NCBI RefSeq assembly: GCF_017352215.1
Contig: NZ_CP071444.1
Span: forward strand, 620,001 to 684,000
Direction: 5' to 3'
DNA from: Alkalibacter rhizosphaerae
Lineage (GTDB): Bacteria; Bacillota; Clostridia; Eubacteriales; Alkalibacteraceae
Length of the DNA: 64,000 nucleotides
Shown: piece by piece, positions 1 to 64,000 of the stretch
How positions within the stretch are numbered: the first letter of the stretch is position 1
How the letters are laid out: each line of letters opens with the position of its first letter
Program-made: the position numbers and the translations under genes
Notes under the pieces: generated by a model
The model's database searches: none
What the model saw: only the letters and a program-made list of their open reading frames with translations
Told to the model about the DNA's origin: nothing

Positions 1-968
1 TCTGTCATGCGATCAATGGCCGCATCCGTTGCCTCATAAACTCCCGGGAAGGAACTGATGGCCAAACCTTGGCTTGCGCCAGGAATGAAGTACAGTTTTC
101 CACAGTTTCTGCAGGCTCTTTCGATCTCTTTTTGGACGATCTCTTCTGTCCAGCCTGGGAAATCGATGACGCCACTGTCCACGTCTCCCATAAATGTGAT
201 CTGTCCACCGTATTGTTTGATCAATTCCGGTGTGTCGTTTGTGGACATGACTCCCTGCCAGATGTCGATTCCCATTTCGATCATGAAAGGAACCAAGTTT
301 GCCGCATAGCTGTCGCTGTGATGAACGATCAACTCAACTCCGTTTGCCTTATAGTGGCCGTAGATCTTTTTGTAGGCCGGCAAAAGGAACTCTTCAAATG
401 TTGCAGGCGAAATGAAGGAATTCAACTGGCTGCCCCAGTCGTCGTGGTGGAACAATGCATCCGGCTTCAGATGTTTGATGAATTCATCTGCCAGTTTGAT
501 CTCCCAGTCTACCAGGAAGTCGATGATCTCTTTCATGTATTCCGGTTCTTCGTAGAAATTCATCAACGCGTCTTCCATTCCCATGAAGTAGTGAAGATGC
601 TCGAAAATTCCCGGTGCTACGAATACGGTCGCGTATTTTTCATTTTTGTCGATGGCCGCTACAGCTTCTTGCGCCGGCTTCCAGGCTTCATCCGGCTTGA
701 TGATGTCCGGTGCTTTTACAACTTCTCTCCACTTGGTGATGTCTTTTACCAATTTATGCTCTTCGTCGTGGACCGGGAATGCACCCAGTTGTCCTTCTGG
801 CCATCGAACGGTGATTCCCCACTCGTTGACGATCTCTCCGCCGATGGGCGGTTTCAATCTGGTGATCGGTGTGTTCATGATCATGGTGAAGGGCTCGTAT
901 TGTTTCACAAAACGATCCGGATTCCCCCCGGTCATGACTTCTTTCAGGTTTTGTTTGATTGTCAGCAT
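1..968 (-). CDS. UroD-family corrinoid methyltransferase (3' end outside window)
   Basis: The reading frame runs on the minus strand from an ATG preceded by GGAGGTACTACC and is still open at the window edge, so the C-terminus is missing. The roughly 320 visible residues read as a uroporphyrinogen-decarboxylase-fold protein (MtaA/MtbA and O-demethylase relatives, COG0407). Seen motifs include HHDDWGSQ, VHHSDSYAANLVPF and GDVDSGVIDFPG. It is the third gene of an operon with a corrinoid protein and a pterin-binding methyltransferase. In this family such proteins move a methyl group between a substrate and the cobalt of a corrinoid protein; the substrate (methoxy-aromatic, methylamine or other) cannot be told from sequence. 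Real heme-pathway UroD is unlikely because of the neighbours. Confidence 0.85.
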   Translation of the reverse strand, partial: MLTIKQNLKEVMTGGNPDRFVKQYEPFTMIMNTPITRLKPPIGGEIVNEWGITVRWPEGQLGAFPVHDEEHKLVKDITKWREVVKAPDIIKPDEAWKPAQEAVAAIDKNEKYATVFVAPGIFEHLHYFMGMEDALMNFYEEPEYMKEIIDFLVDWEIKLADEFIKHLKPDALFHHDDWGSQLNSFISPATFEEFLLPAYKKIYGHYKANGVELIVHHSDSYAANLVPFMIEMGIDIWQGVMSTNDTPELIKQYGGQITFMGDVDSGVIDFPGWTEEIVQKEIERACRNCGKLYFIPGASQGLAISSFPGVYEATDAAIDRMT

Positions 969-1020
969 GGTAGTACCTCCATCGTTGTTTTATTTTAGCT
1001 CGAATAACGTTTTTTGTTGA

Positions 1021-1638
1021 TTATTTTACCAATTCTTTTGCTTTGGTAACGGCGCTACCAGCGTCCGGAGCGTATCCGTCTGCCTTGATCTCTGTTGCAT
1101 AAGCTTGAGTAACAGGTGCTCCACCAACGATGACGGTGAATCCGGCATCTTTCAGCGCCAAAGAAGTTTCCTTCAGTGCAGGCATGGTGGTGGTCAACAA
1201 TCCGGAAGCGGCAACGATGACTGCGTTGTTTTCTTTTGCAACTTCAACAAATTTTGCAGCAGGTACGTCTACACCAAGGTCGATCATGGTGAATCCGGCG
1301 CTCTCCAGCATCATGCTTACCAGGTTTTTGCCGATATCATGAAGGTCTCCGGCTACCGTTCCGATAACGCAGGTTCCCAACGATGTGGAAGCGTCTCCGG
1401 CCAACAACGGCTTGAGTACGTCTACACCCTTGCTCATGGCTTTTGCAGAAATCAGCATTTCCGGTACGAAGATCTCGCCGGCGGAGAATTTGTCTCCAAC
1501 GATTCCCATGGACTCGATCATGGCATCCAGAATCTCTTTCGGCTGTGCGCCTCCGTCCAATGCTTCCTGGACCAATCCTGCTACTACTTTGGTTTTACCC
1601 TTTGCTACCATTTCTTGAACTTCTTGAATTTTTGACAT
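1021..1638 (-). CDS. Corrinoid (B12-binding) methyl-carrier protein
   Basis: This 205-residue protein has the MtaC/MtbC/MtvC layout: an N-terminal four-helix cap (about residues 1-85) and a C-terminal cobalamin-binding Rossmann domain. The lower-ligand motif DLHDIGKN is visible, with the cobalt-binding histidine at position 100, and a later GGAPVT segment fits the dimethylbenzimidazole tail pocket. It carries the methyl group between the two flanking methyltransferases. The gene lies 50 bases after the pterin methyltransferase and 52 bases before the UroD-type gene, so the three are probably one transcript. The ATG is preceded by GAGGAGGAACAGT. Family assignment is firm; the methyl donor is unknown. 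Confidence 0.95.
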   Translation of the reverse strand: MSKIQEVQEMVAKGKTKVVAGLVQEALDGGAQPKEILDAMIESMGIVGDKFSAGEIFVPEMLISAKAMSKGVDVLKPLLAGDASTSLGTCVIGTVAGDLHDIGKNLVSMMLESAGFTMIDLGVDVPAAKFVEVAKENNAVIVAASGLLTTTMPALKETSLALKDAGFTVIVGGAPVTQAYATEIKADGYAPDAGSAVTKAKELVK

Positions 1639-1688
1639 GTACTGTTCCTCCTCGTAGTGTTGTTATATTGTTTGTTTAATGGTTCCCC

Positions 1689-2495
1689 TTACTTTTTCTT
1701 TGCACCAAAGATGCCTTCCCGATATGCACTGATGTATTCCATGCAGTACTCGTCTTCTCCCAGCATGCACTCTGTTGCGTAGATCATTCCCATCAGGTTT
1801 TGATCCGTCGGGTCCAAAATGGCGCTGTCCAAACCGGCTTTCATGGCCAGTACGGTAAATGCCTGGTTGACGATCTTTCGTGCCGGCAGGTTGAAGGAAA
1901 TGTTGCTTACCGCTCCCGTTACGTGGATGGTCGGGTATTGTTTCTTGATCTCGGAGATGACCGTCTCCACCATGGCGATGCCGTCTTCCGACGTACAAAG
2001 CATTTCGATCAATGGATCGATGTGGAATCTGGACGGGTCGATGTTGTACTCTTTGGCTTTTGCCATCAGGTTTGCAAATACTTCCAGTCGCTTTTCCGCC
2101 GTTTGCGGGATCCCTGTATCGTCGTTGAGAAGTGCTGCGATCTCCCATTTTGTGTCGGCGATGACCGGGAATACGTTTTCAATTTTCTTTCCCTCCATGG
2201 ATACGGAGTTGAAAAGACCCGGCTTGTTGCAATACTTCATGGATTCCAGACAAGTCATTTCGTTGGGGCTGTCCACTGCTATGGGAGTATCTGTTACCTC
2301 CTGTACCAAGTCGATCAACCATTTCATGGTCTCCAGCTCGATGTCGTCGTCTACCGATGCACAAACGTCAATGAATGTTGCTCCGGCTTCCGTTTGGATT
2401 TTTGCCAGATTTCGGATGAAATCGGCGTCCTTGGCGGCGATGGCTTTCGCGACCGAAGGAATGGATCCGTTGATTTTTTCTCCAATGATAATCAA
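1689..2495 (-). CDS. Pterin-binding (DHPS-like) corrinoid methyltransferase
   Basis: The 268-residue product belongs to the dihydropteroate-synthase-like methyltransferases (AcsE, MtvA and MtgA type). It opens with IIIGEKINGSIPSVAKAI, followed by DVCASVDDD and AVDSPN, the pterin-pocket strands typical of the family, and IDPLIEM in the middle. Enzymes of this type transfer a methyl group between a corrinoid protein and tetrahydrofolate, feeding the Wood-Ljungdahl methyl branch. It is the first gene of the operon and would be the methyltransferase II partner to the UroD-type enzyme. It is shorter than true methionine synthase modules and has no B12 domain of its own; the carrier is the adjacent gene. 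Confidence 0.9.
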   Translation of the reverse strand: MIIIGEKINGSIPSVAKAIAAKDADFIRNLAKIQTEAGATFIDVCASVDDDIELETMKWLIDLVQEVTDTPIAVDSPNEMTCLESMKYCNKPGLFNSVSMEGKKIENVFPVIADTKWEIAALLNDDTGIPQTAEKRLEVFANLMAKAKEYNIDPSRFHIDPLIEMLCTSEDGIAMVETVISEIKKQYPTIHVTGAVSNISFNLPARKIVNQAFTVLAMKAGLDSAILDPTDQNLMGMIYATECMLGEDEYCMEYISAYREGIFGAKKK

Positions 2496-2547
2496 TGTGT
2501 TCCCTCCTATTAATTAATATTGTCATCGATTGCATTAATTGCACTCG

Positions 2548-2568
2548 AATTTCAAATTATTTGAAATT
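2548..2568. promoter_or_regulatory. Perfect inverted repeat upstream of methyltransferase operon
   Basis: AATTTCAAAT and ATTTGAAATT form a perfect 10-base inverted repeat around one central T, about 55 bases upstream of the pterin methyltransferase start. The whole 2496-2721 gap is very AT-rich and carries no gene. The position and symmetry suit a dimeric repressor or activator site, but the regulator is not in the window. Confidence 0.45.
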
Positions 2569-2721
2569 TTATTGATACTTTCAATAAACCTACTACATTA
2601 TACATTACTCTCTCCAATAATTCAATTACATATTGTACATATGAAAAAATTAATGCACTAAAAAAATGGACCCAATATATGTTGCAAAATCGTTATAACT
2701 AATTTCTCTTAATTCGCTTTT

Positions 2722-3267
2722 TTACGTTGTCCCATTCCACAAAATGAGACAAAACCACGTCACCACATTATGACCATTCAAAAAAGACAAATGATTGTTC
2801 TCGCAAATCTCCGTCACCAATATGGTTTGGCTTTCAATGCATGGATACATTCGATCCGGATACAAGCATGGGTTATCAGGATAGGTACAGGTGTCACATA
2901 CCCGGCAAGACTCTGCCGTCAGTATGAGCAGATCTTTTCTATTGTCGAAGACTACCTCATGGATCCGGCGAACGATCTGAATGTGTTCCTTTTGAGCGGC
3001 AAGCATTTCTTCCATGTCCATCATGTCCGTCACTTCAGAAACCGTACTGAAAATGAAAGCGTTGTCGTAGGACAAACATCTCGCCTTGCATTCCTCCAGG
3101 GAGCCCACTGCCGGAGGACATGACCAGGATCCGCCGTATTGGGGGCATTCCATTTCACATATTTTTCGAACATTAGGATAAAAATTGATTTCATTCGGAT
3201 CAAAAAATGCATATTCCAGAATGGGAAATGCAGCGATCTTTTTTTCAATGTCTTCTCTACCAAGCAT
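2722..3267 (-). CDS. DUF2284 cysteine-rich metal-binding protein
   Basis: The 181-residue protein is rich in paired cysteines: CEMECPQYGGSWSCPP near the N-terminus, then CRVCDTCTYPDNPC and YPCIES. This is the pattern of DUF2284, a family of predicted metal or Fe-S binding proteins of unknown role often found beside corrinoid methyltransferases. An upstream in-frame ATG exists at 3285, but the start at 3267 is better because AAAGGGAGGG lies 5-8 bases ahead of it. It is transcribed in the same direction as the methyl-transfer operon but separated by a 226-base AT-rich gap, so it probably has its own transcript. Confidence 0.75.
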   Translation of the reverse strand: MLGREDIEKKIAAFPILEYAFFDPNEINFYPNVRKICEMECPQYGGSWSCPPAVGSLEECKARCLSYDNAFIFSTVSEVTDMMDMEEMLAAQKEHIQIVRRIHEVVFDNRKDLLILTAESCRVCDTCTYPDNPCLYPDRMYPCIESQTILVTEICENNHLSFLNGHNVVTWFCLILWNGTT

Positions 3268-3342
3268 GAATACCCTCCCTTTCACTGTTTCTTCTACATT
3301 ATATTACAAGACAAATGAGAATACCAAGTCTTCCCCATTGGA

Positions 3343-3371
3343 TTGACGAAATCTTCATTAATGAGTATAAT
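3343..3371 (+). promoter_or_regulatory. Sigma-A type promoter for MFS gene
   Basis: TTGACG and TATAAT are separated by exactly 17 bases. The -10 box ends 42 bases before the ATG of the MFS gene. Confidence 0.7.
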
Positions 3372-3413
3372 GGTTTTATTTAGTATACTAAGCAAAGTTT
3401 TGGAGGACGGTTT

Positions 3414-4667
3414 ATGAAGAGCAACAACACACAAACAACTATTTGGAACAAAGGATTTATTTATGTACTGATCGCAAATATTGGCGTCAGCTTGGCACAG
3501 TTTTCCGTTAATACTTATGTTTCTTCCTATATGGGATATCTAGGAATGAGTGCTGTACTCACCGGAATCATCGCCGGCATTTATTTTGGCGTTGCATTTG
3601 CATTTCGACCTGTTTCCGGCCCTGCCGTCACCATGTTGAACAAGAAGAAATTGTTGATCATCATCTATGGTGCGGGAATCTTCATCAATTTGGGGTATGC
3701 ATTATTTCCAACAGTACCCCTGTTCATTACCATGCGATTGCTTCACGGCGTTCAGTTGTCTTTCATGGGTTCTTTGGCCATGACTGTTGCTGCTGAATTT
3801 TTGCCGGAGGACAAAATGGCTTCCGGATTAGGCATTTATGGCCTCAGCTATATTGCCGCCCAGGCTTTTGGACCGACTTTGGCAGCAACCTTGCAATCTT
3901 TCGGCGAAGCACAGTTCGGTGCCGGAGGAGGATACCGAGCCATCTTTATCGCCGCAGCCATTTTTGCCGCCATTTCTACCATTCCCTGCATTTTGTTACC
4001 TTATGAGGGAAAGGCACTGGACAAGGAAGCCGTCCGTGCACTTGGACCCTGGTACAAAAACATCGTAGCCAAGGAAGCAGTATCTCCTTCAACGGTTATG
4101 ATGCTCATGAGCATTGCCAATGTACTCATTCATACGTACATGATCCCTTACGGTGCTTACAAAGGAATCAGCAACATCGCCATCTACTTTACGATCTCGG
4201 CTTTTGTGACTGTATTGTCTCGTCCCATCGCCGGTAGACTGGCGGACCGGTTCGGCCCCGCAAAGGTTTTTTATCCCGGCATACTCTTGACCATGAGCTC
4301 TTTTGTATTGATCAGTTATGCCACAGATGTGAAATTCATCATACTGGCAGCCGTTCTGGCTTCCGCGGGAAATGGAACGGTTCTGCCGGCGATCCAGACC
4401 ATGACCATGCAATCCGTCCCACCTCAAAGAAGAGGAGTCGCCAGCAATACCAACTTCTTGGGAATGGACCTTGGCAACTTTGTAGGACCGGCTTTATCCG
4501 GATTCGTTATCAGCCAGTTCAATTTCTCCGTCATGTATCGATTCGCCCTGATTCCCTTGTCTTTGGCCATTATCGTGTTTGCCATGGGCTGGAAACCCTA
4601 TCTTCGCCAACGGGAGATCCTGGAATCCAAACAAAACGCCGTACACAAAACCATCCATCACAGATAA
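3414..4667 (+). CDS. Major facilitator superfamily transporter
   Basis: A 417-residue membrane protein with about twelve hydrophobic segments in two halves. The MFS motif-A loop appears in the second half as GRLADRFGPAKVF, and a degenerate version (RPVSGPAVTMLNKKK) occupies the equivalent loop of the first half. The start is supported by TTTTGGAGGACGGTTT just upstream. It has its own promoter at 3343-3371 and a terminator 40 bases after the stop, so it is monocistronic. The substrate cannot be read from sequence. Position between a methyltransferase operon and a second MFS gene makes uptake or export of an organic acid possible, but that is only a guess. Confidence 0.85.
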   Translation: MKSNNTQTTIWNKGFIYVLIANIGVSLAQFSVNTYVSSYMGYLGMSAVLTGIIAGIYFGVAFAFRPVSGPAVTMLNKKKLLIIIYGAGIFINLGYALFPTVPLFITMRLLHGVQLSFMGSLAMTVAAEFLPEDKMASGLGIYGLSYIAAQAFGPTLAATLQSFGEAQFGAGGGYRAIFIAAAIFAAISTIPCILLPYEGKALDKEAVRALGPWYKNIVAKEAVSPSTVMMLMSIANVLIHTYMIPYGAYKGISNIAIYFTISAFVTVLSRPIAGRLADRFGPAKVFYPGILLTMSSFVLISYATDVKFIILAAVLASAGNGTVLPAIQTMTMQSVPPQRRGVASNTNFLGMDLGNFVGPALSGFVISQFNFSVMYRFALIPLSLAIIVFAMGWKPYLRQREILESKQNAVHKTIHHR

Positions 4668-4706
4668 AACAAGCTGTCCGATTCTCCAAAATTTCGTAGT
4701 CCATGC

Positions 4707-4733
4707 ACCGACTGTAACCAGTCGGTGTTTTCT
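4707..4733 (+). terminator. Rho-independent terminator after MFS gene
   Basis: ACCGACTG and CAGTCGGT pair as a perfect 8-base stem with a TAAC loop, followed by GTTTTCTT. Confidence 0.8.
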
Positions 4734-4840
4734 TATACCATGATTCCACATCGCGGCAATTAATCATTGACTAATTTCACATGATGCGATATTATATTTT
4801 TGTAAATTATTTTTATTATACTAAATAAGGAGGGATGGTT

Positions 4841-6157
4841 TTGTTTAAAGTAGGAGAAAACAAAAGATGGTTTTATCCGATTTCTGCATTTTTCATTACG
4901 GCCGTTTCCCTGACGACCGGTCTTTGGACCATGTTTTATCCATTGATCATCGCCAAGTTCGAAATGACGATCACGTCTCCCGTCATGTTGGCCAGCATGT
5001 TTACCGGATTGGGAAGCATGATCATGGGACCACCGGTAGCCGGTTACATTTTTGACAAAAAAGGACCCAAGATTCCGGCTCTTTTATCCGGTTCCTTCAT
5101 CGCTATCGGCATGTTTGTTCTTACCATCATGATTCGCCAGGAAACGTGGGCTTCCGCTCAACCACTGTGGTATTTCGGTAGTTTTCTGGTTGGTTTTGGC
5201 AGTGGATTATGGGGCGGTACCTATACCACAACCGTTGCCCGATGGTTCCCGGATCGAGTCGGGACCGCTATGGGTCTAGCTGTTGCAGGCGGTGGCACGG
5301 GTATCATCATTCTGTCGCCCATGGCCGGATACATCATACGAACTGCCGGTTTCAACGCCACCATTTTCACCATCTTGGGCACTATTGCATTTATCATGAT
5401 CGTTGGAGTAGGATTCATGTTTTACACAGTGCCTTCTTCCGACTGGAAACCCAAAGGTTGGGTTCCCAAGCCTTCCGCCATCACCGGAAAAGTAGTGGAA
5501 GAAAAACACTTTACCTTGAAAGAAGCCATGGCAGACAAGCGGTTTTGGATCTTATACGGCGGTTTCCTGTGCTCCGCGTTTGCATTCATGCTTTTTGCTC
5601 AAAATGCTTCCCTGATTTTGATCGAAGGCTTGACAAAAAGCGGCATGACTGCAGAACACGTTTCCGTCAATGTGGTACCCCTGTACCTCTCATTGGTGGC
5701 TGCCACCGGATTTTTGGGCCGTTTTGGTTGGGGCTGGTTGATGGACAAACTGGGAAGTCCCTTTAAAACCCTTCCCCTGGTTTACTTCAGCTCCGGTTTG
5801 ATGATCCTGGTCTTCTATTTGGGATACACCTCTTTGCCATTTGTCATGCTGTCCGCTGGTGTATTGTACTTTGCCTTTGGTGGAGAACCAACGGTTCACT
5901 ACGCGGCTGTTCCAGCCATCTTTGGCAGAAAACACCTTGGAAAGATCATGACCACGCTGAATGCATTTTCTGTAGGGATCGGCATCGCCCTGGGTCCTTA
6001 TTTTGGGGCATTCATTCGAGACAAGACCGGCGGCTACTTCTGGGCCATTATGCTGGCCATCGTCCTACGGATGATCGCTACCGGATTCTCCCTGACAGGT
6101 TTGATGTATACAAAGAAAATGGATGCAGAAGAAAAAGCGCGTCACGAAAGTTCTTAA
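4841..6157 (+). CDS. OFA-type MFS transporter (oxalate/formate antiporter family)
   Basis: About 438 residues with twelve predicted membrane spans. It resembles the oxalate:formate antiporter family: GPPVAGYIFDKKGPK after span 2, GFGSGLWGGTYTTTVARWFPDRVGTAMGLAVAGGG around spans 4-5, and GWLMDKLGS in the second half. An ATG sits at 4835 but directly abuts the AAGGAGGG ribosome site, leaving no spacing. The in-frame TTG at 4841 is six bases away from that site and is the likelier start. Monocarboxylates are the usual substrates of the family. It is followed by a strong hairpin shared with feoB on the other strand. Confidence 0.85.
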   Translation: MFKVGENKRWFYPISAFFITAVSLTTGLWTMFYPLIIAKFEMTITSPVMLASMFTGLGSMIMGPPVAGYIFDKKGPKIPALLSGSFIAIGMFVLTIMIRQETWASAQPLWYFGSFLVGFGSGLWGGTYTTTVARWFPDRVGTAMGLAVAGGGTGIIILSPMAGYIIRTAGFNATIFTILGTIAFIMIVGVGFMFYTVPSSDWKPKGWVPKPSAITGKVVEEKHFTLKEAMADKRFWILYGGFLCSAFAFMLFAQNASLILIEGLTKSGMTAEHVSVNVVPLYLSLVAATGFLGRFGWGWLMDKLGSPFKTLPLVYFSSGLMILVFYLGYTSLPFVMLSAGVLYFAFGGEPTVHYAAVPAIFGRKHLGKIMTTLNAFSVGIGIALGPYFGAFIRDKTGGYFWAIMLAIVLRMIATGFSLTGLMYTKKMDAEEKARHESS

Positions 6158-6165
6158 GAATACAG

Positions 6166-6195
6166 AAAAGGAACTCATCTAGAGTTCCTTTTTTC
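6166..6195. terminator. Bidirectional terminator between OFA transporter and feoB
   Basis: AAAAGGAACTC and GAGTTCCTTTT form an 11-base stem with an ATCTA loop and T-runs on both sides, placed between two converging genes. Confidence 0.8.
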
Positions 6196-6225
6196 ATTCT
6201 CTATACCATAACCATGAGGTTTTCT

Positions 6226-8232
6226 TTAAAAAAGCAATCTGCCGGTCTGATAGATCAACATGGATATCAAATACGCAGTGCCTGTCTGGTACAAGATGGC
6301 AAATCCAGTTTCCTTCCATGAATTCAATTCTTTTCGCATGACGCTGATGGATGCAAAACATGGAGAAGCCAGTAGTATAAAAACCAAGAAGGAATAGGCC
6401 GCCAGCGGCGTGTATACCGACTGAAGGGAAGTGATAAGCCCGGTCTCCCCCACTCCGTGGAGGACGCTGAGTGTACTGATCACCATTTCTTTCGCTGCAA
6501 ATCCGGTAATAAAAGCTACAGAAGTGATCCAATCACCGAAACCCAATGGTGCAAAGATCGGGGCGATGATCCTGCCGAACCCTGCCAATAAACTCTGATC
6601 GGCATGGACAAACTGGAGTCTTCCGTTGAAAGACTGGGCAAACCACAAGATCACCGATGCTGCGAAGATCACTGTCCCTGCCCGGACCAAAAATTCTTTG
6701 GCTTTTTCCCATGTATGGATGACCACGCTTTTGACCACCGGCACTCGGTATGGCGGCATTTCCAGCAAAAAATCAGATTCTTCACCCTTGTATCTCAATT
6801 TTGACAAGAGCAAGCCAGACATCATGGCAACAACGACCCCCATAACATACAGGGAAAAAACGACCCAGTGGGAGTTTTTTGGGAAAAAAGCAACCGAAAA
6901 TAACAAATATACTGGGAGTTTGGCCCCACAACTGATAAAAGGTGTCAAAATGATGGTCAACTTTCGATCCCGCTCGTTTTCCAAGGTACGGGTGGCCATG
7001 ATCCCCGGTACGGAACAACCAGAACCCACCAACATGGGAATGATGGATTTACCGGACAGCCCGAAACGCTTGAAGATCCGATCCATGAGAAATGCAATAC
7101 GAGCCATGTAACCACTGTCTTCCATGATGGAAATAAAAAAGAACAAAATCATGATTTGGGGTACGAAGACCAATACGGCACCGACCCCGCCGATGATGCC
7201 ATCCACCACCAGCGATTCCACCAGGGCAGAAGTCCCCATCCACTGGAGGAGCCAGGTGACGGATCCCGTGATCAAATCACCGACGAGCCATTCCATAAAC
7301 CGGATGGTGTAATCGCCCAGGCCGGTAATGGTCACATAATAAATAAACCACATGATCCCAAAAAAAATGGGGATGGACAGGATCCGATGGGTCAAAACTC
7401 GATCCAGTTTGTCCGTCCATGTTTCCTTGTTGATCTCTGTTTCCTGATTTTGAATGATTTGTCTTGTGACCTTGTTCAAAAATGCATAACGTTGTTCCGC
7501 CAGAAGCTGGATCAATGACTTTCCATACTTTTCTTCCACTGCTTTTGCCAACTGGTTACCCGCACCCACAATGGATTTATGCGTTTTCTCCAGTTCTGTT
7601 TTTATATTGTTGTTTCCTTCCAGGATCTTCATGGCCATCCATCGTGGATCCCGATCATGGGTCGCTCCCTCTTCAACGATGATCTTCTGTATTTCTTCGA
7701 TGGCCTTTCGGATTTCTTCGTTGAAATAAGAAAATCTGGCGAATGTACTTGCTTCGTCCAGAATAACTACATCTTTTACTTTTTCTACGTTCTTTCGGTC
7801 GTGTGCTCCTGTCGGTATGACTGGTACTTTAAAAATCTCTTGAAACTTGGCCACATCAAAATTCATCCCGCGACGTTTAACTTCATCCATCATGTTGAGA
7901 ATGACCGTCACTGGCACATTCATTTCCAGTAACTGTACCGTCAGATAAAGATTTCGCTCCAGATTGGAAGCGCTTACCACGTTGATGATCCCATCCGGAT
8001 GTTCTTCTGAAATATATTCCATGGCAATGATCTCATCGATGGAGGTGGACGACATGGAATAGATCCCTGGCAAATCCACAACCTTAATGTCCGTATTCTT
8101 TATAATGCCTTCTTTTTTTTCCACCGTTACACCACTCCAGTTTCCAACGTACTGGGTGGAACCGGTCAGTTCATTGAAAATCGTCGTCTTCCCGGAATTG
8201 GGATTTCCAGTCAATGCATAGGTCTTCCCCAT
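6226..8232 (-). CDS. feoB: Ferrous iron transporter FeoB
   Basis: The 668-residue protein combines an N-terminal GTPase with a C-terminal membrane permease. GTPase motifs are visible: G1 GNPNSGKT at residues 8-15, G2/G3 as SGVTVEKKEG and VVDLPGIYSM, and G4 as NMMD. A helical spacer (about 170-270) leads into hydrophobic spans with the two Gate-type regions (GSGCSVPGIMATRTLENERDRK and FAAKEMVISTL). It imports Fe(II) across the cytoplasmic membrane, the main iron form for an anaerobe. feoA lies 22 bases upstream on the same strand, and both are probably transcribed from the palindromic region at 8505-8539. Length is typical of Firmicute FeoB. Confidence 0.97.
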   Translation of the reverse strand: MGKTYALTGNPNSGKTTIFNELTGSTQYVGNWSGVTVEKKEGIIKNTDIKVVDLPGIYSMSSTSIDEIIAMEYISEEHPDGIINVVSASNLERNLYLTVQLLEMNVPVTVILNMMDEVKRRGMNFDVAKFQEIFKVPVIPTGAHDRKNVEKVKDVVILDEASTFARFSYFNEEIRKAIEEIQKIIVEEGATHDRDPRWMAMKILEGNNNIKTELEKTHKSIVGAGNQLAKAVEEKYGKSLIQLLAEQRYAFLNKVTRQIIQNQETEINKETWTDKLDRVLTHRILSIPIFFGIMWFIYYVTITGLGDYTIRFMEWLVGDLITGSVTWLLQWMGTSALVESLVVDGIIGGVGAVLVFVPQIMILFFFISIMEDSGYMARIAFLMDRIFKRFGLSGKSIIPMLVGSGCSVPGIMATRTLENERDRKLTIILTPFISCGAKLPVYLLFSVAFFPKNSHWVVFSLYVMGVVVAMMSGLLLSKLRYKGEESDFLLEMPPYRVPVVKSVVIHTWEKAKEFLVRAGTVIFAASVILWFAQSFNGRLQFVHADQSLLAGFGRIIAPIFAPLGFGDWITSVAFITGFAAKEMVISTLSVLHGVGETGLITSLQSVYTPLAAYSFLVFILLASPCFASISVMRKELNSWKETGFAILYQTGTAYLISMLIYQTGRLLF

Positions 8233-8254
8233 GGTTTCATCTCACTCCTATTGT

Positions 8255-8473
8255 CTATTTCAACAAAATGCTTTTTGCTACTGCTTTTCGGATCCCCAGG
8301 TTGAAACCTCGAACCTTGATATTGACTGGATCTCCCAAAGGAGCACACCGAACAAACTGCACAGTGGTGCCGGGGGTCATCCCCAGCTCCAACAGCTTGT
8401 TTTTCAACTTGTCGTCTGCATTTATTTCCAATATTTCTCCACTTTGTCCCGGTTTCAGATCCATAATGTTCAT
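8255..8473 (-). CDS. feoA: FeoA SH3-like iron transport accessory protein
   Basis: A 72-residue protein with the FeoA fold: KPGQSGEILEINADDKLKNKLLELGMTPGTTVQFVRCAPLGDPVNIKVRGFNLGIR, spread over the whole length, is the usual small beta-barrel pattern. FeoA assists FeoB-mediated Fe(II) uptake at the cytoplasmic face. The start has AAGGAGGATCTACT ahead of it. It is the first gene of the feoAB pair. Confidence 0.95.
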   Translation of the reverse strand: MNIMDLKPGQSGEILEINADDKLKNKLLELGMTPGTTVQFVRCAPLGDPVNIKVRGFNLGIRKAVAKSILLK

Positions 8474-8504
8474 AGTAGATCCTCCTTCAATGTCTATCGA
8501 TATT

Positions 8505-8539
8505 ATATACTAATTGATAACAGATATCAATTAGTATAT
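8505..8539. promoter_or_regulatory. Perfect 15-bp inverted repeat upstream of feoAB (candidate Fur/DtxR-type operator)
   Basis: ATATACTAATTGATA and TATCAATTAGTATAT are exact reverse complements around a 5-base spacer (ACAGA). The centre, TGATAACAGATATCA, partly matches the 7-1-7 Fur box. It sits 32 bases upstream of feoA, where an iron-responsive repressor would act. The identity of the regulator is inferred from context only. Confidence 0.6.
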
Positions 8540-8564
8540 TTCCTCCTTCAGGCCAGTCTTTCCT

Positions 8565-8592
8565 TTGCTTGTTGGGATGATTATGCTATAAT
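8565..8592 (+). promoter_or_regulatory. Promoter for ABC-F gene
   Basis: TTGCTT and TATAAT with a 16-base spacer, the -10 box ending 34 bases before the ATG. Confidence 0.6.
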
Positions 8593-8626
8593 GGATTGAT
8601 TACGAAAGAAACGAGGAAACCCATCA

Positions 8627-10210
8627 ATGATAAATGTTAACAATGTCAGTCTCCGATTTGGAGAGCAAAAATTATTTGAAGACGTAAACTTGAAATTCAA
8701 TCCCGGAAATTGCTATGGTGTGATCGGCGCCAATGGAGCCGGGAAAAGTACTTTCTTAAAAATCCTTTCCGGCGAGATGGAACCCAATACCGGCGAAGTC
8801 TCCATCGGAAAAAATATTCGATTGTCCGTTTTGAAGCAGGACCATTACCAGTACGACGACTTGAAAGTCCTTGATACCGTGATCTACGGCAACCCCAGAC
8901 TCTTTGAAATCATGAAGGAAAAGGACGCTTTGTACGCCAAGGAAGACTTTACCGAAGATGACGGTCATCTGGCCGCTGAATTGGAAGGAGAGTTTGCCGA
9001 CCTGAACGGATGGGAAGCGGAATCCGATGCCGCTTATCTTCTCCAGGGCCTGGGCATCCCTTCCGCCCTTCACGACAAATTGGTGAAGGAATTAGATGGA
9101 AACGATAAAATCAAAGTCCTTCTGGCTCAGGCAATCTTTGGCAAACCCGGAGTTTTGCTGTTGGACGAACCTACTAACCACTTGGATCTGAAGGCCATCA
9201 ACTGGCTGGAAGAATTTTTGATCAACTTTGAAGGTACCGTCATCGTGGTCTCCCACGACAGGCACTTTCTCAATAACGTTTGCACCCATATGGCCGATGT
9301 GGATTTTGGCAAGATAAAACTGTTCAGCGGAAATTACGACTTCTGGTATGAATCCAGCCAACTGGCACTCCAACTGATGCGGGATCAAAACAAGAAAAAA
9401 GAAGACAAGATCAAACAGCTGCAGGATTTTATCTCCCGGTTCAGTGCCAATGCCAGTAAGTCCCGACAGGCCACTTCCAGAAAAAAAATTCTGGACAAGA
9501 TCTCCCTGGACGACATTCAACCTTCCACCAGAAAATACCCCTTCATCTCTTTTAAACCGGAGCGGGAGCCAGGCAACGACATTCTTTTTGTGGACGGCCT
9601 GACCAAGACCCTGGATGGCGTCAAAGTTCTGGATGATGTCACTTTTACTGTGATGCGTGATGACAAGATCGCTTTTTTGGCGGACAACGACTTCGCCGTC
9701 ACTACATTGTTCCAAATCCTGATGGGAGAAATGGAACCGGATGCGGGTAGTTTCAAATGGGGAGTCACCATGACAAAAGCCTATTTCCCAAAAGACAACA
9801 CCTCCTACTTTGAAGGTTCCGATCTTAACCTCATCGACTGGCTTCGACAATTCTCTGAGGAAAAAGCGGAAAGCTATATCCGGGGCTTCTTCGGCAAAAT
9901 GCTCTTTTCAGGAGACGAGCCCTTGAAAAACGTCAGTGTCTTGTCCGGAGGAGAAAAAGTAAGATGCATGCTGGCAAGGATGATGCAGCAAAACGCCAAC
10001 ATCCTGTTGTTGGATCACCCGACCAATCACTTGGATCTGGAGTCCATCACCGCCTTGAACAACGGGCTGAAGGATTATAAAAGTAACATATTGATCGCTT
10101 CCCATGACCACGAGCTGTTGCAGACCGTAACCAACCGTGTCATCCACATCAAGGATAAAGGCATCAAAGACAAACGCTGTACCTTTGATGAATATATCGA
10201 TCAAATGTAA
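8627..10210 (+). CDS. ABC-F family ATPase, YkpA type
   Basis: A 527-residue soluble protein with two ABC domains joined by a charged linker (about 235-320) and no membrane spans. The resemblance to Bacillus YkpA runs through the length (GNCYGVIGANGAGKSTFLKIL, SANASKSRQATSRKK, GSDLNLIDWLRQ). ABC-F proteins act on ribosomes as translation factors. NBD1 is intact: Walker A GANGAGKST, LLLDEPTNHLD. NBD2 has a degenerate Walker A (ADNDFAVTT), which relatives such as YkpA also have, and here the catalytic glutamate of Walker B is replaced by histidine (LLLDHPTNHLD), so NBD2 is unlikely to hydrolyse ATP. Signature VLSGGEKVR is kept. Monocistronic, with its own promoter and terminator. Confidence 0.93.
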   Translation: MINVNNVSLRFGEQKLFEDVNLKFNPGNCYGVIGANGAGKSTFLKILSGEMEPNTGEVSIGKNIRLSVLKQDHYQYDDLKVLDTVIYGNPRLFEIMKEKDALYAKEDFTEDDGHLAAELEGEFADLNGWEAESDAAYLLQGLGIPSALHDKLVKELDGNDKIKVLLAQAIFGKPGVLLLDEPTNHLDLKAINWLEEFLINFEGTVIVVSHDRHFLNNVCTHMADVDFGKIKLFSGNYDFWYESSQLALQLMRDQNKKKEDKIKQLQDFISRFSANASKSRQATSRKKILDKISLDDIQPSTRKYPFISFKPEREPGNDILFVDGLTKTLDGVKVLDDVTFTVMRDDKIAFLADNDFAVTTLFQILMGEMEPDAGSFKWGVTMTKAYFPKDNTSYFEGSDLNLIDWLRQFSEEKAESYIRGFFGKMLFSGDEPLKNVSVLSGGEKVRCMLARMMQQNANILLLDHPTNHLDLESITALNNGLKDYKSNILIASHDHELLQTVTNRVIHIKDKGIKDKRCTFDEYIDQM

Positions 10211-10242
10211 AAGAAGAAGGCAAACGCCTTCTTCTTTTTTTT
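10210..10242. terminator. Terminator between ABC-F gene and korB
   Basis: AAAGAAGAAGGC and GCCTTCTTCTTT pair perfectly around AAAC and are followed by eight T. The stem starts in the ABC-F stop codon and can serve the converging korB gene too. Confidence 0.9.
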
Positions 10243-10256
10243 CTTGAATGGTACTA

Positions 10257-11108
10257 CTACTCCATGATCAACTGATTCACCTGGGACAGATCCCTCTTTC
10301 GACGTACAATGGCCGTCTTATCTTCTTCATATACCGGTTGAAGATCGGCAAAGGTCGCCAGCCCTTCCTTCTTATACAAAACGCCCAGTGGAAATTTGTC
10401 GGACTCCATTGCTGCCGCCATGGCCATGTTCCAGTCCGTCGGATCGTGACTTCCGTCCAAGGGATAGGTATGCTCCTTATACCAACGATACGTGTTCACC
10501 TTGTTGAAGCTGACACATGGGTGGAAAATATCGACCAAAGCATATCCCTTGTGTTCAATAGCTGCCTTGATCACGTCTTTGACCTGTTCCTTGTCCCCGG
10601 AGAAAACACGGGCAACAAATGTGGCTCCCAAAACCAGAGCCAAAGCCAGGGGATTCATGGGTTCGTTGACAACACCATTGATTTGGACCCCCGTTTTAAA
10701 ATCTTTTCTACTGGTGGGGGATGCCTGACCTTTTGTCAGACCATACACCATGTTGTTGTGGACCAGGTGGGTGATGTCGGGATTTCGTCTTACATTATGG
10801 ATGAAATGATTGCCGCCTTCTCCATACATATCTCCATCTCCACCTTCGGCAATGACGGTCAATTCCGGATTTGCTCCTTTGATGGCAACTGCCACAGGCA
10901 TCGCCCTTCCATGAAGACCATTGAAATAGTTGGCGCCGATGTACTGGGGCATTTTAGCCGCTTGCCCGATGCCGGAACTAAAAACCACATTCTGCGGTTT
11001 CAACTCCAATTCCTGCAAAGCCTGTATGATGCTGTCTCTTATGTTGAAATTGCCGCATCCGGGACACCAGGCCAGATCCAATCCTTCCTTCATTTCAAAG
11101 TTTTTCAT
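10257..11108 (-). CDS. korB: 2-oxoacid:ferredoxin oxidoreductase, beta subunit
   Basis: The 283-residue subunit binds thiamine diphosphate. It shows WCPGCGN near the N-terminus (Fe-S ligands), FSSGIGQAAKMP, and the ThDP/Mg motif GDGDMYGEGGNHFIHNVRRN. With the alpha subunit it oxidatively decarboxylates a 2-oxoacid, probably 2-oxoglutarate by resemblance to KorAB, giving acyl-CoA and reduced ferredoxin. The ATG overlaps the stop of the upstream alpha gene by four bases (ATGA), indicating translational coupling. Branched-chain or pyruvate substrates cannot be excluded. Confidence 0.9.
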   Translation of the reverse strand: MKNFEMKEGLDLAWCPGCGNFNIRDSIIQALQELELKPQNVVFSSGIGQAAKMPQYIGANYFNGLHGRAMPVAVAIKGANPELTVIAEGGDGDMYGEGGNHFIHNVRRNPDITHLVHNNMVYGLTKGQASPTSRKDFKTGVQINGVVNEPMNPLALALVLGATFVARVFSGDKEQVKDVIKAAIEHKGYALVDIFHPCVSFNKVNTYRWYKEHTYPLDGSHDPTDWNMAMAAAMESDKFPLGVLYKKEGLATFADLQPVYEEDKTAIVRRKRDLSQVNQLIME

Positions 11109-12802
11109 CTCAGCACCTCCTCCAATCGCGCTTTCAAGTTTTCTACGGCAAAAGGTGCGCCATCATATTGCAAAACTTGGTGGTCCACCTTTATTCCCAA
11201 TTCCATTTGCAACAGCTTGGCCAACTGTCCATTGGAGTTGTTCTCCACCACCACTACGTTTTTTGCCTTTCGAAAGTATTCCACCAGGTCTTTTCGCAAA
11301 GGGTACAATTGTTTGAGGGATAGAAATCCAGTTTTCGGATAATTCCCGGTCTCCAGACATTCCTTCACCACGCCGTAGGTGGATCCCCAACCTACGACCA
11401 GTTGATCATAGTCCATATCCCCCTGTAATTCTTCCAGTACATAATCTTTGAGTATTTCTTCCTTTTTCGCCAGTCTTTTTTCGTGCATCTTCACCCGCAC
11501 GCCAAAATCTTCCGTAATGGTGCCTTCTTCATCATGTTCGTCACTGTCCACTTTGACCAAACCTTTTCCATAACCTGGAATCCCTCTTTCAGAAATGGGA
11601 CCTTCACCCAGCCGATAGCGAAGGTAATCTTCCTTTGTTTCTATTATAAAAGTCTCCGTATACTTTTCATCCAATTCAAATCGTTCCATCAAGCCAATGG
11701 ATTCCAAATAAAACTGATCCGTCAATACAACGACGGGCACCTGGTATTTGTCCGCCAAATAGAAGGCCCGTTGTCCCAATTCTACGCCGTCCCGGAGGGT
11801 ACCGGGAGCAAGGATGATCTTCGGATAATCACCATGACCGGCGAATACGGCCTGAAGCAGATCTCCCTGCTCCGTTCGTGTCGGCAACCCCGTTGCCGGT
11901 CCTGGTCTTTGTGCCAAATGGACCACACAGGGAGTTTCCGTCATGCCGGATAAACTCATGGCTTCTTCCATCAAGGAAAACCCTCCACCGGAGGTTGTTG
12001 CCAGTCCTCGACCACCGGCATACCAGATCCCCAACACCATGTTCAATGCGGCGATCTCATCTTCTGCCTGTTCCACCAATACACCGAAGTCTTTCGACTT
12101 CCCAGCCAGATAAATGAGCACACCTGTGGAAGGACTCATGGGATAGGAGCAAACTGCGTTGCATCCTCCCCCCAAGAATCCGATGCCGACAGCCTGGGTG
12201 CCATTGAGAACTTTCATGGTTTCATCCAAACGACCCACCTGTGAGAAGGACAAGGAAAAATCATAATCCTTTCCTTCCTTGTATCCCATATCGAATGCCT
12301 GAAAATTATCCTGAACGATCTTATCTCCCTTGCTGGAGAAGCGCTCTTCGATCAGTTCTTTGCAGGTACCATCATCCACGTTGAGCATGCCCGTGGTGAA
12401 ACCAAAGATCACCGTATTCAAGAACAGTTTGCCGCCTGCCTCTTTCGCCATTTTTTCAAAATCGTATTTTAAAAACGTTCCGCCAAAAGCATCCAAAAAC
12501 GCATCATCCACATAATCCTCCCGACCGACAAGGATGGTTCCTTTATGGATCCGGCTTTTCAATCGTTCCAAACTATGGTCATTCAACAAAAACAACACAT
12601 CGATGGCTTCTTTGTACGCCGAAACTTCGCCGTTGCTGATGCGGATCTCCGTGGTGTTGTTTCCTCCTCGAACACGGCTCATGACATCGCTGCAGGAAAA
12701 AACAAAATAATCTTTGGATAAAACGGTCATCAGAAAATCTTCAATGGTTTGGATCCCCTGCCCTGCTTCTCCAGAAAAAACCAAAGTGATTGATTGATTC
12801 AT
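11105..12802 (-). CDS. korA: 2-oxoacid:ferredoxin oxidoreductase, fused gamma-alpha subunit
   Basis: The 565-residue protein fuses a gamma domain (about 1-185, with FSGEAGQGIQT at the N-terminus and MSRVRGGNN) to the alpha/pyrimidine-binding domain. GFLGGGCNAVCSYPMSPSTGV, EDEIAALNMVLGIWYAGGRG and TTSGGGFSLMEE follow, and a C-terminal domain II ends in VVVVENNSNGQL. This fused form is typical of two-subunit KorAB enzymes, which lack a separate ferredoxin-like delta subunit. It forms a heterodimer with KorB; no further subunit is encoded nearby. Confidence 0.9.
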   Translation of the reverse strand: MNQSITLVFSGEAGQGIQTIEDFLMTVLSKDYFVFSCSDVMSRVRGGNNTTEIRISNGEVSAYKEAIDVLFLLNDHSLERLKSRIHKGTILVGREDYVDDAFLDAFGGTFLKYDFEKMAKEAGGKLFLNTVIFGFTTGMLNVDDGTCKELIEERFSSKGDKIVQDNFQAFDMGYKEGKDYDFSLSFSQVGRLDETMKVLNGTQAVGIGFLGGGCNAVCSYPMSPSTGVLIYLAGKSKDFGVLVEQAEDEIAALNMVLGIWYAGGRGLATTSGGGFSLMEEAMSLSGMTETPCVVHLAQRPGPATGLPTRTEQGDLLQAVFAGHGDYPKIILAPGTLRDGVELGQRAFYLADKYQVPVVVLTDQFYLESIGLMERFELDEKYTETFIIETKEDYLRYRLGEGPISERGIPGYGKGLVKVDSDEHDEEGTITEDFGVRVKMHEKRLAKKEEILKDYVLEELQGDMDYDQLVVGWGSTYGVVKECLETGNYPKTGFLSLKQLYPLRKDLVEYFRKAKNVVVVENNSNGQLAKLLQMELGIKVDHQVLQYDGAPFAVENLKARLEEVLR

Positions 12803-12879
12803 GTTCTGCCTCCTCTTTCTATCATTTGTTTCTTTAAGTTATATATCCATCCCCGAGAAATATAAACCTCAATTCATGG

Positions 12880-12908
12880 AAAAGAGCATTCCCGGCGGGA
12901 ATGCTCTC
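12880..12908 (-). terminator. Terminator after acsA
   Basis: AGAGCATTCCC and GGGAATGCTCT pair over 11 bases with a three-base loop, followed on the minus strand by TTTTCC. It lies just beyond the acsA stop. Confidence 0.75.
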
Positions 12909-12915
12909 CTGTTTT

Positions 12916-14637
12916 TTATTCCATGGTCGATAAGTCGCCAGTCGGCAAATTCAATTCCCATGCTTTCAATACCCGGCGCATGATCTTGCCGCTTCGGGTT
13001 TTTGGCAATTTGTCCTTAAACTCGATCTCTCTCGGGGCAGCGTGGGCCGCCAAACCGTTTTTGACAAAGAGACGGATTTCTTCTTTTAATTCATCTGTTG
13101 GTTCATATCCCTTTCGCAAAGCGATAAAGGCTTTGATGATCTCGCCCCGGACCGGGTCTGGTTTACCTATGACTCCAGCTTCCGCAACTGCAGGATGTTC
13201 GATAAGCTTGCTTTCCACTTCAAATGGACCGACCCTCTCTCCTGCCGTCATGATGACGTCATCGATGCGGCCCTGGAACCAAAAGTATCCATCCTCATCC
13301 ATATAGGCGGAATCCCCGGATACGTACCAGGTGTCGTTCATAAAATAGGAACGATATTTTTCCGGATTGTTCCAGATTTCTTTCATCATGGATGGCCAGC
13401 CTTTTCGAATGGCCAGATTTCCCATCCGATTGGGGGACAATACTTCCCCTCGGTCATCCACGATGGCCGCTTCCACGCCGGGAATGGGCTTGCCCATGGA
13501 TCCCGGTCGGATCTCCATGGATGGATAGTTGCATATCATTTGTCCACCGGTCTCCGTCATCCACCAGGTATCATGGATCCTTTTTCCAAAGACCTGCATG
13601 GCCCATTTGATAACTTCCGGATTAAGCGGTTCTCCGACGCTCAATACATGACGAAGCGCAGACAAGTCAAATTTCTCCACCAGTTTGTCTCCGGCACCCA
13701 TCAACATGCGGAATGCAGTTGGTGCACTGTACCAAATCGTCACCTTATAACGCTCCAATGTGTCATACCAGTGTTCCGGATTGAATCGTCCCCCCAATAT
13801 GACGTTTGTGATCCCGCTCAGCCATGGTGCAAATATTCCGTAGGATGTTCCTGTGACCCAACCTGGATCCGCTGTACACCAGTATATGTCATCCTCTTTA
13901 AAATCCAGGACCCATTTCGCCGTTTGATAATGCTGGATCATGGCGCGATGAGCGTGCAACACACCCTTGGGTTTACCGGTGGACCCGGATGTATAATGAA
14001 GGATCAATCCACCTTCCAAACCTACCCATTCGATGTCAAAAGAATCGGACATGTCTTCGATGTCTTTTTGATAATCCAATACCGATTCGGATTCCTCTAC
14101 ATCATCCCCTACGACGACCAGGTATTTCAATTCCGGCAGGTCTTCTACCGGGATCCTTCCCATCAGTTCCGGTGTGGTGACGATGGCCATGGCGCCGGAA
14201 TCTTCCAGACGATCACGGACGGCTCCTTCCATGAATGCCTCAAACAAAGGTCCTACGATGGCACCTGTTTTGATCAATCCCAAAATCGCAAAGTACAATT
14301 CCGGGGTTCTCGGCATGAACACAAAAACCCGATCCCCTTTTTTCACGCCTACTTTTTCCTTGAAATAATTTGCCGCTTTGTTGGATTCTTTCATCAAGTC
14401 TTCATAACTATAAAACTCTTCTCGTTGGTCGTCTTTGTAAATGAACGCTGTCTTATCTCCACGACCTTCGTGAACATGACGATCCACCGCCTCGTAGGCC
14501 ATGTTGACCCTTCGGGGTTCCATGGCGGACCATGCAAAGTTTTTTTCCACGTCTTCCCATTGGAATGTGGCCCTCTCTTGTTCATAATCTTTGAGATTAT
14601 ATGTGCCCGGTACGACTTTCAATGGCTCCGTTTTCAT
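12916..14637 (-). CDS. acsA: Acetyl-CoA synthetase (AMP-forming)
   Basis: A 573-residue adenylate-forming enzyme that activates acetate to acetyl-CoA with ATP via acetyl-AMP. The phosphate-binding loop YTSGSTGKPKG, the YWCTADPGWVTG segment, WWMTETGG and the C-terminal PKTRSGKIMRR are visible. The lysine in SGK (about position 551) is the residue that AcuA-type acetyltransferases modify. Length matches Bacillus AcsA (about 572) rather than the longer enteric Acs. acuABC lies divergently upstream, exactly as in Bacillus, which makes the assignment strong. Confidence 0.95.
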   Translation of the reverse strand: MKTEPLKVVPGTYNLKDYEQERATFQWEDVEKNFAWSAMEPRRVNMAYEAVDRHVHEGRGDKTAFIYKDDQREEFYSYEDLMKESNKAANYFKEKVGVKKGDRVFVFMPRTPELYFAILGLIKTGAIVGPLFEAFMEGAVRDRLEDSGAMAIVTTPELMGRIPVEDLPELKYLVVVGDDVEESESVLDYQKDIEDMSDSFDIEWVGLEGGLILHYTSGSTGKPKGVLHAHRAMIQHYQTAKWVLDFKEDDIYWCTADPGWVTGTSYGIFAPWLSGITNVILGGRFNPEHWYDTLERYKVTIWYSAPTAFRMLMGAGDKLVEKFDLSALRHVLSVGEPLNPEVIKWAMQVFGKRIHDTWWMTETGGQMICNYPSMEIRPGSMGKPIPGVEAAIVDDRGEVLSPNRMGNLAIRKGWPSMMKEIWNNPEKYRSYFMNDTWYVSGDSAYMDEDGYFWFQGRIDDVIMTAGERVGPFEVESKLIEHPAVAEAGVIGKPDPVRGEIIKAFIALRKGYEPTDELKEEIRLFVKNGLAAHAAPREIEFKDKLPKTRSGKIMRRVLKAWELNLPTGDLSTME

Positions 14638-14678
14638 ATTTATACCCCCTTGATGGTAAATTTATGGATTATAATACC

Positions 14679-14710
14679 ATACAAACGATTACATAACAAT
14701 CGTTTTGTAT
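14679..14710. promoter_or_regulatory. Inverted repeat in acsA-acuA divergent promoter region
   Basis: ATACAAACGATT and AATCGTTTTGTAT are near-perfect inverted copies (one extra base in the right arm) with a 7-base spacer. They lie in the 169-base region between the acsA and acuA starts, about 45 bases upstream of acsA. A shared operator for both directions is plausible; no regulator gene is adjacent. Confidence 0.5.
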
Positions 14711-14806
14711 GTCATATTCTTGTTTGTTTATTAACTTTCAGCATTGCAACACGTATTTATATTATAATATAATAAAATGAAATCCATTACAATAGCGGGG
14801 GATCCC

Positions 14807-15439
14807 ATGAACCATATCAAATCTTTCTATTACAAACCCATACCTTCCAAAGGGGAAAAAATCGTCATCGAAGGACCTGTCAGCAGCAGCGTTCTAAGAC
14901 GATTGAAATTCCATGAAGGCCTTCATGCGTTTCGCGAACCGGAAGAACAGCACCAGGCCATCATTGAAATTGCCGAACTGGAAGAAGGGCGGATCATCAT
15001 TGCCAGAAAAGAAGACACCATAATCGGCTATTGCACCATTTTGTATCCGGATCCCATGGAACGGTGGTCGGAGGCACAAATGGACGATCTGCTGGAATTG
15101 GGTGCCATTGAAGTAGCAAATGAATATAGGAACCTGTCCATCAGCAAGTCGATCCTGGAAGTTGCCATGATGGATCCCTTCATGGAAAATTACATCATCA
15201 TCACCACGGAATACTACTGGCACTGGGATCTTAAAAATTCAGGCCTTGATGTCTGGCAATATCGGGATGTCATGGAAAAAGTCATGTCCGCCGGAGGTCT
15301 GGAGTATTTCGCCACCGATGATCCCGAAATCACCGCACATCCCGCCAACTGCCTGATGGCTCGCATCGGAAAAAACGTTCCACCATCGTCCATCGAGAAA
15401 TTTGACCGGTTGCGCTTTCGCAATCGCTTCATGTATTGA
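14807..15439 (+). CDS. acuA: Acetoin utilization protein AcuA, protein acetyltransferase
   Basis: The 210-residue GNAT-family protein acetylates and inactivates AcsA in Bacillus. Family-typical stretches are EGPVSSSVLRRL near the N-terminus, IIEIAELEEGRIIIAR and ANEYRNLSISKSILE (acetyl-CoA binding loop). An in-frame ATG at 14777 has no ribosome site. The ATG at 14807 follows GGGGGATCCC and gives the N-terminus and exact length of Bacillus AcuA, so it was chosen. First gene of acuABC, divergent from acsA. Confidence 0.93.
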   Translation: MNHIKSFYYKPIPSKGEKIVIEGPVSSSVLRRLKFHEGLHAFREPEEQHQAIIEIAELEEGRIIIARKEDTIIGYCTILYPDPMERWSEAQMDDLLELGAIEVANEYRNLSISKSILEVAMMDPFMENYIIITTEYYWHWDLKNSGLDVWQYRDVMEKVMSAGGLEYFATDDPEITAHPANCLMARIGKNVPPSSIEKFDRLRFRNRFMY

Positions 15440-15453
15440 TAAGGAGGCAAAAC

Positions 15454-16083
15454 ATGTTTGTAGAAAATATCATGATCAAAAAAGTAATTACCCTGCGCCC
15501 GGATTCCACCATTTCGGAAGCCATGGTGCTGATGCAAAAGAACCGCATCCGTCATCTACCCGTCGTTGACGACAATAACCAAATCCTCGGGATCATCTCG
15601 GACCGGGATGTTCGAGATGCCAGCCCTTCGGTCCTCTTGCCGGAAACGGACAACTCCTATTTGAGACTTTCCGTTTCAAAAATCATGACCCAGGACTTGA
15701 TCACCGGTAGCCCTTTGGATTTTATCGAAGATGTGGCCGCCACTTTTTACGAATATAAAATAAGCTGCCTGCCCATCACCAATCAGGACAAATTGTTGGG
15801 GATCGTCACAGAAAGCGATCTTCTCCGCAGCTTCGTGGAACTTACAGGGGCAGGTCAACCGGGCAGCCGCCTGGAGATCCAGGTGGATCATACCCCAGGA
15901 TCCTTGGGCAAGATCTCCACCATCATTTCAGCAAGAAACATCAATATTTTAAGCGTGTTCATCTATCCGGCAAAAGACGAAGACCACCGACTCCTGGTCT
16001 TCCGATTAAAAATCATGAATCCCATGGAATTGGCTCTCGATCTTCGGGAACAAGGCTTTGATGTCGTATGGCCCATCCTGTAA
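15454..16083 (+). CDS. acuB: AcuB, CBS-pair and ACT domain protein
   Basis: A 209-residue regulatory protein: two CBS repeats (about 1-130; DSTISEAMVLMQKNRIRHLPVVD and LLGIVTESDLLRSF mark them) followed by an ACT-type domain (about 140-209, VDHTPGSLGKISTIISARNINI). CBS pairs bind adenine nucleotides, so AcuB may report energy state to the AcsA acetylation switch, though its function is not established. The start at 15454 follows AAGGAGGCAAAAC; 14 bases separate it from the acuA stop. Confidence 0.92.
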   Translation: MFVENIMIKKVITLRPDSTISEAMVLMQKNRIRHLPVVDDNNQILGIISDRDVRDASPSVLLPETDNSYLRLSVSKIMTQDLITGSPLDFIEDVAATFYEYKISCLPITNQDKLLGIVTESDLLRSFVELTGAGQPGSRLEIQVDHTPGSLGKISTIISARNINILSVFIYPAKDEDHRLLVFRLKIMNPMELALDLREQGFDVVWPIL

Positions 16084-17285
16084 CTTCACATCCGATTTTT
16101 ATCTATTCACCGGTTTTTGACAATTACCGTTTTTCCCATGATCATCCTTTCGACCCCATCCGCATTCGATTGACCTACGAATTGTTGCGGGCCAGCGGCA
16201 TATTGCAGGATCATCACTTGGTGGATCCAAGGGAAGCCAGCGTTGCGGAGTTGCTGCTGGCTCATCGGGAAGATTATGTGGAGTTCGTCAAAACGAAAGG
16301 AAGCACCGGTGAAAATATCTACTGCAAGGAAGCCAATCGATTTGGTTTGTGCACGGAGGATACACCCACCTTCTTTGGTATGCATCATTCAGCAGCGACC
16401 ATAACAGGGGGTACCCTTCTCGGAGCCAAACATGTGCTGGAAGGAGTCAACAACCACGCACTGAATTTGTCCGGCGGACTGCATCACGCCACCAGCGGCA
16501 AAGCCTCCGGCTTTTGCGTGTATAATGATTTGAACGTGGCCATTGCTTACATTCGCAAGCATACGGATCTTCGCATTTTGTACATCGATACGGACGCCCA
16601 CCATGGGGACGGTGTCCAGTTTCATTTTTATGACGACCCCATGGTCTGCACCCTTTCCATTCATGAAACAGGGAGGTATCTTTTCCCCGGCACCGGTTCC
16701 GTGCGGGAACGGGGCAACGGCAAAGGATACGGGTCCAGCTTCAACATACCACTTGACGCCTACACGGAAGACGAATCCTTTCAATACGTTTTGGAAAATT
16801 CCCTTTATATCGTGGCTGAACATTTCAAACCGGATATCATCGTTTCCCAACACGGGGCCGATTGCCATTACCTGGACCACATGTCCCACATGTCTTTGAC
16901 CATGGATTCTTTTCGTTTCATCCCGAAGATCATCCATAAGATCGCCCATGAATATTGCCAGGGCCGTTGGCTGGCTACCGGTGGCGGAGGCTACAACGCT
17001 TACGATGTGGTCCCTCGCGCCTGGGCACTTGTCTGGAAAGAAATGGCCGATGTGCCATCAGGCCAGGTTCCAGATGAACTACCGGGATCCTACCTGTCCT
17101 TGGTACGCCAATGGACGGATGAACCCATTTGTCCCACATGGATGGATCACGGAAAAGACTACAACTCCATTCCTCGAAGGGAAGAAATATCCGACAAGAA
17201 CAAAAAAAGCCTGATCGATGCCATGTACGCCATCAACAGCGGACAAATCGGAAACAATTTCTTTGCCAACCGCATCGTGGAGTGA
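16068..17285 (+). CDS. acuC: AcuC, histone-deacetylase-like protein deacetylase
   Basis: A 405-residue class I-type deacetylase that removes the acetyl group from AcsA and restores activity in Bacillus. Zinc and catalytic motifs are visible: GGLHHATSGKASGFCVYND, DTDAHHGDGVQFHF, the SQHGADCH region and ATGGGGYNAYDVVPRAW. The ATG overlaps the end of acuB by 16 bases, so it depends on coupling; the ribosome site is weak. The C-terminus extends beyond the catalytic core as in Bacillus AcuC. Confidence 0.93.
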   Translation: MAHPVTSHPIFIYSPVFDNYRFSHDHPFDPIRIRLTYELLRASGILQDHHLVDPREASVAELLLAHREDYVEFVKTKGSTGENIYCKEANRFGLCTEDTPTFFGMHHSAATITGGTLLGAKHVLEGVNNHALNLSGGLHHATSGKASGFCVYNDLNVAIAYIRKHTDLRILYIDTDAHHGDGVQFHFYDDPMVCTLSIHETGRYLFPGTGSVRERGNGKGYGSSFNIPLDAYTEDESFQYVLENSLYIVAEHFKPDIIVSQHGADCHYLDHMSHMSLTMDSFRFIPKIIHKIAHEYCQGRWLATGGGGYNAYDVVPRAWALVWKEMADVPSGQVPDELPGSYLSLVRQWTDEPICPTWMDHGKDYNSIPRREEISDKNKKSLIDAMYAINSGQIGNNFFANRIVE

Positions 17286-17286
17286 T

Positions 17287-18045
17287 TTATCGACTCCACT
17301 CCTTGGCGATGATCCGCTGTCCAGTCACTCCGTCAGATTCTTTTGATGCCAAATACAGCATGACTTCATTTAAAATGTCTGCAGGCAGCAGGTTGCCTCT
17401 GGCACGAAAGGCTTCTTCCAAACCCGATGGGATCAAGCCCGTATCTGCAGCCCCTCCAGGAAGGATCACGTTGACATCCACCCCGGTTCCTTCCAGTTCC
17501 TTGGCCATGACCATGGACAAGGCTTCCCCTCCTGCTTTGGCAGGACCGTAAGGAGAAAAATATTTGTTGGTCATGGTGGACAAGCTGGTGCTGACATAGA
17601 TGATCTTTCCATACTTCTGTTCCAGCATCATGGGAACAAAGGCTTTCGCCGTCAAAAAGCACCCAAAAAAATTTGTCTCCATCATATCCCGAAATCCTTG
17701 GGAGTCCACTTCATAAAAAGGCACAGGATTCTCCAGGATGTCGTTGCTGATCCTCCCCATGCCGATACCTGCATTGTTCACCAGCACATCCAGGCTCCCC
17801 CACGCCTCTTTGACGATCTCCACGGCGTCGGCAATGGATCCTTCGTCTCGAACGTCCATGGGTACCACCAGAGGATCCAGACCGGCTCGGACAAGTTTTT
17901 GCTTTGCCGTTTCCAGCTTTTCACCCGGCCTGGAAGACAGAGCCACCTTGGCACCGTTTTCCAATAAGGCTTTTGCCATTTCATAGCCGAAGCCTGTAGA
18001 ACTTCCTGTGATCAACACTCGTACTCCTGTAACATTTGCTTGCAA
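17287..18045 (-). CDS. Short-chain dehydrogenase/reductase
   Basis: About 252 residues of classical SDR type: the NAD(P) loop ITGSSTGFGYEMAKAL, the NNAG motif in DVLVNNAGIGMG, a serine in YVSTSLSTM and the catalytic YGPAKAGGEA (YxxxK). An ATG exists at 18060 but lacks a ribosome site. GGAGG inside its first codons is spaced eight bases from an in-frame TTG at 18045, which is the likely start. It converges on acuC with one base between stops. The substrate is unknown. Confidence 0.85.
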   Translation of the reverse strand: MQANVTGVRVLITGSSTGFGYEMAKALLENGAKVALSSRPGEKLETAKQKLVRAGLDPLVVPMDVRDEGSIADAVEIVKEAWGSLDVLVNNAGIGMGRISNDILENPVPFYEVDSQGFRDMMETNFFGCFLTAKAFVPMMLEQKYGKIIYVSTSLSTMTNKYFSPYGPAKAGGEALSMVMAKELEGTGVDVNVILPGGAADTGLIPSGLEEAFRARGNLLPADILNEVMLYLASKESDGVTGQRIIAKEWSR

Positions 18046-18107
18046 TCGTAAAACCTCCATTTTTTTATTTTGGCCGGACGTTGAATCCGGCAGAAAGGAC
18101 CTTTGCC

Positions 18108-18287
18108 ATGAAATCCTGGAAAAACATCAACGTAGACGAATTGGATCGGTTGGAGATCTACGCCTTGCTCCCCAAAACCAATTGCCGTCGCTGTGGATTT
18201 GACACCTGTCTTGCCTTTGCGGCCGCTGTGGAAGAGGGAAAGCGACCCATCACCGCATGCCGGGTCTTGGATCAATCCTCCCGATAA
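18108..18287 (+). CDS. Stand-alone 59-residue Fe-S domain protein
   Basis: The small protein consists almost entirely of one cysteine motif, TNCRRCGFDTCLAFAAAVEEG then ITAC (C-x2-C-x4-C-x16-C). This is the [4Fe-4S] domain (PF04060 type) normally fused to the corrinoid Fe-S protein large subunit of CODH/ACS or to RnfB. Here it stands alone behind a short helix (NVDELDRLEIYALL). The ATG has AAAGGAC nine bases upstream. Its 3' end overlaps the 3' end of the opposite-strand gene by 16 bases. An electron carrier or a donor cluster for a corrinoid reactivation system is possible, but not shown. Confidence 0.7.
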   Translation: MKSWKNINVDELDRLEIYALLPKTNCRRCGFDTCLAFAAAVEEGKRPITACRVLDQSSR

Positions 18288-18715
18288 CGACCGGCGTCAT
18301 TGGCTCGGTCAAATTCTAGAAACATTGGATACACCTTCAGCGCATCGTAATCCTCCCAGGCTTCCTTAGTCTGGACACTTCCGGTGAATTCCAGATACTG
18401 CTTCAAGACCGGCTCCACCTCATCCCTTCCCACTCCCAATTCAAACAAAATCACCAGGGCCCGGTTCATTTCCCGAAGGGATTTAGCAATGTGACGGTTG
18501 TAAGCACCCGTATCCCGCAAGCTTTCCCGCTGCATTTTTGCAAAACGGATCTTTTCCGCCAAGTCGAAGTAACATCGATTTTTCAATCCCTCTTCATATG
18601 AAGTGCCTTTTAGTACTCCAGCCTGATCTTCCAAACCATTTCTTTCCATAAACTCCTTGATTTCATCCAGTCCCAGCTCCTTGCCGGTTTCTACATATAC
18701 CCTCAATTCATCCAT
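18272..18715 (-). CDS. Unrecognised helical protein, 147 residues
   Basis: No family recognised. The protein is rich in charged and leucine residues, without membrane spans or cysteine clusters, and looks helical (YVETGKELGLDEIKEFMERNGLEDQ, AKSLREMNRALVILFELG, EVEPVLKQYLEF). The ATG at 18715 has AAGGAGGAAGTC directly upstream; the frame continues further upstream but that part overlaps the flavoenzyme gene and has no ribosome site. It ends tail-to-tail inside the small Fe-S gene. A soluble regulatory or structural role is all that can be said. Confidence 0.6.
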   Translation of the reverse strand: MDELRVYVETGKELGLDEIKEFMERNGLEDQAGVLKGTSYEEGLKNRCYFDLAEKIRFAKMQRESLRDTGAYNRHIAKSLREMNRALVILFELGVGRDEVEPVLKQYLEFTGSVQTKEAWEDYDALKVYPMFLEFDRANDAGRYRED

Positions 18716-18838
18716 GACTTCCTCCTTACTTGCCTTCAATAGAGAATTCATACCCAAAAAAGCTGGAATCATTGACGAAACTTGATAGAACTGATAATAT
18801 TTTATCAAGTTAAATTTGCAAACATAAGGAGGCATTCC

Positions 18839-20761
18839 ATGAACCCCAAATATCAAAAAGTATTTACTCCCATCCGAATCGGCAACATGCTGGTAAAAAA
18901 CCGCATCGAAGTTTCGCCTGCTGCCCCCCGTCTGGCATCCCCAGAAGGGTTGGTGACTCCCGAACTTATCGAATGGACGAGGACCTTGGCCAAAGGAGGT
19001 GCCGGGATCGTCACTGTTGGCATTTCCCAAGTCACCCCTTTGCAAGCACCCCGGGAGCACATGAGCGGTTTTTGCGTCAACATGGGAAGCAACTTGGTCA
19101 TTCCCGGACTTCGCGCCCTGGCGGATGCGGTCCATCGCCACGGGGCGAAAGCATCCATCGAATTGGCGGGATTTGCAGGCCATACCATGCCCAAAGAGGG
19201 GGAATCTCCCATCGATGCCATGAGCGTGGAAGACATCCAACACTGGATCCGTTTATTTGCCGACGCTGCAGAAAGGGCCTTGAAAGCAGACATGGACATG
19301 ATCCTTCTTCATGGAGGTCACGGGATCCTCATCAGCAACTTCTTTTCTCCCCTGTTCAATCATCGAACCGACAAGTACGGAGGAAACATTGAAAATCGGG
19401 CCCGTTTTGCCTGCGAACTGCTCGAAGCCATTCGGGAGAGAGTGGGCAACAAGTTGGCCATCGAGTTTCGCTTGAGTGCCGACGAACTGGTTCCCGGAGG
19501 CGCAAAACTGGAAGAGACCATCGAATTCATCAAGATCATCCAGGACAAGATCGATCTGGTCCACGTTAGTGCAGGATTGCTGTTGGATGACGCCATGGTC
19601 CCCATCACCACCCAACCCACCTATTTAAAAAGAGGATACAATGCTCACTTTGCCGCCAGCATCAAAAGAGCTCCAGGGATCAAGGTTCCTGTCACCACGG
19701 TTGGTTCCATCGACTTGGACCTGGCTGCAGAGATCATTGAAAACGAAGATGCCGACATGTGTGCCATGATCCGTACCCTCATCGCCGATCCAGACAGTGT
19801 AAATAAAGCCAGGACCGGGAGAGAAGCTGAGATCCGGCCCTGCATCCGCTGTGTCTTGTGCTTGAACCGGACCCATGGCATGGAACCCTTGCTGGTGGCT
19901 TGTGCCGTCAATCCAAGAGCCGGCCGGGAAGTGGAACTCTCCTGTTCCCATTTTCCGGCAACAACACCGAAAAAAGTAGTGGTCATCGGTGGTGGTCCCG
20001 CTGGAATGGAAGCCGCCTGTGATGCTGCCGACAAGGGGCATCAGGTGGTCCTCTTCGAAGAAAAGGACATACTGGGGGGTACCCTCCGACTGGCAGTCGT
20101 TCCGGATTTCAAAGACGATCTGAAACGATATCTCCAATGGGCCATACGCCGCACCACCAATCATCCTGGTGTGGATCTTCGATTGGCCACCAAGGCAACG
20201 AGAGAAACGGTCGCCGCTGAAGACCCGGATGCCGTTATCGTTGCCGTAGGCGCCGTAGCCAACATGCCCCCAATTCCTGGTTTGGATGGCCGAAATGTGG
20301 CCTGGGTGGGCGATGTAGAATCCGGCGTCAAAGATACCGGTGAAAATGTCGTCATTGCCGGAGGTGGACTGACCGGTTGTGAAACGGCGTTGAATCTAGC
20401 AAGAAAAGGCAAGAATGTGACCATCGTAGAAATGGTGGACCGGGAAGCCATGCTTCAAGTCTCCCCCATCCCAATGACAGCACTTCTCCAGCTCTTGGAC
20501 AAGGAAGGCGTCGCCATTTTGGACAACCACCGATTGATCCGTGTGGAAGAAAACAGCCTGATCGCCGAAGGACCAAAGGGAGAAATGGAGCGGTCATTTG
20601 ATACCCTGGTCGTGTCTCTGGGAGTCAAGCCCAATACGCAAGAAGCATCCCTGTTCAGCGATCTTTGTGATGATGTCTTTTACATCGGAGATTGCACCTC
20701 CAACCGGGGCACCCTCTACACTGCAACCACAGGCGGTTACAACGCGGCCTTGGATCTGTAA
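18839..20761 (+). CDS. NADH:flavin oxidoreductase, 2,4-dienoyl-CoA reductase-like
   Basis: A 640-residue flavoenzyme with an N-terminal FMN-binding old-yellow-enzyme barrel (about 1-330), a cysteine cluster for [4Fe-4S] (CIRCVLC, then a cysteine 14 residues on), and a C-terminal FAD/NAD domain (VVIGGGPAGMEAACDAADKG and IAGGGLTGCETALNLARKGK). The layout is that of FadH and trimethylamine dehydrogenase relatives. SNFFSPLFNHRTDKYGG is the typical barrel signature. The ATG follows AAGGAGGCATTCC. Candidate reactions are reduction of an enoate or enoyl-CoA, or amine demethylation; nothing in the sequence decides. Confidence 0.88.
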   Translation: MNPKYQKVFTPIRIGNMLVKNRIEVSPAAPRLASPEGLVTPELIEWTRTLAKGGAGIVTVGISQVTPLQAPREHMSGFCVNMGSNLVIPGLRALADAVHRHGAKASIELAGFAGHTMPKEGESPIDAMSVEDIQHWIRLFADAAERALKADMDMILLHGGHGILISNFFSPLFNHRTDKYGGNIENRARFACELLEAIRERVGNKLAIEFRLSADELVPGGAKLEETIEFIKIIQDKIDLVHVSAGLLLDDAMVPITTQPTYLKRGYNAHFAASIKRAPGIKVPVTTVGSIDLDLAAEIIENEDADMCAMIRTLIADPDSVNKARTGREAEIRPCIRCVLCLNRTHGMEPLLVACAVNPRAGREVELSCSHFPATTPKKVVVIGGGPAGMEAACDAADKGHQVVLFEEKDILGGTLRLAVVPDFKDDLKRYLQWAIRRTTNHPGVDLRLATKATRETVAAEDPDAVIVAVGAVANMPPIPGLDGRNVAWVGDVESGVKDTGENVVIAGGGLTGCETALNLARKGKNVTIVEMVDREAMLQVSPIPMTALLQLLDKEGVAILDNHRLIRVEENSLIAEGPKGEMERSFDTLVVSLGVKPNTQEASLFSDLCDDVFYIGDCTSNRGTLYTATTGGYNAALDL

Positions 20762-20790
20762 ACAGTAGAAAACCCAACAATATCATGTGA

Positions 20791-20834
20791 AGAGAGGGTC
20801 TCAAGTCCATTTGGACTTGAGACCCTCTCTTTGG
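20791..20834. terminator. Strong bidirectional terminator
   Basis: An exact 18-base stem (20791-20808 with 20813-20830) with an ATTT loop lies between the converging flavoenzyme and glycyl radical enzyme genes; TTGGATTTT follows on the plus strand. Confidence 0.85.
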
Positions 20835-20857
20835 ATTTTAGATGGCTTGTTTGTCTG

Positions 20858-23266
20858 TTACATGTTTTGTTCGCTTCGTTTGATCAGGTCGTCTTGAAGA
20901 TCCTTGTACAACTCTACAAAGTAGGCGCTGAATCCGGCGATCCGGATCACCAGATCCCGATACTTTTCCGGTTCATCCTGGGCAGCACGAAGGGTATCTG
21001 CACCAACCACATTGTACTGGATATGCATTCCGTCGTTGTCAAAGAAGGTTTCCACCAACTGGCGCAACTTCATGGTACCCTCTTCTCCATGGACTGCCTT
21101 GGGATGAAACTTCATGTTGAGAAGGGTCCCGTTGGCGTTGTTTACATGGTTGATCCTGGCCACGCTGTTCAAGACGGCGGAAGGACCGTTTTTATCCATT
21201 CCCTGCATGGGGGAGATGCCGTCGCTCAAAGGTTCTCCCTTTCGTCGTCCATCTGGAGTGGCGAACGTTCCTTTACCGAACGCGATGTGTACGGATACGG
21301 GATACAACCCGGCCCGGTATGTCCCTCTTGGTCCGGTGCTTTCGTTGACCCGGTCGGAGAAGACATCCATGGCCCAGCTGGTCAATTCATCCACGCTTTC
21401 CTCATCGTTGCCGTATCGGGGAACCATGTTGAATACGTCCTGTTGCATGTTTTCATATCCTGCCCAATCCGCCATGAGGGCGTCGTAAAATTCTTTTGCC
21501 GTATATTTCTTCGTATCATAAATCAAGTGCTTCAATGCGCTCAAACTGTCTCCCACATTGGCGCATCCGATCCCGGCGATCCCGGAGGAATTGTATTTGC
21601 TACCACCCCAGACCACATCAGCGCCGTTTTCCATACATCCGTCCATAGTGGCGGATGCAATGGGGATGGGCATGATCTCGGAGACCACCATCTCGTAAAA
21701 GTTGGTCAGTGTCACATGCCAGTCCACAAAGTACTGGATCTGTTTTTTATAGGCTTCTTTTACATCTTCAAAGGTCTTGAACTCATGAAGATATCCTGTG
21801 GGAAGTCCCACTTGCTTGCCGCTGAAGGGATTGATCCCGTTGTTGATGGCAAGGACCAGGGCATTGGCCATATTCCAGAAGGTTTCCCTTCCAGTCCCCC
21901 CGCAGGCCGGATATTCGTTGCCGCTTCCTGCCGGCTCCACACAACCGATGATGCAGTAATCTCTGGCATCTTCCAGGGTGAATCCTTTTGCCAGGAGGGA
22001 CGGAATGATCACTTTGTCGTTTTGCAGGGTTGGGATCCCTCCCACACGTTTTGTGGTCTCAATGGCCATTTCCCACAGTTCGTTGGGGGTATCGTCGTGG
22101 ACACGGACGGACAAGGGGGGTTCATGGATATAGAGTCTGGCCGCTACCTGAAGCATTAAATAGGATACCGGATTGGTAGCGTCTTCTCCCGATCGGGTCA
22201 CCCCTCCCAGGGACATGTGCTGACCGGAGGAATACCCGCCGGCATTCAACGCACCGCCAACGCTTTTTAGTTTGTTGGTGTCGGAAATTTTCAGGAACAT
22301 GCAATCCAGCACTTCCTGGGCCTCATCCAGGGTCGTTCTACCGGCTTTCAAATCGGCCTCCAAATATGGCCAGGTATATTGGTCAAACCTTCCGATGGTC
22401 AAACCATGCATGTTGCCGTCCAGGGACAGGAGGAGTTGGTACAAATAGGTTGCTTGGACCGATTCTGCAAAAGTCCGACATGGATTTTCCATGATCCAGT
22501 CCAAAGAATCCGCCATTTTCAACAACTCTTCTTTTCGCTTCGGTTCTGCCGATTCGGCTTTTTCACGACAAAGAGCGGCATATCGCTTGGACAGCAGAAT
22601 GGCTGCATCGCAGACGATGACGATGGATCGATAGAAGGTATATTTTTTGGCATCGTTGCCAAAAACCTTTCCTTCCATTTGGTCCATTTTATCCTTTGCT
22701 TCCTGCCGGATGGATCCGAATCCCCGACTGCATACTTTGCCGTAATTGGCATTGAAATGTCCGGTGGGACCGTCGGAGTTGTCTTTCCCCGCTCCCAAAA
22801 ATGTGGTGACCCCGTTGCCGGCCACACTGGCATATCCCTCCGGTATGACTTTGTTCATTCGCGCTCCTACGGAATGGGTCCTCCAAAAATCCTCGATGCT
22901 TAAAAATACTTCCTTGTCTTCTTCAGAGAGCTTGAAACCTTCTTCGATCTCGTTGCGATTTTCAAACACTCCACTTCGGAGTTCCTCGAAAAACCAGGTG
23001 ACGCCAAATTCGGGAAACATGGTGGCTCCCCGATAATTCTTCGCCATGTTTCCGACGATCAGTTCATCGTCTTCCACCCGGACAGTCATCTTGCTGCATA
23101 CCTCATACAAGGTTTTAGCCCGTTTGACGATGCCCATCTCATCTTCATTCTCCCTGTAAAAATCCGTGACGATCTTGGCCCGTTCACTGTCCAGTACGGG
23201 ATAGGTGGTGCGGTACCGTTCCTTCAATCGTTCCACTCTGCTGCTGACCGGTCTAAATTCTACCAT
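20858..23266 (-). CDS. Glycyl radical enzyme of the dehydratase/lyase class (substrate unknown)
   Basis: The 802-residue protein has the pyruvate-formate-lyase fold. The active-site loop is DYCIIGCVEPAGSG, with the thiyl cysteine at 442 and the adjacent acid at 444 (C-x-E). The radical glycine is at 778 in VIRIAGFSAYFVEL. The GCVEP loop matches diol dehydratases and choline lyase rather than PFL (CC) or 4-hydroxyphenylacetate decarboxylase (GCLE). The loop after it (GNEYPACGGTG) differs from those reference enzymes. The activase gene lies 37 bases upstream. No shell protein, small decarboxylase subunit or product-processing dehydrogenase is adjacent, so the substrate stays open. Confidence 0.9.
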   Translation of the reverse strand: MVEFRPVSSRVERLKERYRTTYPVLDSERAKIVTDFYRENEDEMGIVKRAKTLYEVCSKMTVRVEDDELIVGNMAKNYRGATMFPEFGVTWFFEELRSGVFENRNEIEEGFKLSEEDKEVFLSIEDFWRTHSVGARMNKVIPEGYASVAGNGVTTFLGAGKDNSDGPTGHFNANYGKVCSRGFGSIRQEAKDKMDQMEGKVFGNDAKKYTFYRSIVIVCDAAILLSKRYAALCREKAESAEPKRKEELLKMADSLDWIMENPCRTFAESVQATYLYQLLLSLDGNMHGLTIGRFDQYTWPYLEADLKAGRTTLDEAQEVLDCMFLKISDTNKLKSVGGALNAGGYSSGQHMSLGGVTRSGEDATNPVSYLMLQVAARLYIHEPPLSVRVHDDTPNELWEMAIETTKRVGGIPTLQNDKVIIPSLLAKGFTLEDARDYCIIGCVEPAGSGNEYPACGGTGRETFWNMANALVLAINNGINPFSGKQVGLPTGYLHEFKTFEDVKEAYKKQIQYFVDWHVTLTNFYEMVVSEIMPIPIASATMDGCMENGADVVWGGSKYNSSGIAGIGCANVGDSLSALKHLIYDTKKYTAKEFYDALMADWAGYENMQQDVFNMVPRYGNDEESVDELTSWAMDVFSDRVNESTGPRGTYRAGLYPVSVHIAFGKGTFATPDGRRKGEPLSDGISPMQGMDKNGPSAVLNSVARINHVNNANGTLLNMKFHPKAVHGEEGTMKLRQLVETFFDNDGMHIQYNVVGADTLRAAQDEPEKYRDLVIRIAGFSAYFVELYKDLQDDLIKRSEQNM

Positions 23267-23303
23267 TTTCTTCCCTCCATTATTTTCATTGACATGCTAT
23301 GGA

Positions 23304-24251
23304 TCAATGGATCTTCACTTTTAATCCAAAGCCTTCCAGAAATGCCTTGATCTCTTCCATCCGTTCTTCCGATGGCGGTTCCAGATCTTCCAGTAGATAC
23401 GGTTTGGCAAGACGTTCGTATTTGATGGTCCCCAACTTATGATAGGGCAGTATTTGGACCATGGATACGGCGTCTCCAAGCTGCTGGCAAAAAAGTCCTG
23501 TTTTCTCCAAATTCTCCATGGAATCGTTATGTCCTGGGATGATGGGTACCCGAATCTGGATGTCCACTCCAGACTGGGCCATTTTGACGGCATTTTCCAG
23601 GATGATCTCGTTGGGCACTCCCACCAGTTCTTTTGATGACTCTGAATCCATGTGTTTTAGATCCAGAAGGACCAGGTCCACGTATGGGATCATTTTCTCC
23701 AAAGTATCCCATTTTGCAAACCCCGTCGTATCCAGACAAGTATGAAGTCCCTCATCCTTGCATGCTTTCAACAGTTCCAGTGTGAATTTGGGCTGGCTCA
23801 ACGCCTCCCCGCCGGAGATAGTGACGCCCCCGCTGCTTTTTTTATAATAAGCGCTGTCCTTTCTAATAATCACCATGGTTTCTTCCACGGTCTTGTCCTC
23901 CCCGATGACCACCAAGGCCTTGGACCGACATGCCTCCACACAGTCAAAACAGGAATGGCATTTATCAAAATCCACCTTGATCTTCGTAATGTCTTTTTTG
24001 TAGACTTCCGAATAAACAACTTCTCCTTCTGAAATGGCTTTATGGGTGCAGGCTTCCAGGCACTTTCCGCAATTTTCGATACCGATGCAACGCATCATGT
24101 ACAAGCCCAGCTGGCTTTCATATGCCTGAGATTCAGGGCTGTGGCACCATAAACAGGTCAATGGACAGCCTTTTAGAAAAACTTCCGTCCGAATACCCGG
24201 CCCGTCGTTGACGGTAAATCGTTGAATGTCATAGATTTTTCCTGTCGTCAT
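23304..24251 (-). CDS. Glycyl radical enzyme activating enzyme (radical SAM)
   Basis: A 315-residue radical SAM protein. The SAM cluster is C-x3-C-x2-C in KGCPLTCLWCHSPES (cysteines 29, 33, 36). An insertion with two further clusters follows (CIGIENCGKCLEAC and CHSCFDCVEAC), as in activases of dehydratase and decarboxylase type rather than PflA. GGEALSQP and DTTGFAKWD are the expected core motifs. It would abstract hydrogen from glycine 778 of the downstream enzyme. It has its own promoter and is separated by a terminator from the cooT pair upstream. Being the only activase in the window, it might also serve the second glycyl radical enzyme. Confidence 0.93.
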   Translation of the reverse strand: MTTGKIYDIQRFTVNDGPGIRTEVFLKGCPLTCLWCHSPESQAYESQLGLYMMRCIGIENCGKCLEACTHKAISEGEVVYSEVYKKDITKIKVDFDKCHSCFDCVEACRSKALVVIGEDKTVEETMVIIRKDSAYYKKSSGGVTISGGEALSQPKFTLELLKACKDEGLHTCLDTTGFAKWDTLEKMIPYVDLVLLDLKHMDSESSKELVGVPNEIILENAVKMAQSGVDIQIRVPIIPGHNDSMENLEKTGLFCQQLGDAVSMVQILPYHKLGTIKYERLAKPYLLEDLEPPSEERMEEIKAFLEGFGLKVKIH

Positions 24252-24313
24252 GAATGAAGACCCCGTTTCCGATTTTTTTGCACTTTTTTAAACGTATTTG
24301 ATTTATCTGTTTT

Positions 24314-24341
24314 ATTATATCATTCTTTTACAATTTTACAA
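24314..24341 (-). promoter_or_regulatory. Promoter for activase-glycyl radical enzyme operon
   Basis: On the minus strand TTGTAA and TATAAT are 16 bases apart, about 63 bases ahead of the activase start. Confidence 0.6.
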
Positions 24342-24354
24342 TATTTCCAACAAA

Positions 24355-24378
24355 GAAAAAACCCCCGGTCACCCGAGG
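24355..24378 (-). terminator. Terminator after cooT-like gene
   Basis: On the minus strand CCTCGG and CCGGGG pair around GTGA and are followed by GTTTTTT, ten bases after the cooT-like stop. Confidence 0.7.
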
Positions 24379-24387
24379 ATTTTAAGC

Positions 24388-24576
24388 TCATGCTGTTGGT
24401 TTTCGAACGACGACCTTGCTGTTACCAAAATCGATGGCGTCCAACTCTCCTTCCAATTCGATGGTATCTCCGAATATGGAAGTAAATACCCACTTGTTTC
24501 CGACTTTCTCCAAGGATTTCACATCTTCCAGCAAAGCCTTGTTGTCGTCTCCTTCATATACTTTTCCCAAGCACAT
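24388..24576 (-). CDS. CooT-like nickel-binding protein
   Basis: A 62-residue protein beginning MCLGKVYEG, with IFGDTIELEGELDAIDFGNSKVVV at its end; this small beta-barrel pattern and the cysteine at position 2 are typical of the CooT family. CooT is a nickel carrier linked to carbon monoxide dehydrogenase maturation in Rhodospirillum; family members also occur in anaerobes without an adjacent CODH. The start codon comes directly after the stop of the 70-residue gene (two bases apart), so the two are co-translated. No CODH is in this window. Confidence 0.75.
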   Translation of the reverse strand: MCLGKVYEGDDNKALLEDVKSLEKVGNKWVFTSIFGDTIELEGELDAIDFGNSKVVVRKPTA

Positions 24577-24578
24577 GA

Positions 24579-24791
24579 TTACATCCCCTTTACGATCAGG
24601 TCCAGAGCTTTTTTCAAAGTATCATTGGACAGGTTCATTTCATTGGAGCCTTGCACCAACAATTTCCCTGCATCTCCAAAACCCAATTCTTCCGCCGTAG
24701 CGGCCATTTCCTTTATTTCCAATGCATGATCCGTATTGTGTTTGATCAAGTGTTCCAACAAAATTTTCAGTTTTTCGTTTTTATCTGCCAT
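24579..24791 (-). CDS. Small helical histidine-containing protein beside CooT
   Basis: A 70-residue protein made of two or three helices. The first carries HLIKHNTDHALEIKEMA, a spaced histidine pattern (H-x4-H-x3-H) that could hold a metal. Similar short proteins with an EHxxxHNxxH-like helix are known next to cooT genes, which fits the pairing here. Its ribosome site is AAGGAGGGATACCA. A nickel-related accessory role is inferred from context only. Confidence 0.65.
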   Translation of the reverse strand: MADKNEKLKILLEHLIKHNTDHALEIKEMAATAEELGFGDAGKLLVQGSNEMNLSNDTLKKALDLIVKGM

Positions 24792-24873
24792 TGGTATCCC
24801 TCCTTACCTAAAGTATAATACCCGTCCCACTCTTTGTCAATTTGTCCAACCCCGGACAAATCGCAAATATGCA

Positions 24874-24902
24874 TTGCCTTCCCCAAGCAAATTCGATAAA
24901 AT
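24874..24902 (+). promoter_or_regulatory. Promoter of thioesterase gene with adjacent inverted repeat
   Basis: TTGCCT and TAAAAT are 17 bases apart, 36 bases before the thioesterase ATG. Just upstream, TTTGTCC and GGACAAA (24841-24860) form a perfect 7-base inverted repeat around AACCCC, a possible operator. Confidence 0.5.
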
Positions 24903-24937
24903 ATAGGGAATACAAAACACAGGAAGGAGGCCATACG

Positions 24938-25399
24938 ATGAATGAAGGTGTCGCCTTTTCAAAAGCGGAAACCTGCATGATCATGGAACCAAGGCACAGC
25001 AATGCTGCCGGCAATGTCCACGGTGGCGAATTGATGAAGATCATGGACACCATTGCCGGCATCACCGCATTCAAACATGCAAAGGGAAATGTGGTCACTG
25101 CAAGGGTGGACGAGATCGTCTTTCACAAGCCGGTCCATGTAGGAGACATCATCACCTGCAATGGGCAATTGACTTATGTGGGCAATACCTCCATGCAAGT
25201 TATGGTGACCTTGATGGTCCACGATCTGGAGAATGATTTTGATGCAGCTGTAGCTATGACAGCATTTTTCACCATGGTTCACCTGGTGGATGACAAACCA
25301 ACAAAAGTGCCTCCCCTGATCCCTACCAATGAAGAGGAAGAAGATCTCTACCTTTTAGGGGAGCGGAAATACAAGGAAATCAAAAACCGATATATGTAA
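24938..25399 (+). CDS. Hotdog-fold acyl-CoA thioesterase
   Basis: A 153-residue thioesterase of the YkhA/BFIT type. The family's substrate loop is visible as NAAGNVHGGELMKIMDTIAGI, with the strand DEIVFHKPVHVGDIITCNG and later MVTLMVHDLE. It hydrolyses acyl-CoA esters; standing before the arylacetate operon it could release arylacetates from their CoA esters, but this is inference. The ATG at 24938 follows AGGAAGGAGGCCATACG; the frame extends upstream without a second ribosome site. A hairpin follows the stop. Confidence 0.85.
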   Translation: MNEGVAFSKAETCMIMEPRHSNAAGNVHGGELMKIMDTIAGITAFKHAKGNVVTARVDEIVFHKPVHVGDIITCNGQLTYVGNTSMQVMVTLMVHDLENDFDAAVAMTAFFTMVHLVDDKPTKVPPLIPTNEEEEDLYLLGERKYKEIKNRYM

Positions 25400-25422
25400 A
25401 AACACATGCCCATGTGTTTTTA
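25398..25422 (+). terminator. Hairpin terminator after thioesterase
   Basis: AAAAACACATG and CATGTGTTTTT form an 11-base stem with a two-base loop, ending in a short T-run. Some read-through into the arylacetate operon is possible. Confidence 0.6.
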
Positions 25423-25471
25423 TTACTATGGGTCGAAGTTTCGGGCCAACGATAGAGAGGCGGGTTAAAAC

Positions 25472-26764
25472 ATGATTTGGTCTTCCCTGGAAACATTGAC
25501 AAGAAAAGAAATGGAATCACTTCAGTTGGAAAAACTGAAACACACAGTGAACCGGATGTATCAAAATGTGGAATATTTTCGAAACAAGATGGACCACCTC
25601 CATTGCAAACCGGAAGATATCCAGTCTTTGGAGGATATTCAACGATTGCCTTTTTCCACAAAAGAGGATCTTCGGGTAAACTACCCCTATGGACTTTTCG
25701 CTGTATCGAGAAAAGAAGTGGTGCGGATCCACGCATCGTCCGGAACTACAGGCAAACCTACCGTGGTGGGGTATACAAAAAACGACTTGAAATGGTGGAG
25801 CCAGCTGATCGCCCGATTGGTGAGCATGGCTGGTGCCACTGCGGAGGATACGGTGCAGATCGCCTTTAAGTACGGTCTGTTCACAGGAGCCTTTGGTCTT
25901 CATTACGGTCTGGAAGAGCTGGGTGCTGCCGTGGTCCCCATGTCCAGCGGAAACACGGAAAAGCAACTGTTACTCATGAAGGATTTTGGGACCACGGCTC
26001 TGGTCAGTACCCCGTCCTATGCTCTGCATATGGGCGAGGTGGCCCAAAGCATGGGCATGGATCCAAGCAAAGATCTGCAGGTGCGATTGGGACTCTTCGG
26101 TGGAGAAGGCTCCAGCGAAGCCATGCGGGAGAAGATCCAGGAAATCTGGGGAATGCTGGCAACGGAAAACTATGGCCTCAGCGAATTGATCGGTCCTGGC
26201 GTTTCCGGGGAATGCAGCCATCTGACCGGCATGCATATCAATGAAGATTTCTTCTACCCGGAGATCATCGATCCGAAAACGGGAGAGGTTCTTCCCCCTG
26301 GCGAGCAGGGAGAACTAGTGATCACCACCCTTCAAAAGGAAGCCCTGCCTTTGATCCGATATCGAACCAGGGATATCACACGGTTGACATACGAACCCTG
26401 CTCCTGTGGTCGTACGACGACCCGGATGGAAAAAATCTCCGGACGCTCCGATGACATGCTGGTGGTCAAAGGTGTCAATCTCTTCCCCACACAAGTGGAA
26501 GAAGTTCTTCGAAAATTCCCGGCACTTGGTCCACATTACGAGATCACGGTAGAAAAGGTACATCACCTCGACAGTCTGGAGATCCGAGTGGAGTTGAATG
26601 AAAATCTGACCCTGGACTCTTATCAGGAATTTGAGAAGTTGGAAAAAGGCATACGATACGAACTTCGGATCATGTTGGGCTTGGATGCAAAAATTTCCAT
26701 CGTCAACCCAAGGACCCTCCAGCGATTCGAAGGAAAGGCCAAACGCGTATTTGATTTGCGATGA
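25472..26764 (+). CDS. paaK: Phenylacetate-CoA ligase (first copy)
   Basis: A 430-residue AMP-forming ligase. The ATP loop [17 protein letters not shown], the A8-type ENYGLSELIGPGVSGEC and the C-terminal GRSDDMLVVKGVNLFPTQVEEVL are those of PaaK. It interconverts arylacetate, ATP and CoA with arylacetyl-CoA, AMP and pyrophosphate. It begins an operon with iorAB, which suggests work on indole-, phenyl- or hydroxyphenyl-acetyl-CoA made from aromatic amino acids. A second copy closes the operon; the two differ throughout (for example KPTVVGYT against KATIVGYT) and may divide substrates. Confidence 0.92.
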   Translation: MIWSSLETLTRKEMESLQLEKLKHTVNRMYQNVEYFRNKMDHLHCKPEDIQSLEDIQRLPFSTKEDLRVNYPYGLFAVSRKEVVRIHASSGTTGKPTVVGYTKNDLKWWSQLIARLVSMAGATAEDTVQIAFKYGLFTGAFGLHYGLEELGAAVVPMSSGNTEKQLLLMKDFGTTALVSTPSYALHMGEVAQSMGMDPSKDLQVRLGLFGGEGSSEAMREKIQEIWGMLATENYGLSELIGPGVSGECSHLTGMHINEDFFYPEIIDPKTGEVLPPGEQGELVITTLQKEALPLIRYRTRDITRLTYEPCSCGRTTTRMEKISGRSDDMLVVKGVNLFPTQVEEVLRKFPALGPHYEITVEKVHHLDSLEIRVELNENLTLDSYQEFEKLEKGIRYELRIMLGLDAKISIVNPRTLQRFEGKAKRVFDLR

Positions 26765-26793
26765 CAAGAACTCATACTGGAAAGGAAGTTATC

Positions 26794-28530
26794 ATGAAAA
26801 AATTAATGCTAGGAAATGAAGCTGTTGCAAGAGGCGCTTACGAAGCCGGTGTCAAGGTGGCCACCGCTTATCCGGGAACGCCAAGCACGGAGATCACGGA
26901 ATTTATCGCCAAGTACGAGACCATGTACGCCCAGTGGTCTCCCAATGAAAAAGTAGCTTTGGAAGTGGCCATTGGCGCATCCGTCGGCGGGGCCAGATCC
27001 ATCACCTCCATGAAGCACGTAGGTCTCAATGTAGCAGCGGATCCCCTTTTTACCGTCAGTTACACTGGAGTCAACGGAGGCCTGGTCATCATGGTGGCAG
27101 ACGATCCTGGCATGCACAGTTCCCAGAACGAACAGGATTCCAGATATTATGCCAGAGCAGCCCACATCCCCATGCTGGAACCTGCAGACAGCCAGGAAGC
27201 AAAGGATTATATAAAAGAAGCCTTTACGCTCAGCGAAAAGTACGACACGCCCATACTGGTCCGTCTCACCACCCGGATCTCCCATTCCCAAAGTCTGGTG
27301 GAGATCCAGGATCCTCAAGAAGTGGAGTTGAAACCCTACGAAAAGGACGTCATGAAATACGTCATGATGCCGGGAATGGCCATCAAGAGACATGTCATTG
27401 TGGAAGAAAGAATGAAAAAGATGACGATGGATGCCTCTTCCATGTCCATCAACAGGGCAGATTACAAGGATCTCTCCATGGGCTTCATCACCAGCGGGAT
27501 CCCCTACCAATACGTCAAGGAAGTCTTTCCCGATGCATCTGTTTTGAAATTGGGAATGGTCCATCCTCTACCCAAAGATTTGATCCAGGAATTCTGTTCC
27601 AAGGTGGACAAGGTATATATCATCGAAGAATTGGAACCAATCATTGAAGAACAAATAAAAAGCTGGGGCCTGGACGTGGAAGGCAAGGACCTGCTGACCG
27701 TACAAGGTGAATACAGCGCCAACATGCTGGTAGAACGGATCAAAAAAGAAGACCTTCAATTGAAGACCCCTGAGGTCCTTCCCCAACGTCCTCCTGTGCT
27801 GTGTGCCGGATGTCCCCACCGGAGCGTATACTATCGATTGAAAAAATTGGGCAAGCACGCCACCGGAGATATCGGTTGCTATACCCTTGGAGCATTGGAT
27901 CCTCTCAAAGGTCTGGACACCTGTGTGGACATGGGCGCCAGCATCGGCATGCTTCACGGCATCGAGAAGGCCCGTGGAAGTGATTTCATCAAGGACTGGG
28001 TGTCCATCATCGGTGATTCCACCTTCGTTCACTCCGGTATTACCGGCCTAGTGGACGTGGTTTACAACCAAGGATGTTCCACGGTGATGATCCTGGACAA
28101 TTCCACAACAGGAATGACGGGACATCAGGAAAATCCGGCAACCGGGGTCACGCTGAAAGGAGAAAACACCAACCAGCTGGATCTGGTCAAACTCTGCGAA
28201 AGCGTAGGCATCCGGCGGGTCCGAACCGTCAACCCCTTCCGTTACAAAGAGTTGGAAGAGGCTATTTCGGAAGAGACCCAAATAGCGGAACCGTCTGTGA
28301 TCATTGTAAAAGCACCTTGCCAATTGTTGGACAAGAGCGGCAGCTTTGTTCAAAACTATATCGATGAGGAAAAATGCAAGGATTGCGGTATGTGCCTGAA
28401 GCTGGGATGTCCAGCCATCAAAAAGCACAATGGCGTCATGATGATCGACGACACTCTTTGCGTCGGATGCAATTTGTGCGTAGGCGTCTGTAAATTCCAA
28501 GCGATTCGAAAGGTAGGTACACGTTCATGA
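26794..28530 (+). CDS. iorA: Indolepyruvate:ferredoxin oxidoreductase, alpha subunit
   Basis: The 578-residue subunit has the pyrimidine domain first (ATAYPGTPSTEITEF), then the ThDP domain (CAGCPHRSVYY, GDIGCYTLG, IGDSTFVHSGITGLVDVVYNQG) and a C-terminal two-cluster ferredoxin domain (CKDCGMCLKLGCP and CVGCNLCVGVC). It decarboxylates aryl-pyruvates to arylacetyl-CoA and reduces ferredoxin. The ATG at 26794 follows AAAGGAAGTTATC; an earlier in-frame ATG at the end of paaK has no ribosome site. Its stop overlaps iorB by four bases. Confidence 0.96.
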   Translation: MKKLMLGNEAVARGAYEAGVKVATAYPGTPSTEITEFIAKYETMYAQWSPNEKVALEVAIGASVGGARSITSMKHVGLNVAADPLFTVSYTGVNGGLVIMVADDPGMHSSQNEQDSRYYARAAHIPMLEPADSQEAKDYIKEAFTLSEKYDTPILVRLTTRISHSQSLVEIQDPQEVELKPYEKDVMKYVMMPGMAIKRHVIVEERMKKMTMDASSMSINRADYKDLSMGFITSGIPYQYVKEVFPDASVLKLGMVHPLPKDLIQEFCSKVDKVYIIEELEPIIEEQIKSWGLDVEGKDLLTVQGEYSANMLVERIKKEDLQLKTPEVLPQRPPVLCAGCPHRSVYYRLKKLGKHATGDIGCYTLGALDPLKGLDTCVDMGASIGMLHGIEKARGSDFIKDWVSIIGDSTFVHSGITGLVDVVYNQGCSTVMILDNSTTGMTGHQENPATGVTLKGENTNQLDLVKLCESVGIRRVRTVNPFRYKELEEAISEETQIAEPSVIIVKAPCQLLDKSGSFVQNYIDEEKCKDCGMCLKLGCPAIKKHNGVMMIDDTLCVGCNLCVGVCKFQAIRKVGTRS

Positions 28531-29117
28531 CAGTAAAAAATATTTTGATCGTCGGTGTGGGCGGACAAGGAACTTTATTGACCAGTCGTATTTTAGGCAA
28601 TCTGGCCGTCGATCTTGGATACGATGTCAAATTATCGGAAGTCCACGGCATGAGCCAGCGAGGCGGCAGCGTGGTCACCCATGTCCGCTATGGTGAAAAA
28701 GTGTATTCTCCTTTGGTGGAAGTGGGACAAGCAGATCTGATCCTCTCTTTTGAAAAATTGGAGGCGATCCGGTGGAAACACTTCCTCTCCCCTTGTGGCA
28801 CCATGCTGGTGAACACCCAGGAAACAGATCCAATGTCCGTTATAACTGGAGCTGCAGAATATCCGGAAATGATCATCGAAAGATTAGAGGAGGATTGCAA
28901 CCAGGTCGTTGCCATAGACGCCGTCCGTGTAGCAAAAGAGTTGGGCAACGTGCGTGTTGTCAACACCATTTTATTGGGTCTTCTTGCACGACGAATGGAC
29001 ATCACCAAAGAATTGTGGATGGACGCCATTCGACGAACAGTACCCCCCAAAACCATTGGCATCAACTTGCAGGCATTTGAAAAAGGTTACTACTATGAAG
29101 GAGAGGTTGCTTCATGA
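28527..29117 (+). CDS. iorB: Indolepyruvate:ferredoxin oxidoreductase, beta subunit
   Basis: A 196-residue gamma-type subunit: [19 protein letters not shown] at the N-terminus, [18 protein letters not shown], and [15 protein letters not shown]. It pairs with IorA. The gene is coupled by ATGA overlaps at both ends, to iorA before it and to the second paaK after it, so the four proteins are made together. Confidence 0.95.
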
Positions 29118-30427
29118 TCTGGAATCAACATTATGAATGCATGTCTAGAGAAGACATGAAAAAAGTGCAGGACGAGCGGCTACGCCAAACCGTTGAGCGG
29201 GTCTATTACAACGTGGAGTTTTATCGACGAAAAATGCAGGCTTTGGGTTTGGAACCCTATGACATCCAAGGAATCGAGGATCTGCCCAAACTTCCCTTCA
29301 CCACCAAGGACGACTTGCGGGACAATTATCCCTTTGGCTTGTTCGCCACCCCCATGGAAAATGTGATGCGGATCCATGCATCATCCGGAACCACCGGGAA
29401 AGCCACCATTGTGGGATATACCCGCCATGATGTGGACATCTTTTCCGAAGTAGTGGCTCGCTCCCTTTCTGCAGCAGGTGTAGGAAAAAACGACATCCTT
29501 CAAAACGCTTATGGGTACGGCCTCTTTACCGGGGGCTTGGGGATCCACTATGGGGCGGAAAAATTGGGCGTCACGGTAGTTCCCATCTCTGCAGGAAATA
29601 CAAAAAAACAGGTACAGTTCCTCATGGATTTTGGTACCACCGCCATGTCCCTGACACCATCCTACGCCTTATATCTGGCGGAGACACTGGAAGAAATGGG
29701 GGTGGATCCAAAAAATCTGAAACTGAAGGTTGGTATTTTCGGTGCAGAACCATGGACGGAAAGCATGCGACGTGAAATCGAAAAAAGACTCCAAATCAAA
29801 GCCATCGATATTTATGGCCTCTCGGAAATCATTGGTCCTGGAGTATCCATCGAGTGCATGGAACAAAATGGTCTTCATATCGCAGAAGATCATTTCTTCC
29901 CGGAGATCATCGATCCCGCCACCAAAGAGCCATTGCCTCCTGGCGAAGAAGGAGAACTTGTTTTCACCACCCTTACCAAAGAAGCCCTCCCCTTGATCCG
30001 TTACCGGACCAGGGACCTCACCACTTTGGATTACCAGCCTTGCAACTGCGGTCGAACCACAGTCCGCATGAAAAAATGCACCGGCCGAAGCGACGACATG
30101 CTGATCATCCGCGGCGTCAATGTATTCCCATCCCAGGTGGAAAGCGTTCTTCTGGAACTGAACGCCACCAGCCCCCATTACCTGCTGATCGTGGACCGGG
30201 TCAACAACTTGGATACACTGGAAGTGTTGGTAGAAGTGGACGAACAGATCTTTTCCGATGAGATCAAAGGGTTGGAGCACCTGACTCGAAAGATCACACA
30301 AGCATTGGAGAGCACGTTGAACATCGCTGTAAAAGTAAAACTGGTGGAACCTCAAACCATCGCAAGAAGCGAAGGAAAGGCCACCCGGGTCATTGATAAA
30401 AGAAAATTGAAGGAGGATCACTCATGA
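29114..30427 (+). CDS. paaK: Phenylacetate-CoA ligase (second copy)
   Basis: A 437-residue ligase parallel to the first copy, with [34 protein letters not shown] and [23 protein letters not shown]. It probably acts on a related aryl acid. If pyrophosphate is available, running the reaction toward the free acid could in principle yield ATP from arylacetyl-CoA. Coupled to iorB upstream and to the ACT gene downstream by four-base overlaps. Confidence 0.92.
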
Positions 30428-30843
30428 TCATCAAACAATTAACGGTTTTTTTGGAAAACAAATCCGGTCGTCTCTCTGAAGTCACCAGGGTATTGGGAGA
30501 AAACAACATCAACATCAGTGCCCTGAGCATTGCCGACACTTCCGAATACGGTTTGCTGCGTCTGATCGTCAGTGATGGCGAAAAAGCGACGGATTTGCTA
30601 AAACGCAACGGATTTTCCGTCAATCTGACCGATGTCATCTGTCTCAATGTCAAACATACGCCTGGAACTCTCCATGACGCCATCAAGACATTATCCAATG
30701 GCGGCATCGACATCGAGTACATGTATGCCTACGCCGTTGGTGACAATGCAGCCGTCATCATGAAAGTATCCGATGCCAAAGAAGCCATATACATCCTGAC
30801 CCAAAACAACATCGACTTGCTTCGATCCGATGAAATGGCCTGA
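30424..30843 (+). CDS. Tandem ACT-domain protein
   Basis: A 139-residue protein made of two ACT domains (about 1-70, [29 protein letters not shown]; about 70-139, [24 protein letters not shown]). ACT domains bind amino acids. As the last gene of the paaK-iorAB-paaK operon it is a likely sensor that tunes the pathway to aromatic amino acid supply, but its target is unknown. Such proteins recur beside paaK genes in anaerobes. Confidence 0.85.
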
Positions 30844-30856
30844 TCCGACGAAAAAG

Positions 30857-30890
30857 AAAAGCGGCTTCCAACGAGAAGTCGCTTTTTTTC
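30857..30890. terminator. Terminator after arylacetate operon
   Basis: AAAAGCGGCTTC and GAAGTCGCTTTT pair over 12 bases (one G-T) with loop CAACGA and a T-run. It also sits at the end of the converging ABC transporter operon. Confidence 0.8.
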
Positions 30891-31625
30891 ATGCGTTCCA
30901 TCCTAAAATTTTATCCAAAAATTTCTTCAACTCTTCCGTCTTGGGATCTTCGAACAATTCCTGGCTGTTGCCGTGTTCCACCAGACGCCCTCCGGCAAGA
31001 AATAGAACTTTGTCGCAGGCTCGTTTGGCGAATCCCATTTCATGGGTCACCAGCAAAATGCTGAGTCCATCGTTTTCCAATTCCCGGATCATGTCCAATA
31101 CTTCCCTGGTCAATTCCGGATCCAGAGAACTGGTGGGTTCATCCAAAAGGACCAACCTTGGTTTTGCAGCGACGGCTCTGGCAATGGCGATCCGCTGCTG
31201 TTGTCCTCCCGACAGTTCTTGGGATATTTATGGCCGTCGTTGGCCAATCCAAAGCGTTTCAACAAGGCCTCCACCTTCTCTTCCGCCTCTTCCGGACTAT
31301 ATCCATGGACTTTGATCAGGGGCATGGTAATGTTCTGCCTCCCCGTCAAATGATGAAACAGACCGTTGGACTGGAATACAAAGCCGATGGTCCTGCGATA
31401 TTCCAGCAATGCGCGGTCCTCCATTTTTGTTTCTTTTCCGTCAAATGCAAAACTTCCCGCATCCGGTAAAATCAGTCCTCCCAAAATACGAAGCAAAGTG
31501 GATTTCCCTCCGCCGGACGGACCGATAATGGCCAGGGAATCAAATTCTCCCTGATACTGGATCCGGTTCAATACTTCCGGTCCCCCGGAAAACCGTTTGG
31601 ATATGCCATTGATCTTAATTTTCAT
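30889..31625 (-). pseudogene. Amino acid ABC transporter ATPase, frameshifted
   Basis: The gene reads as a polar amino acid ATPase (GlnQ/HisP type) but in two frames. The N-terminal part starts at 31625 and holds Walker A GPSGGGKST and the Q-loop QSNGLF. After HKYPK the frame breaks near 31218. The other frame then gives the expected signature LSGGQQQRIAIA, Walker B VLLLDEPTSSLDPE and the H-loop LVTHEMGFA. One missing G in AAGGAACTG explains everything. No canonical slippery heptamer is seen. It is either a recent inactivating deletion or a base-call error; the remaining sequence is not otherwise decayed. The start overlaps the permease by 11 bases. Confidence 0.85.
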
Positions 31626-32406
31626 AACTGAACCGCCTTTCCAGATATCGGGTAAACATGGATAAGGGGAATGTAAGCGCCAGATACATGAATCCTAGAA
31701 AAATATAGCTTTCAAAGATGGCAAAGTTTGTTGCACTGATCTCCCGTATGGTTTGGGTCGCCTCGATGACCGAAATCAGGGAAAGAAGGGATGAGTCCTT
31801 AATAATGGAAGCAAACTGCCCGGCCAGGGCCGGCAAGATCCTTTTGACGATCTGAGGAATGACCACAAGTCCCAAGGTCTGTTTGTTGCTCAAACCCACT
31901 GCTTTTGCCGCTTCCAGCTGGATCTTCTCGATGGAGTGGATCCCGCCTCGAATGATTTCTGAAATATAGGCCCCTTCAAATATGGACAAGATCAATACCC
32001 CTGCCCAAAACCGGTTGGTGATTCCCCATGCGGTACCTACGATGTAGAAAAAAAGATATACCTGCATGATCATTGGCGTTCCCCGAATGAATTGAACGTA
32101 CATTTTCGCCAAGTAGGACAAGGGCAATAGTTTCGATTCATTCCCAACTGCAGAAACGACCCCAATGAACAGGCTCAAAACCAAACTAAAAATGCTGATG
32201 GCTACCGTCATGCGGAAACCATAGAACAGCCGATATCGGAACTGGTACAAAAACGCAAAATCCAACTCCAACCCCAGCCGCTGCAAAGAAATATAAAAAA
32301 ACAGCACAAACACACCCAAGGCAATCAGAATGCTTCCGATTGCCTTGAATGTTTCGTTTTTGCCATCATTTGGCTTTGTGACCGTGTTATTTTTGTCTCC
32401 ATCCAT
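31615..32406 (-). CDS. Amino acid ABC transporter permease
   Basis: A 263-residue inner membrane protein of the HisM/GlnP type with about five spans. The ATPase-docking EAA loop is visible as LEAAKAVGLSNKQTLGLVVIPQIVKRILPAL, and FIRGTPMIMQVYLFFY is the usual family stretch. It forms the channel with the flanking ATPase and works with the binding lipoprotein 17 bases upstream. Substrate is probably an amino acid, perhaps aromatic given the tryptophan-type T-box upstream. Confidence 0.9.
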   Translation of the reverse strand: MDGDKNNTVTKPNDGKNETFKAIGSILIALGVFVLFFYISLQRLGLELDFAFLYQFRYRLFYGFRMTVAISIFSLVLSLFIGVVSAVGNESKLLPLSYLAKMYVQFIRGTPMIMQVYLFFYIVGTAWGITNRFWAGVLILSIFEGAYISEIIRGGIHSIEKIQLEAAKAVGLSNKQTLGLVVIPQIVKRILPALAGQFASIIKDSSLLSLISVIEATQTIREISATNFAIFESYIFLGFMYLALTFPLSMFTRYLERRFSYEN

Positions 32407-32423
32407 TGTCCATCATCATCTTT

Positions 32424-33233
32424 CTATTCGTTGACGTCGGAAAAAAACCACTCAAAATCCAATTCGTCAAAAACGACCTTCTCTTCTTTCAGGAATTTCT
32501 CCGTAATGTCATCAAATCCGCCGTCTGCATAAAATTCATCAATAAATGCATTCAATTGATCCAGCAGCTCCGTATTTCCCTTTTTTACCGCTACTCCCCA
32601 ATATTCTACGTCCTGAAAGGGTATAAAGATGGCTTTGGTGGTATCCGGGTTGGCCTTGTTGTTTCGATAAATGGTCAACTGATCGTAAATGAATCCATCG
32701 GCTTTTCCTTGGGCGACCTCCGTGACACATGCACTTTCATCCGGCAGGGGGATGATGGTCGCCTGGCTCAAATTCTGCTCTGCATAGCTGTGCCCTGTAG
32801 ACCCGATCTTGACGGCAATGGTTCTGCCCGGTTCGTTGAAATCGTCCATGGTCTCTATATCCGAATTTGCGTTGACCAGCATGGCCAGCAAGGCTTTTGC
32901 GTACGGTTTGGAGAAATCCACCTTTTCCATTCGTTCTTCCTTGATGGTCATGGACGATATGACCATGTCCACCTGTTCCGTTTGTACGGCCGGGATCAGA
33001 CCATCCCATCCAATATTTTCGATGCGGACTTCCTTGCCGATATACTCTCCAAAAGCTTTGGAAAAGTCCACGCTGACACCCATGGGTTCTCCCTTGTCGT
33101 CTTTCGTTTCAAATGGTGGATAGGCCAGTTCCATGCCCACGACCAGTTCATCGTTTCCGCTTCCCTGGCTGCAGCCCATCAACATCATGACCGAAAATAT
33201 AAGGATCAAACCCAGGATCGTTATTTTTTTCAT
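32424..33233 (-). CDS. Amino acid-binding lipoprotein of ABC transporter
   Basis: A 269-residue family 3 solute-binding protein. The signal peptide ends in a lipobox (MMLMGC), so the mature protein is anchored at cysteine 21. LVVGMELAYPPFETKDDKGEPMGVSVDFSKAFGEYIG and IPAVQTEQVDMVISSMTIKEERMEKVDFSKPY are the typical binding-lobe sequences. It lies 65 bases downstream of trpB2 with no terminator between, so it may belong to the same T-box-controlled transcript. Confidence 0.9.
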   Translation of the reverse strand: MKKITILGLILIFSVMMLMGCSQGSGNDELVVGMELAYPPFETKDDKGEPMGVSVDFSKAFGEYIGKEVRIENIGWDGLIPAVQTEQVDMVISSMTIKEERMEKVDFSKPYAKALLAMLVNANSDIETMDDFNEPGRTIAVKIGSTGHSYAEQNLSQATIIPLPDESACVTEVAQGKADGFIYDQLTIYRNNKANPDTTKAIFIPFQDVEYWGVAVKKGNTELLDQLNAFIDEFYADGGFDDITEKFLKEEKVVFDELDFEWFFSDVNE

Positions 33234-33298
33234 TGATTTTCACCTGCTCTTTTATTTTTAACTCTGTAAATCAACTATAACAAACCACAGGTCCATAA

Positions 33299-34666
33299 TC
33301 AATCCATTTTTGGCAGGCTTGAAAATCCTCTTTCCAGATCTTCATCCGTAGGCACGTAGTCGCTCATGGTTCCTTCATTGAATTGGGCATATGCTTTCAG
33401 GTCGAAATAACCGGTTCCCGTCAATCCAAACAATATGGTTTTTTCTTCTCCACTTTCCTTGCATTTCAATGCTTCTTGAATGGCACCGTATATGGCGTGG
33501 GCCGACTCCGGCGCCGGCAGGATCTGTTCCTTGTTGGCAAAGAGGGTTGCCGCTTCAAAGACGGTAGACTGTTCTACGGAAATGGCTTCCATGTATCCGT
33601 CATGATACAGCTTGGACAAGGTGGGAGACATGCCATGATATCGCAGACCTCCTGCATGGTTGGGTGAAGGCATGAAGCCGCTGCCCAAGGTGTACATCTT
33701 GGCCAATGGTGTGATCTTCCCGGTATCGCAGAAGTCATAGGCATACTTCCCCCTGGTCAAGGAGGGACAGGATGCAGGTTCCACCGCAACGATCCTGGGA
33801 TCCGCTTTCCCCAATAATTTGTCCTGCATGAAAGGGGCCATAAGTCCGCCCAGGTTGGAACCTCCCCCGGCACAACCGACGATCACATCCGGATATTCAT
33901 TTAGTTTCTCCATGGCCGCTTTGCTCTCCAATCCGATAATGGATTGATGGAGCAAAACCTGATTCAATACGGAACCCAGCGCATATCGGCAGTTGTCGTC
34001 TCTCATGGACACTTCAATGGCTTCAGAGATGGCACAACCCAAGCTGCCGCCAGTTCCGGGATTTGCTGCCAAAATGGCTCTGCCCACTTCTGTCGTATCG
34101 GAAGGACTTGGCACGATGGTGGCGCCAAAAGTCTCCATGACCGCTTTTCGAAACGGCTTTTGATCGTAGGACACTTTCACCATATAAACGGCAAGATCCA
34201 GACCAAAGAAGGAACATGCCATGGACAAAGCGGTACCCCACTGTCCCGCCCCCGTTTCCGTGGTCAACGACGTCAATCCCTGAGCCTTGGCATAATAGGC
34301 CATGGCTGCCGCTGCATTGAGCTTGTGGCTGCCCGAGGTGTTGTTTCCTTCAAACTTGAAATAGATCTTTGCCGGCGTATCCAGGGCTTTTTCCAGATTG
34401 TAGGCACGGATCAATGGCGATGGACGAAATGTTCGATAGTAATCCAAAACCGGTTCCGGTATGTCGATGTAATGGTTGGTCGTGTCCATCTCCTGCTTCG
34501 CCAATTCTTCGCAAAAGATGGGATACAGATCCTGGGCATGCAATGCCTCGCCAGTTCCCGGATGCAGGAAGGGATCGTGCTGCTCCTTCATGTCCGCCCG
34601 CACGTTGTACCATTGCTTCGGAATCTCCGTTTCTGTCAAATACGTTTTGTAAGGTACTTTTGCCAT
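33299..34666 (-). CDS. Tryptophan synthase beta-like protein (TrpB2)
   Basis: A 455-residue PLP enzyme of the TrpB2 branch, longer than TrpB1 (about 400) because of N-terminal extra sequence. The PLP lysine is at about 115 in NTSGSHKLNAA, and the phosphate loop is CAGGGSNLGG. TrpB2 joins indole and serine to tryptophan, and some members may use O-phosphoserine. No trpA or other trp gene is nearby, so it may salvage indole. A T-box with a UGG specifier precedes it, consistent with tryptophan control. Confidence 0.9.
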   Translation of the reverse strand: MAKVPYKTYLTETEIPKQWYNVRADMKEQHDPFLHPGTGEALHAQDLYPIFCEELAKQEMDTTNHYIDIPEPVLDYYRTFRPSPLIRAYNLEKALDTPAKIYFKFEGNNTSGSHKLNAAAAMAYYAKAQGLTSLTTETGAGQWGTALSMACSFFGLDLAVYMVKVSYDQKPFRKAVMETFGATIVPSPSDTTEVGRAILAANPGTGGSLGCAISEAIEVSMRDDNCRYALGSVLNQVLLHQSIIGLESKAAMEKLNEYPDVIVGCAGGGSNLGGLMAPFMQDKLLGKADPRIVAVEPASCPSLTRGKYAYDFCDTGKITPLAKMYTLGSGFMPSPNHAGGLRYHGMSPTLSKLYHDGYMEAISVEQSTVFEAATLFANKEQILPAPESAHAIYGAIQEALKCKESGEEKTILFGLTGTGYFDLKAYAQFNEGTMSDYVPTDEDLERGFSSLPKMD

Positions 34667-34703
34667 TGCTGATCATCCTTTCTTTTCTTTTTAAAATTTT
34701 GTA

Positions 34704-34960
34704 TAAAAAAAACTTCCATCCCAACATTGGGACAGAAGTATTGTTCTGCGGTACCACCCGAATTGGCCCGTAGGCCCTCTCATTCCATGCACCATCATGC
34801 ACGCTTCCTTGTTAACGGGCGAAGATCCCGAAGAAAGCTACTCTTTCCATTTCGCCTTCCCACTCACAGGGCCATTCCATCAAATCCACCTTGCCGCATT
34901 CCCACCACCAGCAGCTCTCTGAAAAGTTTTCCTTTGACATACTTCTCCTGTTCAACGTTT
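34704..34960 (-). ncRNA. T-box leader, probable tryptophan specifier
   Basis: Reading the minus strand: Stem I starts with AGAGAGCTGCTGGTGG, the specifier region GAATGGCCCTGTGAG gives UGG (34874-34872), and the conserved T-box CGGGTGGTACCGC lies at 34760-34748. The terminator hairpin ACTTCTGTCCCAA paired with TTGGGATGGAAGT (two G-T) is followed by eight T. Uncharged tRNA-Trp would favour the antiterminator and allow trpB2 expression. The specifier codon was placed by eye from the usual GAA-codon pattern. Confidence 0.92.
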
Positions 34961-34974
34961 TATTTATTGTTACA

Positions 34975-35003
34975 ACTATACAATCGGTCCACATCTTTGT
35001 CAA
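34975..35003 (-). promoter_or_regulatory. Consensus promoter for T-box transcript
   Basis: On the minus strand TTGACA (35003-34998) and TATAGT (34980-34975) are exactly 17 bases apart, just upstream of the T-box Stem I. Confidence 0.85.
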
Positions 35004-35103
35004 CAACTATTTTCAAAAATTTCTGAAAATTTCATTATCCTTTCTAGCAGCCGATTCTCCTTTGATGTATAATACTTCTTAACAGCAAAGAAAGGAGTAC
35101 CCC

Positions 35104-36288
35104 ATGATCTCAAAAAAAATGCACGAATACGTAAAAAACAGTTCTGTGATCCGAGCCATGTTCGAAGAAGGCCGACGCCTATCCACCATATACGGCGCAG
35201 AAAATGTTTATGATTTCAGCCTTGGAAATCCCAATCTGGAACCACCGACCGAAGTAAAGAAAGCCATCCTGGAAATACTGAACGAGGAGGCTCCCACAAC
35301 GGTCCATGGATACATGAACAATTCCGGTTACGAAGACGTTCGGGAAACCATCGCCCAGTCCATCAACAGAAAGTTTGACACCCAGTTTCATAAAGAAAAC
35401 ATCATTATGAGCGTAGGCGCCGGTGGAGGACTCAACGTGATCTTCAAAACCATTTTGGATCCAGGAGATGAAGTGATCACATTTGCCCCTTTTTTCGGAG
35501 AATACAAAAACTATGTGGCCAATTTCGATGCCACCCTTCTTGTGGTCCCTCCGGATACGGAAACATTTCAGCCCAACCTGGAAATTTTTGAATCCTATAT
35601 CACAAAAAAAACAAAGGCTGTACTGATCAACTCTCCCAACAACCCTTCCGGTGTGGTCTATTCCGAAAGCACCTTGCAACAACTGGCGGATATTTTATAC
35701 CAAAAACAAAAGGAAATGGACACCACCATCTATCTGATCAGCGACGAACCTTATCGGGAATTGGCATATGACGGCATAGAAGTGCCCTACCCCACCAAAT
35801 ATTACGACAACACCATCGTGGGATACTCCTTCAGCAAATCATTGTCTCTTCCGGGAGAGAGGATCGGCTATTTGGTGATCCCTTCCGAAGTGGATGATTT
35901 CGAGAACATGATCTCCGCCGCCAACATTGCAACGAGGATCCTGGGATTTGTCAACGCACCTTCCCTTTTTCAGAAGGTTGCAGCAAAATGTCTGGATGCC
36001 AAAGTGGATCTGGAGTACTATGACCGAAACCGGACCCTCCTCTACGACAGCCTTCGTTCCTTCGGTTACGAGTGCATCAAGCCTCAAGGGGCCTTCTATC
36101 TCTTCGTAAAATCACCGCTGGAAGACGATGGGGCCTTTTGTGCCAAAGCCAAGGAAAAACGCATCCTGCTGGTTCCCGGCAGCTCTTTCGGCTGTCCCGG
36201 ATACGTGCGGATCGCCTATTGCGTCGCCTATGAAACCATCCAGCGTTCTTTGCCCAGCTTTCAAGCATTAATGGAAGAACTTAAATGA
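35104..36288 (+). CDS. PLP-dependent class I aminotransferase
   Basis: The 394-residue enzyme has the AspB/class I fold: NSPNNPSGVVYSE, DEPYREL and the PLP lysine in VGYSFSKSLSLPGERIGY, with a substrate carboxylate arginine in GYVRIAYCV. It moves an amino group between an amino acid and a 2-oxoacid. Substrate is not decided by sequence, but it would be a natural first step before IorAB. The ATG follows AAAGGAGTACCCC; a terminator follows the stop. Confidence 0.88.
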   Translation: MISKKMHEYVKNSSVIRAMFEEGRRLSTIYGAENVYDFSLGNPNLEPPTEVKKAILEILNEEAPTTVHGYMNNSGYEDVRETIAQSINRKFDTQFHKENIIMSVGAGGGLNVIFKTILDPGDEVITFAPFFGEYKNYVANFDATLLVVPPDTETFQPNLEIFESYITKKTKAVLINSPNNPSGVVYSESTLQQLADILYQKQKEMDTTIYLISDEPYRELAYDGIEVPYPTKYYDNTIVGYSFSKSLSLPGERIGYLVIPSEVDDFENMISAANIATRILGFVNAPSLFQKVAAKCLDAKVDLEYYDRNRTLLYDSLRSFGYECIKPQGAFYLFVKSPLEDDGAFCAKAKEKRILLVPGSSFGCPGYVRIAYCVAYETIQRSLPSFQALMEELK

Positions 36289-36290
36289 TC

Positions 36291-36320
36291 ACAAAAAAAA
36301 GGCCCTTCGGGTCTTTTTTT
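36291..36320. terminator. Terminator between aminotransferase and GNAT gene
   Basis: AAAAAAAGGCCC and GGGTCTTTTTTT form a stem around TTCG, with A- and T-runs on both sides, usable from both strands. Confidence 0.8.
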
Positions 36321-36324
36321 GATC

Positions 36325-36807
36325 CTATAATTCCAGGTAGTATAAAATAATATCTTCATAATATCCAGCCTTCATGTAAAACCCTTTCGGTATGATCCCC
36401 AAACGCTGAAATCCCAGCTGTTCATAGATGCGGATCGCCCCTTCGTTTGTTTTGACGACGGCGTTGAACTGCAGAAGGCCATATCCGTGTTCTTTTGCCT
36501 GGTTGATGGAATCCTCCACCAATCGTCGTCCGATCCCCTTGCCGCGCAAGTTTGGTGCTACCGCATAGGAAGTATTGCCGATATGGCCGCAGCGTCCTAC
36601 GTTGTTGGGATGGAGTATGTAGAAACCGGCCACCTTCCCATCCATTTCCGCTACTCCGCAATGGGATTGGCCGGCAAAAAAATTTCTGGCCTCCGACAAG
36701 CTCAATCCATTCATCTGGGGAAACGAGTCTCCTTCTTCCACAACGATATGGTTCCAGATCTCCATCATGTCCTGAATGTCCCCATCCTCATATGCACGCA
36801 ACTTCAT
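36325..36807 (-). CDS. GNAT-family N-acetyltransferase
   Basis: A 160-residue acetyltransferase with the acetyl-CoA motif VAPNLRGKGIGRRLVEDSINQAKEHG and the strand LQFNAVVKTNEGAIRIYEQLGFQRLG. It resembles the PhnO/Pat-like small-molecule acetyltransferases; the substrate is not known. It is the last gene of the selenium-linked cluster, 24 bases after the DUF3343 gene, so co-transcription is likely. Confidence 0.85.
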   Translation of the reverse strand: MKLRAYEDGDIQDMMEIWNHIVVEEGDSFPQMNGLSLSEARNFFAGQSHCGVAEMDGKVAGFYILHPNNVGRCGHIGNTSYAVAPNLRGKGIGRRLVEDSINQAKEHGYGLLQFNAVVKTNEGAIRIYEQLGFQRLGIIPKGFYMKAGYYEDIILYYLEL

Positions 36808-36831
36808 GTCTGATCTCCACCTCCCCTTGTT

Positions 36832-37068
36832 CTACAACATCAACCGGTAGATCCCTTCGATCTCCAAGCCGGCTTCCAACGCCATATTTTTCAGCCCTTC
36901 TTCCTGTGTTGGATCGTCTCTCCACGCCAATCCGCAGCCGGCGGAAATGGCCCCCGGCAAAGGGATCATCCTCCCCTTCTGTCCCTTTGCTTTTGCGATT
37001 TTTTCAAAAGCCATGGCCCGGGATGTGGAAGAAAAAGACAATACCAGATACAACTTCCTCTCCCTCAT
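36832..37068 (-). CDS. DUF3343 putative selenium/sulfur carrier
   Basis: A 78-residue protein with YLVLSFSSTSRAMAFEKIAK at the N-terminus and LPGAISAGCGLAWR in the middle. The single conserved cysteine in AGCGLA fits DUF3343 (PF11823), a family proposed to carry selenium or sulfur from selenocysteine-lyase-type enzymes. Its ATG overlaps the stop of the cysteine desulfurase gene by four bases, supporting a direct hand-over between the two. Confidence 0.8.
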   Translation of the reverse strand: MRERKLYLVLSFSSTSRAMAFEKIAKAKGQKGRMIPLPGAISAGCGLAWRDDPTQEEGLKNMALEAGLEIEGIYRLML

Positions 37069-38207
37069 AAAAGCTCCTTCGTCAAATTTTGTACAGCCTC
37101 CACGGCCTTCATTACTTCATCCGCCGCGTTGAAGTGCGAAAAGGAAAACCGCACCATTCCCTGTCGTTCTGTTCCAAAATATCGATGAACGCCGGGAGCG
37201 CAATGGGCTCCCGACCGGGTGGCGATCCCATATTCTTCCGCCAGCAGATCACTGACCTGTCCGGCATCCATCTCTCCCACATTCAAGGATACGATGGGCA
37301 GTCGAGCTTCTCCGGAAAAGTCTCCATAAAAAGTGATCCCTCTTCGTCCAAGAAGGCCATGGTAAAACATATTGGCAAGACGAATCGATTTTTCATAGAC
37401 GACGGACACGCCGATCCGATTCAAATACCTGCACCCTTCCATCAATCCAGCCAGACCGTGGGTATTCATGGTGCCCGCTTCCAGTGCTTCCGGCAGGCCC
37501 TCCGGCATGTCACTGGAGAAGCTCTGTGTTCCGGTCCCTCCCCATTTCAACGGTTTTACCCGGGCCCTCGAACTCAGACAAAGGACTCCGATTCCTTGGG
37601 GGCCCAACAATCCCTTGTGACCGGACAGGCAAAGGGCATCGATCTTAAGCTCCTGAAAATCGATGGCCAGCAAACCGGCTGTTTGCGCGGCGTCCACAAC
37701 AAATAACAAACCGTGTTTTCTGCATAGTTCACCTATGGGGCGAAGGTCCACCGCGTTGCCTGTCACGTTGGAACCATGACATGCTACCACCATTTTTGTT
37801 TCCGGACGGATCCGCTGTTCCAACGTCTCCCATTCCAGGATCCCCTGGTCTCTGGCTCCTATTTTCTCAACATGAACTCCTCTTTCCTCCATTTGGTGGA
37901 GAGGCCGCAATACACTGTTGTGTCCAAACTCCGAAGTGATGCAATGATCCCCCGGTTCCAGCGCTCCCTGGATCACCATGTTCAGACTTTCCGTTGCGTT
38001 GGCGGTCAAGACCACCTTCAAGGGATCTCCCACATGAAAGAAATCGGAAAGGACCTCTCGTCCCTCATACAAAGTACGGGCAGCCTCATGGGCAAAGTCA
38101 TGGGATCCCCTGCCTGGAGAACCCAATGTTTTCATGGCTCTTACCATCCCGTCGATCACTTCCGGTGGTCGATGCAAAGAGGTCGCCGCATTGTCAAAGT
38201 AGATCAT
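37065..38207 (-). CDS. Cysteine desulfurase / selenocysteine lyase-like protein
   Basis: A 380-residue class V aminotransferase-fold enzyme. IYFDNAATSLHRPPEV opens it, the PLP lysine is in LSGHKGLLGPQGIG, and the catalytic cysteine loop is ATRSGAHCAPGVH. It would release sulfur or selenium from (seleno)cysteine as a bound persulfide or perselenide. The start at 38207 has AAAGGAAAACGAACG ahead; upstream in-frame sequence overlaps yedF and has no ribosome site. Operon position between yedF and DUF3343 supports a role in selenium supply to SelD. Confidence 0.9.
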   Translation of the reverse strand: MIYFDNAATSLHRPPEVIDGMVRAMKTLGSPGRGSHDFAHEAARTLYEGREVLSDFFHVGDPLKVVLTANATESLNMVIQGALEPGDHCITSEFGHNSVLRPLHQMEERGVHVEKIGARDQGILEWETLEQRIRPETKMVVACHGSNVTGNAVDLRPIGELCRKHGLLFVVDAAQTAGLLAIDFQELKIDALCLSGHKGLLGPQGIGVLCLSSRARVKPLKWGGTGTQSFSSDMPEGLPEALEAGTMNTHGLAGLMEGCRYLNRIGVSVVYEKSIRLANMFYHGLLGRRGITFYGDFSGEARLPIVSLNVGEMDAGQVSDLLAEEYGIATRSGAHCAPGVHRYFGTERQGMVRFSFSHFNAADEVMKAVEAVQNLTKELL

Positions 38208-38223
38208 CGTTCGTTTTCCTTTC

Positions 38224-38829
38224 CTATGGGCGAACCACCTTGGCGGCTTTTCCCATGATCTCCGCAATGGTGTACATGTTGCTGACGCCGCCAATTTTCG
38301 GAGTTTTATCCAATCCCAAAAAATCGATACAGGTCCCGCAAGTGAGGATCTCCACACCCTGGTCTTCCAAATCCATCAGATCTTCCAGGCTTTCCGACCC
38401 TTCCGCCGTCAATCTGGCGCCACCATTATAGAACAAAATGGTTTCCGGCAAGGGATCCAATTCTGTTACTGCATAAATAAAACCTTTCATCAAGACCCGT
38501 CCCAGAACATCATCCCCGGTCCCCATGGTATCGGAAGAGATGGCGACCACCCAGGAACCCCCCTCATGCCCTGCCGAATTATTCTCCACCGATAAGACTT
38601 CCTGTTTCTTTTGAGTGATGACGATCCGATATTCATCCGAATCGATATCTGTCCATGTATGCTGCAAATGCATCTGGGTTGCCATCTTGACGATGTTTTC
38701 TACGGCAATGGAATTGTCCACCACCACTTCCAGTTCTTCTCCTGCTTCCATGTCGGCCAACATGTTTTTCGCCTCTATGACCGGTTGGGGACAGGCTTTC
38801 CCCTTCTCATCCAATATTCGTTTTGTCAT
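38224..38829 (-). CDS. yedF: YedF, sulfurtransferase-like selenium metabolism protein
   Basis: About 201 residues: an N-terminal TusA-like domain with the active cysteine in GKACPQPVIEAK, and a C-terminal DsrE-like domain with a second cysteine site in EILTCGTCIDFLGL. This fusion occurs next to selD in many anaerobes. Two ATG codons are close together; 38829 is preferred because GGGAGG is eight bases away, against two for 38835. It starts 13 bases after the selD stop. Confidence 0.92.
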   Translation of the reverse strand: MTKRILDEKGKACPQPVIEAKNMLADMEAGEELEVVVDNSIAVENIVKMATQMHLQHTWTDIDSDEYRIVITQKKQEVLSVENNSAGHEGGSWVVAISSDTMGTGDDVLGRVLMKGFIYAVTELDPLPETILFYNGGARLTAEGSESLEDLMDLEDQGVEILTCGTCIDFLGLDKTPKIGGVSNMYTIAEIMGKAAKVVRP

Positions 38830-38842
38830 ATTCATATCCTCC

Positions 38843-39874
38843 CTATCTAATCACGATCTTGTTTTCTTCATCCTGTGTTACCGTACCGACGATGCCGCAA
38901 TCCAGTCCCAGTTTTCGGACTTCAGCAAGTGCAATTTCCGCTTCATCGGCAGGTAGACTGACCAACAATCCTCCAGAAGTTTGGGGATCGTACAAAATCT
39001 CTTCCATTGCAAATGGTACCCCTTGAAAAACGACTCCAGACTGGAAATGATTTCGGTTCCGCTGTCCTGCTGCAGTATAGAAAAACTCATTGGCATAGCG
39101 TCTGGAATGTCGAATATGGGGTATCCGAATACTGTCGATCTGAGCACCTTTGTATGCTCCCAGCATCTCCCGTAGATGTCCAATGAACCCAAATCCGGTC
39201 ACATCCGTACACGCATGGATATCGTATGCAAACAGCATTTCCGCCGCATATTTGTTCAAGGTGGTCATGGACGTTACCGCTTGCTCCATGGCTTTCGGAT
39301 CGCATTGGCCCATCCGCTGAGCCGTCATGACGATCCCCACTCCCAGGGGCTTTGTCAGGATCAACCGGTCCCCAGCTTTGGGTGTATTGTTTTTTAAGAT
39401 CTTATTCGGATGGACGGTCCCCATAACGGAAAGTCCATACTTCACATCCTGGTCCGCGATGGAATGTCCCCCCACCAAAACGCCGCCAGCCTCCATCACC
39501 TTGTCGTTGCCACCCTGCAGGATCTTTCCAAGTATGTTCAGATCCATGGATTCAGGAAAGCAGACGATGTTCAATGCAGTTTTGACAGTGGCGCCCATGG
39601 CGTAAAGATCCGACAAGGCATTGGCTGCTGCAATTTGACCAAACTGATATGGATCTTCCACCATGGGTGGAAAAAAATCCAAGGTTTGGACAACGGCCAA
39701 ATCCTCCGTCAGTTGGTAGACCGCTCCGTCATCTGCACTGTCAAACCCAACCAGCAGGTTGGGATCCAATTTCTTTGGCAGTTTCTCCAAGACCGAAGAA
39801 AGGGCTCCTGCCCCTAGTTTTGCCGTACAACCGCCACCCTTGCAAAATAGTATATCTTCATTCAATGCAATCAT
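38843..39874 (-). CDS. selD: Selenide, water dikinase
   Basis: A 343-residue enzyme making selenophosphate from selenide and ATP. The active site is CTAK (cysteine 16, lysine 19), so this is the cysteine form rather than the selenocysteine form. It retains [27 protein letters not shown], the metal and ATP region, and GGHSIAD. Selenophosphate serves selenocysteine or selenouridine synthesis; selA, selB and mnmH are not in the window. First gene of the cluster, divergent from the membrane fusion protein. Confidence 0.96.
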
Positions 39875-39960
39875 CCTTTAACTTTCATTGTAATCATTAT
39901 AACCTACCTGGTTTTGATTTCCAACAACCTTTCCCTTGGAAAAGAAATTGCATGTATACA

Positions 39961-39989
39961 TTGACAAAGCTTCTGCTGTCTTTTATAAT
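39961..39989 (+). promoter_or_regulatory. Perfect consensus sigma-A promoter
   Basis: TTGACA and TATAAT, both exact consensus, with a 17-base spacer. This is the strongest-looking promoter in the window and drives the Fe-S/flavin fusion gene. Confidence 0.9.
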
Positions 39990-39996
39990 CTTCACT

Positions 39997-40012
39997 ATAC
40001 CCTTTGGGGTAT
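39997..40012. promoter_or_regulatory. CsoR/CstR-like operator over the start of transcription
   Basis: ATACCCTTTGGGGTAT is an inverted repeat seven bases after the -10 box, covering the expected start of transcription. Operators of the CsoR/CstR/RcnR family (copper, persulfide or nickel sensing) have this ATACCC...GGGTAT form. The regulator gene is not in the window. Confidence 0.65.
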
Positions 40013-40037
40013 GCAAAAATACATTCGGAGGTTGTAT

Positions 40038-41501
40038 ATGACAGATTTCTACATTAAGACAAATCGAATCTTTAGTCCCTGGAGAAAGTACGCTTGGATC
40101 TTTACCCTGACGGTCGCTGTTGGTGGCTTGTGGTTTCCAATTTTGGGACTGCTGGTACTACCCGTCATGGCGGGCTTGACCGTCACCGCCTTCTTCCGCG
40201 GAAGGTTCTGGTGCGGAAACATTTGCCCTCATGGCAGCTTGTTTGACAGTTTGGTATACCCCGTCACTTCGAATCGCAAGATCCCGAAATTCTTCAAATC
40301 CAAATTATTTGGATGGGCCTTTTTCGGATTTTTCACCTTCAACCTGGTTCGAAAATTCATCCGAGTATCCGCTTTATGGGGTACTTATCAGTTTTGGGAG
40401 AGACTGGGCTTCATCTTTGTTGCCAGCTATCTGATGGTGACCGTTGCAGGAGGATTGGCCTCTGTATTATTCAGTGCAAGAACCTGGTGCAATTTCTGCC
40501 CCATGGGCACTTTGCAAAAAATTTCCTATCGCATCGGTAAATGGACCGGACTCAACAAGGAAACCGATCTGAAGATCACTGCAGAGAGTACCGACATGTG
40601 CCATAGCTGCGGCAAATGTGCCAGAGTTTGCCCCATGCAGTTGACGCCTTACGAAGCCTTCGACGAAAATGGTCAGTTTGTCAACGAAAACTGCATCCGA
40701 TGTTCCACCTGTGTTTATAATTGCCCAGGAGATGTTCTCCACCTCGCCAATGCCAAAGAAGCAAAAGCCATTCGTGAAAGTGTGGATTTGACCGGATATG
40801 AACATCGAAAAGCATTTCCGGCCACCATTGCCAGGATCACCCCTGTCAACGAAACCACCAATGAATACGTGTTCCACTTTGAAGACGACAACGTGGTATA
40901 CCGATCCGGCCAGTTTATCCTGGTGAAGATCCAGGACATTCCGGAGATGTATCGGGCATATTCCATATCCGCTTTTGACATAAGTGCAAAAACCGTCACC
41001 ATCGATGTGAAGAAAACACCCAACGGTTACGGTACCGGCATCATCTTCGACACCTTCGAGGAAGGTCAGAAAGTCACCCTTCAAGGTCCCATGGGCCATG
41101 AACTTCTGGTAGACAAGAATGCCAAAGAAGTGGTCCTGGTGGCCGGTGGTATCGGCATCACTCCCTTTAGAGCCATCGTCAAGGATCTGGTGGAAAATGA
41201 TGACCACGAGATCGAAAAGTTCACTTTGGTTTATGGTGCCAATCAGGAAAAGGAATTCATGTTTGACGAAGAGTTCCGATCCTATGCCGATCAAAGCGAC
41301 AAATTTGAGTACATCAAAGTCGTAGCCTTCGATGATTCCTATGCAGGACCAAAAGGCTTTGTCACCGACGTTTTAAAAGACATGGACTTGACCGACAATA
41401 AGATCTACATGTGCGGACCGCCTCCCATGACAAAAGCTGCAGAAAAAATGCTTTTATCCATGGACGTGCCCACAACAGACATCGCATACGAAAGCGCATA
41501 A
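40038..41501 (+). CDS. Membrane NapH-like 4Fe-4S protein fused to ferredoxin-NAD(P) reductase
   Basis: A 487-residue protein in three parts. First, a membrane region (about 1-170) with NapH/NosR-type cysteine loops FWCGNICPHGS and WCNFCPMGT. Second, a two-cluster ferredoxin domain (CHSCGKCARVCP and CIRCSTCVYNCP). Third, a flavin reductase module (RAYSISAF for FAD, VLVAGGIGITPFRAI for NAD(P), CGPPPM at the end). It would pass electrons between NAD(P)H and a quinone or membrane partner, direction unknown. The ATG at 40038 follows CGGAGGTTGTAT. Its strong promoter overlapped by a CsoR/CstR-like site suggests tight repression released by metal or persulfide stress. Confidence 0.85.
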   Translation: MTDFYIKTNRIFSPWRKYAWIFTLTVAVGGLWFPILGLLVLPVMAGLTVTAFFRGRFWCGNICPHGSLFDSLVYPVTSNRKIPKFFKSKLFGWAFFGFFTFNLVRKFIRVSALWGTYQFWERLGFIFVASYLMVTVAGGLASVLFSARTWCNFCPMGTLQKISYRIGKWTGLNKETDLKITAESTDMCHSCGKCARVCPMQLTPYEAFDENGQFVNENCIRCSTCVYNCPGDVLHLANAKEAKAIRESVDLTGYEHRKAFPATIARITPVNETTNEYVFHFEDDNVVYRSGQFILVKIQDIPEMYRAYSISAFDISAKTVTIDVKKTPNGYGTGIIFDTFEEGQKVTLQGPMGHELLVDKNAKEVVLVAGGIGITPFRAIVKDLVENDDHEIEKFTLVYGANQEKEFMFDEEFRSYADQSDKFEYIKVVAFDDSYAGPKGFVTDVLKDMDLTDNKIYMCGPPPMTKAAEKMLLSMDVPTTDIAYESA

Positions 41502-41502
41502 C

Positions 41503-41529
41503 AAAGAGGTGCCTCAGGCACCTCTTTTT
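41503..41529. terminator. Terminator after fusion gene
   Basis: AAAGAGGTGCC and GGCACCTCTTT pair perfectly around TCA with a T-run; also abuts the end of the converging small membrane protein gene. Confidence 0.85.
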
Positions 41530-41867
41530 CATGTTCCATACGTTCTTTCCCATAATTGCCGGTAGATCCCATACCACTTTTGCACGCAGTTTTCCAAACG
41601 TGCGTAGTGGATCAAGTAAGCGAAAAACAACCCTGCAAATATGACCTGCAAGATCAACACCAACAAGGATTCCAAAAGAAAAGACAACACAAAGAAAACC
41701 ACCAGCATGCCTCCGGTAAACAAGGTGACGATCAAATGGACCAACCGCTCATGCTGCAAAAATTCGATCTGCTCTCCATGAAGAAGCAACAATGTTTCTG
41801 TGGAAATCACCCCCTTCTGGAGCTGCTCCTCCAACCAATCCTCATGCTCTTTGCATATCCTGATCAT
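41529..41867 (-). CDS. Unknown small membrane protein
   Basis: 112 residues, no family recognised. A charged N-terminal helix (ICKEHEDWLEEQLQKGVIS) is followed by two hydrophobic spans (about 45-65 and 67-88) and a basic/aromatic tail (ENCVQKWYGIYRQLW). The ATG at 41867 has AAAGGAAG nine bases ahead; an ATG two codons earlier is too close to that site. It stands alone between the opp terminator and the fusion gene terminator. Confidence 0.6.
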   Translation of the reverse strand: MIRICKEHEDWLEEQLQKGVISTETLLLLHGEQIEFLQHERLVHLIVTLFTGGMLVVFFVLSFLLESLLVLILQVIFAGLFFAYLIHYARLENCVQKWYGIYRQLWERTYGT

Positions 41868-41888
41868 GTGCATTCTTCCTTTCCAGCA

Positions 41889-41940
41889 AAACAAAACACC
41901 ACCGGATGTCCGTGTATGTCCAACGTCCGATGGTGTTTTA
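41889..41940 (-). terminator. Terminator of opp operon
   Basis: On the minus strand AAAACACCATCGGA and TCCGGTGGTGTTTT pair over 14 bases (one G-T) around a 19-base loop and run into GTTTTG, immediately after the oppF stop. Confidence 0.75.
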
Positions 41941-42906
41941 TTAAATTTCTCCGATTCGGTGACAAGCCGCAAAATGATTTTCCTGCACTTCCCGAAATTC
42001 CGGTGTCACTTGCCTGCATTTGTCGATGGCATAGCTGCATCGATCCACAAACCGGCATCCTTCTTTCGGATTGATGGGGCTGGGTACATCCCCCTCCAGA
42101 ATGATCCGCTGTCTGTTTCGCTGGATCTCCGGTTCCGGTATGGGTATGGCGGAAAGCAAGGCTTTCGTATATGGGTGCAATGGATTGTCGTAAAGCTCTT
42201 CGGAAGCTGCCAATTCCATCATGTGCCCAAGGTACATGACACCGACCCTGTCGGAAATATATCGGACCATGGACAAGTCATGGGCAATAAACATGTAGGT
42301 CAGACCCATTTTATCCTGAAGATCTTTCAGAATGTTGACGACCTGCGCTTGAATAGACACATCCAGTGCAGATATGGGTTCATCGCAAACGATGAATTTG
42401 GGATTCAATGCCAATGCTCTGGCGATCCCGATCCGCTGACGCTGCCCTCCGGAGAACTCATGCGGGAAACGCATGGCGTGCTCGTCGTTCAATCCGACGG
42501 TTTCCAAAAGTTCAATGACCTTTTGTCTCATTTCCTTTTTGTTTTTATAGATGCCATGGATCTGAAATGGTTCTGCTATGATGTCTTCTACGGTCATCCT
42601 TGGATTCAGGGATGCATATGGGTCTTGAAAGATCATTTGAAAATCTTTTCGAACTTCGTTCATTTCATGTCGGGATAATTCAAAAATATTTTTCCCGTTG
42701 AAGTGTACTTCTCCATCCGTTGCATCGTACAAACGGATGATGGTCCTCCCCGCCGTCGATTTTCCGCATCCGGATTCACCAACCAGACCAAAGGTCTCTC
42801 CCGGGTAAATATCAAAGCTGATGCCGTCTACAGCCGTCAACACTGCGCCTTTCCCAACTTCAAAATGCTTCTTCAGGTTACGTACTGAAATCAATGGTTC
42901 CTGCAT
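41941..42906 (-). CDS. oppF: Oligopeptide ABC transporter ATPase OppF
   Basis: A 321-residue ATPase: Walker A GESGCGKSTAGRTI, signature FSGGQRQRIGIARAL, Walker B FIVCDEPISALDVSIQAQ, and the C-terminal cysteine-rich tail of dipeptide/oligopeptide ATPases (INPKEGCRFVDRCSYAIDKCRQVTPE), which may hold an Fe-S cluster. With OppD it powers peptide uptake. Its ATG overlaps the oppD stop by one base. Confidence 0.95.
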   Translation of the reverse strand: MQEPLISVRNLKKHFEVGKGAVLTAVDGISFDIYPGETFGLVGESGCGKSTAGRTIIRLYDATDGEVHFNGKNIFELSRHEMNEVRKDFQMIFQDPYASLNPRMTVEDIIAEPFQIHGIYKNKKEMRQKVIELLETVGLNDEHAMRFPHEFSGGQRQRIGIARALALNPKFIVCDEPISALDVSIQAQVVNILKDLQDKMGLTYMFIAHDLSMVRYISDRVGVMYLGHMMELAASEELYDNPLHPYTKALLSAIPIPEPEIQRNRQRIILEGDVPSPINPKEGCRFVDRCSYAIDKCRQVTPEFREVQENHFAACHRIGEI

Positions 42907-43907
42907 CAGGATTCACTTCCTTTCCCGTCTTTTGCCATGGGATGATGCAACCAGCATCGACTCATATGCGTCGACGTATGCTCGGAAAATTCCGGCATGT
43001 GATCTTTACAAACCTTCATGGCATAATCGCAACGGTCGTAGAAGGCACAACCTTTAGGAGGTATGTAAAGATCCGGCGGGGTACCTTCGATGGATACCAA
43101 TGCCTCGTCCCGATTCATATCCAGTCGAGGAACGGAAGCCAATAATTTTTTTGTGTAGGGATGTGCCGTGTTGGAAAAGATCTCATCGGTCAATCCCGTC
43201 TCTACGATCTGACCGGCATACATGACCACGACTTTGTCGCTGGTATCTGCCACCACACCCAAGTCATGGGTGATCAAAATGATGGACATGTTCATTTTAT
43301 CCTGCAGGCTTTTCAGCAGATCCAGGATCTGCGCCTGAACTGTAACATCCAATGCTGTCGTTGGTTCGTCGGCAATAAGAAGCTGGGGATCAGAGATCAA
43401 TGACAATGCGATCATGACCCGCTGTCTCATGCCACCGGAAAATTCGTGGGGATACTGATCGATCCTTCTATCCGGTTGAGGTACGGATACAAGTTCCAGC
43501 ATTTCTATGGCTTTTTTCTTTGCTTCTTCCCTGTTGATCTTGTGATGCTTGACCAAACCCTCCACGATCTGTGCCCCTACTTTCATGGTTGGGTTCAACG
43601 ATGTCATGGGATCTTGAAAGATCATTGCTATGTGATTTCCACGGATCTTCTGCATTTCTTTCTCTGTCTTTTTTAGCAGATCCTCTCCATTGAAAAAGAT
43701 CTCTCCGTCTTTAAAAAATGCCGGAGGCATGGGCAACAGCTGCATGATGGAGTTGGCGGTCACGCTTTTCCCACAACCGGACTCTCCTACGATGGCTACT
43801 GTTTCTTTTCGCCCTACCTCAAAATTTATATGGCGGACAGCCTCTACTTCTCCAAAAAACGTCTGAAAAGAGACGGCCAAATTTTTAACTTCTAATATAT
43901 TATCCAT
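42906..43907 (-). CDS. oppD: Oligopeptide ABC transporter ATPase OppD
   Basis: A 333-residue ATPase paired with OppF: Walker A GESGCGKSVTANSI, signature FSGGMRQRVMIALSL, Walker B LLIADEPTTALDVTVQAQ, and the tail PPKGCAFYDRCDYAMKVCKDHMPE. It sits between oppC and oppF in the usual order. Confidence 0.95.
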   Translation of the reverse strand: MDNILEVKNLAVSFQTFFGEVEAVRHINFEVGRKETVAIVGESGCGKSVTANSIMQLLPMPPAFFKDGEIFFNGEDLLKKTEKEMQKIRGNHIAMIFQDPMTSLNPTMKVGAQIVEGLVKHHKINREEAKKKAIEMLELVSVPQPDRRIDQYPHEFSGGMRQRVMIALSLISDPQLLIADEPTTALDVTVQAQILDLLKSLQDKMNMSIILITHDLGVVADTSDKVVVMYAGQIVETGLTDEIFSNTAHPYTKKLLASVPRLDMNRDEALVSIEGTPPDLYIPPKGCAFYDRCDYAMKVCKDHMPEFSEHTSTHMSRCWLHHPMAKDGKGSES

Positions 43908-43922
43908 TGTTTCAACCTCTCT

Positions 43923-44867
43923 CTACTTGCGCAATCTTGGATCCAAAGCGTCTCTCAGACCATCGCCCAAAACGTTGAATGAAAACATGATCAATGAGAT
44001 GAAAATCGCCGGGATGATGATCTGGTAGGCATTTCCTACGGCCATCCCTGCCAATCCATTGTTCGCCAAAGTTCCCAGACTGGACTTTGGTGCCTGCAGT
44101 CCCAAGCCCAAAAAACCCAAGGTGGCTTCCGCAAAAATAGCTCGGGGAATGGTCAGGGTAACGTTGACCAATATGGGACCCAGCGTATTTGGAAATATAT
44201 GCTTGCGCAAGATCCATCCCTTGGTGGCACCCAGGGATTCCGATGCCAGGGAGTACTCGGCTTCCTTCAGTTGCAAGACCTGGCCTCGTACCAGGATCGC
44301 CATGGGGACCCAGCCGGTCAAACTCATGGCAAGGATCAGTACAAACATGGAACTGCCTCCCCCTTCCGGGTTCAATACAACGGAAAGAAGGATCACGACC
44401 AACAAATACGGGATGCTGTATATGACTTCGGCCACACGCATCATGATGCCGTCCACTCGACGGGAAGAGATGCCGGCGATACCGCCGTAAGTGATGCCGA
44501 TCAAAAAGTCGATGAAGGCGGCAATGACGCCGATAGCCAGGGAATATCTGGCCCCGAACCAAACTCGCGTGAACAAGTCTCGACCCAATTCATCAGAACC
44601 AAACCAGAAGACGCTTCCTGGATGTATATTTTTCAATTTCAAATTTTGTTCAAAGTAGGTATATCCCGAAAGTCGAACACCAACGAAAGCCATGATGATC
44701 ATCAAAACGATCAGGGTCAATCCGACCATGGCCAAATGGTTTTTGCGCAATCTTCTCCATACATCCGGCCAGAACTTGATGCTGGGACGACGAATTTTAT
44801 CAACATTTACCAGATCTTTGTCTGCTTCAACAAATAATTCCGGCTTCAAATCCACTGGATTATTCAC
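43923..44867 (-). CDS. oppC: Oligopeptide ABC transporter permease OppC
   Basis: A 314-residue permease with a cytoplasmic N-terminus (about 1-45) and five or six spans. GSDELGRDLFTRVWFGARYSL is the OppC/DppC hallmark, and the EAA loop is LASESLGATKGWILRKHIFPNTLGPILV. It forms the translocation path with OppB, whose stop codon lies directly ahead. Confidence 0.95.
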   Translation of the reverse strand: MNNPVDLKPELFVEADKDLVNVDKIRRPSIKFWPDVWRRLRKNHLAMVGLTLIVLMIIMAFVGVRLSGYTYFEQNLKLKNIHPGSVFWFGSDELGRDLFTRVWFGARYSLAIGVIAAFIDFLIGITYGGIAGISSRRVDGIMMRVAEVIYSIPYLLVVILLSVVLNPEGGGSSMFVLILAMSLTGWVPMAILVRGQVLQLKEAEYSLASESLGATKGWILRKHIFPNTLGPILVNVTLTIPRAIFAEATLGFLGLGLQAPKSSLGTLANNGLAGMAVGNAYQIIIPAIFISLIMFSFNVLGDGLRDALDPRLRK

Positions 44868-45797
44868 TTATCGTCCCTCCTTGGTCAGTTTTATTCTTGG
44901 ATCGATCACCATGTAGGCGATGTCCACGATAAAGAGCATGGCAACCAGTATGATGGCGTAAAAAATGGTGGTTCCCATGATCAAGGGATAATCCCGATTG
45001 TTGATGGATTGTACGAAGAAACGGCCCAGTCCCGGGATCCCAAAAATCTTTTCGATAACAAAGCTGCCTACCAGCAGATTGGAGATGGTGGTCCCCAAAA
45101 TGGAGATGACCGGCAAGATTGCGTTACGTACCGCATGTTTCAAAATAACGGCGGACCGCTTGATCCCTTTGGATTTGGCTGTTTTGATATAGTCCTGATT
45201 CAATACTTCCAGCATGGAGGAACGCATCAGTCTTGCCATGGTGGCCAAGGGCATCAATGCCAGTGCCAAGGATGGTAATAGCGTATGATTCCATGTTCCC
45301 CAACCTCCGATTGGAAACACTGCAAAATTTCTAGCGACAAATTGTATCAACACAGTACCCATGATGAACGAAGGAACAGATATTCCAATAATAGCGATGA
45401 CCATGGACAAGTAATCCGGGAACTTGTTTTGATACAATGCGGCCAGGCTTCCCAGCGCAGGTCCGAAAACAATGGCGATCAACAACGCCTGTCCACCCAA
45501 TTGCGCCGATACGGGAAAGCCTCTGCTTACCATGTCGTTTACGGTCTCCACCCGAGATTTCATGGACGCTCCCAAGTCGCCTTGCATCAAATTTCCAAGG
45601 TATATGACATATTGCTCCGGCAAGGGTTTGTCCAATCCATATTGGGAAAGAAGGTTTTCATAGACAGCCGGCGGCATTTTGCTTTCCGTTCGGAAAGGGT
45701 TGCCAGGTACAGAATGCATCAATAGAAAGGTGATGGTTACAACTGCCCAAATGGTTACAACGGACATGACCAATCTTTTTAATAGATATTTTGACAT
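44868..45797 (-). CDS. oppB: Oligopeptide ABC transporter permease OppB
   Basis: A 309-residue permease of OppB/DppB type: LLKRLVMSVVTIWAVVTITFLLMHSVPGNPF opens it, and the EAA-type loop is YIKTAKSKGIKRSAVILKHAVRNAILPV. About six membrane spans. It follows oppA after a 167-base gap that contains a hairpin, so its expression may be lower than that of the binding protein. Confidence 0.95.
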   Translation of the reverse strand: MSKYLLKRLVMSVVTIWAVVTITFLLMHSVPGNPFRTESKMPPAVYENLLSQYGLDKPLPEQYVIYLGNLMQGDLGASMKSRVETVNDMVSRGFPVSAQLGGQALLIAIVFGPALGSLAALYQNKFPDYLSMVIAIIGISVPSFIMGTVLIQFVARNFAVFPIGGWGTWNHTLLPSLALALMPLATMARLMRSSMLEVLNQDYIKTAKSKGIKRSAVILKHAVRNAILPVISILGTTISNLLVGSFVIEKIFGIPGLGRFFVQSINNRDYPLIMGTTIFYAIILVAMLFIVDIAYMVIDPRIKLTKEGR

Positions 45798-45873
45798 CTT
45801 TCTTCTCCTTTATGGACATGATCGCTACAACACGAAAGCAAGGTCCATACTTACTAAGATTTATCTTAAAAGA

Positions 45874-45907
45874 AACCGGGCTCTATTAAAGTAATAGAGC
45901 CTCGATT
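45874..45907 (-). terminator. Stem-loop between oppA and oppB (probable partial terminator)
   Basis: GGCTCTATTA and TAATAGAGCC pair perfectly around a three-base loop; the stem can extend outward through GAAA/TTTC with a bulge, and the minus strand runs into TTTT. It probably lets part of the transcription stop after oppA. Confidence 0.6.
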
Positions 45908-45964
45908 TCCTTAAATAGACTTGTAAATGGTATCAAACCATTCCTTGATTGTCAATACAAATAC

Positions 45965-47608
45965 TTACTTTTCGATGTCCGCGTAGATGAAATACGGATA
46001 TCTGTTTACGGGCTTGTAGATGCCTGTTACATAAGATTTTTGTGCATACGGTTGGGTGTAGAAATAGATCGGAGCTACTGGCATTTCTTCCATTAAAATC
46101 GCTTCCGCTTTTCTCATGGCTTCCATACGCTCTGCCTGATCCGTAGAAGTTCTAGCAGTTTTTACATATGCGTCATATTCTGCATTGGAGAATCTGGCAT
46201 CATTGTACGGTCCGTCGGTGACCCAAAGGTCGATGAATGTCAACGGGTCGATGTAGTCGCCGATCCATCCAGCACGGGAAATCTCGTAGTCGCCTGCTTT
46301 TTCTCTATCCAGTTTGACTTGGAAGTCGACGTTTTCCAATGTGATTTCAATTCCCAGATTAACTCTCCACATTTCTTGGATCGCTTCTGCAATTTTTTGA
46401 TGTCCTTCGCTGGTGTTGTACAGCAGGACCGGTTTGAAATCGGCTACTGCCATTCCTTCTTCTGCCAATCCTTCTTCCAGCATGGTCTTAGCTGCTGCTG
46501 CATCAAAGCTCAGGAAGTTTCCGGAACCATCTCGGAAATCTTTACCAGACTCATCCGGGATACCGTAAGGTACTACGCCTTCTGCCGGAGTTTGTCCCCC
46601 TTGGGCTACATCGGTGACGATGGATTCACGGTCGATGGTCAAGGAAAGAGCTTTACGAACTTTTGCATTGTTGAAAGGTTTCACTTCGCTGTTAAAGTTG
46701 TAGTAGTATGTAGCCAAATCCGCACCGATGACCAGTTCCGGATTGTTTTGTTCTGTCATTTGCGCTACTACAGTTTGAGGCAATGGAGTCAAGAAATCGA
46801 ACTCGTCGCCTTCGTATCGTTGCCATGCCGTGTTTGCATCGTCAAGAATGGCAAACTCGATGCCGTCCAAATTTACCAGGTCTGCTGCATAGTAACCGTC
46901 ATTTTTAGACAATGTGATGCTGGCATTGTGTACCCATTCGGTCAACAGGAAAGGACCATTCGATACGTAGGTGGACGGATCTTTCGCCCAGTCCGGATTG
47001 GATTCGTCAAGATCTTTGCTGATCGGGAAATAGCAGTAGAAAGAAGTCAGCTCCAGGAAGAATCCTGTGGGAGATTCCAACACTACTTCCAACGTTTTTT
47101 CGTCCAATGCTTTGACGCCCACGTCATCCATGGTTGCTTCGCCGGAGTTGAAAGCTTCCCCATTCTTCAGATAGAAGAATTGATAGGAATAATAAGCTGC
47201 CGTTTCCGGATCCAATGCTCTTTTCCAGGAATACTCGAAATCTTGAGCTGTTACAGGATCTCCGTTGGACCATTCCACACCGTCTCTCAATGTGAAGGTA
47301 TAAGTCAGTCCATCATCCGACATTTCGTAGGATGCGGCCATACCAGGTACAATCTCCCCAGTTTGACTCTTTTTCATCAGACCTTCAAATACATGGTCCA
47401 ATACCCAAGACTCATGGGTTCCTTGTGCCAACGCGGGATCCAGGGATCCTGGTTCGCTGGAGTTGTTCGTTCTTAAAATCTTCGGTTCTGCATTGCCGTT
47501 GTCACCGTTGTCACCATTGTCTCCATTGTCTCCTCCGGAACATGCGGTAAAGAGCAAGGCCAAAACCAGCAGTACGCTTAAAAGTACCGCTCTTTTTTTC
47601 TTGTTCAT
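45965..47608 (-). CDS. oppA: Oligopeptide-binding lipoprotein OppA
   Basis: The 547-residue family 5 solute-binding protein has a signal peptide ending in LLFTAC (lipobox; lipid anchor at cysteine 23). A short Gly-Asp-Asn repeat follows as linker. LRTNNSSEPGSLDPALAQGTHESWVLDHVFEGL and RDGVEWSNGDPVTAQDFEYSWKRALDP are typical. It captures peptides outside the membrane for OppBCDF. It is the first gene of the operon, as is common, giving an excess of binding protein. Confidence 0.95.
   Translation of the reverse strand: MNKKKRAVLLSVLLVLALLFTACSGGDNGDNGDNGDNGNAEPKILRTNNSSEPGSLDPALAQGTHESWVLDHVFEGLMKKSQTGEIVPGMAASYEMSDDGLTYTFTLRDGVEWSNGDPVTAQDFEYSWKRALDPETAAYYSYQFFYLKNGEAFNSGEATMDDVGVKALDEKTLEVVLESPTGFFLELTSFYCYFPISKDLDESNPDWAKDPSTYVSNGPFLLTEWVHNASITLSKNDGYYAADLVNLDGIEFAILDDANTAWQRYEGDEFDFLTPLPQTVVAQMTEQNNPELVIGADLATYYYNFNSEVKPFNNAKVRKALSLTIDRESIVTDVAQGGQTPAEGVVPYGIPDESGKDFRDGSGNFLSFDAAAAKTMLEEGLAEEGMAVADFKPVLLYNTSEGHQKIAEAIQEMWRVNLGIEITLENVDFQVKLDREKAGDYEISRAGWIGDYIDPLTFIDLWVTDGPYNDARFSNAEYDAYVKTARTSTDQAERMEAMRKAEAILMEEMPVAPIYFYTQPYAQKSYVTGIYKPVNRYPYFIYADIEK
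47498..47533. repeat. Four 9-bp tandem repeats inside oppA
   Basis: Two copies of GTTGTCACC are followed by two of ATTGTCTCC (plus strand). On the coding strand they spell the Gly-Asp-Asn linker just after the lipid-anchored cysteine. Such in-frame repeats can change in number without breaking the gene. Confidence 0.85.
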
Positions 47609-47972
47609 GTTACATTCCCCTTTCTTTAATAAATAGAATATACTACGGTACTATCTTATCATTTACACCCCTAAAAAACAATCGTTAAATGGTCACAATA
47701 TTCCAACAAATTGTAATATTGCATCGTTTTCAGTATTTATATTCATATATTATGTATATTTACCAATCCTAATCAAATTTTGCTCAATTTCTTGAATGGC
47801 TATGCAAGATCTCCCCGGATGTTCCGATTCATTTTCATTGGACCTCCCTGATCATGAAACGGATTCTTTTCCCACCACCTTAACCTTTTCTTTATTTTTT
47901 CACCTTTTCTGTTTTCCGGTGCTCTTTCATGTATAATAGTACAATCAAAACATACGCATTGGAGGCAATTAA
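47609..47972. other. Divergent intergenic region, no gene seen
   Basis: 364 bases between oppA and the FKBP lipoprotein gene. It is AT-rich near oppA. A TATAAT-like box (GTATAATAG near 47931-47940) could serve the plus-strand gene, but I find no convincing -35 partner. No riboswitch fold or reading frame with a ribosome site was recognised. Confidence 0.5.
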
Positions 47973-49046
47973 ATGAAAAAAATCGCACTATTCCTGTTGT
48001 TGGCCGGCATACTGACCGTTGCAGCATGTTCTACTACCGACGATGAGGAATTTGGCTACAGCAAAGGAATCGATGAAGACGGATACTGGAAAGGGATCAC
48101 CGCAACTGACCATGTAGAACTGGTGGATATTGGATCCATCGAGATCCCCGCAGAAGTCCATGAAGTATCAAAAGAGAGCCTGGATGAACAGATAAATAGT
48201 GTTTTAGCCTATTTTTCAAAAGAGGAACAAGTCAAGGACCGTCCTGTGGAATCCGGTGACAAGGTCAATATCGATTACGTGGGTACCGTTGACGGTGAAG
48301 CCTTTGAAGGCGGGGACACACAGGGCAACGGTACGGATGTCGTCATCGGGGAAACACAATACATCGATGACTTTCTGGATCAGCTCATTGGAAAAATGCC
48401 GGGAGAAACCTTCGACATCAACGTAACTTTCCCGGATGATTATGGGGTGGAAGAACTCAACGGAAAAGACGCTGTGTTCCGCACGACGGTGAATCACATC
48501 TCCATTTCAAACACACCGGAACCAACGGATGCATTTGTTGCAGAAAATCTTCAAGAAACCTATGGTTGGACCACGGTAAAGGAAATGGAGGAAGGATTTA
48601 CGAAAGAACTCCAGGATACATCGGTATCCCTTTACATCCAGGACTACATCGTCCAAAACTCAGAAATACTTGAGACTCCGGAGACGTTGATCACCTATCA
48701 GGAAAACGCCATGGTGGAATATTACAAGGAATATGCCAAAAGCAGCGAAATGGAACTGGATGCATTCCTCAGCGCCTATGTCGGCGTGGAGAACACGGAG
48801 ACCCTGCTGGAAACCTACGCGGATGACCATGTAAAAGCTGCCAACTATTATTTGATCCTGCAGGCCATTGCAGAATCACAAAAAGTAACAGTAACGGATG
48901 AAGATATTACCAACTATTTCAAAAAAAATATGGAACTGGACGATTATTCCGAATTGGAAGAGCATTATGGTCTGCCGTTTATCAAGATGAGTGTACTGCA
49001 ACAGAAAGTCTTGGATACAGTGGTGGAAAACGCCACTTTCAAGTAG
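47973..49046 (+). CDS. FKBP-type peptidyl-prolyl isomerase lipoprotein, trigger-factor-like
   Basis: A 357-residue lipoprotein; the signal peptide ends in VAAC with a lipid anchor at cysteine 19. The FKBP domain (about 84-175) shows VESGDKVNIDYVGTVDGEAFEGGD, GETQYIDDFLDQLIGKMPGE and FNVTFPDDYGV-like sequence, the version found in trigger factor rather than FkpA. A long helical C-terminal region (about 180-357) resembles the chaperone arms of trigger factor/SurA. It probably folds secreted proteins outside the membrane, like PrsA. The ATG follows TTGGAGGCAATTAA. Confidence 0.85.
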   Translation: MKKIALFLLLAGILTVAACSTTDDEEFGYSKGIDEDGYWKGITATDHVELVDIGSIEIPAEVHEVSKESLDEQINSVLAYFSKEEQVKDRPVESGDKVNIDYVGTVDGEAFEGGDTQGNGTDVVIGETQYIDDFLDQLIGKMPGETFDINVTFPDDYGVEELNGKDAVFRTTVNHISISNTPEPTDAFVAENLQETYGWTTVKEMEEGFTKELQDTSVSLYIQDYIVQNSEILETPETLITYQENAMVEYYKEYAKSSEMELDAFLSAYVGVENTETLLETYADDHVKAANYYLILQAIAESQKVTVTDEDITNYFKKNMELDDYSELEEHYGLPFIKMSVLQQKVLDTVVENATFK

Positions 49047-49078
49047 ATCGCGAAACAAAAAACTTAAATCATAAAAGT

Positions 49079-49108
49079 CAAGAACCGGATCCATGGATCC
49101 GGTTCTTG
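49079..49108. terminator. Palindromic terminator after FKBP gene
   Basis: A perfect 30-base palindrome centred on ATGCAT-like ATGGAT (stem CAAGAACCGGATCC) follows the stop by 32 bases. The T-run after it is weak (TTGTTG). Confidence 0.65.
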
Positions 49109-49333
49109 TTGTCGCCTAGAACTCTAATGTAACATTAGCAACTCTTATAACATAACAGGGTAAATATTTGTTAAAATTAAGTCGTTAAAGAAATAACATT
49201 TGGAGGCCATGCATCGGGACCATTCCTTATTTTTTTGGGAAATTTTGAATTCTCGATCTGCTTTTAAAGAAGTGGTTTCATGGTGTTCGATGTAAGGTTT
49301 TAAAAAATATTTTAGAAAAAAGGAGAAATCAGT

Positions 49334-50572
49334 ATGGGTAAAAATTTCAACAAGGGACAAGCAACTGTAGGATTTATTTTGATCTTAGCCATCGCTGCTT
49401 TCAGTCTGCTTTACTGGAAAGTGAACATCAAGTTTGACTCGGTGCACCTGGTCACCGGCGTTATCATCGGTTATGTTCTTTCCCGATCCAGATTTGGATT
49501 TGCAGGCGGAGTAAAAAGAGTATATGTAACAGGGGAAGCCAGCTTAACGACGGCACTAATGCTCATGTTCGGCATAACGACCGTTGCCGTTGGGGCGATC
49601 CATTACACCGGATTGGTCCAATTTACACCTTTTATCAATCCCGTAACCTTGGGACTATTCCTCGGAGGATTCCTGTTTGGGATGGGAATGATCCTTGCCG
49701 GAGGTTGTGCATCCGGAACATTGACCGACTCCGGTGAAGGAGAAGGTGGCGCCTGGATCGGTTTGATCTTCTTTATTTTAGGTTCTGTTTTAGGCGTTTA
49801 TGTAAAAGATGCCATCACCGCAACCTCCATCGGCAAAGCAGGTACAGGCATTTATTTGCCCGATTACCTTGGAATCCCGGGAGCGATCCTTGTATCTTTG
49901 CTGGGGTTGTTCGCCATCTACTGGTTGGCCAAATCTTATGAAAACAAAAGAAAAGCCAACGATGCTTATGAGAAGACACAATTCGCCGATTTCGAAGCAC
50001 CGATCCAAGATGATGGTCCTTTCCAATTGTTCAGCTTCAAAACCTATCATAAATTGTTTGTGGAAAGATGGACATTCATCACTGGAGGAATTCTTTTGGC
50101 CTTTTTATATGTGTTCATCGTTGTTACTTCTGGAACACAATGGGGCGTTACCGGTGTGTTCACTTCCTGGGGCGTTGGATTTCTTCAATTGCTTGGCATG
50201 GAATTTCCCGGTGCCGGTTTTGCAGGAGCCGTTTCCGATGTCAATAACGGCTTGGTCCTCAGCAGTGTGGGCATGAGAAATGTCGGTCTGATCCTAGGTG
50301 CATTGGCCTACTTCCTGACTGCAGGTCGATTCAAATTGAACTTCAAACTTAAGCCCGTAGACATATTGTTTTATGCCATTGGAGGCACACTGATGGGCGT
50401 TGGTGCACGGTTGGCCAATGGTTGCAACGTAGGTGCTTTGTTCTCCGGAATCGTCAACCTGTCACTAGGCGGTTGGGTTTTCTTATTGACCATGACTTTG
50501 GGCGGCCTTTTCTCATTGAAAGTGTTTGCAGGCAAAACCAGTACGGTACCCATCGTACGATGCAAGAAATAA
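49334..50572 (+). CDS. YeeE/YedE-family sulfur (or selenium) transporter
   Basis: A 412-residue polytopic protein with two repeats of the YeeE/YedE domain (PF04143). The conserved cysteine loops are visible: AGGCASGTLTDSGEGEGG in the first half and ANGCNVGALFSGIVNLSLGGWVF in the second. YeeE takes up thiosulfate by cysteine relay; YedE relatives are proposed selenium transporters. The selD-yedF cluster is about 10 kb away, so selenium is possible but not favoured by position. The ATG follows AAAAGGAGAAATCAGT. The upstream 225 bases hold a CTAATGTAACATTAG palindrome (49124-49138). Confidence 0.88.
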   Translation: MGKNFNKGQATVGFILILAIAAFSLLYWKVNIKFDSVHLVTGVIIGYVLSRSRFGFAGGVKRVYVTGEASLTTALMLMFGITTVAVGAIHYTGLVQFTPFINPVTLGLFLGGFLFGMGMILAGGCASGTLTDSGEGEGGAWIGLIFFILGSVLGVYVKDAITATSIGKAGTGIYLPDYLGIPGAILVSLLGLFAIYWLAKSYENKRKANDAYEKTQFADFEAPIQDDGPFQLFSFKTYHKLFVERWTFITGGILLAFLYVFIVVTSGTQWGVTGVFTSWGVGFLQLLGMEFPGAGFAGAVSDVNNGLVLSSVGMRNVGLILGALAYFLTAGRFKLNFKLKPVDILFYAIGGTLMGVGARLANGCNVGALFSGIVNLSLGGWVFLLTMTLGGLFSLKVFAGKTSTVPIVRCKK

Positions 50573-50591
50573 TCTTCCATTCACCTTATAA

Positions 50592-50629
50592 AAAGAGCAG
50601 GAAGTTCCTTTTTGGACTCCCTGCTCTTT
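50592..50629. terminator. Terminator between YeeE and MscS genes
   Basis: AAAGAGCAGGAAGTTC and GGACTCCCTGCTCTTT pair over 16 bases (two G-T) with a T-rich loop, placed between converging genes. Confidence 0.75.
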
Positions 50630-50643
50630 GTTGTTTTAGCCTT

Positions 50644-51804
50644 CTATTGGTTTGTAATCATCCGGTTCAGGTCCTTCCCGGAAGGCAGCTGATACAGCTC
50701 TAAATCAAATCGAGGCGCCATTCCAATGACGTGTTCCATGATTTCCGACTGTATGCCTTCATAAATGACCCAATCCACTGTATCTGCAAAAGCATAGATC
50801 TCCAGTGGTATCCCCTTTTCTGTCGGAGCCAGTTGCCGGATGATCTGTAGCTGGCTTTGCTTTATGTTTGGGTGATTTGCCAGATACCCTTTTAAATATC
50901 GTTGAAATGCACCCATATTTGTGTCGGCACGTTTTTTTTCCTTTGGATCGGATCCTTCCATTTCATGAATGATCTTCTCGTAACGACCCCATGTTTCATC
51001 GCTGCAAAAACAAATGCTTGATACATCGATCAAGATCGCACGCATGATACGCCTGCTGCCTGTCTCCTGTATTCCACGCCAGTTTTTAAACGAATCTGAG
51101 ATCAGTGCATAAGCGGGAACTGTCGTGATGGTCATATCGAAATTTTGCACTTTGACGGCATTCATGGTAATGTCGATCACATCTCCGTTGGCTCCATACT
51201 GGGGCATTTCGATCCAGTCACCGATGCGCAGCATATTGTTGACCGACAATAAAACACCAGCCACCAGACCGAGAATGGTATCTTTGAAAATGAAGGAAAA
51301 TACGGCAGCAACAGCTCCCAATCCACTCAGCAACACAAAGGGATTGGTGTCCACGAAGCCGGCAACGATCAACAGCAAGGCCAAAACGTAAACGATGATC
51401 TTGATGACCTGCAAAAAACCCTTGATAGGTTTCTCCTTGGAAACCTCCAGCGTGGAATAGATATCGTTGACGCTGTCCAAAAAAGCACCTGCCACGTTGG
51501 CAAACTGCAACAGCAACAGCATCACCATTATGGTGCGGACGATGGATTCCAAAGATCCAAGGAACCCCGCACCATTGTAAAAAATCAATATGGGGATGAG
51601 AAATATCAATTTGTGTAATACTTTGTGCCGCATGAGAATACTGTCCCATTGATAGCGGTTTTTGTTGATCCGCTTGATCAAAACAGGTATGACTATTTTT
51701 TTTGTTACAAAGTATACGACCCAACTTACCAGGAGCAGCAGTAAAAATGTCAAGATCACTCCAAACACTTCTGAAACTCCGACGCCCCAATCCATGGTTT
51801 GCAT
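50644..51804 (-). CDS. MscS-family mechanosensitive channel (YbdG/YnaI-like)
   Basis: A 386-residue membrane protein with five N-terminal spans and a cytoplasmic MscS beta domain. VAGVLLSVNNMLRIGDWIEMPQYGANGDVIDITMNAVKVQNFDMTITTVPAY is the MscS core (split here over residues about 175-225). It releases solutes on osmotic downshock. The ATG at 51804 has no ribosome site. GGAAGGAGG lies eight bases before an in-frame ATT at 51828, so an extra eight residues starting at ATT are possible; the conventional ATG is given. Confidence 0.88.
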   Translation of the reverse strand: MQTMDWGVGVSEVFGVILTFLLLLLVSWVVYFVTKKIVIPVLIKRINKNRYQWDSILMRHKVLHKLIFLIPILIFYNGAGFLGSLESIVRTIMVMLLLLQFANVAGAFLDSVNDIYSTLEVSKEKPIKGFLQVIKIIVYVLALLLIVAGFVDTNPFVLLSGLGAVAAVFSFIFKDTILGLVAGVLLSVNNMLRIGDWIEMPQYGANGDVIDITMNAVKVQNFDMTITTVPAYALISDSFKNWRGIQETGSRRIMRAILIDVSSICFCSDETWGRYEKIIHEMEGSDPKEKKRADTNMGAFQRYLKGYLANHPNIKQSQLQIIRQLAPTEKGIPLEIYAFADTVDWVIYEGIQSEIMEHVIGMAPRFDLELYQLPSGKDLNRMITNQ

Positions 51805-51848
51805 AAAAAAATCTTTAAAATAGGAAATGGTTTTGACCTCCTTCCTGC

Positions 51849-52265
51849 TTATCGATCAAAGTTTCCTGCTGCTTCCGGCTGATAAAGGATCTTTTCAACA
51901 ATGATTTTGACCTTCCCGTCCGGCACTTCCCATTCCACTTCATTTCCTTCCCGATGCCCCAACAGCGCCGTGCCTACCGGAGCCATTATAGAGATCTTGT
52001 TTTCCATGGCGGCTGCTTCGTTGGGATACACCAATGTGATCTCTTCCAAATCATCCAGATCGTCGTCAAATCTTATTTGAATGACGGAATTCATGGTGAT
52101 GACGTCAGGTGGTATTTTATGAGAATCCACAACAATAGCCCTGCCCAACTCCTTTTCCAGCTCTTCCAAACCCCCACGGTTTCCACTCCCAAATTCCTTT
52201 TGATATCCTATTTGTTCCAATATTCTATTTTTATCCAGTTCTGTAATGTAGATCTGTCTCTCCAC
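51849..52265 (-). CDS. GreA/GreB C-terminal domain protein (Rnk-like)
   Basis: A 138-residue protein with a short N-terminal helix and the FKBP-like C-terminal domain of Gre factors: ITMNSVIQIRFDDDLDDLEEITLVYPNEA and IMAPVGTALLGHREGNEVEWEVPDGKVKIIVEKI. It lacks the long coiled-coil of GreA, so it resembles Rnk, which binds RNA polymerase. The start codon is GTG, seven bases after GGGAGG. It lies 20-45 bases before the MscS gene on the same strand. Confidence 0.85.
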   Translation of the reverse strand: MERQIYITELDKNRILEQIGYQKEFGSGNRGGLEELEKELGRAIVVDSHKIPPDVITMNSVIQIRFDDDLDDLEEITLVYPNEAAAMENKISIMAPVGTALLGHREGNEVEWEVPDGKVKIIVEKILYQPEAAGNFDR

Positions 52266-52406
52266 TGCTTTTCCTCCCGTTTATCATAAATTTAAATTTC
52301 CATGTGTATTTAAGTGGAATGTCCTTATTGTATCATATCTTATTGGTCAATTTTGCTTCTTCTCTCTATTTGCATCATTATCTATCGATGATTCCTTGTT
52401 ATAAGA

Positions 52407-52431
52407 AAGGGAGGCAAGTTACCGCCTCCCC
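52407..52431 (-). terminator. Terminator after DUF3592 gene
   Basis: On the minus strand GGGAGGC and GCCTCCC pair around an 8-base loop and lead into TTTCTTAT, seven bases after the stop. Confidence 0.6.
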
Positions 52432-52437
52432 ATATTG

Positions 52438-52866
52438 CTACCGAACTCTTCGCCGTCGCAGGATCTCTCCTGCAAACAACGCCAAACCCAATCCTGCAGC
52501 TATGACCCCTGGTACATACAAGTCGGAGGTCGATGCAAGGATGACTTGACTTGGATCCTCTGGATCGTAATACACGTCCACACGATCCCCAACCTGATAA
52601 GCAGACGCACCATTCCGAATTTTTGATACGCTGGACTGGGTCCTTTTCAGATCGCCTGCCATGGTACGATATTCCAAAACGGGATAATACATGGTCGAAT
52701 TTTCGGAAGAACGCCCAGGTCTGTATACCTCTACCACTTCCACCACTTCTGCTTCCACCCGGATCCCGTCTCTTGCCATTGTGATATTGCGGAAGATCCA
52801 ATAACTCCCTCCCAAAACCAGTATTGCACCCAACACTATAATCAAGCCCGGCAATGCTTTTTTCAT
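52438..52866 (-). CDS. DUF3592 membrane protein
   Basis: 142 residues: an N-terminal membrane span (about 5-27), an extracytoplasmic beta-rich region with YPVLEYRTMAGD and YQVGDRVDVYYDPEDPSQVILAS, and a C-terminal span before RRRRVR. This is the DUF3592 pattern. Function unknown. ATG follows TGAGGCGTCATT. Confidence 0.8.
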   Translation of the reverse strand: MKKALPGLIIVLGAILVLGGSYWIFRNITMARDGIRVEAEVVEVVEVYRPGRSSENSTMYYPVLEYRTMAGDLKRTQSSVSKIRNGASAYQVGDRVDVYYDPEDPSQVILASTSDLYVPGVIAAGLGLALFAGEILRRRRVR

Positions 52867-52918
52867 AATGACGCCTCATTTCCCTTAACAGAATGTTACG
52901 CCTTTTCTCTTCAGAAAC

Positions 52919-53851
52919 TTATTTTACACCAAGTCTGTTCAATCGTTCTCCCAAAAAATCGCGGACCGGTATCATGTTCCATTCAAACAGACCGTACCCC
53001 AAACAACTGCCTGTAGCTACCTTGATATCTGCCATATCCAACAATTCTTCATGATTCTTGCAAGCTTCATCCAAAGCTTCCAGCAATCTTGTATCCAACG
53101 GCTTGTGATTGATGAACAAAATCAAGTATTCCAGTTTGCCGCTGGAGTCGATCTCCAGCTTATGATTTACATTTCGAAACATTCCCATCTCCATTCGCTG
53201 ATTGAACAATGTTTCCACTTCCAACGCCAATACCCGGTGTTGTTCGTCCCGAACAAACCCCTCCAGATCGGAAAAGCGTTTTTCAAATCCATTATAACCG
53301 GTCAAATCCCTGTCTCCATATTTTAGATCCAAAATGGAAAAGGTGGGGATCTTGCAGGCATTCCGCTCCTTGTCCAAGCACGGCCATTTGACAGCCAACA
53401 TGTCAAACCGGGTATTTTCATGTGGATTCACATAATCCCAATCAACAATAAAATAATCCGTTTCTTCGGAAGCGCTTCCCCAGTTGTTTTCCCTCAAGAT
53501 CGCTTGCTCGTATCCACGCACCTTTTCAGGATTTTCGAACAGCCACTGATTCATTTCTTTTTTCAGCAAGGGAATATGTTTTATATGGTCTTCAATGGTT
53601 TTCAGTTTATCTATGGCCGGAGAACCATGATCGCTTTTGTGCCGGTTTGTTGTGTGAGAATCGTCAAACTCCGCCCTGTATGTGTAGCGATTTGCTTCGA
53701 CACGCAAAAGCACACCTCCCCGATAATATACCTCTACCAGATTGTCTCTGATGGCCAGATCAAGGGTATCATCCGTTTTTACTGTAGCGAGCAATTGCCT
53801 CAATTCCCCTTCCAACAAATCCGTCATGAATCGATGTGAAAGTTCTCTCAT
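52919..53851 (-). CDS. Unknown 310-residue protein, possible PD-(D/E)xK nuclease fold
   Basis: No family recognised with confidence. It is soluble. A candidate nuclease-like core runs from YFIVDWDY through RFDMLAVKW (aspartate 150) to FSILDLKYGDRDL (D175-x-K177), the spacing and hydrophobic strands of a PD-(D/E)xK site. The N-terminal part has VEVYYRGGVLLRVEANRYTY, a beta-hairpin also seen in such proteins. The ATG follows GGAGGTGCGAT. No methyltransferase or phage gene is near. The nuclease idea rests on motif spacing by eye only. Confidence 0.55.
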   Translation of the reverse strand: MRELSHRFMTDLLEGELRQLLATVKTDDTLDLAIRDNLVEVYYRGGVLLRVEANRYTYRAEFDDSHTTNRHKSDHGSPAIDKLKTIEDHIKHIPLLKKEMNQWLFENPEKVRGYEQAILRENNWGSASEETDYFIVDWDYVNPHENTRFDMLAVKWPCLDKERNACKIPTFSILDLKYGDRDLTGYNGFEKRFSDLEGFVRDEQHRVLALEVETLFNQRMEMGMFRNVNHKLEIDSSGKLEYLILFINHKPLDTRLLEALDEACKNHEELLDMADIKVATGSCLGYGLFEWNMIPVRDFLGERLNRLGVK

Positions 53852-53959
53852 ATCGCACCTCCATATTGTGTAATTCAGAATATATTTATAACTTTATGGT
53901 ACCCATTCTCTTTCCTCAATAATCGTGTGTTTCAAGAATTTGTCAAACAAATATCAAAA

Positions 53960-53986
53960 TGAAAAAGAGTCGCCGGAGCGACTCTG
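53960..53986 (-). terminator. Terminator after lipoprotein gene
   Basis: AGAGTCGC and GCGACTCT pair around CGGA; on the minus strand TTTTTCATTTTG follows. Confidence 0.8.
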
Positions 53987-54004
53987 CTTTCCATACCATG
54001 ATTT

Positions 54005-55093
54005 TTATTGGATTTGCTGCACATAGGTCTGGTTTGCACCATCCAGATCCATTACCGATATTCTTCGTTGGGCATCGTTGTCATGCCAAAAGATCTTCCC
54101 TCCGGCGATATTTACGTCAAACATGTTTTCTGCCTTAAAAATCAAAGTCTCTTCTCTGGAATCCTTGTTTCTCCTGTAAAATCCCTGGTCTTCATTGTCC
54201 TGTCTTCTTCCGGACCAATAATAGTACAAAATTCCCTCGTATTCGTTCAGATAGTTCACCCATTTATCCGTGAACACCGTCTGTGCTTTTGCAACCGTAT
54301 CATATCGATAAGTGTTGCTCGTATTGTCTCTCAACTCGTAATAAAGATCTGTACCTCCCACATGAAACATTCCTCCGAAAGTATCCTCGATAATGGGTAC
54401 CGGCGATTGACTGCCGTCCAGGGGCATCTCATATATGTTGGTGACATATCCGCCATCCAGGTCTGCCATTACATAGATCCTGTCATTGATGATGGCCACG
54501 TTATCGTAAATATCCTCCAGTAAAAGTGTTTCCTCACTGCCATCGGCTTTCATGCGGTACAAACCGCCATCGATGACCTCCGTAAAGTAGAGGTATTCGT
54601 CTTGGAGGATCAAAACCCCAAAAGTCCCTTCCTTCAGGATCGAGAAACCGGTGCCATCCGTATTGATGCGAAAGATCCCATAAATGTCGAACCCGTCACC
54701 GCCTTCTTCGGGTGGTATCGATCCGGCTGCAAATACCACTCCTCCGCTGACATTCAGGTGGTGGAGTCTTCCTTCCAACAGCAGTTGACTCTCCCCGGTC
54801 TCGATGGATGTCGTCCAAATATTCCCCTCATACATGCGATCTACATGGAAGATCTGGCCTTCATAGGAGGCCGCCATACCCTGGTGGAGAAGATTGGTTG
54901 GCGCATTTCCAGGCCCTTTCAATGCCGCAAGATCGATGGATCCAGGAGGGTCGCCACTATCGGCCGGCGGAGGTATTTCTTCTCCATCCCCGGTCGCACC
55001 ATCATTGGAACCTCCGTTTGTACCACAGGCAATCAATGACAACATCAAGAAAAACAAAAGAATCACTACCCAGACAATTTTACTTTTTTTCAA
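54005..55093 (-). CDS. DUF5050-like beta-propeller lipoprotein
   Basis: About 362 residues. A signal peptide ends in SLIAC (lipobox), then a Gly/Asp/Pro linker (about 25-60), then repeated strands with GRLHHLNVSGGVVFAAG, DEYLYFTEVIDGGLYRMKADGSEE and NDRIYVMADLDGG. This is the repeat of DUF5050 propellers, which bind unknown ligands outside the cell. A TTG at 55093 is spaced about six bases from AGAAGGA and starts the signal peptide correctly (KKSKIVWVV); an upstream ATG would add a long non-signal leader. Downstream of the SdpI-like gene by 13 bases, so coupled. Confidence 0.75.
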   Translation of the reverse strand: MKKSKIVWVVILLFFLMLSLIACGTNGGSNDGATGDGEEIPPPADSGDPPGSIDLAALKGPGNAPTNLLHQGMAASYEGQIFHVDRMYEGNIWTTSIETGESQLLLEGRLHHLNVSGGVVFAAGSIPPEEGGDGFDIYGIFRINTDGTGFSILKEGTFGVLILQDEYLYFTEVIDGGLYRMKADGSEETLLLEDIYDNVAIINDRIYVMADLDGGYVTNIYEMPLDGSQSPVPIIEDTFGGMFHVGGTDLYYELRDNTSNTYRYDTVAKAQTVFTDKWVNYLNEYEGILYYYWSGRRQDNEDQGFYRRNKDSREETLIFKAENMFDVNIAGGKIFWHDNDAQRRISVMDLDGANQTYVQQIQ

Positions 55094-55106
55094 AGCAATC
55101 CTTCTT

Positions 55107-55487
55107 TCATTGTTTTTTTTGTGTATGACACCCATGGAGGTCGAACCGTTTTTTGAGTGCTCTCTCCGTCGGCCAGATCCCCAGGATCATAACGATCATT
55201 TGAAGATATGCAAATACAAGGTACTCCCAACCAAACTTATCCAGATCCAGGGGATACGCCCAAAAGAATAGCAGCGTAGCCAATAACAGAAGCAACCCGC
55301 TGTATGCCCAGACCTTGCCCATATACTTGTGGGCAAATTCCCAGGACTCCGGACTTGCCATGGATCGTTTCGTCCGATAACCGTAAATGTAATTGATTTT
55401 TCCGGGTACTTTTCTCTTCCATTTCCATCCGAAGAAAATCATCATCAAGGGAATCGAAAGATAAACCACAACAATAAACACTTTCAT
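55107..55487 (-). CDS. SdpI-family membrane protein
   Basis: 126 residues with three spans and the SdpI domain hallmark GYRTKRSMASPESWEFAHKYMG between spans 1 and 2. SdpI of Bacillus gives immunity to the SDP toxin and acts in signalling. No sdpC-like toxin gene is visible here. It lies 16 bases after the nitroreductase gene on the same strand and 13 bases before the propeller lipoprotein. Confidence 0.8.
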   Translation of the reverse strand: MKVFIVVVYLSIPLMMIFFGWKWKRKVPGKINYIYGYRTKRSMASPESWEFAHKYMGKVWAYSGLLLLLATLLFFWAYPLDLDKFGWEYLVFAYLQMIVMILGIWPTERALKKRFDLHGCHTQKKQ

Positions 55488-55503
55488 GGTGAACTCCTCA
55501 GAA

Positions 55504-56337
55504 TTAGGATGGGATCCAGGTGATCACGTATTCCTTGTCGTCCCACTCTGGTGCCGGCTCCGTTTGCTTCCAAGTTCCGTTCAGGCCCAGTTCTTTGGCC
55601 GTCCATTCGAAATGACACATGGCGATCCCCATGTCGTTCATTTGTATGTCGTATTCACCAACCCCGTATCCCTTGTTTCGCTCCAGAAAAAGATGATATG
55701 CATTTTCTTTTTTCAAGATCCTCCATGGCTGCTTGTTGGATGCACTGGGGCCCAATCGCACCATTTCCAACACGGTCCTGTAATCACCGGCTTTTTCTTC
55801 CAATAAGGCTTCATCCTGATCTCCATCGTAGAATAGGCTCTTCCAAGGTTTTCGCTTGTCGGCTCCGATGGTTTTACGCATGGTGGTTTCAAAGATCCGC
55901 TGTTTGTCTTTCTTGAATCCCACTGGCGTCACCAATGGCATGTATTCATTTTCTTTTACCCCGGCATTCTCTCCGAATGCTTCCTTGTCAAAGGTACCAC
56001 CCAACCAACAGGTTTGGACCCCCAGATCCGTTGCAAACAGAACCAATTCTTCAAACAGATATCCCAGACTTCGTGCATCCGTCTCCGATTTGTCCAGCAA
56101 TGCCGCTACATATTGAGACGCACCGGAAATAAAACCATAGGTTCCCAACTGCTGCTTTTCCTCTCCCGGATCCAGATCCATAAACACGAAGCGTACACGC
56201 AGTTTTGTGTTTTTATTCAGCTCCTCCAAGAGAACCAATAGTTCTTTCTTTGTTTCGTCGTTCAACTTTTCCTCATTATAGGTTCTGGTTGATTTGCGTT
56301 CCTTGATCAACGTTGTAACATCATGCTTGAAATTCAT
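55504..56337 (-). CDS. Nitroreductase-family protein (TM1586 type)
   Basis: A 277-residue FMN protein of the nitroreductase superfamily. It opens DVTTLIKERKSTRTYNEEKL, holds QTCWLGGTFDKEAF in the middle and VRLGPSASNKQPWRI in the second half. The double-length single chain matches the TM1586-like branch, in which one polypeptide forms a pseudo-dimer. Substrate unknown. The ATG follows GGAGGGTTACT. First gene of a three-gene run with SdpI and the lipoprotein. Confidence 0.85.
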   Translation of the reverse strand: MNFKHDVTTLIKERKSTRTYNEEKLNDETKKELLVLLEELNKNTKLRVRFVFMDLDPGEEKQQLGTYGFISGASQYVAALLDKSETDARSLGYLFEELVLFATDLGVQTCWLGGTFDKEAFGENAGVKENEYMPLVTPVGFKKDKQRIFETTMRKTIGADKRKPWKSLFYDGDQDEALLEEKAGDYRTVLEMVRLGPSASNKQPWRILKKENAYHLFLERNKGYGVGEYDIQMNDMGIAMCHFEWTAKELGLNGTWKQTEPAPEWDDKEYVITWIPS

Positions 56338-56401
56338 AGTAACCCTCCAGTCTTTATATAAGCATTATACCCATATCCACGAAGGCAATACAACAGGCAA
56401 A

Positions 56402-56432
56402 AAAAATCAGGACTCCGAAGAGTCCTGATTTC
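56402..56432 (-). terminator. Terminator after second glycyl radical enzyme
   Basis: AAATCAGGACTC and GAGTCCTGATTT pair perfectly around CGAA, with eight T on the minus strand. Confidence 0.9.
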
Positions 56433-56441
56433 TAGTTAAGA

Positions 56442-58892
56442 TCAAATACTATGTTCCGCACGGGAGATGATGTCTTCCTGCATTGCAGGAGTCATGTCAA
56501 CAAAATATGCGCTGAACCCAGCGATACGAACAACCAGGTTGTGATATTCCTCGGGCTTGGCCTGTGCTTTTCTCAGTGTGGCGGAATCTACGATGTTGTA
56601 CTGCACTTCCATGCCACCCATGTCAAAATATGCCTTGGTAGCATCTTCCAGCTTAGTAATGCCGTCGTTGCCTCGCAGGGCCGTCGGGTGGATCCTTAAA
56701 TTGAGGGCCATCCCGTCCATGAAGCGAGAATGATCAAAGCTGGTGGACGATACAAATACAGACGTTGGTCCGTTGACATCTCTGCCTTGCGCGGGACTGG
56801 AAGCATCTGCAATAGGAGTACCCGCCTTCCTTCCATCCGGTGTTGCCCAGGTGATCTCACCCTGCACCACATGGTCTGAAGCGCCAAAGGTACCGCACTT
56901 GTACACATCACAACGGTGAGTGGAGAAATCTCTGGAAATATTATAATACAGATCCACAACATACTTCATTTCTGCGTCGGCATAAGGATCTGCGTTGCCG
57001 TAATGCGGGACTTCATTCAGGATCTTTTGACGCAACATTTCATAACCCTCCCAGTCGGCAAGGATCGCATCCAGATACTCTTTCCCAGAGACCAGCTTCT
57101 TGTCAAAGATCATGTACTTCAGTGCTGTCAAGCTGTCGGCCGTCGTAGCAAGTCCGGTTGCCGTGCCGCCGTATGAATTATACTTTGCCCCGCCTTCCGA
57201 TACATCCTTGCCGCTTTCCATGCATCCCGTGGTGGAAATGGAGAGGTTGGGAAATGGGAATATTCGGGGATATTCATGCTCCGTGTAGTTGTTGAGTGTT
57301 GCTGACCATGTAAGCATCCAAGTCGTGATCTTTTCAAAAGCAGCACGGACTTCATCCATGGATCTCATATCCGTCAAATACCCGGAACGCAATTTCTCCG
57401 GGACCTGGGCTCCGTTCATGGGGTTGATGCCGTTGTTGAGGGCCATGTTCAATGCTATGGCCCAGTATATGCCGCTGTGGGACATGGACGATCCATTGGG
57501 CGCCGGATAGTCACATCCGGATCCGGTGATCTCCTGGCAACCGATAAATGCGAAGTTTCTGGCATCCTCCAACGTAAAACCAAGTTCCCGTATGATCGCG
57601 GGTACGATCACTTCGTCATTCTGAAGAAGGGGCAAACCGCCTACACGCATAGAAGTCGCCATGGCACAATCCCAAATTTCCTTTGGTGTATTCTTGTTTG
57701 TACGCAGCGATACGGTGGGCTCATGCAGCTCCAAACGGGACATGGCTTCCAGTACCATGTAGGAAACGGGATTTGTTGCATCTTCACCGGTCTCAGGGAC
57801 GAGGCCGCCGATGGTGGTATGCTGGCCAAGGTGACCGATACCTGCGGTCTGCTGCATCTTGCCGAAGCCGCCGCCATATAGTGTGTTGATTTTAAGGAAG
57901 AAAGCATCCACAAGTTCCTGTGCTTCGTCCATGGTGATCCTGCCTGCTTCCAAGTCTGCCTGGAGATAGGGCCATGTATAATAATCGAATCTGCCGATGC
58001 TTGTAACTCCGGGATCGTTGTCGACCTTGAGGAACAAATTGTACATCATGACCTGCTGGCAAGCTTCCCAGAAGGTGCGTGCCGGTTTCTCGGCGATCCA
58101 GTCAAGGCCTTCCGCCATCTTTTCAAACTCTGCTTTTTTCTCGGCGGTCAATGCTGTCTTTGCCTTTTCTCTTGCGCAATCCGCATAACGACGGGTCATG
58201 GTGATCGCTCCGTCACAGGCAACCGTAGCAGCCTTGTAGAAGATGTACTTGCCCATGTTGTCGCCCTGTACATTGCCTTCATGATCATCCAGCCAATTCT
58301 GGGCTTGCTTGCGTATATCTGCATAACCGCGTTTGAGGATATTCTGGAAACCTGGCGTCAAATGCCCCGGAGGCAACATCGTCGGGAAACCTCCAACTTT
58401 TCCATAGTCCGAAGCTTGCAGATTGAAAAAGTCCATGGCTCCATCCGGCAGCCATTCTTCCGGCATGACGTTTCCGTATGCAGCCATTTGCTGTTTGAAA
58501 ATATCACGCAGCTCTTTCAGGTCTGCCGGGGAGATCGCCAGCTTCTGGTGGGAATATAGGGGATCGTCGTCGGGCGCATGGTGCAGACCATCCTCCCCAA
58601 TGGGCCAGGTGTTCTCAATATCCGCCATGAGCCAATAGGTGCCGTTGGCAGCGCCCCAGCTCTTGTTTCCAAGGTCACCTGCAAAGTACTCGTCTTCCCT
58701 GATTTCGATGGGCATGTTGGAAATGACGTGATGGGACACATAAGGCTTCTCAAGCATTGGTGGATAATTTCGATATTTTTGCGATGCTTCCAGCTTTAAA
58801 CGAGCCTTTTCTGCATCTGCAATAATGGTTCTGTCGCGAACCTTGTCCCGCATTCTTTCAATGCGTTCTGTAACCGGTTTGAACGTATACAT
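56442..58892 (-). CDS. Second glycyl radical enzyme, unusual GCQE active site, no adjacent activase
   Basis: The 816-residue protein has the PFL-like fold with the thiyl cysteine at 452 in FAFIGCQEITGSGCDYP (C-x-E, E454) and the radical glycine at 792 in VVRIAGFSAYFVDM. GCQE is unlike the GCVEP loop of the first enzyme and unlike PFL, choline lyase (GCVEPQ) or 4-hydroxyphenylacetate decarboxylase (GCLE). The N-terminal loop PPGHLTPGFQNIL replaces GHFNANYGKV. The ATG follows AAGGAGGTCAATC. It is monocistronic with a strong terminator. No activase is within the flanking genes; the one at 23.3-24.3 kb may serve it. Substrate unknown. Confidence 0.88.
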   Translation of the reverse strand: MYTFKPVTERIERMRDKVRDRTIIADAEKARLKLEASQKYRNYPPMLEKPYVSHHVISNMPIEIREDEYFAGDLGNKSWGAANGTYWLMADIENTWPIGEDGLHHAPDDDPLYSHQKLAISPADLKELRDIFKQQMAAYGNVMPEEWLPDGAMDFFNLQASDYGKVGGFPTMLPPGHLTPGFQNILKRGYADIRKQAQNWLDDHEGNVQGDNMGKYIFYKAATVACDGAITMTRRYADCAREKAKTALTAEKKAEFEKMAEGLDWIAEKPARTFWEACQQVMMYNLFLKVDNDPGVTSIGRFDYYTWPYLQADLEAGRITMDEAQELVDAFFLKINTLYGGGFGKMQQTAGIGHLGQHTTIGGLVPETGEDATNPVSYMVLEAMSRLELHEPTVSLRTNKNTPKEIWDCAMATSMRVGGLPLLQNDEVIVPAIIRELGFTLEDARNFAFIGCQEITGSGCDYPAPNGSSMSHSGIYWAIALNMALNNGINPMNGAQVPEKLRSGYLTDMRSMDEVRAAFEKITTWMLTWSATLNNYTEHEYPRIFPFPNLSISTTGCMESGKDVSEGGAKYNSYGGTATGLATTADSLTALKYMIFDKKLVSGKEYLDAILADWEGYEMLRQKILNEVPHYGNADPYADAEMKYVVDLYYNISRDFSTHRCDVYKCGTFGASDHVVQGEITWATPDGRKAGTPIADASSPAQGRDVNGPTSVFVSSTSFDHSRFMDGMALNLRIHPTALRGNDGITKLEDATKAYFDMGGMEVQYNIVDSATLRKAQAKPEEYHNLVVRIAGFSAYFVDMTPAMQEDIISRAEHSI

Positions 58893-59213
58893 GATTGACC
58901 TCCTTAGTATGAAAATCTACTGATAGCATGTTTTTTAATACATTCAGTATATCATACGGAGAGAAACATGCATCTACGGTTTCCCCGGATTCATCATGCG
59001 ATTTATTCATGCATTCATGCAATAAATACAGTCTACATACTAATATTTTAAAAATATACTCTATCAGTGCTTGAAAAGTATTTCATTCCTCTACTATATA
59101 TTCCAAATGTACGCCATTGAACAGACTTTATCTGCTGTTGTGTTTTTTATTGCTAATAATGGGTATACTTTTATAATTCATATTGAGATTAAAATGTTAA
59201 AGGAGATAAGGAA
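58893..59213. other. AT-rich intergenic region
   Basis: 321 bases, clearly more AT-rich than the flanks. It contains TTTATTCATG and CATGCAATAAA (around 59000-59025) as an imperfect inverted repeat and the rhodanese promoter at the right end. No reading frame with a ribosome site was seen. Confidence 0.5.
59150..59177 (+). promoter_or_regulatory. Promoter for rhodanese lipoprotein gene
   Basis: TTGCTA and TATAAT with a 16-base spacer, ending 36 bases before the ATG. Confidence 0.6.
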
Positions 59214-59612
59214 ATGAAAAAAAATTTATTTTTAGGTTTATTAATCGCCATTTTGGTTGCGGTTGTTGTCTCAGGATGTTCTTCTGAGTCTAAACCAATG
59301 TATGTAGATATTTCAGCAAAAGATGCTAAAGAATTGCTTGATAATAATCCTGACGTCGTAGTCATTGATGTATCACCCAATTATGATCAAGGTCACATTC
59401 CTGGAGCAATAAACTATTACTTGGGCGATGGTTCATTAGATGAAGCAATTTCTACGCTTGATAAAAGCAAAACCTACCTGATCTACTGCCATGTAGACAG
59501 TGTGGCAATTGCTGGCGCTGAAAAGCTAATAGAAGCCGGCTTTGAAAAAGTATACAGACTGGAAGGAAATTATTCTGCTTGGGTCGAGGAAGGATATCCA
59601 GTAGAAAAGTAG
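59214..59612 (+). CDS. Rhodanese-domain lipoprotein
   Basis: 132 residues: a signal peptide ending in VVVSGC (lipid anchor at cysteine 22) followed by a single rhodanese domain (about 30-130). VIDVSPNYDQGHIPGAINY is the usual first half; the active cysteine is at 92 in YLIYCHVDSVAIAG. It probably handles sulfane sulfur outside the membrane. Its codons favour A and T far more than neighbouring genes, and an integrase fragment follows within 17 bases, both signs of horizontal arrival. ATG follows AAAGGAGATAAGGAA. Confidence 0.85.
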   Translation: MKKNLFLGLLIAILVAVVVSGCSSESKPMYVDISAKDAKELLDNNPDVVVIDVSPNYDQGHIPGAINYYLGDGSLDEAISTLDKSKTYLIYCHVDSVAIAGAEKLIEAGFEKVYRLEGNYSAWVEEGYPVEK

Positions 59613-59628
59613 TTATTACACAATTTAA

Positions 59629-59739
59629 GATATCGCGCAGATGCTCGGCCACTCGTCTTTGCAGACGACAAGGGAAGTATATCTCCACTATGGAGCTGAA
59701 GATTTACGCAAACTGGTTAATGACATGTATAGAGGCTGA
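59629..59739 (+). pseudogene. 3' remnant of a tyrosine recombinase (phage/element integrase)
   Basis: From 59629 the plus strand reads 36 codons ending in TGA: the pattern DIAQMLGHSSLQTTREVY then HYGAEDLRKLV. LGHSSxxTTxxxY is the C-terminal catalytic box of tyrosine recombinases, with the box histidine and the nucleophile-region tyrosine. The codon just before (59626-59628) is TAA, and nothing upstream continues the protein, so only the end survives. It lies about 90 bases from the 3' end of tRNA-Arg, the usual target of such integrases. Confidence 0.8.
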
Positions 59740-59753
59740 AAAGCCTTTTTTAC
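59733..59753 (+). terminator. Terminator after integrase remnant
   Basis: AGGCT and AGCCT pair around GAAA, followed by TTTTTTAC and more T; it overlaps the last codons of the integrase fragment. Confidence 0.6.
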
Positions 59754-59793
59754 TTTTTTTCTTACTTGGGTGTTATAAAGGTGTTATTTTGTA

Positions 59794-59816
59794 AATAAAA
59801 AAAGCGCCGAAGCGCT
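59794..59816 (-). terminator. Terminator of tRNA transcript
   Basis: AGCGC and GCGCT pair around a CGAA loop; on the minus strand TTTTTTTATTT follows, 14 bases beyond the tRNA-Arg 3' end. Confidence 0.8.
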
Positions 59817-59829
59817 GAAACTGTTGGTA

Positions 59830-59905
59830 TGGCGTGCCCGGAGGGACTCGAACCCCCGACGAACAGATTCGAAGTCTGCCACTCTATCCACTGAGCTACG
59901 GGCAC
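59830..59905 (-). tRNA. tRNA-Arg (UCG)
   Basis: A 76-nt cloverleaf on the minus strand: acceptor GTGCCCG/CGGGCAC, D-arm AGCTCAGTGGATAGAGT, anticodon loop CTTCGAA (anticodon UCG, reads CGA), T-arm GGGGGTTCGAGTCCCTC, and an encoded CCA end. Its 3' end faces the integrase remnant. Confidence 0.95.
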
Positions 59906-59953
59906 AACACATGCATTTAAAAAAATGAACCGATGGCTCATTTTCAAACAAAA

Positions 59954-60028
59954 TGGAGCGAAAGACGGGATTTGAACCCGCGACCCTCGCCTTGGCAAGG
60001 CGATGCTCTACCACTGAGCCACTTTCGC
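59954..60028 (-). tRNA. tRNA-Gly (GCC)
   Basis: A 75-nt cloverleaf on the minus strand: acceptor GCGAAAG/CTTTCGC, anticodon loop TTGCCAA (anticodon GCC), T-arm with GGTTCAAATCC, discriminator T and encoded CCA. It is 48 bases upstream of tRNA-Arg and probably co-transcribed. Confidence 0.95.
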
Positions 60029-60197
60029 ATATCAATGTTCTCAATCGAACTTGCTTTTATATTATACTCAGTATCCAACAATTAATCAAGAGTGTTTTTT
60101 GCTTTTTTCCAACAAATACCTTCATTGAGAGACAACATGTGTTTATATTCCGCCATGGTGGATACAAAGTATGATAGAAACCAAAGGAGGTAGCAGC

Positions 60198-60731
60198 ATG
60201 AATTTTTTACATTTGGCAAAGAAACGATATTCCTGCAGACTCTACAAAGATCTGCCGGTGGAAAAAGAGAAGTTGGAGTATGTGTTGGAAGCCGGTCGGG
60301 TCGCTCCCACGGCAAAAAATCTGCAACCCCATCGTGTTTTGGTCCTGCAAAAGAAAGAAAATCTGGAGAAATTGTCGGAAGCGGCACGGATCTACGACGC
60401 TCCTGTGGCCTTGGTGGTGTGTAAAGACAAAAACGATTCCTGGGTCCGTCCCCTGGATGGAAAGGAACACGGAGACGTGGACGCTTCCATCGTCACGGAT
60501 CACATGATGCTTGCCGCCACAGAACAGGGATTGCAATCGGTTTGGATCTGTTTCTTTGATGCCGTCCGGTTGAAGGAAAATTTTTCCTTGCCGGAAAATT
60601 TGGAACCGGTGAATATCCTGGTAATGGGCTATGGTGCCGACGAACCCAAATCAGAGCTGCGACACAAGGAAATGCGCCGGCCCTTGGAAGAGACCTTTTA
60701 CTTTGAATCTTTTGGGGAGGTGAAATCATGA
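60198..60731 (+). CDS. Nitroreductase-family flavoprotein
   Basis: 177 residues with the short nitroreductase fold: FLHLAKKRYSCRLYKDLPVEKE, EAGRVAPTAKNLQPHRVLVLQ and DASIVTDHMMLAATEQGLQSVWICFFD. It would reduce nitro compounds, quinones or similar with NAD(P)H through FMN. The ATG at 60198 follows AAAGGAGGTAGCAGC. It overlaps the next gene by four bases. Confidence 0.9.
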   Translation: MNFLHLAKKRYSCRLYKDLPVEKEKLEYVLEAGRVAPTAKNLQPHRVLVLQKKENLEKLSEAARIYDAPVALVVCKDKNDSWVRPLDGKEHGDVDASIVTDHMMLAATEQGLQSVWICFFDAVRLKENFSLPENLEPVNILVMGYGADEPKSELRHKEMRRPLEETFYFESFGEVKS

Positions 60732-61228
60732 CAAGCTTGTTTCAAGACGACCTGAACACAGCCATGGAATCCATGGCCAAAGGCGGCGCCTTTTTAACGG
60801 TTTCCGATGGAGAACGGACCAACACCATGACCATCGGCTGGGGCTATGTGGGGCATCAGTGGCAGATGCCGGTTTTTGTGGCATTGGTACGCAAATCCCG
60901 CTATACCTATGAGATCCTGGAAAAAGGAACGGAATTCACGGTCAGCATCCCCGTACTGGGTACCATGAAAAAAGCCTTGGGGATCTGCGGAACAACATCC
61001 GGTCGGGACGGCAACAAGTTTGAAAAGGCGGAGTTGACCCTTTCACCCGGTAAAACCGTAGGTGTTCCGGTCATCGCCGGTTGCGGCAACTATATGGAAT
61101 GCCGAATCGTTTACCGACAGGATATGGTCCCTTCCCAACTGGATCCTGCGCTGCGGGAAGTCCATTATGAGAAAAAGAACAACGACTACCACACCCTCTA
61201 CTTTGGGGAGATCCTGCAAAGCTACTAA
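60728..61228 (+). CDS. Flavin reductase-like FMN-binding split-barrel protein
   Basis: 166 residues. KGGAFLTVSDGERTNTMTIGWGYVGHQWQMPVFVALVRKSRYTYEIL shows the FMN-binding split barrel of the flavin reductase-like family (PF01613). The following TVSIPVLGTMKKALGICGTTSGRDGNKFEKAEL fits. It may supply reduced flavin to, or work with, the nitroreductase with which it is translationally coupled. Confidence 0.88.
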   Translation: MTSLFQDDLNTAMESMAKGGAFLTVSDGERTNTMTIGWGYVGHQWQMPVFVALVRKSRYTYEILEKGTEFTVSIPVLGTMKKALGICGTTSGRDGNKFEKAELTLSPGKTVGVPVIAGCGNYMECRIVYRQDMVPSQLDPALREVHYEKKNNDYHTLYFGEILQSY

Positions 61229-61235
61229 AAAATAA

Positions 61236-61262
61236 CGGCCGGAATATTTCCGGCCGCTTCTT
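61236..61262. terminator. Terminator between flavin reductase and MoaD genes
   Basis: CGGCCGGAA and TTCCGGCCG pair perfectly around TAT, followed by CTTCTTTT. Confidence 0.8.
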
Positions 61263-61269
61263 TTATAGT

Positions 61270-61518
61270 TCATCCTCCACCCAGTATGCGCATCAACAAA
61301 ACTCTTTCATTGTCTTTAAGGATGCTTTTATAATCCGCTTTTTTCCCGTCGATCATAAAACTGGTGGTTTGAAAGTGTTTCGGAGTCAGATGAGGGTGTT
61401 GTTTCATTAGTTGATCCACAAGATCTCGTATGGTATCTCCTTCTTCCAGGTCCAATTCAAAAGGTTCCTTGTCCAATCCTTCCAAAGGTATGCCCAAATG
61501 TTTGACGACGACTCTCAT
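61270..61518 (-). CDS. MoaD/ThiS-like protein
   Basis: An 82-residue ubiquitin-like protein ending in MRILGGG, the Gly-Gly tail that becomes a thiocarboxylate in MoaD. VVVKHLGIPLEG and LDLEEGDTIRDLVDQLMKQHP fit the fold. It lies 29 bases after the aldehyde oxidoreductase gene and is the probable sulfur donor for its tungstopterin. ATG follows GGAGGGAGACC. Confidence 0.88.
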   Translation of the reverse strand: MRVVVKHLGIPLEGLDKEPFELDLEEGDTIRDLVDQLMKQHPHLTPKHFQTTSFMIDGKKADYKSILKDNERVLLMRILGGG

Positions 61519-61547
61519 GGTCTCCCTCCTCTCGTAACTCCTGTCTG

Positions 61548-63404
61548 TTACTTATAAAGATCTTCGGCAACAAAATCCAGACCGAGTTGTTCCAATACTT
61601 CCTTGCTCGGTTTTCCAGTTTCCTTGTCCCATCCTACGTGTTCAAAGAAGTTTTCACCCAGACGCTCGTTGTCTACAGTGACCCCTTCCAGAGGACCGGC
61701 CGTCAATGGAGGTTTACCAACAGATCTGCTGGGGATGGACATGTCTTTTCGAAGGATCCCTTCCCGAATGTTGAAAGCTTGTCGAAGGTTCAAAATTCGA
61801 AGCCCTGTCTCATCGGCGATCTCCGGACCAAACGGTTTTCCGAAGATGGCTTCCAGATACTCATTCTGGGTCGCCGGATCTCCCGCCACGCTCATGAAGA
61901 GACAGAATCCCCCACTATTGGTGATCTCTGTACTGGACGTCATCCGGGTATCCAAGAATCCTGTATCGCTGTAGTCGTATTTGTCTCCAATGGGTGCGTT
62001 GTTCATCTGTGCCAGACCAAGTCCCCCTTTTACGTGACGACCAGGTGTTGGATCATACTGGTATGTTCTTGCAAACCCAGGAGCCAGTCGGGGATCATGC
62101 ATGGGCAACTCGATGCCGGAAGCCGTCTGCAGGTATTCTTCCCCTTTGCCGAAATGCTTGGCTGCAAATGCGGAACCGTTGAGCAGGACCGCTCCCACGC
62201 CTTCGCCGTCGGCCATCTTCTGGGTCAATGCGACGATGGCTTCACCATTTCCCCAAGTCAGATCGATGCCGTCCAGTTCTTCCTTGCTTAAAATACCATT
62301 GTTGTAGCATTCCATGGCCCAAGCCACTGTCATGCCGGCGGAAATGGTGTCCATTCCATAGCGATTGCAGATCTCATTGCATTTGAAAATGACATCCATT
62401 TCGTCACAGAGAAGCGTGGATCCAAAAGCTGCCGCTGTTTCATATTCCGGTCGTTCCGTTGGTCCAAGCGGCCAGCGCCCGTCGTTTACTTCATATTCTG
62501 CCCCGCATCCCAAGGGACAAGTGGAGCATGCGTATTTCTTGGTCTTATATTTTGCATCAAAAGTAGTCGCTGCCACCTTTTCCGCACTTTCTTCACCAAA
62601 GTCCACAATACCGACGCCACCCCAGTTTTTAACAGGGGAGTCCCCGTTCAGCGCGGATGCACCAGTTCCAACACCGGTTCCATACGTTCCAAAACCCTGG
62701 GCTCCCGGGTTACCTTTCATGCCTTCCGCAAACCTTTTATTGATCGCCGTGATCTTTTCAGGGTCCGCAACGGGAACATTTCCCGTACCGCGTACGGCAA
62801 TAGCTTTCAGTTTCTTGGAACCCATGACTGCACCGGTGCCACCGCGGCCTGGAGCTCGATGGCCGTCATTGATGGGACAGGAGATCAGTCCCACTTTTTC
62901 ACCGGAAGGTCCGATGGCGCTGATCCGAAGTCGCGGTTCTCCCGTTTCTTCCTTCAGGAGCTCCCAGGTTTCCTTGGCATCCTTGCCCCATAAATGAGCC
63001 GCATCCCGAAGTTCCGCTTTACCGTCATTGATATACAAATAAACGGGTTTTTCAGAAATACCGCTGAAGAATACGCCGTCATATCCCGCTTTTTTCAATT
63101 CCGGGCCAAAATATCCACCGGAGTTTGCATCGTTCCAACCCCCGGTAACAGGTGATTTGTGCACCACCGTATATCTTCCGCCAAAGAAGGCCTTGGTGCC
63201 GTTGGATGGTCCGGTCATAAATCCAAGCATGCTCTCCGGTCCCAAGGGATCCGTTCCTGCCGGCATCCTTTCGTACAAGATCTTGGCACCGATTCCGTAA
63301 CCGCCTACGTACTTGTATGCCAAGTCTTCTGAAACTGATTCTTCCGTCATGGTGCCTTTTGTCAAGTCTACAAAAAGCAATTTCCCTGCATAACCGCCTA
63401 TCAT
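61548..63404 (-). CDS. aor: Aldehyde:ferredoxin oxidoreductase (tungsten type)
   Basis: The 618-residue enzyme oxidises aldehydes to acids with ferredoxin, or runs in reverse. The N-terminal domain shows YAGKLLFVDLTKGTMTEESV and YGIGAKILYERMPAGTDPLG. The Fe-S ligands are CSTCPLGC, with a fourth cysteine in SGGFCLF, and the pterin region has RAPGRGGTGAVMGSKKLKAIAV. The start at 63404 follows GAGGAGGAAATTGT; the frame continues upstream but without a ribosome site. The MoaD-like gene follows in the same operon. Aryl aldehydes from aromatic amino acids are plausible substrates here. Confidence 0.94.
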   Translation of the reverse strand: MIGGYAGKLLFVDLTKGTMTEESVSEDLAYKYVGGYGIGAKILYERMPAGTDPLGPESMLGFMTGPSNGTKAFFGGRYTVVHKSPVTGGWNDANSGGYFGPELKKAGYDGVFFSGISEKPVYLYINDGKAELRDAAHLWGKDAKETWELLKEETGEPRLRISAIGPSGEKVGLISCPINDGHRAPGRGGTGAVMGSKKLKAIAVRGTGNVPVADPEKITAINKRFAEGMKGNPGAQGFGTYGTGVGTGASALNGDSPVKNWGGVGIVDFGEESAEKVAATTFDAKYKTKKYACSTCPLGCGAEYEVNDGRWPLGPTERPEYETAAAFGSTLLCDEMDVIFKCNEICNRYGMDTISAGMTVAWAMECYNNGILSKEELDGIDLTWGNGEAIVALTQKMADGEGVGAVLLNGSAFAAKHFGKGEEYLQTASGIELPMHDPRLAPGFARTYQYDPTPGRHVKGGLGLAQMNNAPIGDKYDYSDTGFLDTRMTSSTEITNSGGFCLFMSVAGDPATQNEYLEAIFGKPFGPEIADETGLRILNLRQAFNIREGILRKDMSIPSRSVGKPPLTAGPLEGVTVDNERLGENFFEHVGWDKETGKPSKEVLEQLGLDFVAEDLYK

Positions 63405-63529
63405 ACAATTTCCTCCTCTTGATATGAACTTGCTACAATTTGTACTTATGGTTCTCCTTTTCATTTTAAACTCATTCGGTAAGGATGTAAAGGATAACAA
63501 CCGCTTTTTTTAAGAAAGTAAAATTGTGA

Positions 63530-64000
63530 TTACAGCTTGTTGATGATGCTGGCATTGTACGCCGCGCCAAATCCGTTGTCGATATTGACCACGCTGACGC
63601 CGCTGGCGCAGCTGTTTAGCATGGCCAATAGAGCTGCCAGTCCGCCGAAATTGGCACCGTAGCCCACGCTGGTGGGTACGGCTATGACCGGTTTGTCCAC
63701 CATGCCGCCGATGACACTGGCCAATGCCCCTTCCATGCCTGCAATGACCACCACCACCTTGGCACCGCGGATCCGGTCCATTTTTGACATCAGGCGATGG
63801 AGCCCGGCCACTCCCACATCGGTGATTTTTTCCACCTGATTTCCCAAGATCAAGGCTGTTTCATAGGCCTCCTCCACCACCGGAAGATCGGAAGTTCCCG
63901 CTGCTACGATGGCAATGTAGCTTTCCGTCGTTTCCGGTTCATGATTTATTATGGTGATGGTCCTTCCCAGTTCATTGTAATGAGCATGATTGCACACTTC
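63530..64000 (-). CDS. larB: LarB, nickel-pincer cofactor carboxylase (5' end outside window)
   Basis: The C-terminal 157 residues of a PurE-like protein: [79 protein letters not shown]. LarB makes the dicarboxy-mercapto precursor of the nickel-pincer cofactor of lactate racemase and related enzymes. The frame is open at the window edge; a GTG at 63997 is not a real start because full LarB is about 250 residues. The partners larC and larE are not visible. Confidence 0.9.

Follow-up and report, generated by a model that had tools for sequence, protein, structure and literature searches.

The question raised by this locus is which reaction is catalyzed by a glycyl radical enzyme (GRE) whose gene stands by itself, and how such an enzyme would receive its radical when no activase is encoded beside it. 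The gene belongs to Alkalibacter rhizosphaerae and lies in a stretch of 64,000 nucleotides (contig NZ_CP071444.1, positions 620,001 to 684,000), the whole of which is referred to here as the window. GREs perform difficult anaerobic reactions in guts and sediments; according to a recent review (PMC11574389), many of the abundant ones have no known function, and a missing assignment would thus not in itself be surprising. What makes this enzyme worth studying is the combination of a GCQE signature in its active-site loop, the loss of diol-binding residues, a link to O-demethylases, and an activase that it probably shares. The reading we favor, with a probability of about 0.6, is that it is a lone-gene, eliminase-type (dehydratase or lyase) GRE of a GCQE clade, activated in trans, and eliminating as proposed below.

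Membership of the GRE superfamily follows from the C-terminal glycyl motif with G792, the thiyl C452 in the barrel, the fold, and the Pfam domains, i.e., PFL-like (E = 2.1e-131) and Gly_radical (E = 1.7e-26). The features of the locus, whose reading frame opens with ATG, are collected in Table 1. An earlier note, made from the letters of the window, had named C452, E454, and G792 as the radical elements, and all three are found where it put them and are invariant in an alignment of 47 sequences; the strong terminator that it described, placed 3' of the stop codon, is borne out by the folding energy and the closing U run. The gene 105 bp downstream is nitroreductase-like and the upstream one is rhodanese-like and divergent, and neither is kept beside the orthologues at the loci compared. 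From this layout, the gene is predicted to form a single-gene transcription unit, and sequence and model together show an intact, oxygen-sensitive GRE with the full radical set. The upstream region (59214-63997) encodes a rhodanese-like lipoprotein, a nitroreductase, a flavin-reductase-like protein, an aldehyde ferredoxin oxidoreductase, and an AIR-carboxylase-like protein.

Table 1. Position of the target GRE, its signals, and the related genes in the window
Feature	Position	Strand	Basis
Target GRE, clade A (GCQE), 816 aa	56442..58892	(-)	ORF, Pfam PF02901 + PF01228, AlphaFold2 model, fold match
Ribosome binding site AAGGAGG, 6 bases 5' of the target ATG	58899..58905	(-)	sequence
Intrinsic terminator of the target: 14-pair stem, UUCG loop, U run	56402..56433	(-)	-20.1 kcal/mol, z -5.7
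Active-site loop GCQEITGSGCDYPAPNG, codons 451-467, with thiyl Cys452, Gln453, Glu454	57492..57542	(-)	GCQE in all clade A/B members compared
Codon of Gly792, glycyl radical site (VVRIAGFSAYFV)	56517..56519	(-)	aligned with glycerol dehydratase G763; invariant
Clade C (GCVEP) GRE, first in the window; shares 39-40% identity with the target	20858..23266	(-)	sister clade in tree
Radical SAM GRE activase (TIGR02494) adjoining the first GRE; proposed trans-activator of the target	23304..24251	(-)	333.9 bits vs cut-off 174

The loop had been reported as matching no characterized group, and the comparison with curated models agrees. The target stays below the cut-off of every NCBIfam model for characterized GREs, with 300-407 bits against 1000-1150 for HypD, HpfG/HpsG, CutC, PflD, and the arylacetate decarboxylases. 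The nearest of these equivalogs, the trans-4-hydroxyproline dehydratase HypD (NF043068), is still missed, with 406.9 bits against 1100, followed by the sulfopropanediol dehydratases HpfG/HpsG (NF048009/NF048011; 399.9 and 390.4 against 1000), the choline TMA-lyase CutC (TIGR04394; 374.6 against 1050), and the arylacetate decarboxylases (NF033718/NF033715; 333.2 and 302.8 against 1100 and 1150). Pyruvate formate-lyase (TIGR01255) is further off, with 109 bits against 994, and its cysteine pair C418/C419 is missing from the target, which has C452-Q453 instead; even the broad model for the PFL2-3 subfamily is not reached (449 against 678 bits). The closest solved structures are only about 30% identical. 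HypD, CutC, and HpfG, eliminase GREs with a Cys-Val-Glu motif and a comparable fold, each form their own supported clade, and the scores of the target for them (375-407 bits) contrast with cut-offs of 1000-1100.

The tree, built with glycerol dehydratase, propanediol dehydratase (9rco), HypD, CutC, and HpfG as references, is midpoint-rooted without an outgroup and serves here for its split alone, which places the target within a GCQE clade composed of two groups, A and B (support 1.0), sister to group C (GCVEP) of the first GRE of the window, with no reference inside the A+B+C superclade (support 0.998). The target is therein also outside the clade of the characterized glycerol and 1,2-propanediol dehydratases, so that clustering with a characterized group appears neither in the NCBIfam scores nor in the tree. 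The target is not unique: clade A comprises it and its orthologues, at about 38 loci, with 64-92% identity to it and GCQE retained, and clade B, at 48-54% identity and likewise of unassigned function, includes enzymes of the acetogens Sporomusa acidovorans (L071), Acetobacterium tundrae (L074), and G008, a further gene of A. rhizosphaerae itself (at 1009.5 kb), and others. All the clade A and B members compared have Gln453, whereas every reference GRE compared has Val there. Clade B shares the GCQE motif and differs in its pocket residues, mostly P/A at 295-296, and, unlike the target, often adjoins an activase, a UroD-type methyltransferase, or an Fe-ADH. Clade A is rare: within its class, it occurs in 3 of 293 genomes, all three from the order of A. 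rhizosphaerae, and a species-level contig collection adds Oscillospiraceae and Lachnospiraceae MAGs, many from the ruminant gut. Hosts of the GCQE subgroup are rumen, termite, and digester bacteria along with acetogens available in culture, among them Alkalibaculum sporogenes, whose orthologue is 90% identical to the target, and Acetobacterium, with clade B; its presence in these acetogens makes the GCQE reaction testable in named strains. Judged by these comparisons, the GCQE clade is a coherent and strictly conserved GRE subgroup, apparently undescribed.

The earlier note had also counted two unassigned GRE reactions in the window. Both enzymes indeed lack an assignment, with the qualification that they belong to sister clades and that their reactions may thus be related. 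They resemble each other in the glycyl domain and in the type of activase, and clade C is co-operonic with A at one locus (L067) and with B at two (L067 and L074). Around the catalytic Glu, however, clade C and the first GRE have V and P for the Q and I of the target, and they retain an equivalent of His281 of glycerol dehydratase.

The AlphaFold2 model of the target is confident (mean pLDDT 87.7, pTM 0.89). Its best fold match is the B12-independent glycerol dehydratase 1r8w (Z 42.3, 2.4 Å over 770 residues), and its closest folds are the glycerol and 1,2-propanediol dehydratases, a result that confirms the superfamily and assigns no substrate. With 1r8w and the 1,2-propanediol dehydratases 5i2a and 9rco, the target shares the GRE fold, the Cys-X-Glu motif, the equivalents of His164 and Arg782, and the glycyl loop; it differs in its overall identity of about 30%, in the replacement of V434 by Q, and in its place in the tree. 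The catalytic set of glycerol dehydratase, C433, E435, H164, G763, and R782, is retained as C452, E454, H177, G792, and R811, all of them invariant across clades A and B. In established GRE chemistry, Cys-X-Glu together with a His is an indication of an eliminase, and this signature suggests that type for the target. The diol-binding H281, S282, and Y339 are replaced by G295, V296, and G356, a change conserved in clade A, and chemistry other than diol dehydration is therefore possible. Since these side chains are lost while the eliminase core is kept, the enzyme is probably an eliminase acting on a substrate other than, and larger than, that of glycerol dehydratase. The counterpart of the D447-bearing loop is longer in the target, and its alignment is uncertain.

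The alternative that survives best is a diol dehydratase of shifted specificity, acting on a sugar, a cyclitol, or a short polyol (O-methyl-inositols, 1,2-diols) and feeding sugar metabolism. It would account for the nearest folds. Some relatives (L051, L055, and the clade B gene of A. rhizosphaerae itself, L117) also have suitable genes in their vicinity, namely ribose-type ABC transporters and glycerol-dehydrogenase-like genes, and in L067 the clade A GRE is followed by three MGH1-like glycosidases. The replacement of the polar diol-binding residues speaks against it, and the association with ribose-type transporters had to be rejected, there being no enrichment near GREs (p 0.65); we thus regard it as a possibility to be kept in mind, on the unlikely side. 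An aromatic-acid decarboxylase or another non-eliminase, like the arylacetate decarboxylases, would suit the pocket, inferred to be larger and less polar, and the flavin-dependent ene-reductase-like genes among the neighbors of relatives. It is improbable, however, given that the scores for the indoleacetate and hydroxyphenylacetate decarboxylase models fall below those for the dehydratases and far under the cut-off, and that the fold matches reach Z 36-38 compared with 42 for the dehydratases.

As to activation of the eliminase-type enzyme that we favor, the absence of a neighboring activase is real: the target is a true orphan GRE, separated by 32 kb from the nearest activase, which accompanies the first GRE of the window. 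The genome encodes two GRE activases above the cut-off, that at 23.3-24.3 kb of the window and another at 1,712.8 kb; neither adjoins the target, nor does either fit as a partner just beyond its listed neighbors. Against these two stand four superclade GRE genes, i.e., the two in the window, the clade B gene (1009.5 kb), and a clade-C-like gene that appears frameshifted (1709-1711.5 kb).

The suggestion that one activase could serve both enzymes gains support from comparison with other genomes. The complete genome G012 has an orthologue 89% identical to the target and four activases, each adjoining a different GRE and none of them the orthologue's own. G002 combines one clade B and one clade C GRE with a single activase, G008 and G035 have clade B without its own activase (those present adjoin clade C or other GREs), and in L067 the operon order UroD, B, C, activase, A gives three GREs per activase. 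A few orthologues (L055, L061, L067) are counter-examples with their own adjacent activase. The activase at 23.3-24.3 kb shares 47-55% identity with those that accompany A, B, and C GREs at other loci; measured against both activases of the genome, the latter reach 47-68%, whereas the activases of HypD, CutC, and HpfG do not exceed about 45%. The activases adjoining A, B, and C GREs form one group. Over the last 60 residues, which make up the glycyl domain, the target and the first enzyme are 53% identical, compared with 40% overall. Activation in trans by a shared activase is thus probable; comparison supports it well, and better than any other element of the proposed function, and for sister GREs it is open to direct test.

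The lack of an adjacent activase, and the presence of a frameshifted GRE and a GRE fragment in the same genome, might suggest that the target is an inactive paralogue, or one in decay, that lacks an activator. This is very improbable, because the target is full-length with all radical residues intact, has a good ribosome binding site and a terminator, and is 80-92% identical to orthologues in different lineages, which implies strong constraint. Of those two other genes, the clade-C-like GRE at 1709118-1711546(-) (L118:7106-9546) is split into two overlapping frames of 512 and 368 aa beside an intact, divergent activase, which reflects a frameshift in the gene or an error in the assembly. The other, a 125-aa ORF at about 1012959-1013336(-) (L117:12959-13336), resembles the N-terminal part of the clade B GRE of this genome (59% over 79 aa) and is likely a GRE remnant adjoining that intact gene.

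For the eliminase-type GRE, the following course is proposed. A radical SAM activase encoded elsewhere, most likely that at 23.3-24.3 kb, would install the radical on Gly792, from which a thiyl radical would form on Cys452 and abstract a hydrogen atom from a substrate carbon that carries a hydroxyl group. Glu454 would accept the hydroxyl proton while His177 assists the departure of the neighboring group, either water or another alkoxy or aryloxy group, to leave an aldehyde or a ketone.

Clues to the substrate come from the relatives; clade A has no conserved operon partner across 38 loci. Genes for UroD-superfamily methyltransferases, which include O-demethylases and the chloromethane enzyme CdmB (PMC13222342), recur around the A/B/C superclade: they immediately precede the clade B gene in G008, G035, and G002, follow clade A genes in L069 and L070, and adjoin clade C genes in L088 and L097. 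Those near A and C GREs are co-directional in 11 of 11 cases (about 0.0005 by a simple sign test), and genomes carrying A or B are richer in UroD genes (p = 0.0002, and 0.002 within two families, with kinship handled to family level only). Old-yellow-enzyme-type reductases, SDRs, and flavin reductases recur near superclade GREs as well. For clade A alone, proximity to UroD genes (p = 0.24), the old-yellow-enzyme family (p = 0.07), or SDRs (p = 0.03 uncorrected) is not significant after correction, and no UroD gene adjoins the target. With low confidence, the neighborhood points to catabolism of plant-derived methoxylated or hydroxylated compounds. We tentatively propose, and hold as doubtful, a plant-derived substrate, often methoxylated, polyhydroxylated or phenylpropanoid-like, that is handled together with UroD-type O-demethylases and whose carbonyl product passes to general oxidoreductases and not to an operon partner.

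In G035, an operon (L120:3382-13416) comprises a sugar-type MFS transporter, a 3-hydroxyacyl-CoA dehydrogenase, a CoA-transferase, an SDR, a UroD-type methyltransferase, the clade B GRE, and a thiolase, and it may represent a catabolic pathway. A phloroglucinol or ring-cleavage role drawn from it was dropped, because no paper was found that places a GRE in such a role and the 387-aa gene of the operon is UroD/CdmB-like; a literature search for GREs with O-demethylases, phenoxyethanol cleavage, or hydroxyproline betaine returned nothing on the GCQE group. A long shot is that the clade performs a GRE elimination new to the field, for example one that frees a phenol from aryl-glycerol ethers (units of lignin or lignans). 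If true, the aldehyde product would enter a CoA-dependent side-chain pathway, which would fit the G035 operon and the many O-demethylase-like genes in these genomes.

The genome of A. rhizosphaerae has an extensive set of UroD-superfamily genes, at least 31-37 of them in 2.45 Mb, putatively encoding O-demethylase-type methyltransferases. The L067 operon (2873-19008) comprises, in one direction, the UroD-type methyltransferase, the B, C, and A GREs, the activase, and the three MGH1-like glycosidases; a peptide-type ABC transporter flanks it. Clade A GREs occur in tandem or in multiple copies in single ruminant-gut MAGs, with up to about five per genome (L070:7325-12454, L079:10001-17673, and L058 to L060).
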